Assembly (NCBI GenBank): GCA_964035015.1
Contig: OZ036007.1
Location: 1,313,899-1,377,898 of the forward strand
DNA from: Corallium rubrum
Lineage: Eukaryota > Cnidaria > Anthozoa > Scleralcyonacea > Coralliidae
Reading direction: 5' to 3'
Length of the DNA stretch: 64,000 nt
In this document: piece after piece, positions 1 to 64,000 of the stretch
Layout of the letters: every line of letters starts with the position of its first letter
Numbering within the stretch: position 1 is the stretch's first letter
The notes under the pieces: model-generated
The model's database searches: none
The model's input: only the letters and a program-made list of their open reading frames with translations
Told to the model about the DNA's origin: nothing
Program-made: the position numbers and the translations under genes

Positions 1-560
1 TAACCTAACCTATCCTATCTCAACCTATCCTATCCTAACCTATGCTAACCTATCTTAACCTATCCTAACCTATCCTAACCTATCTTATCCTATCCTAACC
101 TATCCTATCTTAATCTATCCTATCCTAACTTATCCTAACCTATCCTAACCTAACCTAACACATCCTAACCTAACCTATCCTATCGTATCATAACCTATCC
201 TATCCTAACATACCTTATCCTATCCTATCCTAACCTGTCCTATCCTATCCTAACCAGTCCTATCCTAACCTATTCTATCCTAACCTGGCCTATCCCATCC
301 TATCCTAACTTAATCTATCCTATCCTAACTTATCCCATCCTAACCTATCCTATCCTAACCTCTCATAACCTATCCTAACCTATCCTAACCTTTCCTGACC
401 TATCATATCCATTCCTACCCTACCCTATCCTATCAAATCTTATACTATCCTATCCCAACCTATCCTAACCTATCCTATTATATCCTAACCTACCCTATCC
501 TAACTCATCCTAGCCTATCCTAACCTATGCTAACCTATCTTAACCTATCTTATCCTATTC
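1..560. repeat. Degenerate pentanucleotide satellite (CCTAA/CCTAT)n
   Basis: Tandem 5-bp units of the forms TAACC and TATCC, with frequent single substitutions, run from the window edge to about 560, so the array probably continues outside. The unit resembles a TTAGG-type telomere repeat, but the A/T alternation and heavy divergence fit an interstitial satellite better. Cnidarian telomeres are normally TTAGGG. Confidence 0.9.
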
Positions 561-2280
561 TTGCATTTCCTTTTCCTTTCTTCTATCTTTTTCGTTCCGT
601 TCCCTTCCTTCAGTATAAACTTCATGACAAACAAAGTTGTTGACGGCGTTGCATGTGACTTTTAGATTTTCAAATCTTTACAGCGATGCAGTAAACGTAC
701 TTTACTAGATGTAGTACAGTATATTATATACATGCTTGTTACATGCTTGTTATATATAACATTTATTGATTCTCCATCTTAATTAAAGGAATGGGTATGA
801 AAAGATGAATCCTGCGATCTCTTTGACAAAAAACGATACGAAAGAAGGCAAAAGTCATGATGATTATACAGCTAACGAGATTGTAAAGTATTTTTCCCAA
901 GTGGTAAAAATATATTATATAAGATCATTTGTATACAGTAATTCTTCAGTTTGTCTTCACGTAAATATGGCTGTAAAATTTAAGATGTAAGTGTGCGTGA
1001 TTTAATAACGTCATAAAATGGTGAGTATTACTCTCATATCTTCCAATCCTGCATGGTCCTCCTAAAAATTTGCGAATACAAATGCTCTCCCGCTATAGGT
1101 ATCTGGACCTTACCAAATACATTAAGATTAGCCTGATAGTTATAGTTATAGGTAATAGAATTCTTTGGGGAAAAAGGCGTTGTACTTCACACATAAATCC
1201 TTTAACTCGATAAAAGAAGTATACGGGTTTATTCAGTCTCTAATTAGTCATGATTATTTCTTAACTTTTTTTTGCGTAAGAAACTAGAGATAGCTCTTGT
1301 CCCGCCTTGCCTGACAACTGAAGCAGATCTGTATCTTGTTTTTAGAAACTACGGCTCAAGAAATATATTTTAGCCAAACGCACTGAAAGGAAGCAGAAGA
1401 AATCGACTAAAAATAACAATAAAAAGCTCGATATTGATGCTAAGCTATTGAAAGATATCAATCCAATGAACATCGATGAAGAGGTTATTCTCTATATAGC
1501 TAAATTTTTGACAAACTGAGTTGGACACAACACACACTCTGATTTGGCTACGACGGTTAGTTAAAATCGTTAGGCAGAGTGAAATAATAAAATCCCTGTT
1601 TCTGCCCTGGCTTAAGTAGGATTAAGTTGATGGCTTCTTAGTCCATTGCTGCATATATAAGCTTCCTGAAATTGCCCGAAGTTAAACAGAATAAAATAAA
1701 TAGGGAAAATACTGATGTCAAGCTCTATAGCTTACATAAAGGAGCACGGATGACGTGTGCTGTTACCGCGATGCCGCTCACCGCTACACTCGAATGTTAA
1801 GCCCAAATTTAAGCTCGGTTATACGGGGTTAGTATTTGGATGGACGAGTACCTAGAAATGACTCCGTTGTCGAGCGGAACTCTAGGGAGTATAGAGTTGT
1901 GGTTGATCTCTCATGTGCTTCGTGAGTTTCCTGCCGTGTTCTCAGGTTTTCTTCCCTCCGTAAAATCAACACCTACACTCGTTAGGAGATGATTTCATTC
2001 ATGGACCGAGCTGGCCCAGTTACCCGGAATGAGTCTTAATTGCGATAACATGCCGGTAAGTCCGGATGAGTTTTAAGTTGACGTGGATGTTTTCAGCCCA
2101 AAATTCACAATTTTCAAGTAAATAAGAGAAAAGTTACGTTAGTTTTACTTCAGTTTTACACTATTTAGTTTATTATCTAAGTCGACGGAATCTTTTGTAA
2201 GGTCATCATTTATAAAAAGATTGTTATTGTCTTAGCCAACCGCGAAAACGTCTTCATGAAGACTAATTAATTTATTTAGG
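561..2280. other. Intergenic, AT-rich; only a weak gene candidate inside
   Basis: Apart from the two-exon candidate at 805-1519 I see no recognisable coding, RNA or mobile sequence here. 1990-2060 has words (gagctggcccagttacccgg) like those of the dispersed repeat at 44.5-44.8 kb. Confidence 0.4.
805..1519 (+). CDS. Candidate small two-exon gene, 90 aa, unknown function
   Basis: Exon 1 would be 805-903 (33 codons from ATG) ending at a GTG|GTAAAA donor. Exon 2 would be 1346-1519 (57 codons plus TGA) after a T-rich tract and TTTTTAG acceptor. Both are phase 0, so they join in frame. The second exon is strikingly lysine-rich at its start (KLRLKKYILAKRTERKQKK) and then acidic (NIDEEVILYIAKFL), a composition unlike random AT-rich sequence. 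I do not recognise the family. It could be the last exon of a larger gene, a pseudogene, or chance. No promoter or polyadenylation signal was identified. Splicing is inferred from sequence only. Confidence 0.22.
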
Positions 2281-2291
2281 TCTTCGCAATC

Positions 2292-2500
2292 ATGACGAAA
2301 CACACAAACAACGTTGCTTTTTTCCGCTCAGCCCTATTTTATTCACACAGTCAAGCAGACAAGCACGTATCGCAACGACTTAAACAGTTTTTAAACACGC
2401 TTTGCCGAGATGAAACGATTACATTGACATTTTCATCTCAGTTATTACCGACCGCGACTACCTACGTTGATCTGCGTCCTTCGCAATTCGGCCACTGACT
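2292..2500 (+). repeat. Dispersed repeat, second copy at 44.5 kb
   Basis: The stretch from ACGAAACACACAAACAACGTT through TTCACACAGTCAAGC to the TTGCCGRGATGAAA region recurs at about 44512-44650. A 68-codon open frame here is therefore part of an interspersed repeat, not a conserved protein. Confidence 0.7.
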
Positions 2501-2528
2501 GCAAGTAAGGATGATTAGCTGATGATTA

Positions 2529-2701
2529 GTTGATATAATCTGAGGACAACTTTAGTACATTTATAGACATTATTTACATGGCACGTTATTCATAATTAAA
2601 TCAATGTGATTGAGCAAGCAAGTTGTAAGTTGATATAATCTGAGAACAACTTTAGTGCATTTATAGACATTATTTACATGGCACGTTATTCATAATTAAA
2701 T
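2529..2701. repeat. 73-bp direct repeat, period exactly 100 bp
   Basis: 2529-2601 and 2629-2701 (GTTGATATAATCTGAG to CATAATTAAAT) match with only two differences noticed. The 27-bp spacer is unique. Confidence 0.9.
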
Positions 2702-2890
2702 ATTGTTGGGTGGAGATTCAAAGTGATTATGTCATTCACTTCTTTGTATTTCCCCAGAAAAATCAAAAGAAAAAATCAGAAGTGGAATGGTTAATGGAAA
2801 CTGTTATTTATGTTGTCTGTGCAGTGTCCTTGGCTGGTATACTGATGCTGAATATTTCGTACCTGTAAGGTTTCGGCAATTACGTTCACC

Positions 2891-3620
2891 GTTATTGTTA
2901 TTGTGATTGTGATTGTGATTGTGATTGTGATTGTGATTGTGATTGTGATTGTGATTGTGATTGTTATTGTTATTGTTATTGTTATTGTTATTGTTATTGT
3001 TATTGTTATTGTTATTGTTATTGTTATTGTTATTGTTATTGTTATTGTTATTGTTATTGTTATTGTTATTGTTATTGTTATTGTTATTGTTATTGTTATT
3101 GTTATTGTTATTGTTATTGTTATTGTTATTGTTATTGTTATTGTTATTGTTATTGTTATTGTTATTGTTATTGTTATTGTTATTGTTATTGTTATTGTTA
3201 TTGTTATTGTTATTGTTATTGTTATTGTTATTGTTATTGTTATTGTTATTGTTATTGTTATTGTTATTGTTATTGTTATTGTTATTGTTATTGTTATTGT
3301 TATTGTTATTGTTATTGTTATTGTTATTGTTATTGTTATTGTTATTGTTATTGTTATTGTTATTGTTATTGTTATTGTTATTGTTATTGTTATTGTTATT
3401 GTTATTGTTATTGTTATTGTTATTGTTATTGTTATTGTTATTGTTATTGTTATTGTTATTGTTATTGTTATTGTTATTGTTGTTATTGTTATTGTTATTG
3501 TTATTGTTATTGTTATTGTTATTGTTATTGTTATTGTTATTGTTATTGTTATTGTTATTGTTATTGTTATTGTTATTGTTATTGTTATTGTTATTGTTAT
3601 TGTTATTGTTATTGTTATTG
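2891..3620. repeat. Hexanucleotide microsatellite (TTATTG)n, with ATTGTG variant at the left
   Basis: About 730 bp of hexamers. The left 70 bp are mostly ATTGTG units; the rest is almost pure TTATTG, about 110 copies, with one 3-bp slip near 3481. The array ends about 147 bp upstream of the PAN-EGF-TLDc start codon. The open frames of repeated Ile-Val or Leu arise because the unit is 6 bp. Confidence 0.98.
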
Positions 3621-3766
3621 CTAACTTTTGTTCTTTGTATGAATAATTATAATCAAAACAGATAACAAACTCATGTAAAAATGTTTCCAGGGTACATCTG
3701 CTAACAAAAAATTGGCTTTCAAAAGTCGCGTCACAAAACAGGTCTAATTTATCCAGCTCGTCACAA

Positions 3767-16802
<13,036 letters not shown>

Positions 16803-16886
16803 ACTGTCAACGTCTTTTAAAACATCACTAAAATTAAAGTAGAACACGCATTGTGTTAATTAAAGAAATATTGTTTTTCCTGAAAC

Positions 16887-16892
16887 AATAAA
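16887..16892 (+). promoter_or_regulatory. Polyadenylation signal AATAAA of the TLDc gene
   Basis: AATAAA lies 85 bp past the TAA stop, followed within 30-40 bp by a T/G-containing stretch. A 3' end near 16910-16930 is expected. Confidence 0.6.
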
Positions 16893-16919
16893 AGGTGATT
16901 AAACTTAAAAATAGTATCC

Positions 16920-17335
16920 ACACAATACCACATTGTATTACATTGTTGGGATGTTACGTCTAGAAAAAATCTTCCTATTTACTCTTTTTTAAAGTGCACC
17001 TAACTCTTAAATTAAGTGCATATCTAAGTACTGCAAAATTTTAAAAGTAAACGTTCTTCTGAAGTAATCCGGTGATCCCTTTTAAAGTAACCCCTAGAAA
17101 GTAACCGCCCCACCCCACCCCACCCCCCCAAAAAAAAAATTTACACCTTCCCAAGTAACACTCTCCCTCCACAGTAAGAACTCTCCCCTTCCTATGATCA
17201 GTAACCACGTTTACTACTAAACTTAATATACTATAACAAGACCCACTAGCAGATTTACACAATTCTTATGCGAGTTTCAGCGAATACTGTTTTCAAAGTA
17301 TACTCTCCCCCTGGAGTATGTGATTTTATTTTGAT
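16920..17335. other. Intergenic between TLDc gene and foldback element
   Basis: Repeated AAAGTAACC / AAGTAAC words (17040-17210) and a C-run/A-run at 17106-17140. No gene seen. Confidence 0.4.
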
Positions 17336-17343
17336 CAACTCTT
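17336..17343. repeat. Target-site duplication, left, CAACTCTT
   Basis: Identical to 27896-27903. The next base G (17344 / 27904) also matches, so the duplication is 8 or 9 bp. Confidence 0.85.
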
Positions 17344-17486
17344 GGTTGGTACTTCATGTTAGGGTACATATAGTGGTTATATATATATTTAATAGTATAC
17401 GCTTATGACATATAGTGGTACTTACATTATGACATATAGTGGTACTTACATTATAGTTGTTACAACTTATACTTTATTCTTTCCAT
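17344..17486 (+). repeat. Outer unique tip of left foldback arm
   Basis: About 143 bp, near-identical inverted to 27758-27895. Contains a tandem pair of a 28-bp phrase (GACATATAGTGGTACTTACA) and an AT-rich tract. Transposase-binding sites would be expected here. Confidence 0.85.
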
Positions 17487-20400
17487 GCTTTATCTACTTT
17501 ACCTGCTTTATATGCTTTACCTGCTTTATCTGCTTTATATGCTTTATATGCTTTACCTGCTTTATATGCTTTACCTGCTTTATATGCTTTATATGCTTTA
17601 CCTGCTTTATATGCTTTATATGCTTTACCTGCTTTATATGCTTTACCTGCTTTATATGCTTTATATGCTTTACCTGATTTATATGCTTTATATGCTTTAC
17701 CTGCTTTATATGCTTTACCTGCTTTATATGCTTTATATGCTTTACCTGCTCTATATGCTTTACCTGCTTTATATGCTTTATCTGCTTTACCTGCTTTATA
17801 TGCTTTACCTGCTTTACCTGCTTTATATGCTTTATATGCTTTACCTGCTTTATATGCTTTATATGCTTTACCTGCTTTATATGCTTTACCTGCTTTATAT
17901 GCTTTATATGCTTTACCTGCTTTATATGCTTTACCTGCTTTATATGCTTTATATGCTTTACCTGCTTTATATGCTTTACCTGCTTTATATGCTTTACCTG
18001 CTTTATATGCTTTATATGCTTTATATGCTTTATATGCTTTACCTGCTTTATATGCTTTACCTGCTTTATATGCTTTATATGCTTTACCTGCTTTATATGC
18101 TTTACCTCCTTTATATGCTTTATCTGCTTTACCTGCTTTATATGCTTTACCTGCTTTACCTGCTTTATATGCTTTATATGCTTTACCTGCTTTATATGCT
18201 TTATATGCTTTACCTGCTTTATATGCTTTACCTGCTTTATATGCTTTACCTGCTTTATATGCTTTACCTGCTTTATATGCTTTATATGCTTTACCTGCTT
18301 TATATGCTTTACCTGCTTTATATGCTTTACCTGCTTTATATGCTTTATATGCTTTACCTGCTTTATATGCTTTACCTGCTTTATATGCTTTACCTGCTTT
18401 ATATGCTTTATATGCTTTATATGCTTTACCTGCTTTATATGCTTTACCTGCTTTATATGCTTTACCTGCTTTATATGCTTTATATGCTTTATATGCTTTA
18501 CCTCCTTTATATGCTTTACCTGCTTTATATGCTTTATATGCTTTACCTGCTTTATATGCTTTACCTGCTTTATATGCTTTATCTGCTTTACCTGCTTTAT
18601 ATGCTTTACCTGCTTTATATGCTTTATATGCTTTACCTGCTTTATATGCTTTATATGCTTTACCTGCTTTATATGCTTTACCTGCTTTATATGCTTTATA
18701 TGCTTTACCTGCTTTATATGCTTTACCTGCTTTATATGCTTTACCTGCTTTATATGCTTTATATGCTTTACCTGCTTTATATGCTTTACCTGCTTTATAT
18801 GCTTTACCTGCTTTATATGCTTTATATGCTTTATATGCTTTACCTGCTTTATATGCTTTACCTGCTTTATATGCTTTATATGCTTTATATGCTTTACCTG
18901 CTTTATATGCTTTATATGCTTTACCTGCTTTATATGCTTTACCTGCTTTATATGCTTTATATGCTTTACCTGCTTTATATGCTTTACCTGCTTTATATGC
19001 TTTACCTGCTTTATATGCTTTATATGCTTTACCTGCTTTATATGCTTTACCTGCTTTATATGCTTTACCTGCTTTATATGCTTTATATGCTTTATATGCT
19101 TTACCTGCTTTATATGCTTTACCTGCTTTATATGCTTTATATGCTTTATATGCTTTATATGCTTTATATGCTTTATATGCTTTATATGCTTTACCTGCTT
19201 TATATGCTTTACCTGCTTTATATGCTTTATATGCTTTATATGCTTTATATGCTTTATATGCTTTATATGCTTTACCTGCTTTATATGCTTTACCTGCTTT
19301 ATATGCTTTACCTGCTTTATATGCTTTACCTGCTTTATATGCTTTACCTGCTTTATATGCTTTACCTGCTTTATATGCTTTACCTGCTTTATATGCTTTA
19401 CCTGCTTTATATGCTTTACCTGCTTTATATGCTTTACCTGCTTTATATGCTTTACCTGCTTTATATGCTTTACCTGCTTTATATGCTTTATCTGCTTTAT
19501 ATGCTTTACCTGCTTTATATGCTTTATCTGCTTTATATGCGTTACGTGCTTTATATGCTTTACCTGCTTTATATGCTTTATCTGCTTTATATGTTTTACC
19601 TGCTTTATATGCTTTACCTGCTTTATATGCTTTACCTGCTTTATATGCTTTATCTGCTTTATATATGCTTTACCTGCTTTACCTGCTTTATATGCTTTAT
19701 ATGCTTTATATGCTTTATATGCTTTACCTGCTTTATATGCTTTATATGCTTTACCTACTTTATATGCTTTATATGCTTTATATGCTTTACCTGCTTTATA
19801 TGCTTTACCTGCTTTATATGCTTTATATGCTTTACCTGCTTTATATGCTTTACCTGCTTTATATGCTTTACCTGCTTTATATGCTTTATATGCTTTATAT
19901 GCTTTATATGCTTTACCTGCTTTATATGCTTTACCTGCTTTATATGCTTTACCTGCTTTATATGCTTTATATGCTTTATATGCTTTATATGCTTTATATG
20001 CTTTATATGCTTTATATGCTTTACCTGCTTTATATGCTTTACCTGCTTTATATGCTTTACCTGCTTTATATGCTTTATATGCTTTATATGCTTTATATGC
20101 TTTATATGCTTTACCTGCTTTATATGCTTTATATGCTTTATACGCTTTATATGCTTTATATGCTTTACCTGCTTTATATGCTTATATGCTTTATATGCTT
20201 TACCTGCTTTATATGCTTTATATGCTTTACCTGCTTTACCTGCTTTACCTGCTTTATATGCTTTACCTGCTTTATATGCTTTACTTTACCTGCTTTATAT
20301 GCTTTATATGCTTTATATGCTTTACCTGCTTACCTGCTTTATATGCTTTATATGCTTTACCTGCTTTACCTGCTTTACCTGCTTTATATGCTTAATATGC

Positions 20401-21760
20401 TTTATATGCTTTATATGCTTTATATGCTTTATATGCTTTATATGCTTTACCTTATATGCTTTATATGCTTTACCTGCTTTATATGCTTTACCTGCTTTAT
20501 ATGCTTTATATGCTTTATATGCTTTATATGCTTTATATGCTTTTATATGCTTTATATGCTTTATATGCTTTATATGCTTTATATGCTTTATATGCTTTAT
20601 ATGTTTATATTTACCTGCTTTATATTGCTTTACCTGCTTTATATGCTTTACCTGCTTTATATGCTTTATGCTTTATATGCTTTATATGCTCTGCTTTATA
20701 TGCTTTACGCTTTATATGCTTTATATGCTTTATATGCTTTATACCTGCTTTATTTTTATATGCTTTATATGCTTTATATGCTTTATATGCTTTATATGCT
20801 TTATATGCTTTACCTGCTTTATATGCTTTATATGCTTTACCTGCTTTACCTGCTTTACCTGCTTTATATGCTTTACCTGCTTTATATGCTTTACCTGCTT
20901 TATATGCTTTATATGCTTTATATGCTTTACCTGCTTACCTGCTTTATATGCTTTATATGCTTTACCTGCTTTATATGCTTTACCTGCTTTATATGCTTTA
21001 CCTGCTTTATATGCTTTACCTGCTTTATATGCTTTACCTGCTTTATATGCTTTATATGCTCTATATGCTTTACCTGCTTTTTTTGCTTTATATGCTTTAT
21101 AAACTTTATATGCTTTATATGCTTTACCTGCTTTATATGCTTTATATGCTTTATATGCTTTACCTGCTTTATATGCTTTATATGCTTTACCTGCTTTACC
21201 TGCTTTATATGCTTTACCTGCTTTATATGCTTTATATGCTTTACCTGCTTTATATGCTTTATATGCTTTACCTGCTTTATATGCTTTATATGCTTTACCT
21301 GCTTTACCTGCTTTACCTGCTTTACCTGCTTTACCTGCTTTATATGCTTAATATGCTTTATATGCTTTATATGCTTTATATGCTTTATATGCTTTATATG
21401 CTTTATATGCTTTATATGCTTTATATGCTTTATATGCTTTACCTGCTTTATATGCTTTATATGCTTTATATGTTTTACCTGCTTTATATGCTTTTATATG
21501 CTTTATATGCTTCACCTGCTTTATATGCTTTACCTGCTTTATATGCTTTATATGCTTTACCTGCTTTACCTGCTTTATATGCTTTATATGCTTTATATGC
21601 TTTATATGCTTTATATGCTTTATATGCTTTATATGCTTTATATGCTTTATATGCTTTATATGCTTTATATGCTTTATATGCTTTATATGCTTTACCTGCT
21701 TTATATGCTTTATATGCTTTATATGCTTTACGTGCTTTATACGCTTTATCTGCTTTATAT
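17487..21760 (+). repeat. 9-bp minisatellite, left arm: TTTATATGC / TTTACCTGC
   Basis: Roughly 475 units of two alternating types, with rare variants (TTTATCTGC, TTTACCTCC, TTACGTGC). 17487-20160 is very regular. 20160-21110 shows several 1- to 5-bp slips that change the frame. Because 9 is divisible by 3, open frames exceed 1,200 codons but carry no protein signal. Confidence 0.97.
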
Positions 21761-21770
21761 ATCAGGCTTT

Positions 21771-22000
21771 TTCATGCTTGTGCTTTATGTGATAGTTCAA
21801 ACACGAGGAAGAACATTTCATCCGATATCCAAACACCTCTAAGTTGGTTAAAAAACTTGACCTAAGGCCTCGTTTTTCAACCCACTTCTTGGGTTTGGTT
21901 ATCGGATGAAACACTCTTTCGAGTGTTTGATATGTTGCTTCTCAGACGAATCAGTGTTCAAAGAGAAAATCAAGGTGAAAGTTGGCTTAATTTATGTAAG
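21771..22000 (+). repeat. Inner unique inverted segment (left)
   Basis: Near-perfect reverse complement of about 22521-22755: TTCATCCGATATCCAAACACC, then ACTTCTTGGGTTTGGTTATC, then CACTCTTTCGAGTG palindromes. Confidence 0.9.
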
Positions 22001-22136
22001 TTGCTTCCTCGGATATCCAAACCTCCATTCTCGGTACTGATTTCCTTTGTTTTTATGTTATGAATTACTAATGAGTTTGAGAATTATGAATTACGTATCA
22101 TGGAGGTTTGGATATCGGAGGAAGCAACTTACATAA
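21995..22136. repeat. Internal hairpin in foldback centre
   Basis: GTTGCTTCCTCGGATATCCA..CCTCCAT at about 22000-22030 pairs with ATGGAGGTTTGGATATCGGA.. at about 22100-22132. Loop about 70 nt, AT-rich. Confidence 0.85.
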
Positions 22137-22517
22137 CCGGTTTGGTCTTAAAATGTATATATTCTACACTCGAATTTTCCTTCACCCAAAAATCCTTAGA
22201 ACATGCTATGTAATCGAGTGAAATGCCCAATATCACTTATAATATACCCAATTCTCTCCTGGCATTACCACCTTATTATATATACAGAACTCGCGATCAA
22301 GCTCTCGGCAACGCCCTCCGTGGCTCAGTGGTCAGAGCATTGCACTAGAATCGCAAGGTCGTGGGTTCAATTCCTGCCGGAAGGCCTGTGTAGTTGCATT
22401 TTTCGCAACTGGATCCGGTTTGGTCTTAAAATGTAGATATTCTACACTCGAATTTTCCTTCACCCAAAAATCCTTAGAACATGCTATGTAATCGAGTGAA
22501 ATGCCCAATATCACTTA
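22136..22517 (+). mobile_element. SINE-like block: tRNA-like unit between two direct repeats
   Basis: A segment of about 104 bp starting CCGGTTTGGTCTTAAAATGT and ending CCCAATATCACTTAT occurs at about 22137-22240 and 22411-22517, flanking the tRNA-like 22313-22385. The simplest reading is a tRNA-derived SINE whose body also exists as a 5'-truncated copy upstream, inserted in the centre of the foldback element. Confidence 0.65.
22313..22385 (+). tRNA. tRNA-like sequence (SINE head, probably not a functional tRNA)
   Basis: Acceptor GCCCTCC / GGAAGGC has one C-A mismatch. A box TGGCTCAGTGG is at 22321 and B box GGTTCAATTCC at 22364. The D stem GCTC/GAGC and T stem pair. The anticodon loop CTAGAAT would give AGA (Ser), but there is no long variable arm and the anticodon stem has a mismatch. 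It should still attract Pol III. Confidence 0.5.
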
Positions 22518-22520
22518 TTA

Positions 22521-22761
22521 CATAAATTAAGCCAACTTTTACCTTGATTTTCTCTTTAAACACTGATTCGTCTGAGAAGCAACATATCAAACACTCGAAA
22601 GAGTGTTTCATCCGATAACCAAACCCAAGAAGTGGGTTGAAAAACGAGGCCTTAGGCCAAGTTTTTTAACCAACTTAGAGGTGTTTGGATATCGGATGAA
22701 ATGCTCTTCCTTGTGTTTGAACTATCACATAAAGCACAACAAGCATGATAAAGCCTGATAT
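22521..22761 (-). repeat. Inner unique inverted segment (right)
   Basis: Partner of 21771-22000, with a few substitutions and a 3-bp difference near 22735. Confidence 0.9.
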
Positions 22762-25700
22762 ATAAAGCATATAAAGCAGATAAGGCATATAAAGTATATA
22801 AAGCATATAAAGCAGGTAAAGCATATAAAGCAGGTAAAGCATATAAAGCAGGTAAAGCATATAAAGCATATAAAGCATATAAAGCAGGTACAGCATATAA
22901 AGCATATAAAGCAGGTAAAGCATATAAAGCATATAAAGCAGGTAGAGAATATAAAGCATATAAAGCAGGTAAAGCAAGTAAAGCAGGTAAAGCATATGAA
23001 GCATATAAAGCATATAAAGCATGTAAAGCATATAAAGCATATAAAGCATATAAAGCATATAAAGCAGGTAAAGCGTATAAAGCGTATAAAGCGTATAAAG
23101 CATAAAGCATATAAAGCAGGTAAAGCGTATAAAGCATACAAAGCATACAAAGCAGGTAAAGCATATAAAGCATATAAAGCATGTAAAGCATATAAAGCAT
23201 ATAAAGCATATAAAGCATATAAAGCATATAAAGCATATAAAGCATGTAAAGCATATAAAGCATATAAAGCATATAAAGCAGGTAAAGCATATAAAGCATA
23301 TAAAGCAGGTAAAGCATATAAAGCAGGTAGAGAATATAAAGCATATAAAGCATATAAAGCAGGTAAAGCATATAAAGCAGGTAGAGAATATAAAGCATAT
23401 AAAGCATATAAAGCAGGTAAAGCATATAAAGCAGGTAAAGCAGGTAAAGCATATAAAGCAGGTAAAGCATATAAAGCATATAAAGCAGGTAAAGCAGGTA
23501 AAGCACATAAAGCATATAAAGCACGTAAAGCATATAAAGCAGGTAAAGCATATAAAGCATATAAAGCATATAAAGCATATAAAGCAGGTAAAGCATATAA
23601 AGCATATAAAGCATATAAAGCATATAAAGCATATAAAGCAGGTAAAGCATATAAAGCATATAAAGCAGGTAAAGCATATAAAGCAGGTAAAGCATATAAA
23701 GCAGGTAAAGCATATAAAGCATATAAAGCATATAAAGCAGGTAAAGCAGGTAAAGCATATAAAGCAGGTAAAGCAGATAAAGCATATAAAGCAGGTAAAG
23801 CATATAAAAAGCAGGTAAAGCATATAAAGCAGGTAAAGCATATAAAGCATATAAAGCATATAAAGCATATAAAGCATATAAAGCATATAAAGCAGGTAAA
23901 GCATATAAAGCAGGTAAAGCAGGTAAAGCATATAAAGCAGGTAAAGCAGATAAAGCATATAAAGCAGGTAAAGCATATAAAGCAGGTAAAGCATATAAAG
24001 CAGGTAAAGCATATAAAGCAGGTAAAGCATATAAAGCATACAAAGCAGGTAAAGCATATAAAGCATATAAAGCAGGTAAAGCAGGTAAAGCATATAAAGG
24101 AGGTAAAGCAGATAAAGCAGGTAAAGCATATAAAGCAGGTAAAGCATATAAAGCAGGTAACGCATATAAAGCATATAAAGCAGGTAAAGCATATAAAGCA
24201 TATAAAGCAGGTAAAGCAGGTAAATCATATAAAGCAGGTAAAGCATATAAAGCATATAAAGCATATAAAGCATATAAAGCATATAAAGCATATAAAGCAG
24301 GTAAAGCAGGTAAAGCATATAAAGCATATAAAGCATATAAAGCAGGTAAAGCATATAAAGGATATAAAGCATATAAAGCATATAAAGCAGGTAAAGCATA
24401 TAAAGCATATAAAGCAGGTAAAGCATATAAAGCAGGTAAAGCATATAAAGCAGGTAAAGCATATAAAGCATATAAAGCATATAAAGCAGGTAAAGCAGGT
24501 AAAGCATATAAAGCATATAAAGCAGGTAAAGCATATAAAGCAAGTAAAGCATATAAAGCAGGTAAAGCATATAAAGCATATAAAGCATATAAAGCAGGTA
24601 AAGCATATAAAGCAGGTAAAGCAGATAAAGCAGGTAAAGCATATAAAGCAGGTAAAGCAGATAAAGCATATAAAGCAGGTAAAGCATATAAAGCAGGTAA
24701 AGCATATAAAGCAGGTAAAGCATATAAAGCAGGTAAAGCATATAAAGCATACAAAGCAGGTAAAGCATATAAAGCATATAAAGCAGGTAAAGCAGGTAAA
24801 GCATATAAAGCAGGTAAAGCATATAAAGCAGGTAAAGCATATAAAGCAGGTAAAGCATATAAAGCAGGTAAAGCAGATAAAGCAGGTAAAGCATATAAAG
24901 CAGGTAAAGCAGATAAAGCATATAAAGCAGGTAAAGCATATAAAGCAGGTAAAGCATATAAAGCAGGTAAAGCATATAAAGCAGGTAAAGCATATAAAGC
25001 ATACAAAGCAGGTAAAGCATATAAAGCATATAAAGCAGGTAAAGCAGGTAAAGCATATAAAGCAGGTAAAGCATATAAAGCAGGTAAAGCATATAAAGCA
25101 GGTAAAGCATATAAAGCATACAAAGCAGGTAAAGCATATAAAGCATATAAAGCAGGTAAAGCAGGTAAAGCATATAAAGGAGGTAAAGCAGATAAAGCAG
25201 GTAAAGCATATAAAGCATATAAAGCAGGTAAAGCATATAAAGCAGGTAACGCATATAAAGCATATAAAGCAGGTAAAGCATATAAAGCATATAAAGCAGG
25301 TAAAGCAGGTAAATCATATAAAGCAGGTAAAGCAGATAAAGCATATAAAGCATATAAAGCATATAAAGCATATAAAGCATATAAAGCAGGTAAAGCAGGT
25401 AAAGCATATAAAGCATATAAAGCATATAAAGCATATAAAGCATATAAAGCAGGTAAAGCATATAAAGCATATAAAGCATATAAAGCATATAAAGCAGGTA
25501 AAGCATATAAAGCATATAAAGCATATAAAGCAGGTAAAGCATATAAAGCAGGTAAAGCATATAAAGCATATAAAGCATAAAGCATATAAAGCAGGTAAAG
25601 CATATAAAGCAGGTAAAGCATATAAAGCAGGTAAAGCATATAAAGGATACAAAGCAGGTAAAGCATATAAAGCATATAAAGCAGGTAAAGCAGGTAAAGC

Positions 25701-27757
25701 ATATAAAGGAGGTAAAGCAGATAAAGCAGGTAAAGCATATAAAGCATATAAAGCAGGTAAAGCATATAAAGCAGGTAACGCATATAAATCATATAAAGCA
25801 GGTAAAGCATATAAAGCATATAAAGCAGGTAAAGCAGGTAAATCATATAAAGCAGGTAAAGCAGATAAAGCATATAAAGCATATAAAGCATATAAAGCAT
25901 ATAAAGCATATAAAGCAGGTAAAGCAGGTAAAGCATATAAAGCATATAAAGCATATAAAGCAGGTAAAGCATATAAAGCATATAAAGCATATAAAGCATA
26001 TAAAGCAGGTAAAGCATATAAAGCATATAAAGCAGGTAAAGCATATAAAGCAGGTAAAGCATATAAAGCAGGTAAAGCATATAAAGCATATAAAGCATAT
26101 AAAGCAGGTAAAGCAGGTAAAGCAGGTAAAGCATATAAAGCATATAAAGCAGGTAAAGCATATAAAGCAAGTAAAGCATATAAAGCAGGTAAAGCATATA
26201 AAGCATATAAAGCATATAAAGCATATAAAGCCTATAAAGCAGGTAAAGCATATAAAGCAGGTAAAGCAGATAAAGCAGGTAAAGCATATAAAGCATATAA
26301 AGCAGGTAAAGCATATAAAGCAGGTAAAGCATATAAAGCATATAAAGCAGGTAAAGCAGGTAAAGCATATAAAGCATATAAAGCAGGTAAAGCATATAAA
26401 GCAGGTAAAGCATATAAAGCATATAAAGCAGGTAAAGCATATAAAGCAGGTAAAGCATATAAAGCAGGTATAGCATATAAAGCAGGTAAAGCATATAAAG
26501 CAGGTAAAGCATATAAAGCATATAAATCAGGTAAAGCATATAAAGCATATAAAGCAGGTAAAGCATATAAAGCAGGTAAAGCATATAAAGCATATAAAGC
26601 AGGTAAAGCATATAAAGCATATAAAGCACGTAAAGCATATAAAGCACGTAAAGCATATAAAGCATATAAAGCATATAAAGCATATAAAGCATATAAAGCA
26701 TATAAAGTAGGTAAAGCATATAAAGCATATAAAGCATATAAAGCAGGTAAAGCATATAAAGCGTATAAAGCAGGTAAAGCATATAAAGCAGGTAAAGCAT
26801 ATAAAGCAGGTAAAGCATATAAAGCATATAAAGCATATAAAGCAGGTAAAGCAGGTAAAGCAGGTAAAGCATATAAAGCATATAAAGCAGGTAAAGCAGA
26901 TAAAGCATATAAAGCAGGTAAAGCATATAAAGCAGGTAAAGCATATAAAGGAGGTAAAGCATATAAAGCAGGTAAAGCATATAAAGCAGGTAAAGCATAT
27001 AAAGCATATAAAGCAGGTAAAGCATATAAAGCAGGTAAAGCATATAAAGCATATAAATCAGGTAAAGCATATAAAGCAGGTAAAGCGTATAAAGCATATA
27101 AAGCAGGTAAAGCATATAAATCATATAAAGCAGTTAAAGCATATAAAGCAATTAAAGCATATAAAGCATATAAAGCACGTAAAGCATATAAAGCAGGTAA
27201 AGCATATAAAGCATATAAAGCATGTAAAGCATATAAAGCAGGTAAAGCATATATAGCAGGTAAAGCATATAAAGCATATAAAGCATATAAAGCATATAAA
27301 GCATATAAAGCAGGTAAAGCATATAAAGCATATAAAGCATATAAAGCAGGTAAAGCATATAAAGCATATAAAGCAGGTAAAGCATATAAAGCAGGTAAAG
27401 CATATAAAGCATATAAATCAGGTAAAGCATATAAAGCAGGTAAAGCGTATAAAGCATATAAAGCAGGTAAAGCATATAAATCATATAAAGCAGGTAAAGC
27501 ATATAAAGCAATTAAAGCATATAAAGCATATAAAGCACGTAAAGCATATAAAGCAGGTAAAGCATATAAAGCATATAAAGCATGTAAAGCATATAAAGCA
27601 GGTAAAGCATATATAGCAGGTAAAGCATATAAAGCATATAAAGCATATAAAGCATATAAAGCAGGTAAAGCATATAAAGCATATAAAGCAGGTAAAGCAT
27701 ATAAAGCATATAAAGCAGGTAAAGCATATAAAGCAGGTAAAGTATATAAAGCATGGA
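22762..27757 (-). repeat. 9-bp minisatellite, right arm: GCATATAAA / GCAGGTAAA
   Basis: About 555 units, the reverse-complement form of the left array. Rare variants (GCAGATAAA, GGAGGTAAA, GCACGTAAA, GCAATTAAA) act as markers of higher-order duplications. The open frame of more than 1,500 codons (Lys-Ala-Tyr/Gly) is a repeat artefact. Confidence 0.97.
27061..27660 (-). repeat. Higher-order repeat, 360-bp period, in right array
   Basis: 27061-27300 and 27421-27660 match base for base apart from one G/T difference seen near 27133/27493. They share the rare variants GCGTATAAA, GCAATTAAA, GCACGTAAA and ATATAGCAGG. 360 bp equals 40 units, implying recent unequal exchange or slippage of a large block. 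Confidence 0.9.
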
Positions 27758-27895
27758 AAGAATAAAGTATAAGTTGTAACAACTATAATGTAAGTACCAC
27801 TATATGTCATAATGTAAGTACCACTATATGTCATAAGCGTATACTATTAAATATATATATAACCACTATATGTACCCTAACATGAAGTACCTACC
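27758..27895 (-). repeat. Outer unique tip of right foldback arm
   Basis: Inverted partner of 17344-17486, ending GTACCTACC. Confidence 0.85.
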
Positions 27896-27903
27896 CAACT
27901 CTT
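27896..27903. repeat. Target-site duplication, right, CAACTCTT
   Basis: Exact copy of 17336-17343, directly outside the right tip. Confidence 0.85.
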
Positions 27904-28272
27904 GTGTGAAGCCGCTGATCTATCGCTGACTCAGCTACCTTCTTCTCCGCATGGAAAAGCGGTAGAAGTTCTGGTGTTAATACTTTTAAATGGTTATTTA
28001 ATGCTGCTTTGAAAGTCGAAGAACCCTGTTGGATTGTGTATGATATTTGAAGTGATGATAATCGTGAAGATATACGTATGTTCCTACATACTGTTTGAAT
28101 TATGAAAAGAAATAGACAGCCAAGTGTCAATATTTGTAGTGGATGATCTGCTCAGAAAGAGTTTGGACTTGGAGAAAAGGTGAACTTATATACATGTAGT
28201 CACGTACAATAGTAGTTTCCAACCTTTTTTTCCATTCTAGGCCCCGCTCGAGACATGTTCAAAATTGGTTTA

Positions 28273-29590
28273 CAGGGGCGGATCTAGGAGAAAATCTGAC
28301 TGTATCGTATTTGTGATGACACCAAAGTTAGGGGGGTCCAGGGGCATTCCCCCCCGGAAAATTTTGAAAATTAAGACACCGGAAATGCGATTTCCTGCAA
28401 TCTGAGGGAATGTTTAGACAAAATACAGCGGCACGCGCAACTTAAATTTTTCATGAATATAAAGAACCAGAAACGACAAATTAAAGTTAACTTGTATTAT
28501 AAAAAGTTTGGTAATAAATATTGTCAACAACAAAAACTGTTTATTTTACTGTAGATTATTTAATACTCAATATACAGGTCAATATACCTGTATCGGCAAG
28601 CTTTCATACTTTATAAATTAATTAGGCTATAATGAGCCCAGATGACATCTACTTTTATAAATAATAGTTATATTCCCATTCTAAATGCGTGGGTTACCTG
28701 GACATTGTAATATTACTAGCAAATAATTATACTCAGAATTGCACATTCTAAATGTGTTAATGCCATTGTGATCAAAACGATGATGACACAGACACTAGTA
28801 TACTGTATACAGAGAGGTTCATGATGTTTTAAAATTAACGACAACATTTAATACAACTAAATTAATGATATTTTCAAAAGCATATCAGAACAGCAACTGT
28901 CACTCAGGCTTGGTTTTACGCCGACTCGAGTAAGTCTTCATTTTAATGTAAATCAACACACACAAGTCAAGGACAGTCTCAGTCGCTCTCATTAGCATAC
29001 TCCAAATTTAGTGCATAAAATTAGTAGCTAAAATATTTATTATTCATGAACTTTATACCTCACTGGGTGCTGATTTGAAGAGCGCGATTCCTGGCTGCGA
29101 GGGAACTGTAGCTTCGCAAAATTAGACACAAGAAATTTGGCTGTAAGACACTTCTCACAATACACTTAAGAGGGAGTAATCTACTCGCCTTTTCCTCCGG
29201 AGAATAACTAGTTCCATTATCCAAGACACACAACAGCTGCATGTTGTAGAACACTGTTGAACGCCATGGTGAGTTAGAGGCGCTTGCCACTCGTAGAGTT
29301 GCATAAAGCTAAATCACATCACGCCGTAATCATATTTAGATGGAAACTGTAGCAAAACGTGACCAAAATCAAGCATTTTGCGAGTTCATCTCGCAGTCTC
29401 GCTGGTTGTAGAACAGAACTGATTTTAAGCTTTGAAAAATTGCGTACATTAACATCAAAGAATTTGAAAATGATGTTGCTGAAAAAGCTACTTGTGAAAT
29501 GTAATTATTCGAATTTTAATTTATTTTAATTTAATTAAATTATTAAGTGAAAATCTGACTGTATCATACGATACAGTCTAGATCCGCCCC
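28273..29590. mobile_element. Non-autonomous hAT element, 1.3 kb, 8-bp duplication
   Basis: Left end CAGGGGCGGATCTAG, right end CTAGATCCGCCCC. TTGGTTTA is perfectly duplicated at 28265-28272 and 29591-29598. The subterminal AAAATCTGACTGTATC occurs near both ends, in direct orientation, with a local palindrome (GTATCATACGATAC) at the right. CAGGGGCGGAT ends are typical of hAT elements. No transposase frame. Confidence 0.88.
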
Positions 29591-29925
29591 TTGGTTTATG
29601 ACCCCACCTTCACATTTGTGATGACACATTTGTAGGGGTTTGTTTTTTTTCGTTTTGGGGCAAATCCGTTTAGAAAATTTTTGTACTTTGCCTGTCTTAA
29701 GTGGAATTTTCTGCGTTTTGACTAATTTTGAGGACACTTGAGCGAAAGATAATGGTCTTAAAATCTTTAAATATATAACATATTTTGGCTTAATGCAGCT
29801 AGATCACTTGCTTGAGGTCTGTAGCGAGAGTGGGGGTGACAGTGTGTGTATTTATTGGCGTGTGTGTCACCCTCCTAACTTTTACAAAACTGCAATATTT
29901 GGAAAATTTACCCGTCCATCCACAA

Positions 29926-30010
29926 CCTTGTTCCCAGGGCCTTTCTTTAATTGGGAGGTGGGAAAATGCCCTGGCATCAGCTGGTGGACTCTCCATTTTG
30001 AAGGGTTGAT
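29926..30010 (+). repeat. Dispersed repeat, inverted relative at 32461-32545
   Basis: CCCAGGGCCTTTCTTTAATT.. GGTGGGAAAATGCCCTGGCAT matches the reverse complement of 32461-32535. Confidence 0.7.
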
Positions 30011-32690
30011 TGCTTTTCTTTATTAAACATTCCTTGAGAAACATAATGGTGCACTGTATGGTCTTTATTTAGTAAAGCATTTCAACTGGCCGGTTTCTTC
30101 GGAAACATTGTTTTCAAGACAAGAGAAGCCCTATATCCCATGGATAATAAGGGCTGATATTTTAGAGAAACCTTCTACACACCATATTTACTGCAGACAA
30201 ACGCGAAAGAAAGCTTTGAATCTTTGAATTGTGAGTCAAGCGCGACAACTAGAGGATTCAACGCATGTTTTGATGCAATTATTTTAACAAACACAAACTC
30301 CCGGTAAAATAACTTTTTTAGATATTTAGAAAGAAAGAAGTGCTGCTGAAAAACCACAAGTTCAACCTTCCAAATACATTGAGCATGAAAATATAATGCA
30401 AACAAAACAAGCATGTGTCGTTATGTTGAACATCTTGTTAGCTGCCTGTGTTGATGTCTGATCAAGTCTTAGCTTTCTCGTCTCGGATGTGTTTTGTGTG
30501 TTCACAGACATAGTTATTGGGCCGTATTAATGTCACTGGCAAGTATCTTTAGTTGATATTATATATGCTTACAATGGCACACGCCGTTCATTAAGTGAAC
30601 CTGCAGTTGACACTTTTCTAGGTAAACATGAAGCTGTGTAATAAGGCAAAGAGACTTGACATAATTGAACACTGTACATGTGTGGAAATAATACTTTGAA
30701 TTCTTTCTTTGCTTTCCTGATGTCTGATCAAGTCTTTCTCGTAGACATAGTTATTGGTCGGTAATGTCGCTGGCAAGTATCTTGCTATTATAATAATTAT
30801 ACACACTTACAATCGCACACACGGTTAATAGTTGTGTTGATATTTGATACCCGAAGAGACTAGACATATAATTCTCGCGTTACATGAACCACTGACTTTT
30901 TTCTCGAGCTTTTATACAGCTATTTACTGTGGTTTTTCTGCGTATTCGTATCTATATATAGAATAAAGCTACAGTTTAGAAGATCATTAAAATTGTATTC
31001 CTGATATGCCAATAAATATTATAATTTATCAATGGCAAAAGTGTTTTACCTGTCAGAGCGCAAATTAGCTAAAACATAAACAGACTCTGGAAATTACAGA
31101 AACGGAGATAAATACAGAGTTGCCTATGGATGAGGCTAGAGATGAATATGTTATAAAGGGCAATTAAGGCCCAATTATCCTGAAGTGTAAGAGATTTATG
31201 TAAAAGCTGTAAAGAGAAAAATATCAGTGGTCCCTGCGAGAAGACATGCAGCTGACAAGGTGCTTGACAGGACGATATCAGACTGCTTGTTTTGTTTTCA
31301 TTATATAAATATTCAAGAGTAGAATGTATTTCAAGGGTATGGAAGATTGGGATTTTTCAGTTGTATTTGACTCTTCTTCATACTTTCTAAATATCTAAAA
31401 AGTTATTATACCGAGGGTCCATATTTGTGGAAAAAATGCGTTAAATTACAATATACAACGGGTTCGTTGATTTCTCACTGCACCAGTGACTCGGAACACT
31501 CGCCCTGAATGCACTTCTTGGTCGTTGTGTGGAGCAGATGCGGGTGGGTAGAACGTTACTCTAATACCATCCATTTCTAGACACGAGATATAGGGCTTAT
31601 CCTGTACTGGAAAACTACTCTTCCAGCAAAACCGACATTGGGAATCGACTGCTCTTGCCTCCAATCTTAAACCTGTGAAGTGTTATACCATTCTCTGAGT
31701 TTATGCCATTATCTGGTTTGTTGAAAGACTTGAATAAAACGCACTGTGAAGTTATTTTGTCCGCAATTGTAAAGTACAGTAAGCAACTGTAGTCGAAATT
31801 ACAGCTTGTCCCGATTTGACGCCATCAACCATACTCGTATTCAGACTGTTTTCTCCCAGCCATGTTTTGAAAAACTCATGTTTGGAACCAAATATCTCGC
31901 GCGGTTTTCATCCGTTGAAGGAGTGTTATATATCATTAGAATCGTCTCAATACAGCCGATTTTTAGAAAAAAAAAATGAAAATTCTCATATATGCACTTT
32001 AATACTCCAACACTCTTATTAGATATCTATCAAAATGCTACCGACAAATACACAGTATGAAAACTGTGGTTTTAATCGTAATATTAAAGAATGATTGGTT
32101 TTCTGTTTATGTATTGCTACGATTACTATAAAAATATTGGAAACTTATTTATAAAGCATGAAAGAGATTTATACATGAGACTGGTCTGTTCTGACTTTCG
32201 ACGTGTGTTAGATTCAAAGACTTCCATGGCCACTGCAATGATGGTGAATTATTTAACTACACTTTACTATACATGTAGAACTCATCGTTGACTAAACACA
32301 GCTGGCTTCGTCTTCAAATATAGAATCGGATAGATAAAACTTTCGTATATTTAATACAACTGCCTGAACACTATACTTAAACGTGCTAACTCTACACCAC
32401 AGTTACTAGTTTTATCACCCAATCACAAGTCGGAGCAATTATTACACCCAGCTATATATTTCTGGGTGCGGTGACCAGCCAATGCCAAGGCCTTTTCCCA
32501 CCCTTCCAATCTTAAAAAGGCCCTGGGAGTGTAGTGGCGGCCGGATGAGGAGTCTAAAGACTTCAATAGTCTGGGAAAGGTCTTGCAAGACCTTTGTGCC
32601 GTGATTGTCTAGAAATGTCTTCAAGAAAAGTCTTGAAAGGTCTTAAGAGTAGATCTATTGGGTAGATTCGGCAAAGTATTTTGCTTTAAT
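30011..32690. other. Intergenic; one diverged duplication, otherwise nothing
   Basis: 30450-30600 and 30715-30830 are diverged direct copies (GATGTCTGATCAAGTCTT, CATAGTTATTGG, CTGGCAAGTATCTT). 32461-32545 is the inverted relative of 29926-30010. No gene recognised. Confidence 0.5.

Positions 32691-32757
<67 letters not shown>
32691..32757. repeat. (TA)n tract abutting PLE 3' end
   Basis: Pure TA dinucleotides that end where the left PLE copy begins (ttttcgcttacc). Confidence 0.97.
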
Positions 32758-32760
<3 letters not shown>

Positions 32761-32776
32761 TCGCTTACCTCAAAAG

Positions 32777-32819
32777 TCTGCTACAGGCTGTTTCATCTAA
32801 AAAAGAATCTTCAGGCAGA
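32777..32819 (-). ncRNA. Hammerhead ribozyme, PLE family A, left copy
   Basis: On the minus strand: stem I TCTGC (32815-32819), core CTGAAGA, stem II TTCT..AGAT (3 pairs plus a U-U), GAA, stem III ACA-gcc-TGT, A at the cleavage position, stem I GCAGA (32777-32781). The order and spacing match minimal type-I hammerheads described in PLEs. Stem II is weak, so activity in vivo is uncertain. Confidence 0.75.
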
Positions 32820-32898
32820 TGACAATTTTCGAAAACAGGGGGTGCTTATATCCTTCTTGTCGGAACGTGGGAGTGTGGGGGCGAAACAATACATGCAT

Positions 32899-35022
32899 TC
32901 ATGGCTTTGTTGCGCTGTTTGCGCGGAATTTGTGTCGATGACGACATTGACTGATAATTTCTGCTCTTTTGTTGAGTAAACAATTCTTGTTTTTATCTTT
33001 CAAAATATAAAATTTTTCTTCTAAACATAAATTACATCGTTTTGAACCTCCCGTGTACGAAATGGAATGTTTTAAAATTTGCCAATTAATACTAAAATCC
33101 TTATTATTTTCTTTCAATGCCCAAATATATTTCGAAAGTTCGGTGTCGTTTGCATGCTTTTTATGCTGAAAAGATTTAGTGTGGTTGGCCAATCGCTCTT
33201 TGAATGTGGTTGAAGTCATGCCAATGTAATTCTTGATCGTGTTTGTGTTGTTTACTGTGACTGTTGCTTTGTATACTATGTCCCTAGTCATGCATTGTTT
33301 TCTAAGTGGACAATTCGTGTTTTTCTTACAATTGCAACTGCTAGTGTCCTTATCCTGTGGCATGTTATTCCTAGATATGTGTGCATTGTGTTTAGTGATT
33401 ATTGACTTAACATTGTTCATGCAGCTGTAACTTACTTTGACTGTGTTTCTGTTAAAAATTTTATGGAGCTTATGGTGTGGTGGGAAGTGTTTGTCAATTA
33501 GGTTTAGGAAATTACGTCCTATGTTTGTGCTTACACTCTTGCTAAAAGGTGGGTTGAACCAGGTGATGTTGCGTTGCCTATTCCTGCGTGGTTGCTGTGC
33601 TGTGTGTTGAGTGTAGCTAAGATCATGATCAAAGTTGCTGTGCCTAAGTGCGTTCTGATATATGGTTGCAGATTCCTGAAAAACTTGTTCATCTGATGAG
33701 AGAAGTGCAATGCGCTTGTTGATTGATGTAGGTAACTGTCTTGTGATGCTTGGTGGGTGGTTAGAGTGCTTATTTATGTAAAGCGGATCGTCATTGGGCT
33801 TCCTATAGGGCCTATAATTTCCATTGTTGAGGTCGAAAGTTACATCTAAAAAGTTTACTATGCGTAAATTTGATTCGGCGGTAATTTTTAGGTCAAACTG
33901 CTCGAAAATTTTGTGGAGTTCTTTCCTTGTTTTGTCTGCTAAACGTGCTGATTTACTTTTTATAATAGCTAAACCGTCATCTCTATATAGGCCAATGCTT
34001 TCTTTGCCAAATTTCTTACTTAGGTGATTTAAAATGAAAAGGCCTACTAACTCACAAACTTCCGCGCCGTCGAAACAACCCATGGTAACGTCAAACAAAC
34101 TATTGCTATCTTTTTTTATCCATGAAGTTCCGGTATTGAAAAGGAGAGATTTTCTAGCGTGTTTTATTATTGAAATGTTGTTTTCAGTTATAGTAGCCAA
34201 ATTCGAAGCCCAAGATAATGCTTGGTCCAATAGTTTTTCAGAAATAGACGGATAGAAATCGACAATGTCAAACGAAATAAAACTATGTCTGTCCTTATCT
34301 TTTATATTGCCAAACCACTCAATTACTTGTTTTGTATTTCTCCATTGGTTTAAATTCAGTTTTTGTCTCAAATTAGAATTAATTTTGTCCAAAATCACCT
34401 TACTTAGTTTTCCGGATTCGCTTTTAGCGGGGTTAATTAATCGGCATTTTGGATTGTTTTCGAAATTTTCTTTGTGGTCTTTTAAAGATATAAATGCTTC
34501 GCGTTTTTTCATTTTTTCGATTTTGTCGCCGATTCCTAAACTGTTCGAAATTTCTCTTAGTTCCGAATCAATCTCATCTATAGTGTCCTCGGATCCATGC
34601 TTATATGTTTTTGTGATGTTGTCATGTAGGAGCTTGTTGTATGTGTCGAGTGGGGTTTCATAAATGTTCCTAGTTTTGTCTGCAAAAATGAAAACGTTGG
34701 GAGATGAATTAATTTTCTTTAAATCGGTAGCCAAACATTTCTGAAACTGGTTCGTGTATGGCCGAAATTGTATATTTTCGATGAGTTTTATAAGGTCGTC
34801 TTCGAAAGGTTTTATTTCTGGGATAGAAGGAGGTGTTTTGTTGGACGCAAGGCCGAAAGGGTTGTTTTGGTTTTCTCTCTGTTTGTTTTTAAGAAAGAAA
34901 TTGGCTTTCCATCTCATACGTTTTATTACACTTTCCACTTTTTCAATCAAATTCTTCAAATAAGCGTCCTGTGATGGTATTGGGATATTCTTTAGTGAAT
35001 AGTCAAATCGAAATTGCCGCAT
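32899..35022 (-). CDS. PLE reverse transcriptase/GIY-YIG endonuclease, left copy, 707 aa
   Basis: Start chosen at the first ATG (MRQFRFDYSL). An upstream GTG in frame is unlikely in a eukaryote. Approximate positions: N-terminal region with FIFADKTRN (112-119); fingers with LKDHKENF..PKCRLINP (180-198); RT motif A FDIVDFYPSI (251-260); motif B region MGCFDGAEV (314-322); catalytic YRDDG (346-350); motif near FLDVTFDL (391-398); cysteine cluster CNC..C..C (563-577); GIY-YIG endonuclease IVY (582-584), YIG (599-601), Arg in FKERL (607-611) and a conserved Glu in CLEEKF (666-671). This is an EN-plus Penelope-like element with C-terminal GIY-YIG. The clade (Neptune, Nematis, Hydra-type) cannot be fixed without a tree. 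The product would act in target-primed reverse transcription. The frame is intact. Confidence 0.93.
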   Translation of the reverse strand: MRQFRFDYSLKNIPIPSQDAYLKNLIEKVESVIKRMRWKANFFLKNKQRENQNNPFGLASNKTPPSIPEIKPFEDDLIKLIENIQFRPYTNQFQKCLATDLKKINSSPNVFIFADKTRNIYETPLDTYNKLLHDNITKTYKHGSEDTIDEIDSELREISNSLGIGDKIEKMKKREAFISLKDHKENFENNPKCRLINPAKSESGKLSKVILDKINSNLRQKLNLNQWRNTKQVIEWFGNIKDKDRHSFISFDIVDFYPSISEKLLDQALSWASNLATITENNISIIKHARKSLLFNTGTSWIKKDSNSLFDVTMGCFDGAEVCELVGLFILNHLSKKFGKESIGLYRDDGLAIIKSKSARLADKTRKELHKIFEQFDLKITAESNLRIVNFLDVTFDLNNGNYRPYRKPNDDPLYINKHSNHPPSITRQLPTSINKRIALLSSDEQVFQESATIYQNALRHSNFDHDLSYTQHTAQQPRRNRQRNITWFNPPFSKSVSTNIGRNFLNLIDKHFPPHHKLHKIFNRNTVKVSYSCMNNVKSIITKHNAHISRNNMPQDKDTSSCNCKKNTNCPLRKQCMTRDIVYKATVTVNNTNTIKNYIGMTSTTFKERLANHTKSFQHKKHANDTELSKYIWALKENNKDFSINWQILKHSISYTGGSKRCNLCLEEKFYILKDKNKNCLLNKRAEIISQCRHRHKFRANSATKP

Positions 35023-35088
35023 TTTGAAGTTAAATAGAAATGAATAACGTAAACAAGAGTGCACGACCGATATACGGGTGCGAATATA

Positions 35089-35187
35089 CGTGTGGGTTTT
35101 GGTCTACGAAACGCAAAGAGTGCTCGATAACATATAGTTAGAGCAAATAGATTTTCGCTTACCTCAAAAGTCTGCTACAGGCTGTTT
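35089..35187 (-). repeat. Pseudo-LTR segment in the left copy's 5' leader
   Basis: Reverse complement of 37533-37633 (99 versus 101 bp). It holds the 3' half of the hammerhead, GACTTTTGAGGTAAGCG, GTTATCGAGCACTCT and CGTAGACCAAAA. A segment present both as 5' leader of one copy and 3' extension of the other is what a PLE pseudo-LTR is. Confidence 0.85.
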
Positions 35188-35205
35188 CATCTAAACAGCC
35201 TGTAG
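35175..35205. repeat. Palindromic head-to-head junction
   Basis: CTACAGGCTGTTT (35175-35187), loop CATCT, AAACAGCCTGTAG (35193-35205), a perfect 13-bp stem. AAACAGCCTGTA is the hammerhead GAA-stem III segment, and its last A is the predicted self-cleavage position. Confidence 0.9.
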
Positions 35206-35303
35206 TTTTTGGTTTTTCGTAGACCAAAACCCACACGTATATTCGCACCCGTATATCGGTCGTGCACTCTTGTTTACGTTATTCATTTCTATTTAACTTC
35301 AAA

Positions 35304-37427
35304 ATGCGGCAATTTCGATTTGACTATTCACTAAAGAATATCCCAATACCATCACAGGACGCTTATTTGAAGAATTTGATTGAAAAAGTGGAAAGTGTAA
35401 TAAAACGTATGAGATGGAAAGCCAATTTCTTTCTTAAAAACAAACAGAGAGAAAACCAAAACAACCCTTTCGGCCTTGCGTCCAACAAAACACCTCCTTC
35501 TATCCCAGAAATAAAACCTTTCGAAGACGACCTTATAAAACTCATCGAAAATATACAATTTCGGCCATACACGAACCAGTTTCAGAAATGTTTGGCTACC
35601 GATTTAAAGAAAATTAATTCATCTCCCAACGTTTTCATTTTTGCAGACAAAACTAGGAACATTTATGAAACCCCACTCGACACATACAACAAGCTCCTAC
35701 ATGACAACATCACAAAAACATATAAGCATGGATCCGAGGACACTATAGATGAGATTGATTCGGAACTAAGAGAAATTTCGAACAGTTTAGGAATCGGCGA
35801 CAAAATCGAAAAAATGAAAAAACGCGAAGCATTTATATCTTTAAAAGACCACAAAGAAAATTTCGAAAACAATCCAAAATGCCGATTAATTAACCCTGCT
35901 AAAAGCGAATCCGGAAAACTAAGTAAGGTGATTTTGGACAAAATTAATTCTAATTTGAGACAAAAACTGAATTTAAACCAATGGAGAAATACAAAACAAG
36001 TAATTGAGTGGTTTGGCAATATAAAAGATAAGGACAGACATAGTTTTATTTCGTTTGACATTGTCGATTTCTATCCGTCTATTTCTGAAAAACTATTGGA
36101 CCAAGCATTATCTTGGGCTTCGAATTTGGCTACTATAACTGAAAACAACATTTCAATAATAAAACACGCTAGAAAATCTCTCCTTTTCAATACCGGAACT
36201 TCATGGATAAAAAAAGATAGCAATAGTTTGTTTGACGTTACCATGGGTTGTTTCGACGGCGCGGAAGTTTGTGAGTTAGTAGGCCTTTTCATTTTAAATC
36301 ACCTAAGTAAGAAATTTGGCAAAGAAAGCATTGGCCTATATAGAGATGACGGTTTAGCTATTATAAAAAGTAAATCAGCACGTTTAGCAGACAAAACAAG
36401 GAAAGAACTCCACAAAATTTTCGAGCAGTTTGACCTAAAAATTACCGCCGAATCAAATTTACGCATAGTAAACTTTTTAGATGTAACTTTCGACCTCAAC
36501 AATGGAAATTATAGGCCCTATAGGAAGCCCAATGACGATCCGCTTTACATAAATAAGCACTCTAACCACCCACCAAGCATCACAAGACAGTTACCTACAT
36601 CAATCAACAAGCGCATTGCACTTCTCTCATCAGATGAACAAGTTTTTCAGGAATCTGCAACCATATATCAGAACGCACTTAGGCACAGCAACTTTGATCA
36701 TGATCTTAGCTACACTCAACACACAGCACAGCAACCACGCAGGAATAGGCAACGCAACATCACTTGGTTCAACCCACCTTTTAGCAAGAGTGTAAGCACA
36801 AACATAGGACGTAATTTCCTAAACCTAATTGACAAACACTTCCCACCACACCATAAGCTCCATAAAATTTTTAACAGAAACACAGTCAAAGTAAGTTACA
36901 GCTGCATGAACAATGTTAAGTCAATAATCACTAAACACAATGCACACATATCTAGGAATAACATGCCACAGGATAAGGACACTAGCAGTTGCAATTGTAA
37001 GAAAAACACGAATTGTCCACTTAGAAAACAATGCATGACTAGGGACATAGTATACAAAGCAACAGTCACAGTAAACAACACAAACACGATCAAGAATTAC
37101 ATTGGCATGACTTCAACCACATTCAAAGAGCGATTGGCCAACCACACTAAATCTTTTCAGCATAAAAAGCATGCAAACGACACCGAACTTTCGAAATATA
37201 TTTGGGCATTGAAAGAAAATAATAAGGATTTTAGTATTAATTGGCAAATTTTAAAACATTCCATTTCGTACACGGGAGGTTCAAAACGATGTAATTTACG
37301 TTTAGAAGAAAAATTTTATATTTTGAAAGATAAAAACAAGAATTGTTTACTCAACAAAAGAGCAGAAATTATCAGTCAATGTCGTCATCGACACAAATTC
37401 CGCGCAAACAGCGCAACAAAGCCATGA
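35304..37427 (+). CDS. PLE reverse transcriptase/GIY-YIG endonuclease, right copy, 707 aa
   Basis: Same protein as the left copy with one difference seen: residue 666, Cys in the left (KRCNLCLEEK), is Arg here (KRCNLRLEEK). That Cys lies next to the presumed catalytic Glu and is conserved in the family-B fragment (KCNLCLHEKF), so this copy may have a weakened endonuclease. All RT motifs (FDIVDFYPSI, YRDDG) and the IVY/YIG pair are intact. The ATG at 35304 was chosen over the upstream in-frame GTG. Transcription from the shared 5' junction would be divergent, giving two sense RNAs. Confidence 0.93.
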   Translation: MRQFRFDYSLKNIPIPSQDAYLKNLIEKVESVIKRMRWKANFFLKNKQRENQNNPFGLASNKTPPSIPEIKPFEDDLIKLIENIQFRPYTNQFQKCLATDLKKINSSPNVFIFADKTRNIYETPLDTYNKLLHDNITKTYKHGSEDTIDEIDSELREISNSLGIGDKIEKMKKREAFISLKDHKENFENNPKCRLINPAKSESGKLSKVILDKINSNLRQKLNLNQWRNTKQVIEWFGNIKDKDRHSFISFDIVDFYPSISEKLLDQALSWASNLATITENNISIIKHARKSLLFNTGTSWIKKDSNSLFDVTMGCFDGAEVCELVGLFILNHLSKKFGKESIGLYRDDGLAIIKSKSARLADKTRKELHKIFEQFDLKITAESNLRIVNFLDVTFDLNNGNYRPYRKPNDDPLYINKHSNHPPSITRQLPTSINKRIALLSSDEQVFQESATIYQNALRHSNFDHDLSYTQHTAQQPRRNRQRNITWFNPPFSKSVSTNIGRNFLNLIDKHFPPHHKLHKIFNRNTVKVSYSCMNNVKSIITKHNAHISRNNMPQDKDTSSCNCKKNTNCPLRKQCMTRDIVYKATVTVNNTNTIKNYIGMTSTTFKERLANHTKSFQHKKHANDTELSKYIWALKENNKDFSINWQILKHSISYTGGSKRCNLRLEEKFYILKDKNKNCLLNKRAEIISQCRHRHKFRANSATKP

Positions 37428-37506
37428 ATGCATGTATTGTTTCGCCCCCACACTCCCACGTTCCAACAAGAAGGATATAAGCACCCCCTGTTTTCGAAAA
37501 TTGTCA

Positions 37507-37549
37507 TCTGCCTGAAGATTCTTTTTTAGATGAAACAGCCTGTAGCAGA
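37507..37549 (+). ncRNA. Hammerhead ribozyme, PLE family A, right copy
   Basis: Stem I TCTGC (37507-37511) with GCAGA (37545-37549); CTGAAGA (37512-37518); stem II 37519-37531; GAA 37532-37534; stem III ACA/TGT (37535-37537 and 37541-37543); cleavage expected after A37544. All conserved core bases are present. Stem II has only three Watson-Crick pairs. Confidence 0.77.
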
Positions 37550-37632
37550 CTTTTGAGGTAAGCGAAAATCTATATTTGCTCTAACTATATGTTATCGAGC
37601 ACTCTGCGCGTTTCGTAGACCAAAATCCACAC

Positions 37633-37633
<1 letters not shown>
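37533..37633 (+). repeat. Pseudo-LTR segment, 3' extension of right copy
   Basis: Continues past the hammerhead into what is 5'-leader sequence elsewhere (GCTCTAACTATATGTTATCG, CGTAGACCAAAA) and then meets (TA)n. Confidence 0.85.

Positions 37634-38083
<450 letters not shown>

Positions 38084-38141
<58 letters not shown>
38084..38141. repeat. (TA)n tract
   Basis: Pure TA, bounding the preceding element on its right. Confidence 0.97.
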
Positions 38142-38146
<5 letters not shown>

Positions 38147-38592
38147 ATCGACATCATTCACTGGTAACTGATCAGAATGTGATTTCCACTGTAGATAGCA
38201 CACAAAATTTGCTGTGACACAAATTCGCATGTTTTTGTTGCCAGTTTTGCCCAAAAATTGGTTTTGCGAATCGCGGCTGGCTTTAATATTGCATGCAGTA
38301 ACAAAGAACTGTACTAGTACAAAGCAACTAGAATATTAGAATAGCTGCTGTAACTCCGATCAATTAACAAACCATACATTACTGATTTACTGCACAAGTA
38401 TAGAAAACTCTGCTTGCTGACAACAGCCGATTCGGTGAACCCGCATCACTTATCCAATGCCCTAATGCCGTTCGACTCGTTCGGTTTAAGCGCCATTGCG
38501 TGTTCGAATCCCAATCGAGGTCAATTAAATTGTTTTCTCTATTGTTGTTTCTTTCATATCCAACATCTTGCCTACAATGGTACCCGGACATT

Positions 38593-38772
38593 TTGCCGAA
38601 AGACACTTTGCCGAAAGACACTTTGCCGAAAGACATTTGGCCGAAAGACATTTGGCCGAACGGACATTTGGCCGACGGACATTTTGCCAAATGGACAATT
38701 TAACGAACGGACTTTTTGCCGAAAAGACATTTTGCCGAAGGGACAATTTGCCGAAAAGACATTTTGCCGAAT
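38593..38772 (+). repeat. 16-17-bp tandem units, left foldback arm
   Basis: About 11 units with drift between TTTTGCCGAAAAGACA, TTTGGCCGAACGGACA and TTTAACGAACGGAC. The outermost units are the most alike. Confidence 0.9.
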
Positions 38773-38845
38773 GTTATTTCGTGAAAATAAATTCATCCAC
38801 ATTGTTTTCCAAATTGTTTGAGACGATGATTCATTTCTCAGGTCT

Positions 38846-39038
38846 GAAAAGAAATCAACTCGCTGGTCAAGGAACAAGCCAGAAACGAACTTCTCCTGGA
38901 GCAAGTGCTTGCCCACATTCCTCTGCCGCCACCAAAAAAAAAAGGTACCATTTGGCGAATCAGAGACTGAAAGACATTGTTAGTGACATTGACGAGAACA
39001 TGATAACTTACTTACGGGCTATTGCTCACAATCTGTAG
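38846..39038 (+). pseudogene. Protein C-terminus remnant inside foldback element (possible transposase tail)
   Basis: Read in two frames, the sequence gives EQARNELLLEQVLAHIPLPP followed by a Lys run, then RYHLANQRLKDIVSDIDENM.. ending YLRAIAHNL and a stop. The two parts are separated by a single-base shift within a ten-A run at about 38934-38943. Codon-like conservation across the shift suggests a recent loss of one A. Its place inside a 9-bp-duplication foldback element suggests the tail of a MuDR-type transposase, but I cannot confirm the family. Confidence 0.45.
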
Positions 39039-39284
39039 AACGGTTGTAAGCATGTTTTTGTAAAATATGTGTGTGTAAAAACATTCGTAAAATATTTTTG
39101 TATTTTTACTGCATTATATCATAATAAACCTTTTTCTTCACATTCATGTTATTCCTAGCGAGTTTTCGGTAAACAGTCTGTTCGTTAACTTGTCTCTTCC
39201 GCAAAATGTCAAAAACTCAAGAACATATGAAACGAAAGATGTTCGTTTTAGGAGTCTTAGTTTGCGGAAATAACATTCGGAAAA

Positions 39285-39400
39285 ATGGCTTTTTGGCAAA
39301 TTGTCCGTTCGTAAAATTGTCCATTCGGCAAAATGTCCGTTCGGCAAAATGTCTTTCGGCAAAATGTCTTTCGCCAAAGTGTCTTTCGGTAAAATGTTCG
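39285..39400 (-). repeat. 16-17-bp tandem units, right foldback arm
   Basis: Reverse complement of the left-arm units (TTCGGCAAAATGTCTT), about 7 units. Confidence 0.9.
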
Positions 39401-39761
39401 GCCACCGCCTACAATTCTAGTAAGGAATATTAACTTCGACATTTTGTAGCTGACTGCCTGAGTCATCCCAGGATCACTGTTAATCCTTTCCAAGTAACTA
39501 CTGGTCATTATCACCACTAGTGTAAATCACCAATATTGCATCGTACGTATCTTCCACGAATTTACGTGTTCTGAACTGATTTAATAGGATACACAGTAGA
39601 TCTATTTAAATATGGCTTCAAAATATTCCAAGGCTTTTTTTTGACTATCGGAAGACCATTTTTAGGCCTTTCAAGGCATTTTTAGACCTTTCAAGACCTT
39701 ACAATTTGGCACATGCTAACTATATGTCTAGTAGACTGCCGAAACAGAGAACGTATGGGAG

Positions 39762-39795
39762 TCTCACGTTTCGAGCGAAGGCCCATCGTCAGAGA
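39762..39795 (-). ncRNA. Hammerhead relic, probably inactive
   Basis: Minus strand: CTGACGA (39792-39786), stem II region, GAAACGT, but the cleavage-position base is G (H17 must not be G). Confidence 0.5.
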
Positions 39796-40141
39796 GAAAC
39801 GTAAAGAGTGTAAACAAGCAATGAGCATATATAGGAAAGGTAATCATGTGACGAAAAATAAGCCAATCAGATAAAAATAACGAGAGCTTATACTCTCGCT
39901 CATATATTTATCTATTTTTTCTCTCGCTCATCCTTTTTACACCCCCTCCTTGCCCATCGACGGTATGAATAGCAAATGTCTTTCGCATTTCATTATGGAT
40001 TTGTTCTTGTTATTTGGATTTGATTGGCTAATTTTTCGCATCTCATCAATTTGTTATTATTTTTGTCTGATTGGCTTATTTTTGGTTACATGATTACCTT
40101 TCATATATAAGCTCATTGTTTGTTTACACTCTTTACGTTTC

Positions 40142-40175
40142 TCTCTGACAAAGGGCCTTCGCTCGAAACGTTAGA
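40142..40175 (+). ncRNA. Hammerhead relic, probably inactive
   Basis: Core reads CTGACAA instead of CTGANGA, stem II GGGC/GCTC, GAAACGT, T at the cleavage position, stem I TCT/AGA. The G-to-A core change should abolish cleavage. Confidence 0.5.
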
Positions 40176-40249
40176 CTCCTACGTTCTCTGTTTCGGCAGT
40201 ATATCTAACCTTACGCTATATATTTCGATTGAAGCATATTTTAGCTCGG

Positions 40250-40436
40250 TTATATCTATACTGGGCTGATTTAGTGTTTTATGACTGTAATAAACAATTA
40301 GAATGCTTTGTGTGCTGTATTTACAGAAACACGAAACCAATTCTGGTTTGTTTTGCCATTCTGCACTGCTCAAATATTCGTAATAAGATTTTCGTGACAT
40401 AAAATCAGCCTTGGTAACCAGGCTAGCCCGCCTCAT
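40250..40436. repeat. Dispersed repeat, second copy at about 42880-43085
   Basis: Shared phrases: GTAATAAGATTTTCGTGA, GACATAAAATCAGCCTT and CTGGCTAGCCCGTCTCATATG-type end (AGGCTAGCCCGCCTCATATG). Confidence 0.65.
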
Positions 40437-40932
40437 ATGAACAGCCCCTAAGTAGTTTATGATATGGCACTTTTTATTACAAAATCAATCATGTATTAAT
40501 TCTTGGTCATCGCTTCATTTAATTTCGTCAAAACACCGGACTAGCGTTATTTTCGGTTGTTTCTTTCTCGTCTGGATACTAAAATTTACTTTTGTAATGT
40601 TCATCGTCGTCATTTATTTCATTTATTAATTCGTCGTTTTGCAGCAATTACTTTCTTATTAGGATTTTTTGTTTGTTAATTTTCAATCGTAGGGCGTCAA
40701 CAATTTTCATAATGCCCACGGGTATTAAGGAGAAATCTCGCCAAATGAGCAACCAATCACAGCGCGTGATTTTACCGAAAGAAATTCTTACCATATAATC
40801 CCCGAGCTGGGCGACGGGCCGAAGGTCCGGAGCCCGGTGAGGGTGCTAATCTCGACACGCATGGAGTCCATTTTACACGCGTGTAGTACACGCGAAATTA
40901 CACGCAAGTGGGAAAGAAATTCTGCGAGATGT

Positions 40933-40976
<44 letters not shown>
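40933..40976. repeat. (TA)n tract
   Basis: About 44 bp of TA. Confidence 0.95.
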
Positions 40977-40979
<3 letters not shown>

Positions 40980-41162
40980 ATCAAATCCACAACTTGCGCA
41001 GTTCGAATAGCAGGGTACTGGTAACTAATCCGTTAAATTATTCAAATTATTTAAATTTACGTCAACAAATTATAATTTATAAGTTTGGTTGGATTGCAAA
41101 ATAGTTTTTCAACGATCATGACGAAAGAAGTCTTTGCCAGAAAAAATGGTTTCAGCTAAAAT

Positions 41163-41410
41163 GTACATTAACTCTTTCTTGTCCGAATTGGTCTTTAGTA
41201 TCTTATTCTGGCTAACGCCAGACGATTTTATTCACCTCTGGGGAAGCCCCCGGACAGGAATGATCGAGTTATAGACTATCTCTTTAAAGACTATCTCTTT
41301 AAAGACTATCTCTTTAACTCTTTCTTGTCCGAATTGGTCTTTAGTATTTTATTCTGGCTAACGCCAGACGATTTTATTCACCTCTGGGGAAGCCCCCGGA
41401 CAGGAATGAG
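41163..41410 (+). repeat. Tandem duplication, about 95-bp units
   Basis: CTCTTTCTTGTCCGAATTGG..GGAAGCCCCCGGACAGGAAT occurs at about 41170-41262 and 41317-41407, separated by three GACTATCTCTTTAAA copies. The GGCTAACGCCAGACGATTTT phrase recurs at 48.7 and 49.65 kb. Confidence 0.85.
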
Positions 41411-42860
41411 TTAATATTACTATGAAAAAAGACCAAGGAAAGAAGGCTAACAAGAGATGTGGCAGCGAGAAAAAGACAACAATAAATACGACTTAAAACC
41501 ACTGGAAAAATCCTAAAAACTAATACGATAAAGACAGAAAACGATGCCGACCAAAATATAACTGAAAGAAGAAGGATGTGTCCTGAAACTGTTCAAAGCC
41601 GGTAAAGAATTTTGCTCTGGTGTATTCTACATAACTCGAGAGGGAACGATGAAGAAATTTTTAAACAAACGGCTTTTTAGATCATGAAGAGAACTGAATG
41701 ATGTCTTGTCATATTTATGTGTCAACAACGAAAAAAGTAAGAAACCACGAACGAGAAAAACAATCCGAAAAGAGTAGACTGAATTGGCAGTGTTTGTGGT
41801 CACAAAAGCAGAAGAAAGTTTAACGGTAGGAGATTCGTATTTAACAGTTTAGCTGAGTTAAAACAGAAGAAATCTTGAAAATGAAAATTAATATAAATAA
41901 TATATTGTCTAGAATTGTCTTTCAACGCTAGGACGTTGCCATTGTGTGATTTGTGTCTTTTCTTGGCCACAGTTTATATATATTTTTGAATGAAGATTTG
42001 TCATTTGGTTCATCTCGTTTTGTTTTATTTTAATATTGACATTGCATGTCCTTTCGGTGTGTCAATACCATAGAAATAATACACGACTACAGATGAACCT
42101 TGCTAGCTAATTTTCTGGATGTTTTCTGATCTGTGTTCATTAATACAACAAAAACAGAAGTTAGGGTAGGGGGGGGTGTGTTAAAAAATGCATATAAAGC
42201 CGGCGAGGGGTTGTTGCGTTAATGTATTTCTAGTAATACATATTAATGCCATCTTTTTTAGCCAGGTGCCTTTACTCTAGGAAAAGAACTATATCAGGAA
42301 CAACTGTTTATGTCCTATAAATAAGAACCTGTGAAGAAAATGTCTGCCTGATTTCTCAATACATACCCAACAAGAACCATTTCAGTCTGACTTGAAAAAA
42401 TAGGGGTTCTTTTATGCGGGTTTTTACAATTTGCTGTTTACAGAAGCGGGAGATTTTGTTGATAAACAAGGCTGAAGCAGTAGAATAAGCGGAAATTCAA
42501 CAAAATAGAGTAGGTAGAAAAGTGTCCACAGGTATGTTCCTTAAAATTTTCTAGCCATTAATATATCCAAAAGTTGTAAAATTCGACAAATATCGAGTAC
42601 GCCAAATTGCTACTAGTAGTCTTGCATGAAAATACCGAAAAATATAAGAATGTTAAACTTGTTATTTTATTTATGAATATATGCTAAAACAATTATTTTC
42701 CTCAGTGTCAGCGAATGCAGAGTAAAAAGTAAATGAGAGCTCCGCTCAAAACATAAGTATTTGGCGTTACTAAAAAGCTGGGCAATTTGCCGACCACCTT
42801 GTCAAATTGTTCTATTCAAAACACTGCCTACGCAGAACTCTACTTTTTTTACAACGTGAT
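41411..42860. other. Intergenic; nothing supported
   Basis: AT-rich DNA with a short G-run at 42171. CACTGCCTACGCAG at about 42822-42836 is a fragment of the PLE-type tail seen at 38.05 kb. Confidence 0.4.
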
Positions 42861-42879
42861 TTAGAGCGGCTTCATGTGA

Positions 42880-43085
42880 AAGAGACTGTTCTTATCAGGC
42901 TGATTTTATGTCACGAAAATCCTTCTTTGACTACAAAAAGCTAGGAATTATAACACTCCGTGTGCTATACCTATAGAAAAAAACCCCCAATTTTTCTTCG
43001 TTATGTGATTTTGCATTTCTCAAATAGTAGTAATAAGATTTTCCGTGATATAAATTCAATCTGCTAATCTGGCTAGCCCGTCTCA
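42880..43085. repeat. Dispersed repeat, partner of 40250-40436
   Basis: See partner; same orientation, diverged. Confidence 0.6.
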
Positions 43086-43379
43086 TATGGCTTGATTTCC
43101 AGCCGCGGAGCCGAGGGAAACATTGAGACTCGAGGGAAAACAAAACTAACTGTTTCCCGAGGGATCAGACATTAAGTGTTTTGTTATATAGACGTTTTCA
43201 CTCACGTGATCGGTGGCCCCATTGGGGTGGTGAAACAATACGAAATATTTGAATAAGAAAGAGCTAATTCCCATAGCGTACACCAATATGGCCGCCATTT
43301 CATTGTTTTGGTACACCAATATGGCCGCCGTGACGTCAGATGAAAACGATCTATAGCTAGAGTTTCACTAAATAATTTC

Positions 43380-43500
43380 GACGTTTATCAAGGGAAAGTA
43401 CACAAAAGACAAACTGAAAAACTTACCAAAACATTTCGCCTGGCTCCGTAATTTCACTTTAATCAAACAAATATGAGTCTCAGAACAAAAGAACTGCAAT
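43380..43500 (-). repeat. Dispersed repeat, inverted copy of about 56170-56310
   Basis: Reverse complement shares AGCCAGGCGAAATGTTTTGG, TTTCAGTTTGTCTTT and CCCTTGATAAACGTCGAAAT with 56170-56310. Confidence 0.8.
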
Positions 43501-43722
43501 ACATTCCTCCAACTAATCTTCACACATGCTTTGAAGACCTATAAATATTCTTTTTTTCGTACCAAACAAGCTTTTGTTTAAATGCAGGATGCCGTGAAGA
43601 GTTCAAAGTTCTAGCGGGCAAGTGGGTACCCTGGGTGCCAGAGGTTCTTCCACGCTCGCAGGGGGAGGGGGGGGGGGGTAGTAGGGGATTATAGGGGATA
43701 TATTCAGTAAGAATCCAGCTGA

Positions 43723-43893
43723 ATGTCTGTTCAATTTCTACCAACTGGTTTTGGAAAATCTCTAATTTTCCAACTGGTTCCAGCTATGTGTCAAGAGCTT
43801 TATGATATTGGCTACACGACTTTCCCGAAAAATGCTGTAATGCTCGTGTTGTGTCCGTTGATTTCTTTGATCGAATCAAACATGAAGGAATTA
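43723..43893 (+). pseudogene. RecQ-like DNA helicase fragment
   Basis: Encodes FLPTGFGKSLIFQLVPAMC (Walker A PTGFGKS) and, 30 residues on, MLVLCPLISLIESNMKEL, matching motif Ia of RecQ-family helicases (PL.AL..DQ). The usual upstream exon start and everything after motif Ia are missing. The reading frame runs directly into a TTAA-flanked MITE at 43895. RecQ-like fragments are common in cnidarian genomes as duplicated or mobile-element-borne sequence. It may be one exon of a broken copy. Confidence 0.6.
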
Positions 43894-43894
43894 A

Positions 43895-44354
43895 AGTGCT
43901 TATGTCACAAAAAATTTTTTTGGACTTTTGAGTAGAGGACAAAAAGTTAGTTAATAGGTTCTTTAACATTTTTCGGTTTTCTCTTTTCATTCGCGAGATA
44001 TGCGGCTCTAAACCTTGAAAAATTGGCTTTTAGCAAAAAATTGTCGCGCCCTAGAAAAAAACGGAAAAGGGTCTGGGGCGACAGCCGTGTGACGTAGCTT
44101 CAGGGACGGAGGTTCGAATTCACATGTGAAGGAGTACTAAAAAGCTATTGTTAAAATTAATAAGTCCCTTAAGCTACGTCACACCACGCTCGTCCCAGAC
44201 TCTTGTTGATACGCGACATTTTCACGAAAAGTGCTGTTTAGAGCCGCATATCTCGCGAATGAAAAGAGAAAACCGAAAAATGTTACAGAACCTAGTAACT
44301 AACTTTTTCTCCTCTACTCAAAAGTTAAAAATTTTTTTTTGTGACATAAGCACT
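43895..44354. mobile_element. MITE with TTAA duplication (piggyBac/Kolobok-like)
   Basis: Long inverted ends of about 120 bp, starting AGTGCTTATGTCACAAAA and ending with its complement. TTAA is at 43891-43894 and 44355-44358. The arms share CATTCGCGAGATATGCGGCT. The centre has a separate inverted pair around AGTTACGTCACAC-like words. Confidence 0.85.
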
Positions 44355-44358
44355 TTAA

Positions 44359-44490
44359 CATAGGCGTAGAGTTTTGTTTTCGTCTAGAGGGCTGAAGTGC
44401 TGAACAGGGCCTTTCTAAGAATTTTCTCGTGGGGTGCGTTTACAAAAAGGGACTCTTCTAGGGGGTCCGAGGGCATGCCCCCGCTGTTAA
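44359..44490 (+). mobile_element. 5' fragment of the hAT-like MITE seen at 8961
   Basis: Begins CATAGGCGTAGAGTTTTGTT and follows 8961-9060 closely (GGCTGAAGTGCTGAACAGGG), then diverges. No right end found. Confidence 0.75.
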
Positions 44491-44511
44491 TTTATTAAAT
44501 GTTCGCTTTGA

Positions 44512-44825
44512 TCACGAAACACACAAACAACGTTGATATTCTATTTCAGTTCCTTTCAGCACTATTTATTCACACAGTCAAGCAAACGAACGCGTATCGA
44601 AGCGAGTTCCGCAGTTTTTCAGCCCGGTTTGCCGGGATGAAAATTAAACGATTACGTGGACATTTTCATTCCGGTTAACCGGGCTAGCCCGGTTGCGACA
44701 ACTGGGATCCCGGCAAACCGGGCTAGCCCGCTTGCCATGTAATCGAAATGTTAAAACAACATGCGTTTTAATATATAAAGCGGGCTAGCCCGGTTAACCG
44801 AGCCAGCCCGGTCCATATAATCGCT
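44512..44825. repeat. Dispersed repeat rich in CCGGGCTAGCCCGG palindromes
   Basis: The left part matches 2292-2450. The right part has four palindromic CGGGCTAGCCCG-type sites separated by GTTAACCGG words. Likely a MITE family. Confidence 0.6.
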
Positions 44826-45251
44826 CCCTTAGTGACACTTTAACGGCCATCCCGTGTGTTTACTTCTGGGTTTCTCCTATCAAAAAAATGTTGTACTGTA
44901 TAACGTATTTTCACCAGAATTAAATATCGAAAACCCCAACGTGGTTTCTTGGCGCTCTGTATCAAAGAGGGAGGGAACATAGAAAATGTTTAGCATACGG
45001 ACATGAAAAGTCCTGCCTTTATGATTTCCAAAAACTCATAGTAATAATCGTATCCATGATTATAAAATAAGGTGTCCTCTACGCATGCTCTGATTGGTTG
45101 GGCTCCGTGCATTTATAGAGAACAGAGGTCATGAATGACGTAAAATGGCGTAGACTGGCGTCAGCTGGCCGGAAAAGCCCGCCAAATTCCTAAACTTTTA
45201 GTTTGATTTTCCTCTTCTTATTTTATAAAACAAATAAAACATACCGCTCCT

Positions 45252-45397
45252 GTGCATATGTACTCTTATAAAGGCACGTTTGATGTCATTTGAACACGAA
45301 AGAAGTGTAAAGGCACTCGCTATCGCCTCGTGCCTCTACTCAACTTCTTTCGTGTTCAAATGACGTCAAACATGCCTTTATAGGAGTACATATGCAC
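45252..45397. repeat. Long hairpin, about 55-bp arms
   Basis: GTGCATATGTACTCTTATAA.. (45252-45306) pairs with ..TTATAGGAGTACATATGCAC (45343-45397). Contains TGACGTCA on one arm. A diverged relative is at 49951-50090. Confidence 0.9.
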
Positions 45398-45526
45398 GGA
45401 GCTTTATGTTTTATTTGTTAAAGAAAACGCAAAGGAAATTATATCAGTACCGTGTCCGTGGTCTGATATGAACTGTACATGAACAAGAAGAACTTTGGAG
45501 TTCTGTAGGTGAGCTAGCCTGGTCGA

Positions 45527-46355
45527 CAGTGGCGTGCTGGCCTTTGTTTGTCAGGGGAGGCCAACAGTGAATTTGGAGCCCCCCCCCCATGGTTCAGGGG
45601 TGGCGCCAGGAATTCCCAACACAAGGCTAGGGCTAAGGTCTCCGACATGAAGGCTAGTAGGGGGGTCTGGGAGAAAACAATTTCAAAATTTGAACGTCTA
45701 AAATACTGTCATTTGCAGCTAAGTGGAAACACCGCCCGTCAAAACATGTTCAAAACATGTTCAAAAGTTAACCGTTTTGAAATTGACACCGTGGGATTGG
45801 GAAGACGTGATTGGCTAAGAGCACAAACATGTACGTATCGAAGAGAAACATCATATGTTTTCAAGGAAAACTTTTATGTTTGTCCTTGAAATAGAACATG
45901 TTTTGACGGGCGGTGTTTCCACTTAGGTGCAAGCGACTGTAGCTTTTTCCAGTCTTTTCAGCGTGAAATTATTGCAATAACCGACAAACTACATAATCTA
46001 TTTTCAAACTATTAACAGAGAAAAATCTGTTGAACACCTAGTGCATGGACTGGTCATTAACCTTTGACATTTTCGTTCAATATTGCAGACAGAACACGGA
46101 ATTTTGTATGTTGTAATTATTATTGTCAGCTCCTACACAATATAATATACCGTATACTGTATTTCCAAAAAATCTGGTGTATCGGAATTCAGAAGTCTTG
46201 TCAGCTTGTCAGAACGACAGAATTCGGAAAGGTGTTGCAGGGCACGAGGTGTTGTGTTACTGTGAACAATTTTGACGCCCCCTTTAAGCTTTGGCGCCCC
46301 CTAAAAAATCTTCACTGGGCCATGGTCCCCCCCCCCCCCTGCCAGCACGCCACTG
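45527..46355. mobile_element. hAT-like element, 829 bp, with nested inverted repeat
   Basis: Ends CAGTGGCGTGCTGGC and GCCAGCACGCCACTG. Flanks CTGGTCGA (45519-45526) and CTGCTCGA (46356-46363) differ at one base of eight. CAGTGGCG ends are typical of hAT elements. A separate inverted pair inside (45716-45760 and 45892-45932, AAGTGGAAACACCGCCCGTC) is a nested insertion. Confidence 0.85.
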
Positions 46356-46379
46356 CTGCTCGATCGTGTTTACGCATGT

Positions 46380-46560
46380 GGAAAAACCAGCGCGGTAACG
46401 TACCGAAGAAGACAAAGGATTTCGGTGAAAACTGGCAGACGTTTATCTGACAGGTTTGCTGAACATCTTCGTTCCGTGAGGAACAGTGATGTTGACAAGC
46501 CTGTCGCCCGACATTTTACTAGTGCCAACCATTGTATTTCGGACATGAAAGTTTGTGCCA
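46380..46560 (+). pseudogene. PLE GIY-YIG endonuclease fragment, frameshifted
   Basis: TGRRLSDRFAEHLRSVRNSD and KPVARHFTSANHCISDMKV follow the GIY-YIG endonuclease pattern (YIGETGRRL..RF.EHL...K.VARHF). One extra A at about 46429-46432 breaks the frame just after the glycine of YIG. It sits directly right of the hAT element at 45527-46355. Confidence 0.7.
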
Positions 46561-47450
46561 TCTCACTCAGTACTTCATGTAATTATCTACGAATGTCATG
46601 TTTTGAGAAGTGCTCAAAACAAGATGGGGCGGATCATGCGCAGAACACGCTGGATATCACCTTTAAAAATAGTCGACCAACATTTTTAAATGCATGGCTT
46701 TACAAAATTAAGAATTTAGAATATAAACACCCCTTAAAATACTCGTTTATAGCCTCGTGTTCTATTTAAGAAATAGAAAACATTTTCCGTGTTTCCATAG
46801 AGTTTTAGTATACACCCAACCATCGTCTATTACAAATCCTGCATTCTGATTGGCTACTCAACCGTTGTATATTCGTGATGGACAACGTTTGAGAAAAATG
46901 AAAACAAACCTGAAAAAATATGGCAGTAAACTCTCGTTTTGCAGACGTTTCGGAGGAATTTTTTGAGAGTTTGATAGAAATTTAAAATTCTATCCCTGAG
47001 AAAACTAAAAACGCCACAAAATATGGCATGAAGATTTTTAATGGTAAGGAACGAAATACAATTAAACCGTATTTTATTAATTAAATCTGCTTTTACTTGC
47101 CGCTCACGAGTGGTTAAATAACACAACATTTTCGTCAGTTTGCACCAGAAAAACTGTATTTTTTAGAGTAGGTATAGGGTGTATACTAAAACAATTAGAC
47201 AACTCGTCCTCGTTGACTATTCGCTCATAGACAACTCGGGCTCGTTGTCTAATTGTTAAATAGAAACACGAGTGGAAGTTTGGGAGAACGAGAAATTGTA
47301 GTGGGAACACGAACCCGCAGGGCGAGTGTTTCCACGCTATTTCGAGTTCTCCCACAAGTGTTTCTATTACTGTATGGGAACACGGAAAAAATGTTTTCTA
47401 TTTCCTTTATAAAATAACCTGTCGAAAATAGGTATAGAACGTAAAAATAA
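46561..47450. other. Intergenic repeat-like DNA
   Basis: Short inverted words around GAAACACGAGTGGAAGTTTG (47263) that recur at 48895. No gene recognised. Confidence 0.4.
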
Positions 47451-48075
47451 TCACTGCATCAAAGTGTAAGTTCTCCTTATTCTTCATAATGGCGTATGAT
47501 GGCGTACTGGATGGCGTATAATGGCGTATCCTACACCGTAATGATGGCGTATTGAATGGCGTGGACCTTGCTGTGTTTCCGTAAAGTTATAGAAACACGG
47601 CTTTCAACCAATCGCGGCGCTTGTTCTCAAAAAAACACTGCTGCTGATGTTGTAAATATTACATAAAATAACAAAAAACAACGTACTGTTCTTAAACTAA
47701 AGTTTCATGTACCGACATTCCGGTTACACCACACGATACATTTTCACTTAAATTAAAATTACTCGATCACATCTTTAAATACATGTGGCTTTACAAAAAA
47801 AATTATTTAGAACTATAGACTATCGCCTAATGCGATAGAGATTCAATTCGATAAAAAATTAAAATTTTCTAATACAATTTCATATCTAGATTGTTATTTT
47901 AAATGTTATCTTTTTCATTATTGCAATATGCCATTACCAAAGACAATGTTATTGTAAGAATTGTAGCTATTGATATACCAGGCGGAAAGCGTAGTCTAGT
48001 CAAGAAGATAATTTCCCAGCAAATAATTTTCAAAAAAGCCATAACGATAAGGTTTGGAAAAACATAATTTAATTA

Positions 48076-48114
48076 ACTAACGTTTCGTCACTATTCAAGT
48101 AACATCTTCAGAGT
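48076..48114 (-). ncRNA. Hammerhead ribozyme, left arm
   Basis: Minus strand: ACT, CTGAAGA (48111-48105), one extra U, stem II GTTACT/AGTGAC with 5-nt loop, GAA, self-complementary ACGT as stem III, T, AGT. Stem I has three pairs. Confidence 0.6.
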
Positions 48115-48180
48115 GATAAATATTTACACGATTTCGACTAATATACTTAACTGATACAAAAATAGATGTGATGAAATATG

Positions 48181-48393
48181 GCCCTTACAGGGAGAACACT
48201 CTCCATTTCTCAACTTTCAGCCGTTTTATCTCACTCTAGGAATAAAGACCATCCCATATCTTTTTCAGATTTTAGTATTTTAGCTTCGGGAAATTCCCAA
48301 CTTGATGTTCTCATCAAAGAAAGTTTATTCATCTCTCAAGTCAACCCTATTCTCAATAACAATATCCGTTCCTTTCCTTTAACACTATTTTAA
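48181..48393 (+). pseudogene. PLE GIY-YIG endonuclease C-terminus
   Basis: FSDFSILASGNSQLDVLIKE then SLFISQVNPILNNNIRSF and LTLF-stop follow the usual end of PLE endonucleases (F.VL..GN......IKE.L.I...NP.LN). N-terminal parts are absent. The product would not be functional. Confidence 0.7.
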
Positions 48394-48503
48394 TCTCTAT
48401 CACTGATTCTTCAACTCCCTACCACTCCCTTTTCCTTCTCTTATTTCATCACATCTATTTTTGTATCAGTTAAGTATATTAGTCGAAATCGTGTAAATAT
48501 TTA

Positions 48504-48546
48504 TCACTCTGAAGATGTTACTTGAATAGTGACGAAACGTTAGTTA
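48504..48546 (+). ncRNA. Hammerhead ribozyme, right arm
   Basis: CTGAAGA 48509-48515, extra T516, stem II 48517-48522 with 48528-48533 (one G-U), GAA 48534-48536, ACGT 48537-48540, cleavage after T48541, stem I ACT/AGT. Confidence 0.6.
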
Positions 48547-49011
48547 ATTAAATTATGTTTTTCCAAACCTTATCGTTATGGCTTTTTTGAAAATTATTGT
48601 AAGACTTTTAGTGGGCCAGGTTTGGTCTAGTTAGTCAGGCTGCTAACCACTTCGTTCTATAAAGCAAATTACAAAGCATTTTTAACACTTTGAAACCTGA
48701 AGACAAGTCTTTAGTATTTTATTCCGCCTAACGCCAGACGATTTTATTTCAGCACAGGGAGAGGTCCAGACCTCAGAAATTAGAAAATAAAGAGAAAATG
48801 GACGCCCGTGTTATAAATATAGCCTGATGCAAACACGAGAGTGAGTTGGGAGAATTGAAAAGTTTAAGTGAACCTGAGCTGTATAGGGTTATAGAAACAC
48901 GAGTGGAAGTTTGGGAGAGAAACATCTTCTATTTTCTCTGAGAAACCCCTAGTATCTTTTCGGCATAGCAAAAACATCTGGGAAAACGTTGTTCACAGCT
49001 CACTGCAGCAA

Positions 49012-49816
49012 GCACTGCATCAAAGTGTAAGTTCTCCTTATTCTTCATAATGGCGTATGATGGCGCACTGGATGGTGTATAATGGCGTATCCTACACCGT
49101 AATGATGGCGTATTGAATGGCGTGGACCTTGCCGTGTTTCCATAAAGTTATAGAAACACGGCTTTCAACCAATCGCCGCGCTTGTTTTCAAAATGTTATT
49201 TTATAAAAAACACTGCTGCTCATGTTGTAAATATTACATAAAATAACAAAAAACAACGTACTGTTTTTAAACTAAAGTTTCATGTACCGACATTCCGGTT
49301 ATACCACACGATACATTTTCACTTGAATTAAAATTACTCGATCACATTTTTAAATACATGTGGCTTTACAAAAATAATTATTTAAAACTATAGACTATCG
49401 CCTAATGCGATAGAGATTCAATTCGATAAAAAATTAAAATTTTCTAATACAATTTCATATCTAGATTGTTATTTTAAATGTTATCTTTTTCATTATTGCA
49501 ATATGTCATTACCAAAGACAATGTTATTGTAAGACTTTTAGTGGGCCAGGTTTGGTCGGGTTAGTCAGGCTGCTAACCACTTCGTTCTATAAAGCAAATT
49601 ACAAAGCATTTTTAACACTTTGAAACCTGAAGACAAGCCTTTAGTGTTTTATTCCGCCTAACGCCAGACGATTTTATTTCAGCACAGGGAGAGGTCCAGA
49701 CCTCAGAAATTAGAAAATAAATAGAAAATGGACGCCCGTGTTATAAATATAGCCTGATGCAAACACGAGAGTGAGTTGGGAGAATTTAAAAGTTTAAGTG
49801 AACCTGAGCTGTATAG
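49012..49816 (+). repeat. Tandem duplication, copy B (intact empty site)
   Basis: Uninterrupted version of copy A. Contains GGCGTATGATGGCG-type short repeats at its left end. Confidence 0.9.
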
Positions 49817-49950
49817 GCGAGGCTTTACACATGAAGGACTTTCGAATTCTCCCAAACTCACTGACGAGTGTTTGAATCGGGTTATATAAACACAGGGCAT
49901 CCATTTTCTATTTCTTTAGTGAAATTTTAATATTTTAACAAATAAAACAT

Positions 49951-50090
49951 GAAGCTCCGTGCATATGTACATGCATGTACTCTTATAAAGGCACGTTTGA
50001 CGTCATTTGAACACGAAAGAAGTTGAGTAGAGGCACGAGGCGATAGCCTTTACACTTCTTTCGTGTTAAAATGACTTCAAAAACTCATTA
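49951..50090. repeat. Hairpin repeat related to 45252-45397
   Basis: GTACTCTTATAAAGGCACGT and its inverse are partly kept, with CATTTGAACACGAAAGAAGT on one arm and ACTTCTTTCGTGTT on the other. Confidence 0.75.
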
Positions 50091-50263
50091 ATAATTCATG
50101 AGGAAAACACAAAAGAAAATTATGACCGTATCGTATCTTTATATGTGATAAAGATTTCTCCTGATTCACATAAACTTTAGCTTTGATTTTCTCGGCTTAG
50201 ACAAGGTTATTTTTCAAACTAACTCCGCCAATCAACTTACCAAGTGGTTCGTTTTTGAAGCCG

Positions 50264-50364
50264 TATAATAAACTCGCAGTTCGTGTTTTATCAGATATAA
50301 AAACACTCGGCTTCGCCTCGTGTCTTTATATCTGATAAAACACTTCTGCTCGTTTATTATACAG
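50264..50364. repeat. Hairpin, about 47-bp arms
   Basis: TATAATAAACTCGCAG..GTTTTATCAGATAT pairs with ATATCTGATAAAAC..CTGCTCGTTTATTATA. Tight 7-bp loop. Confidence 0.9.
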
Positions 50365-50599
50365 TACATCAAATGTACCTTTATACCTAAGAAATGGTTT
50401 ATGCTCCATCGAGTTATGGATGCATACGGGAAGTTGGGAGAGCACAAAAAATGTTACATTTTCACAACTGCTCCTGGTTTAGTCATGAAGAAAACACAAA
50501 AGAAATCATGACCATGAAGGAGGTGTGTATCTAATACAAACCACGCGTGGTTGTATCATTTGATAGAACCACTAGTGGTTAATTGTATATCAGGTCTAT

Positions 50600-51420
50600 C
50601 TCAGCCGCGCGATATTGCCCCAACAGGCTTTGCGAGTTGTCTCTATTAAATCACCATTTTATCGAAAAATTACGTCTATGGCACCTATGTCTGACTACGT
50701 GTTCTTCGAAAGAAACAACAAGGAATCAATCTTTCGGCGATATTAGACATTGTATGGCCGTTTTTAATAGCGAAACAGAATAGCCAATTTAGAAACCCAC
50801 CAGGATCTGTCGTTGAAATATTTATAAAAGGTAAGCTGTCTGGTTTGCTTTGTTATTGCCTGGATTATGTATTATTGTTGTGTTTGTGTTAATAAAGTTT
50901 GCTAAATAAACTCGATGTGATTCTTGACTGTGTGGATAGTTTTAATAGTTCCTTGGTACGTTCGCTTGTTGTCGATCGTCTGGCAAATAATGCAAAAAAT
51001 ACTGATAAACAACTATGTGTTTTGCACGTCTAGATTACCGCCGTGAAGTTAGCTGCCGGTTCGCCGCTCGGCTGCTGCACCACGCTTTTTCACCCTAACG
51101 ACTAGCGAACTGGCAGCTAACTTTTTAATACCTCGGGTTTCTAATCTACCGAATAGGTTATTTTGTACTTTTTAACAAACACTTAATATGTGCACGCTGT
51201 TGCACTGTTTCGTGCATGGGCTATGCCAAGCTGCATTGCTATAGCCTGAGTGAACGCCTAAGCAGGCGTCTTCTTCTTCTTCTTCTTTTTTTTTTTCTTT
51301 TTTTTTTGGGGGGGGGGGGGGGGGGAGGGTGGTCGTCGTGATCATTAGTCTCCCAGCCGCGCGATATTGCCCAACAGGCTTTGCGAGTTTTATAAAAGGT
51401 AAGCTGTCTTGTTAATAACT
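50600..51420. repeat. Partly duplicated repeat pair
   Basis: CAGCCGCGCGATATTGCCC and CAACAGGCTTTGCGAGTT occur near 50603 and 51356, and TTTATAAAAGGTAAGCTGTC near 50820 and 51390. 51268-51327 is a polypyrimidine/G-run tract. Confidence 0.6.
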
Positions 51421-52300
51421 TAATATTTCCAATGTCATTGATTGTCAATGTTTACAGTTTTTTTATACCATGTTCAAACCATTTTGTTTACCATTGAGAA
51501 GTTTACCCTGCGTGTTTATAAATAGATCCGTTGTTTTCTTAATTTGCAGTAATAACTGTGGTGTATAAATTGAACTGATGATTGATGAACTCAAGCTATT
51601 GAATAACCATAGTCACATAGACGTGAATACATGTAGCCTCAAATAAAACAAATCTCTTAAAAATTGACATTATGATTTAATACTATACTGTATAGCTAAT
51701 AGCTTGGATTGATATTTGTTCATGTAATAATCAGTACTAATCACTCAAGATTTTGAGCCTTAGACCCTGGGGTTGTCTGGACACATTATGACATATTATA
51801 GGCGAGTATTTATGCTTGAGTTAAAGCTTGCAACTAAATTGTCATCGGACATCTTTCAAAACATTGGAAGCAAGACATTTTCCATGTTTGGATAGCTAGT
51901 GATCCAAACATGGGTATTCACCAATCAGCACTCGTGTAACACAAGAAAATACCATTGTACAGTATAGGAATTCTACGTTGTCCCAATCGAAGATTGTCCA
52001 TGCACGTATAATATTAATCAATAAAAAATTGAAAAATTGTGCTTTGTAAAACAAGCGAGTGGGCTCTCTAACTGACTTTCCAACAGGCCCTTCGCCGCAG
52101 TCAACGCCAATTACGCCATACGCAATTGCCCATGGCAATAATTACCCACTAAATAATGAAAGTAGCCCGAGTTAACGCCTAGCGGGCGCCTTGTTACTAC
52201 CAAAGACGTTGTTTGGAGGCTTGGCATATCAATAGTCCCAACGCTCCATTAAATCGTGATGGCGGCGGTATAATGTGGGAAGCCTGTTTGCATCTTGTTG
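51420..52300. other. Intergenic; nothing supported
   Basis: AT-rich. No gene or clear element ends recognised. Confidence 0.35.
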
Positions 52301-52374
52301 ATTTATAGCGATATCATTGTTTCTATGAGAGTATAAATATGGGACCTGTCTTCACAACGATTACCCCTGATGAA

Positions 52375-52425
52375 GAGTTAGTCTAGACACTAGGTCGGAG
52401 TGTCGAAACGTTACGTCATGAACAG
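52375..52425 (+). ncRNA. Hammerhead-like PLE relic
   Basis: CCCCTGATGAAGA, then about 11 extra bases, then GACACT..AGTGTC (6-bp stem) and GAAACGTTACG. The core words are intact but stem I does not pair and stem II is interrupted, so I expect no activity. Confidence 0.4.
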
Positions 52426-52479
52426 TAACTTTTTGAGCTACGTTCAAAAAACTTTTAAGCGGGTAGCGTTAAGTAATAT

Positions 52480-52672
52480 TTCATAAACGAGTGCGAGTGT
52501 TTTACCAGGGTTTCCAAACACGCGAGAACAATTGAATTCACGAGGCTGTTCACCAAGCGATTTTTATAATTGTTCTCGAGAGTTTGTAAAACACGAGGCA
52601 AACAGTCGAGTGAATTCAATTGTTCTCAAGTGTTTGGAAACCCTGGTAAAACGCGAGCCACGAGTTTATGAA
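52480..52672. repeat. Inverted repeat, about 62-bp arms
   Basis: TTCATAAACGAGTG..CACGCGAGAACAATTGAATTCAC pairs with GTGAATTCAATTGTTCTC.. ..CACGAGTTTATGAA. A further inner pair (AACAATTG..CAATTGTT-like) makes it a compound hairpin. Confidence 0.88.
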
Positions 52673-52689
52673 ATAACTTCTCAGGATAA

Positions 52690-55000
52690 CCTAACTTAAT
52701 TGGTTTCTGTGTTGAGTTTTGCATTTATAATTTAGAATTGTGGTAATGATACAGTTTTCTTTGTTTTGACTGTTTTTATAATTTAGAAATGTTGTAATGT
52801 ACACTTTTTATTGTTTTTGATTGGCTAAATTAGCTCATGAATTTTTCATGAGTTTGAGAAGTTATGTTTGACGTCTATTATGTATATTACTTACCTTGTT
52901 ACTCCTGACTGAATACTGCCTACAAATTGGAAAAGACGAGTTAATTAAGAAAACATTTTCTAGATAAAATATTTACGATTTTATAAAAAGTTTTCACTTA
53001 AATGACCAAATTTTACCCCATCTATCCACTTACCAACCCTGGCCGACCAGGCTTAACTACATATTCCATACAATATGGCCATCCCACTGCGCCATGCAAG
53101 TGCTTGTTGAAAGCAATCCAATTAATTTCTTTATTATCCAATTGCAGAATTATTTATTAAAAAACTTATTTTATGCTAACAATCCTGCATGACTGCAAGA
53201 CAATTTTAAACAGCAAAATTAAAAATATATTTGGTTTCAACCCAAGACCAACACTCACACTAAACACTTAAAGAATCTAGTGTGAGCGTTGTTATGCTAA
53301 CTACACAGCAAAATCCTAAATTATTTAGTAGCAAGAACTAGATTTTTCATTTTTGGCAAATCATTGCTCGAAATAAGAATTTTATCAAAATTGTTTTAGG
53401 TAAGAACTGCCAATTCTCGAATTGAGAACAAATTACCTAATCAAGATCATGCATTTCTTAAACTAAGCAAAGTTTTACTTGACTAGAATTAACATTATGA
53501 CTCCTAGGATTATAAATATAGAAGTTAAAGAGCATGCACTAATGTTGCTTAAGAATACTAAAAATATTTAATTTGAGTTTCTATCAACTATTTTGGTCGT
53601 TCTTATTTTAAGAAATTTATTGCTCAAAATAAGAAATCGGATAAACATAAGAATTACTAATTCTTAAATTAAGGAAAAATATTCTCAACAAGAATTTGTA
53701 TTCGTAAATTAGGAAAATTAACATTTGTTTTATGTATAAGGTCATTTATACTGATGCTTACATGCAAATTACTTTAATACACAAAAAAGTTAATTGTTAA
53801 AAAGTATACACTTATATAATACTTAAAGTATATATACTTAAAGTATTACACTTATATATTATAAGTGTAATATAAGAGAGGTTTTGGAGACAAATTATAC
53901 TAAATTAGGGCCTATATACAAAGTGATTAGCAAGGCTTTGAAAGCTTTTCGAAAGCATAGTGAATGAATCAAAACAATTTTAAAATAATCAAACATACAA
54001 TCAATGATCAGTCAATCAATGATCAGTCAATCATAGATGAAGATCGAGCATGGCTTTGTAACTTTCCAGGCACTTCGTATATCAAGCCGGAACCCACGCG
54101 TATAGTCACGTGGCACGGGATTTCACTTAGCGTACCATTGTCAACAAATTCAGAGCGGAGCCATGCAGTGAGCAGAACATTTATATATCCCACTCGCGTT
54201 TATTCGCAAATTGTAAGGTCTTGAAAGGAAGCGTCTAAAATGAATTCCTTGTTAGAGTTCAAAGTCCAAACGCATGTTATAAAAGTTTCTCTTTTAATTT
54301 TAACTGCTTGAAAGTTTCATTTGATGCGGTTCACAATCAGTTTAGCGATAAGCTGCTAGTTTCAATGTGCAAAGTTTATTGCGTATATCTAAATGTCAAT
54401 CGTTTAAAGTTGTTTTGCTGTGATAAGCAGCGACTAGAATTTGCATACTTTCGGCAATTTTCACGCAAACCACGAGGCAGGAATATTATTTCTTATTTTT
54501 GTATTACATATAATAATAAGAGCAAAATAGGAGCAGAACATACGAGATTGAAAGAGACTGAGGTAGGCTAAATCCATAGTTGATTACTAGTCGCCATATT
54601 GTTTGATATCAAAGTTTACATAACACAGCTATATCGTTCTTCTTAGATAATGGTTTCAGCGATGACAAGGACAATTGAAAAAAATAACAATTCAATTAAC
54701 AAAAAATAACAAAATCAAAAGTCTGGAAAATGATAACTAAGTAATTAAACGGCTGAAACACTATCTGTTAACAGTATTTAATGTCTTAGATATTATTCTA
54801 TGGATAATGTTAGTTTAGATATTATTCTATGCATAATAGCAGTTTCTGAGGTTGAAAATTGCATTTTTTCAACTTTAGAAGAAGCAGCAGGGAGCCACCT
54901 TAAACAAGAAGATTTTATAAAAAGAAACACTGATGTTTCAGGACGTATTATTATTCATTCATGCATCTAATTCGCTTTCGTTTTCGTTCAAATCAACTCA
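52690..55000. other. Intergenic, very AT-rich; nothing supported
   Basis: 53250-53300 has a short inverted pair around CACTAGATTC. 54000-54030 repeats ATCAATGATCAGTCA. No coding evidence. Confidence 0.4.
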
Positions 55001-55039
55001 GTAATTTCCCGTCAAAACTTGAAAGTCATCAAAAAAGTT

Positions 55040-55074
55040 CGTAATGCCCTCTCACAGTGCCGAGAGGGCATTAC
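55040..55074. repeat. Perfect 13-bp hairpin
   Basis: GTAATGCCCTCTC, 9-nt loop, GAGAGGGCATTAC. Confidence 0.85.
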
Positions 55075-55484
55075 GGCTTTTTGCGGCCCTCTCAGCAACC
55101 ATTCGGCGTACACCGTTTGGCGTAATGACCCGAAAACAAGCTCAGCCAGAACAGGTCATGTTGCTCGCATCAGCAAATTGGTGGATGCCTCATGGCGAGA
55201 AATAATGGTCACGCATGCGCGTAATGCAGGCCCACTTACACAAATTTCGACTAGAAAAGTTCTGCAGGATTAATAGGACTTACATAGAGGATGCGTGAAA
55301 CAATCGTCGTAGCAGTGTACGTTTCTCAGTTGCCCTGTCCATCTAAACCAATTTGTTGGTGATCACCTTAAGTTGGTTTTAACTAACAACGGTTTTCCTG
55401 AGAAGATGATTCAAGCTTCTATGACACCATCGGTACATCCAGAGCTGAATACACAGCCCAGAGCAAGAACCACCTTCAGTTTCC

Positions 55485-55937
55485 CTACCGTATATCGGAC
55501 CAGCATCTCACAAGATTGAGAGGATTCTAAATCGTGCTGGTATGAAGGTATTTCACAGTAGTCAACACAAATTGTTCAAGGTACTTTTCACACATAAAGA
55601 TGAAGTGGATAGCTTATCTAAGCCCGGAGTGCATCGCATTCCTTGTGAGTGTGGCTTGGTATACATCGGGGAAACGGGAAGGAATCTCTCAACTCGCCTG
55701 AAGGAACACAAGACATGTTGCATAAAAGCGTAACAAGAAGAGTCTGCTGTGGCCAAGCACGCTTGGAAGTATGACCATCGTGTTAAGTGGGAAGAGTCAT
55801 CACTCTTAGCCAGCGACAAGCAATACTTCACGCGAAGAACAAGAGAATCCATTGAGATCGCCAAACATCACACTATTTCTCAGGAGGGACAGCCATTAAA
55901 TAGCACGTGGCGTGCCCTATTCGGAGAACATTCTTGA
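55485..55937 (+). pseudogene. PLE linker and GIY-YIG endonuclease, one premature stop
   Basis: The frame reads PYIGPASHKIERILNRAGMK, then KLFKVLFTHKDEVD, then GVHRIPCECGLVYIGETGRN (GIY-YIG pair with Cys-rich linker), LSTRLKEHK (catalytic Arg). After an in-frame TAA at about 55731 it continues AVAKHAWKYDH.. and TRRTRESIEIAKH (catalytic Glu), ending FGEHS-stop. The single stop is the only lesion seen in this part. The upstream RT is lost. This is a different PLE family from the 721-codon-frame elements, closer to the common GVYRIPC.CG.VYIGETGR type. Confidence 0.85.
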
Positions 55938-56046
55938 TTTTGTTTTCTAATTAATAAAATTAACGTGATACGCCATTGTATTCTTACGTGATTTAATTGA
56001 TCAGTTGCTTAATTTATAAATGACGTGAGCCAACAGTTTGTTATTA

Positions 56047-56090
56047 TTGCTCTGATGAAGGCCTGAGTCAACAGGCCGAAAGCTTAGCGA
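56047..56090 (+). ncRNA. Hammerhead ribozyme at 3' end of the PLE
   Basis: Stem I TTGCT (56047-56051) with AGCGA (56086-56090, one G-U); CTGATGA 56052-56058; one extra A; stem II GGCCTG (56060-56065) with CAGGCC (56072-56077); GAA 56078-56080; AGCT as self-complementary stem III; cleavage after T56085. About 110 bp past the endonuclease stop. Core is canonical. Confidence 0.8.
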
Positions 56091-56169
56091 AGAAATATTT
56101 TACGTGGTGTTTCCACAAAACTTATTCATATTACTTTACCGCCATGAAAACGTTCAAAGAATTAAATAT

Positions 56170-56310
56170 ATTGTCATCTTTTGTTATGAGAGTCATATTT
56201 GTTTGGTTGATGCAGAGCCAGGCGAAATGTTTTGGGAAGTCTTTCAGTTTGTCTTTCCGTTTGTGTACTTTCCCTTGATAAACGTCGAAATTATTCAGCG
56301 AAACTCAAGC
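56170..56310 (+). repeat. Dispersed repeat, partner of 43380-43500
   Basis: Shares long phrases in inverse orientation; probably part of a larger element with the following hairpin, as GACATTAAGTG also lies near the partner (about 43168). Confidence 0.8.
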
Positions 56311-56322
56311 TATACAACAAGG

Positions 56323-56447
56323 CACTTAATGTCTGCTCCCTCGGGAAACCGTTAATTTTGTTTTCCCTCGAGTCTCGATGATTTTGTTTTCCCTCGACTC
56401 TCGGGAAAACAAAACTAACTGTTTCCCTCGGGAGCAGACATTAAGTG
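56323..56447. repeat. Palindrome, 27-bp perfect arms
   Basis: CACTTAATGTCTGCTCCCTC.. pairs with ..GAGGGAGCAGACATTAAGTG-type right arm (56421-56447), with further CCCTCGAGTCTCG inverse words inside. Confidence 0.9.
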
Positions 56448-56630
56448 TATAACATTCACTGAGCCGGAGGCGAATAATTGTTTTGGTATAAATACACATT
56501 TTCGTACTTTTAGGAAGAACATTTTCTTTTATTAAAATTGTTAATGATTATCGAGAATTAGTCCGAAGTAGCGCGACCAATCAGCGCACGCGATTTTCAA
56601 TAATCACCTGTGTATTTATACTAATTGATA

Positions 56631-56760
56631 AATTAATGGACGAGGTTGAGCATGATATCAAGAATTAACAAAGCCAAGGTTTATTTTATCGGCTTCGGGC
56701 CATAATACAAACCTTGGTTTTAATAATTCTTAATATCATGCTCAATCTCGTCCAATAATT
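56631..56760. repeat. Inverted repeat, about 50-bp arms
   Basis: GGACGAGGTTGAGCATGATAT.. (56638-) pairs with ..ATATCATGCTCAATCTCGTCC (ending 56753). Confidence 0.9.
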
Positions 56761-57236
56761 CCTTTTTTTATTTAACGGGGTCGAACGCCGTTCGAACTAT
56801 TGCCGCTACAAGTTTCAACTCACTAAAGGTATAGACAACATGAGAGATGAACTGTCAAAAGTAAATTTATTTTAATGATTTACGGCACTGTACACCTATC
56901 ACGAAATAGGCCGAATCCCGCTTTTTACCGCACTTTCACACAGTCATCTTGAGGGAAGTTGGTTCGCGCGTTATTTTTGATTGATATCACAATACATCTG
57001 TCAAGATTCGCGTGCAATTCTCGCGAGAAGGTGCGGTAATTAAAATGGGTGAAATCGTGGGATACTGTATATTTCGCGATAGGTGTATAAGTTAAAATAC
57101 AGCAACATTTTCCAAGTTTATATAACAAATACAACAATAACAACTTACTATTTCCCGACGAGGAGGAAGATGCATGAGGCGGAGCCAAAACCCACGGTGT
57201 GGACATGTCCGTGAAGCTTGAAAAGAAAAAAATAAT

Positions 57237-57360
<124 letters not shown>

Positions 57361-57477
57361 CAAAGTGTTGCGATAAAAAATATCGAGTATAAAATCGTAC
57401 GGATAGAGTGCTCAATGCGTAAGCAGAGCATAACATAAGATGAAAAACACACACAAGTTACTTCATAAAGAACTTTA

Positions 57478-57537
57478 TTTCACTACAAATTTGTTTCGTA
57501 TGGCAAGCGTAGTGCTTGCCACACTCGTCAGGTGAAA
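57478..57537 (-). ncRNA. Hammerhead ribozyme, family B, left arm
   Basis: Exact complement-strand twin of 59019-59078: stem I 57532-57537 with 57478-57483, CTGACGA at 57531-57525, 11-bp stem II, GAA, ACAAATTTGT, cleavage next to 57484. Confidence 0.88.
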
Positions 57538-57952
57538 GTGTTAGTCCACAGTTGGTGTGAATGTATATATGAGAAGCGTGTGTGTGGTGCGTGGCGTGTT
57601 GTTTGTGTGCAGTCGTCTGTACGTTAGTCGTAGTTCATATTACAATTGGTGTGGTTTAGCTATTACATAATAAAAATTTCTTACGGTGTCTACATGTTGA
57701 AATCAGTTCATTTCTCTTGTTAAGAGAACTCAGTTTTGGGTGGCAGATTATTACGAACTTCTCGTGTAAGCACAAATTGCACTTTTTTGTCTTACTGGAA
57801 TATGGTTGGCACTTCTTGATAATTTTCCATTTGATTGAGTAGCGCGCGTTCGATTCTTTCAGCGACCAAATGTGTTTACTGAGTTCGGTAGCGTTCTTAG
57901 TTTTTTCGTTACGGAAAGAGCTAGTGTGGTTTAGGTATCTTGTCTTAAATGC

Positions 57953-58900
57953 GTGAACTTCTTAGATATCACTTTCGACCTCAGATCCGAAACCTTCAAA
58001 CCCTACAACAAACCAGGCAACATTCCCCAGTATGTCCACGTCCATAGCAACCACCCACCAACTATCCTACGCAGAATACCAGAAACAATCAACCAACGGC
58101 TGTCAAAAATCTCCTCTAACCAAGAATCATTCGACTCCAGCGCGCGCCCGTACCAAGAAGCTCTTAGAAAAAGCGGCTACGATCATAACCTCCGCTACGA
58201 CCCACAACCAACCCGAGCAAGACGAACCAGATCAAGAAATGTAACCTGGTATAACCCGCCGTATAACGCCAACGTCGCCACCGACATCGGGCACAAATTC
58301 CTCAAAGCAGTGCACGATTGCTTTCCAAAACATCACCCGCTAAACAAAATCTTCAACAGGAACACTCTAAAGCTTAGTTACAGCTGCATGCCGAATGTAG
58401 AAAACATCATCTCCGCGCATAATAAAGCCGTCCTTAACAAACAGATTCAAGTTAATGAAAACCAGAATAATGAATGCAACTGTCGCCAAAAAAGTGCCTG
58501 TCCACTGCAAGGAAAATGCCTAACCAAAAGCATCGTTTATCAAGCAACCGTAAAGAACATTGATAAAAACACAGAAGAAACCTACGTTGGATTAACAGAG
58601 GGGGCATTTAAGACAAGATACCTAAACCACACTAGCTCTTTCCGTAACGAAAAAACTAAGAACGCTACCGAACTCAGTAAACACATTTGGTCGCTGAAAG
58701 AATCGAACGCGCGCTACTCAATCAAATGGAAAATTATCAAGAAGTGCCAACCATATTCCAGTAAGACAAAAAAGTGCAATTTGTGCTTACACGAGAAGTT
58801 CGTAATAATCTGCCACCCAAAACTGAGTTCTCTTAACAAGAGAAATGAACTGATTTCAACATGTAGACACCGTAAGAAATTTTTATTATGTAATAGCTAA
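57953..58900 (+). CDS. PLE protein C-terminal part, family B (5'-truncated)
   Basis: About 315 codons open from the junction at 57952, with no genuine start. NFLDITFDL aligns to residue ~390 of the family-A protein, followed by HSNHPPTILRRIPETIN, TWYNPPYNANVATDIG, IFNRNTLKLSYSCMPNV, the cysteine cluster CNCRQKSACPLQGKC, IVYQATV and YVGLTEGAFKTR (GIY-YIG pair and Arg) and CNLCLHEKF. No lesions are seen. The catalytic RT core lies upstream and is absent, so this copy cannot reverse transcribe. It is clearly a sister family of 32899-37427. Confidence 0.88.
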   Translation: MNFLDITFDLRSETFKPYNKPGNIPQYVHVHSNHPPTILRRIPETINQRLSKISSNQESFDSSARPYQEALRKSGYDHNLRYDPQPTRARRTRSRNVTWYNPPYNANVATDIGHKFLKAVHDCFPKHHPLNKIFNRNTLKLSYSCMPNVENIISAHNKAVLNKQIQVNENQNNECNCRQKSACPLQGKCLTKSIVYQATVKNIDKNTEETYVGLTEGAFKTRYLNHTSSFRNEKTKNATELSKHIWSLKESNARYSIKWKIIKKCQPYSSKTKKCNLCLHEKFVIICHPKLSSLNKRNELISTCRHRKKFLLCNS

Positions 58901-59018
58901 ACCACACCAATTGTAATATGAACTACGACTAACGTACAGACGACTGCACACAAACAACACGCCACGCACCACACACACGCTTCTCATATATACATTCACA
59001 CCAACTGTGGACTAACAC

Positions 59019-59078
59019 TTTCACCTGACGAGTGTGGCAAGCACTACGCTTGCCATACGAAACAAATTTGTAGTGAAA
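59019..59078 (+). ncRNA. Hammerhead ribozyme, family B, right arm
   Basis: Stem I TTTCAC (59019-59024) with GTGAAA (59073-59078), six pairs; CTGACGA 59025-59031; stem II GTGTGGCAAGC (59032-59042) with GCTTGCCATAC (59048-59058), eleven pairs including one G-U, loop ACTAC; GAA 59059-59061; self-complementary ACAAATTTGT (59062-59071) as stem III; cleavage after A59072. All conserved core bases are present. The zero-loop palindromic stem III suggests it may fold as a dimer. Confidence 0.92.
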
Positions 59079-59116
59079 TAAAGTTCTTTATGAAGTAACT
59101 TGTGTGTGTTTTTCAT

Positions 59117-59119
<3 letters not shown>

Positions 59120-59180
<61 letters not shown>
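59120..59180. repeat. (TA)n tract between two PLE 3' ends
   Basis: About 60 bp of TA. Left neighbour is the family-B 3' end, right neighbour the family-A 3' end. Confidence 0.97.
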
Positions 59181-59183
<3 letters not shown>

Positions 59184-59197
59184 GCTTACCTCAAAAG

Positions 59198-59240
59198 TCT
59201 GCAACAGGCTGTTTCATCTAAAAAAGAATCTTCAGGCAGA
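59198..59240 (-). ncRNA. Hammerhead ribozyme, family A, third copy
   Basis: As in copies one and two, but the cleavage-position base is T instead of A, still permitted (H17 = A, C or U). Stem I TCTGC/GCAGA intact. Confidence 0.7.
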
Positions 59241-59312
59241 TGACAATTTTCGAAAACAGGGGTGCTTATATCCTTCCTGACGGAACGTGGGAGTGTGGGG
59301 GCGAAACAATAC

Positions 59313-61441
59313 ATGCATCCATGGCTTTTGTTGCGCTGTTTGCGCGGAATTTATTTCGATGACGACATTGACTGATAATTTCTGCTCTTTTGTTGAGTAA
59401 ACAATTCTTGTTTTTATCTTCAAAATATAACATTTTTCTTCTAAACATAAATTGCATCGTTTTGAACCTCCCTTGTATGAAATAGAATGTTTTAAAATTT
59501 GCCAATTAATACTAAAATCCTTATTGTTTTCTTTCAATGCCCAAATATATTTCGAAAGTTCGGTGTCGTTTGCATGCTTTTTATGCTGAAAAGATTTAGT
59601 GTGGTTGGCCAATCGCTCTTTGAATGTGGTTGAAGTCATGCCAATGTAATTCTTGATAGTGTTTGTGTTGTTTACTGTGACTGTTGCTTTCTATACTATG
59701 TCCCTAGTCATGCATTGTTTTCTAAGTGGACAATTCGTGTTTTTCCTACAATTGCAACTGCTAGTGTCCTTATCCTGTGGCATGTTATTCCTAGATATGT
59801 GTGCATTGTGTTTAGTGATTATTGACTTAACATTGTTCATGCAGCTGTAACTTACTTTGACTGCGTTTCCGTTAAAAATCGTATGGAGCTTGTGGTGTGG
59901 TGGGAAGTGCTTGTCAATTAGGTTTAGGAAATTACGTCCTATGTTTGTGATTACACTCTTGCTAAAAGGTGGGTTGAACCAAGTGATGTTGCGTTGCCTA
60001 TTCCTGCGTGGTTGCTGTGCTGTGTGTTGAGTGTAGCTAAGATCATGATCAAAGTTGCTGTGCCTAAGTGCGTTCTGATATATGGGTGCAGATTCCTGAA
60101 AAACTTGTTCATCTGATGAGAGAAGTGCAATGCGCTTGTTGATTGATGCAGGTAACTGTCTTGTGATGCTTGGTGGGTGGTTAGAGTGCTTATTTATGTA
60201 AAGTGGATCGTCATTGGGCTTCCTATAGGGCCTATAATTTCCATTGTTAAGGTCGAAAACTACATCTAAAAAGTTTACTATGCGTTAATTTGATTCGGCG
60301 GTAATTTTTAGGTCAAACTGCTCGAAAATTTTGTGGAGTTCTTTCTTTGTTTTGTCTGCTAAACGTGCTGATTTACTTTTTATAATAGCCAAACCGTCAT
60401 CTCTATATAGGCCAATAATTTCTTTGCCAAATTTCTTACTTAGGTGATTTAAAATGAAAAGGCCTACTAACTCACAAACTTCCGCGCCGTCGAAACAACC
60501 CATGGTAACGTCAAACAAACTATATTGCTATCTTTTTTTATCTATGAAATTCCGGTATTGAAAAGGAGAGATTTTCTAGAGTGTTTTATTATTGAAATAT
60601 TGTTTTCAGTTATAGTAGCCAAATTCGAAGCCCAACATAATGCTTGGTCCAATAGTTTTTCAGAAATAGACGGATAGAAATCGACAGTGTCAAACGAAAT
60701 AAAATGTCTGTCCTTATCTTTTATATTGCCAAACCACTCAATTACTTGTTTTGTATTTCTCCATTGATTTAAATTCAGTTTTTGTCTCAAATTAGAATTG
60801 ATTTTGTCCAAAATCACCTTACTTAGTTTTCCGGATTCGCTTTTAGCGGGGTTAATTAATCGGCATTTTGGATTGTTTTCGAAATTTTCTTTGTGGTCTT
60901 TTAAAGATATAAATGCTTCGCGTTTTTTCATTTTTTCAATGTTGTCGCCGATTCCTAAACTGTTCGAAATTTCTTTTAGTTCCAAATCAATTTCATCTAT
61001 AGTGTCCTCGGATCCATGCTTATATGTTTTTGTGATGTTGTCATGTAGGAGCTTGTTGTATGTGTCGAGCGGGGTTTCATAAATGTTCCTAGTTTTGTCT
61101 GCAAAAATGAAAATGTTGGGAGATGAATTAATTTTCTTTAAATCGGTAGCCAAACATTTCTGAAACTGGTTCGTATATGGCCGAAATTGTACATTTTCGA
61201 TGAGTTTTATAAGGTCGTCTTCGAAAGGTTTTATTTCCGGAATAGAAGGAGGTGTTTTGTTGGACGCAAGGCCGAAAGGGTTGTTTTGATTTTCTCTCTG
61301 TTTGTTTTTAAGAAAGAAATTGGCTTTCCATCTCATACGTTTTATTACACTTTCCACTTTTTCAATCAAATTCTTCAAATAAGCGTCCTGTGATGGTATT
61401 GGGATATTCTTTAGTGAATAGTCAAATCGAAATTGCCGCAT
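59313..61441 (-). pseudogene. PLE RT/GIY-YIG protein, disrupted (copy 3)
   Basis: N-terminal 300 residues open from ATG 61441 through FYPSISEKLL. After the shift, [14 protein letters not shown] and YRDDG are readable until the TAA. The endonuclease (IGMTSTTFKERL, CLEEKCYIL) is open until its shift. At least three disabling lesions; not functional. Confidence 0.9.
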
Positions 61442-62288
61442 TTTGAAGTTAAATAGAAATGAATAACGTAAACAAGAGTGCACAACCGATATACGGGTGC
61501 GAATATACGTGTGGGTTTTGGTCTACGAAACACCCGTATATCGGTTGTGCACTCTTGTTTACGTTATTCATTTCTATTTAACTTCAAAATGCGGCAATTT
61601 CGATTTGACTATTCACTAAAGAATATCCCAATACCATCACAGGACGCTTATTTGAAGAATTTGATTGAAAAAGTGGAAAGTGTAATAAAACGTATGAGAT
61701 GGAAAGCCAATTTCTTTCTTAAAAACAAACAGAGAGAAAATAAAAACAACCCTTTCGGCCTTGCGTCCAACAAAACACCTCCTTCTATTCCGGAAATAAA
61801 ACCTTTCGAAGACGACCTTATAAAACGCATCGAAAATATACAATTTCGGCCATATACGAACCAGTTTCAGAAATGTTTGGCTACCGATTTAAAGAAAATT
61901 AATTCATCTCCCAACATTTTCATTTTTGCAGACAAAACTAGGAACATTTATGAAACCCCACTCGACACATACAACAAGCTCCTACATGACAACATCACAA
62001 AAACATATAAGCATGGATCCAGTTTAGGAATCGGCGACAAAATTGAAAAAATGAAAAAACGCGAAGCATTTATATCTTTAAAAGACCACAAAGAAAATTT
62101 CGAAAACAATCCAAAATGCCGATTAATTAACCCGCTAAAAGCGAATCCGGAAAACTAAGTAAGGTGTTTTTGGACGAAATTAATTCTAATTTGAGACAAA
62201 AACTGAATTTAAATCAATGGAGAAATACAAAACAAGTAATTGAGTGGTTTGGCAATATAAAAGATAAGGACAGACATAGTTTTATTTC

Positions 62289-62536
62289 AAATAGTGTAAT
62301 AAAAGTAGTGGCTGCGTAGGCAGTGTTGAAACAACAATCGAAATATGGTATAGTAGGTTAGTACTGCCGAAACAGAGAACGTGAGTGGTCTAACGTTTCG
62401 AGCGAAGGCCTTTCTCTCTGACGAAGGCACTTCTCTCTGACGAAGGCCTTTCTCTCTGACGAAGGGCCTTCGCTTGAAACGTTAGACCACTCACGTTCTC
62501 TGTTTCGGCGCTACTATCCTACTATACCATATTTCG
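62289..62536. mobile_element. Short inverted PLE 3'-end element with 13-bp target duplication
   Basis: ATAGTTTTATTTC flanks it (62276-62288 and 62537-62549). Uninterrupted PLE copies have this sequence once. Arms carry CTGCCGAAACAGAGAACGTG in opposite orientations. The left arm has about 50 extra outer bases (CTGCGTAGGCAGTG). The centre holds three TTTCTCTCTGACGAAGGC-like units. Same family as 37880-38083. Confidence 0.92.
62453..62486 (+). ncRNA. Hammerhead-like motif, right arm of the insertion
   Basis: TCT, CTGACGA (62456-62462), extra A, stem II GGGC/GCTT with CTTC loop (two G-U pairs), GAA, ACGT, T, AGA. Core intact but stems are short, so activity is doubtful. Confidence 0.5.
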
Positions 62537-64000
62537 ATAGTTTTATTTCGTTTGACATTGTCGATTTCTATCCGTCTATTTCTGAAAATCTATTGGACCA
62601 AGCATTATCTTGAGCTTCGAATTTGGCTACTATAACTGAAAACAATATTTCAATAATAAAACACGCTAGAAAATCTCTCCTTTTCAATACTGGAATTTCA
62701 TGGATAAAAAAAGATTGCAATAGTTTGTTTGACGTTAGCATGGGTTGTTTCGACGGCGCGGAAGTTTGTGAGTTAGTAGCCTTTTCATTTTAAATCACCT
62801 AAGTAAGAAATTTGGCAAAGAAAGCATTGGCCTATATAGAGATGACGGTTTGGCTATTATAAAAAGTAAATCAGCACGTTTAGCAGACAAAACAAAGAAA
62901 GAACTCCACAAAATTTTCGAGCAGTTTGACCTAAAAATTACCGCCGAATCAAATTTACGCATAGTAAACTTTTTAGATGTAGTTTTCGACCTTAACAATG
63001 GAAATTATAGGCCCTATAGGAAGCCCAATGACGATCCACTTTACATAAATATGCACTCTAACCACCCACCAAGCATCACAAGACAGTTATACCTGCATCA
63101 ATCAACAAGCGCATTGCACTTCTCTTCAGGAATCTGCACCCATATATCAGAACGCACTTAGGCACAGCAACTTTGATCATGATCTTAGCTACACTCAACA
63201 CACAGCACAGCAACCACGCAGGAATAGGCAACGCAACATCACTTGGTTCAACCCACCTTTTAGCAAGAGTGTAAGCAGAAACATAGGACGTAATTTCCTA
63301 AACCTAATTGACAAGCACTTCCCACCACACCACAAGCTCCATAAGATTTTTAACAGAAACGCAGTCAAAGTAAGTTACAGCTGCATGAACAATGTTAAGT
63401 CAATAATCACTAAACACAATGCACACATATCTAGGAATAACATGCCACAGGATAAGGACACTAGCGCAGTTGCAATTGTAGGAAAAACACGAATTGTCCA
63501 CTTAGAAAACAATGCATGACTAGGGACATAGTATAGAAAGCAACAGTCACAGTAAACAACACAAACACGATCAAGAATTACATTGCATGACTTCAACCAC
63601 ATTCAAAGAGCGATTGGCCAACCACACTAAATCGTTTCAGCATAAAAAGCATGCAAACGACACCGAACTTTCGAAATATATTTGGGCATTGAAAGAAAAC
63701 AATAAGGATTTTAGTATTAATTGGCAAATTTTAAAACATTCTATTTCGTACAAGGGAGGTTCAAAACGATGTAATTTATGTTTAGAAGAAAAATGTTATA
63801 TTTTGAAAGATAAAAACAAGAATTGTTTACTCAACAAAAGAGCAGAAATTATCAGTCAATGTCGTCATCGAAATAAATTCCGCGCAAACAGCGCAATAAA
63901 AGCCATGAATGCATGTATTGTTTCGCCCCCACACTCCCACGTTCCGGCAGGAAGGATATAAGCACCCCTGTTTTCGAAAATTGTCATCTGCCTGAAGATT

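Follow-up and report, generated by a model that had tools for sequence, protein, structure and literature searches.

In sea urchin TU elements the inverted ends are long and contain a short tandem unit, and the duplications are 8 bp, a likeness by description to the element reported here; the FB (Foldback) elements of Drosophila make duplications of 9 bp, against 8 bp here. The ends of FB are composite inverted repeats with several domains and tandem repeats, as in our element (PMC3169594), and sea urchin is listed among the foldback hosts (PMC4079207). Tetris of Drosophila virilis is likewise a foldback element with tandem repeats in its terminal repeats and an outer flanking domain; it makes 8–10 bp duplications, no transposase was found for it in the account cited, and by fibre-FISH two flanking domains are seen to enclose long repeat arrays (PMC4079207). 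Galileo of Drosophila has long, internally repetitive terminal repeats whose two ends change length separately, as here, and its tandem repeats hold extra transposase sites (PMC3573991, PMC3688188). The terminal repeats of Tm1 of Meloidogyne consist of a variable number of 13–15 bp units (PMC3169594), and MuTAnT of Medicago shares with our element a foldback structure and a strong target preference (PMC4486113). Members of the Merlin superfamily have 5'-GG ends and 8- or 9-bp duplications, and some of them hold internal tandem repeats (PMC8101967).

In the window, which is the whole stretch of 64,000 nucleotides of Corallium rubrum DNA that was analysed, an element of 10,552 bp spans 17344–27895, with inverted tips, inverted 9-bp arrays, inverted inner segments and a flanking duplication. 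We consider it, with a probability of about 0.92, to be a non-autonomous DNA transposon of foldback architecture whose arms move as part of the element, and it belongs to a foldback family that is new and whose minisatellite arms are very large. Its features are as follows.

17336–17343, plus strand: left target-site duplication CAACTCTT, an exact match to 27896–27903
17344–17484, plus strand: left tip, 141 bp, beginning GGTTGGTACTTCATG; the outer 15 bp of the tip are GGTWGGTACTTCATG
17485–21760, plus strand: left arm array, 9-bp unit GCTTTATAT / GCTTTACCT, about 475 units, 4,276 bp, colinear with the right arm of sister copy P1 on C1
21743–22028, plus strand: core hairpin, left arm, which overlaps the array edge at its outer end
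21992–22136, no strand: central palindrome, the original centre, with 37-bp arms and a 71-nt loop
22137–22517, plus strand: SINE-type insert with a tRNA-like head at 22314–22386, flanked by TTACATAA at 22129–22136 and 22518–22525
22526–22777, minus strand: core hairpin, right arm, to which 22100–22136 also belongs
22760–27754, minus strand: right arm array, the 9-bp unit of the left array inverted, about 555 units, 4,995 bp, colinear with the left arm of P1 on C1
27755–27895, minus strand: right tip, inverted, beginning GGTAGGTACTTCATG, 99.3% identical to the left tip
27896–27903, plus strand: right target-site duplication CAACTCTT, an exact match to 17336–17343
27912–27915, minus strand: GCGG target motif (CCGC on the plus strand), 8 bp outside the right duplication

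The initial annotation had claimed inverted tips of about 140 bp, and the two tips indeed agree in 140 of 141 bp (99.3%); compared from the outside in, they mismatch at base 4 and next only at base 151, and a gap-free alignment matches 168 of 170 bases. ACATATAGTGG occurs three times in the left tip, which also holds a 24-bp tandem doublet; both are candidate transposase sites. In the window the tip pattern is matched 2 times, and 100 shuffles gave 0 matches. Better conservation of the tips than of the inner arms (mismatches 1/150 vs 8/286, p = 0.17) is not claimed. The exact duplication had been annotated with an extra G; the duplication stands as the exact 8 bp CAACTCTT, but the ninth base falls away, because with 8 bp both ends begin GGT and align without gaps and the relatives also have 8 bp, so the shared ninth G is a matter of chance. 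An 8-mer match at the spacing of the duplication occurs at only 3 of 53,392 window positions. Joined without the element, the flanks give the predicted empty-site sequence ...TTTTGATCAACTCTTGTGTGAAGCCGC....

The unit numbers first given for the two inverted arrays, about 475 and 555, are those into which their lengths divide. Tandem Repeats Finder returned 477 copies of 9 bp for the left array and 277.6 copies of an 18-bp double unit for the right one. Long open frames run through both arrays because the 9-bp unit has no stops in most frames, so a coding role was rejected; of the 7,993 candidates scored in a protein search with one array frame (400 aa), none reached E ≤ 0.001. Between the arrays, the inner inverted segment of the initial annotation was found with arms (21778–21999 and 22518–22739) that are 98% complementary, and the core minus 22137–22525 is one inverted repeat over 289 aligned bp (96.2%). 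The SINE-type insert has direct repeats of about 104–110 bp at its ends (22137–22246 and 22415–22524), and its tRNA-like centre matches the Rfam tRNA model at 22314–22385 (49.1 bits) and was called tRNA-Ser by ARAGORN. It is present in 2 of 19 elements searched, the window copy and P1, and the otherwise similar core of S4 cleanly lacks it, aligning without interruption to the insert-free core. The tRNA-like piece of the SINE annotated in the centre is real, but the SINE-type insert as a whole is a later insertion into the element centre and not an original part. The window also holds PAN and TLDc exons. It further contains frames that we take to be Penelope-like, for which Pfam gave 0 families, and the Penelope-like protein had no match in the plasmids searched.

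A 25-base tip pattern matched 73 times in the 474-Mb assembly (39 forward, 34 reverse), while the reversed control matched 0 times, and the matches form 28 facing pairs, 1.7–22.1 kb long, plus some single ends. Under 30 kb, adjacent tips in any arrangement other than facing numbered 0. In the first look, 40 of 91 tip candidates were scored. Of ten single ends traced over 10 kb, four had a partner within that distance (S1, S2, S4 and S9); S5, S6, S7 and S8 have an exact tip further out, beyond 10 kb, and S3 and S10 have no such tip. Exact tip matches numbered 0 in the searched prokaryotic and viral contigs, as expected there. In the 20 elements that were read from one end to the other, the 8-bp duplication is exact in 18, matches at 7/8 bases in one and is absent from one; among the 18 relatives with both ends other than L046, it is exact in 17 and matches at 7/8 bases in the remaining one. 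The element that has no direct duplication, L046, has copies of a related tip on either side, inverted relative to each other. In every one of the 19 elements that have a duplication, the 9-bp unit occurs in both arms, with opposite orientations. Arm lengths range from 791 to 7,166 bp with a median of about 3,245 bp (36 arms of 18 of the 19 elements; P2, one arm of which harbours a LINE, was not counted), and in the same 18 elements the arms make up 32–91% of the element length. The cores fall into three types. Tandem-repeat inverted arms, a duplication of constant length and dispersed facing tips are features of the foldback class, and all three are found here. The tips are clearly not confined to this locus, a point on which the initial annotation had asked for a check, and the single mobile insertion it inferred gains support from the facing pairs, the 8-bp duplications and the sister copies at other loci.

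The sister copy P1 lies at 24.2 Mb of C1 and has a target duplication different from that of the window copy. The 141-bp tips of the two copies are identical at both ends, and their cores are 99.9% identical over 999 bp (1 base differs), the SINE-like insert included. The arms match in reversed order, left to right and right to left: the matching arms have 3,154 and 3,594 bp in common in colinear exact runs of 80+, whereas the four other pairings have 1,430–1,904 bp, and their identity is 99.0% and 98.3%, against 97.0% and 96.2% in the wrong pairings. The right arms of P10 and P11 are 99.7% identical over 3,756 aligned bp with 18 of 19 gaps being multiples of 9, and those of P10 and S9 are 99.5% identical over 3,819 bp (20 of 21 gaps). 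Array length thus changes largely in steps of 9 bp, although the gaps between the window copy and P1 are less clean than in the P10 group, with only 18/39 and 29/39 being multiples of 9. The arrays of the window copy and P1 differ by about 2.1–2.2 kb per arm, so growth or loss of the array after insertion is certain. Taken together, these comparisons suggest that the element takes its arms with it as it moves.

If the arms were instead ordinary satellite that had grown in place at each locus after a small element inserted, their range of lengths, from about 9 units in the left arm of L046 to 7,166 bp, would fit, and arrays do evolve fast. We regard this as very improbable, since kilobases of colinear array are common to copies with different duplications (the right arms of P10/P11 and P10/S9, and both arms of the window copy/P1), and independent growth would not yield the same unit order, which contradicts in-place growth for these sister groups. 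Exchange between copies could also give a shared order, but it would need to cover both arms, the core and the tips, and we infer that transposition rather than later exchange accounts for it. An assembly artefact, in which one arm mirrors the other or a palindrome has collapsed at this locus, would look alike in its near-identical tips and inverted layout. However, the left and right arrays are no more similar to each other than shuffled ones (local similarity 6269; shuffled units mean 6320, sd 44, 30 shuffles), each of them matches one particular arm of P1, so that the left- and right-specific unit orders recur at a locus on another contig, and 18 other elements have the same anatomy with duplications of their own. 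The assembly mirror that the initial annotation had named as a refuting outcome was not borne out, and an artefact is hardly credible.

Mutator duplications are about 9 bp long (range 8–11); the 8 bp found here throughout lie inside that range without being the usual 9. A Mutator-like foldback element, as suggested for Tetris and reported for Tm1, would leave the architecture unchanged and require a different transposase from that of Merlin, and it is a possible but rather unlikely alternative. The 8–10 bp duplications of Tetris and the 9-bp duplications, 13–15 bp tandem end units and Phantom-like transposase of Tm1, so far as the cited accounts go, speak for it; against it, the duplications are 8 bp in 18 of 19 elements and never 9, and 43 of 44 ends at 25 loci begin GG (one end, of S7, begins AG), which is the Merlin rule as given in PMC8101967 and is an argument from the ends alone. 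The family shares both the 5'-GG ends and the 8-bp duplication with Merlin, and its 8 bp differ from the 7 bp of the P superfamily as in Galileo. Merlin is the likeliest superfamily for this element, with Mutator-like elements next.

The 19 elements yielded no transposase of their own. Cores outside P2, P10 and P14 have no frame over 122 aa. P2 and P14 were rejected as autonomous copies, as their tested frames belong to nested reverse transcriptase/endonuclease, and so was P10, the largest element read (19.4 kb), whose frames of 168, 196 and 701 aa belong to a nested element in its left array with inverted ends of its own (CTCAGG...), TA at the junctions and frames without Pfam match. The assembly has 15 matches to the Merlin transposase (PF12762, DDE_Tnp_IS1595) among 19 candidates, 9 of them on contigs with tips and 6 on contigs without any of the 73 tips, and 0 of the 15 lie within 1.25 Mb of a tip on the same contig. 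Two of the 15 loci were read as possible partners, and both were without the tip motif.

The flanks of the family share a motif. Among the 44 flanks of 25 loci (L046 excluded), 15 have GCGG starting exactly 20 bp outside the element (−20), while at any other of 57 offsets it occurs in at most 1 flank, and 1,000 shuffles gave at most 3; the motif was at the fixed offset in 14/19. L046 has GCGG at −20 in both flanks, but these are inverted copies of each other. From its fixed position in the flanks, we read the motif as a new target preference of the element family. A one-sided target motif at a fixed distance was not found in the foldback and Merlin literature as far as the sources cited here cover it, which does not prove its absence in print.

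The foldback transposon would then move as follows. A transposase made elsewhere would bind the tips of about 140 bp and mobilise the element in trans, cut both ends and insert the whole element via an 8-bp staggered cut, preferably at GYCAGCGGT sites, where GCGG stands beyond the duplicated 8 bp at a distance of 8 bp. The arms, both built of one 9-bp unit but in opposite orientations, would be carried along, and after each move both arrays would gain or lose units separately. We lean slightly towards the further reading that the family is a satellite carrier, which moves kilobase blocks of 9-bp minisatellite intact between chromosomes to GYCAGCGGT sites read one-sidedly; if so, a single element would have both the spread of satellite and the choice of target among its properties. 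The way in which satellite DNA reaches new places has long been debated, often on the basis of remnants; here, arrays of up to 7.2 kb per arm are part of complete elements whose duplications are intact, and sisters have their unit order in common. This allows the rate and step size of array change to be measured against tips and cores that have hardly changed, and the one-sided GCGG rule offers a way to find and test the transposase. Elements of this size, about 10 kb, with inverted repeats may also cause chromosomes to break and invert, which has been proposed for Galileo (PMC2775673).

The known systems differ from this family in several respects. FB has an unrelated tip and unit. Galileo belongs to the P superfamily with 7-bp duplications (PMC3573991), and its terminal repeats are described as reaching about 1.26 kb in D. 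mojavensis. For Merlin, the text of PMC8101967 available to us gives terminal repeats of 24–462 bp and describes no kilobase repeat arms. Tm1 has a 9-bp duplication and a Phantom-like (Mutator) transposase, its copies were amplified at 0.9 and 2.3 kb, and no target preference is reported in the account cited (PMC3169594). MuTAnT elements are 200 bp to 1.6 kb long, with no repeat arms in the description cited, and they target TA microsatellites (PMC4486113), in contrast to the one-sided, fixed-distance GCGG-type motif found here. The unit of Tetris is 220 bp and its sequenced terminal repeats are up to 1,735 bp long (PMC4079207); its long arrays are treated in that account as element-derived satellites, whereas here arrays of 0.8–7.2 kb were sequenced inside elements with intact duplications.

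The foldback element of the window is built of inverted tips, inverted arrays and a core between the arrays. Its tips, expected from the initial annotation to be inverted and about 140 bp long, measured 141 bp with 99.3% identity, and each of them contains repeats of ACATATAGTGG, of which the left tip has three; some of these repeats form a 24-bp doublet. The arrays, left 4,276 bp and right 4,995 bp, lie in opposite orientation as had been described, and their 9-bp unit is mostly GCTTTATAT and GCTTTACCT. The core has a small palindrome at the middle of an inverted repeat, and this repeat is broken by a SINE-type insert of 381 bp flanked by TTACATAA; removal of the insert and one TTACATAA in silico gave a single inverted repeat (289 aligned bases, 96.2%). 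The duplication noted outside the element was found as CAACTCTT in both flanks.

Features of the window (positions, strand, description)
1-558: degenerate CCTAA/CCTAT array at the left end
2891-3620: long, almost perfect 6-bp array, GTTATT x122, beside the PAN frame
4132-4518, plus: PAN-domain frame
6222-6725: long, almost perfect 6-bp array, GTGCCT x84, beside the PAN frame
16440-16799, plus: TLDc-domain frame
17344-27895: foldback element
32697-37575: first putative Penelope-like pair, head-to-head inverted, spacing about 100 bp, identity between the copies 99.7%
32899-35103, minus, and 35223-37427, plus: 734-aa frames of the first pair
57435-59121: perfect inverted repeat of 518 bp surrounding a further putative Penelope-like frame (57935-58900)
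59119-64000: second putative Penelope-like pair, head-to-head inverted, copies about 96-97%, frames broken

The frames region spans 4132-16802, and the foldback element begins about 540 bp past the end of the TLDc frame. The CCTAA/CCTAT array looks like a decayed telomere-type repeat, yet the window lies 1.3 Mb inside its contig. From their sequence we take the two retroelement pairs (32697-37575 and 59119-64000) to be Penelope-like; a Pfam search of the frames returned no family.

The assembly (474,352,983 bases, 312 contigs; window at C28:1313899-1377898) was searched with the tip, and 40 of 91 candidates were scored as matches, 95-100% identical. A 25-base tip pattern, GGTWGGTACTTCATGTTAGGGTMCA, occurred at 73 sites (39 forward, 34 reverse), and its reversed control at none. 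Ordered by position, these sites formed 28 neighbouring pairs less than 30 kb apart, all facing and none in any other arrangement, with lengths of 1,666-22,113 bp (median about 10.5 kb), which supports the earlier inference of a mobile insertion. Fourteen further pairs (P1-P14) and 10 single ends (S1-S10) were fetched, so that with this copy both ends were known for 19 elements; all results refer to one assembly and to the part of the family that was read. An exact 8-bp duplication flanked 18 of these 19, and P3 had 7 of 8 bases. The 9-bp unit was present in both arms, in opposite orientation, in 19/19 elements with a duplication. Arm length was 791-7,166 bp (36 arms of 18 elements, P2 being excluded because a LINE splits one arm), and arms made up as much as 91% of an element.

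A twentieth element, L046 (C8:3252251-3254116), had no direct duplication at its ends. It is a family member of 1,666 bp whose two arms have about 9 and about 78 units. Its flanks consist of a related tip, GGTAGGTACGTCATGTTAGGGTGCACATAGTGG, in two inverted copies; it is therefore regarded as a rearranged or nested case, and may point to a sister family and to rearrangement via palindromes. At the P10 site (C22:8853889) the flanks, when joined, form a perfect 19-bp palindrome, GGTCAGCGTACTCGCCCAG-AAA-CTGGGCGAGTACGCTGACC, which puts the insertion at the centre of a hairpin. P10 (L024-L026) also holds, at element positions of about 2556-12236, a nested DNA element of 9.7 kb with ends CTCAGGTGCATTAATGCCTGGG and TA at the junctions; its frames of 168, 196 and 701 aa had no Pfam match and possibly encode an undescribed transposase.

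Three core types were distinguished. The first (0.65 kb, 1.0 kb with the insert) occurs in this copy, P1 and S4, and the S4 core aligns in one piece to the insert-free core at 91.8%. The second (about 0.66 kb, 95-96%) occurs in P4, S1, S2 and part of the long core of P2, with about 194 bp matching the first type; P3 shares parts with it, and the L046 core matches that of P2 at 95.6% over 755 bp. The third measures about 2.7 kb, or more where nested elements lengthen it (P10 and P14); it occurs in P5-P14 and contains a piece of the first type, and S9 has only its two ends. The SINE reported in the centre is present as a SINE-type insert, which among the 19 elements searched was found in two, this copy and P1.

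P1, the sister copy on contig C1, has a different duplication, TGTGAGCG, and is identical to this copy in 141/141 tip bases at both ends, including an odd T at base 4. The cores are 99.9% identical over 999 bp, SINE-type insert included, in reverse orientation, and accordingly the left array of each copy pairs with the right array of the other. These matching arrays had 3,154 and 3,594 bp in colinear exact runs of at least 80 bp; wrong pairings gave 1,675 and 1,665 bp, and left versus right array inside one element gave 1,430 and 1,904 bp. Full alignments gave 99.0% and 98.3% identity for the matching pairs (gaps a multiple of 9 in 18/39 and 29/39) and up to 97.0% and 96.2% for the wrong ones. 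Cleaner alignments came from the right arms of P10/P11 (3.76 kb, 99.7%, gaps a multiple of 9 in 18/19) and P10/S9 (3.82 kb, 99.5%, 20/21).

These alignments are most simply read as transposition that took kilobase arrays along, followed by array changes mostly of whole units. Shared unit order could instead come from later exchange between copies, but such exchange would need to have involved the tips and the core as well as the two arms. One arm might also have been copied from the other by the assembly, as the initial annotation had warned; this is made unlikely by the arm-specific matches to P1 on another contig, and by the left and right arrays of this copy being no more similar than shuffled arrays.

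The most unexpected result, absent from the initial annotation, was a one-sided target preference. Of 44 aligned flanks from 25 loci, 15 had a GCGG that starts 20 bp beyond the end of the element, and at each other offset of 57 it was seen in at most one; in 1,000 flank shuffles its count never exceeded 3 at any offset. The context in the 15 flanks was G(11) T/C(13) C(15) A(12) GCGG T(11). The motif was on one side only in 14 of the 19 two-ended elements, on neither side in 5 and on both in 0. Seven flank pairs had some common sequence, and only one (P5/S10, 139 bp in common at 83%) carried the motif in both members, which leaves 14 independent cases at worst.

The data show that the family is dispersed, that its duplication is constant, that copies share unit order, that the arrays change and where the motif lies; a transposase supplied in trans would bind the tips. 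GG ends with 8- or 9-bp duplications are the Merlin signature stated in PMC8101967, and on the sequence criteria of GG ends and 8-bp duplications Merlin is a candidate superfamily, with Mutator-like ancestry as its main rival. Merlin-type transposase matches were obtained for 15 of 19 candidates in the assembly; none lay less than 1.25 Mb from any of the 73 tips on its contig, 6 were on contigs without any of these tips, and the tip motif was not found at the two loci read.

Arms with tandem repeats are already known from other foldback elements, and we compare ours with the portions of the sources at hand. The sequenced terminal repeats of Tetris reach 1,735 bp, and fibre-FISH shows longer arrays (PMC4079207); in D. 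mojavensis the terminal repeats of Galileo measure at most about 1.26 kb (PMC3573991), and in this element the two arms change separately and the repeats hold additional transposase sites (PMC3573991, PMC3688188); Tm1 has units of 13-15 bp and copies of 0.9 and 2.3 kb (PMC3169594); and MuTAnT is a foldback-structured element with a target preference (PMC4486113). As far as these portions go, our family differs in scale, since its sequenced arms of 9-bp units reach 7.2 kb, in the unit-level evidence of arrays moving with the element and in a target motif that is one-sided and at a fixed distance.
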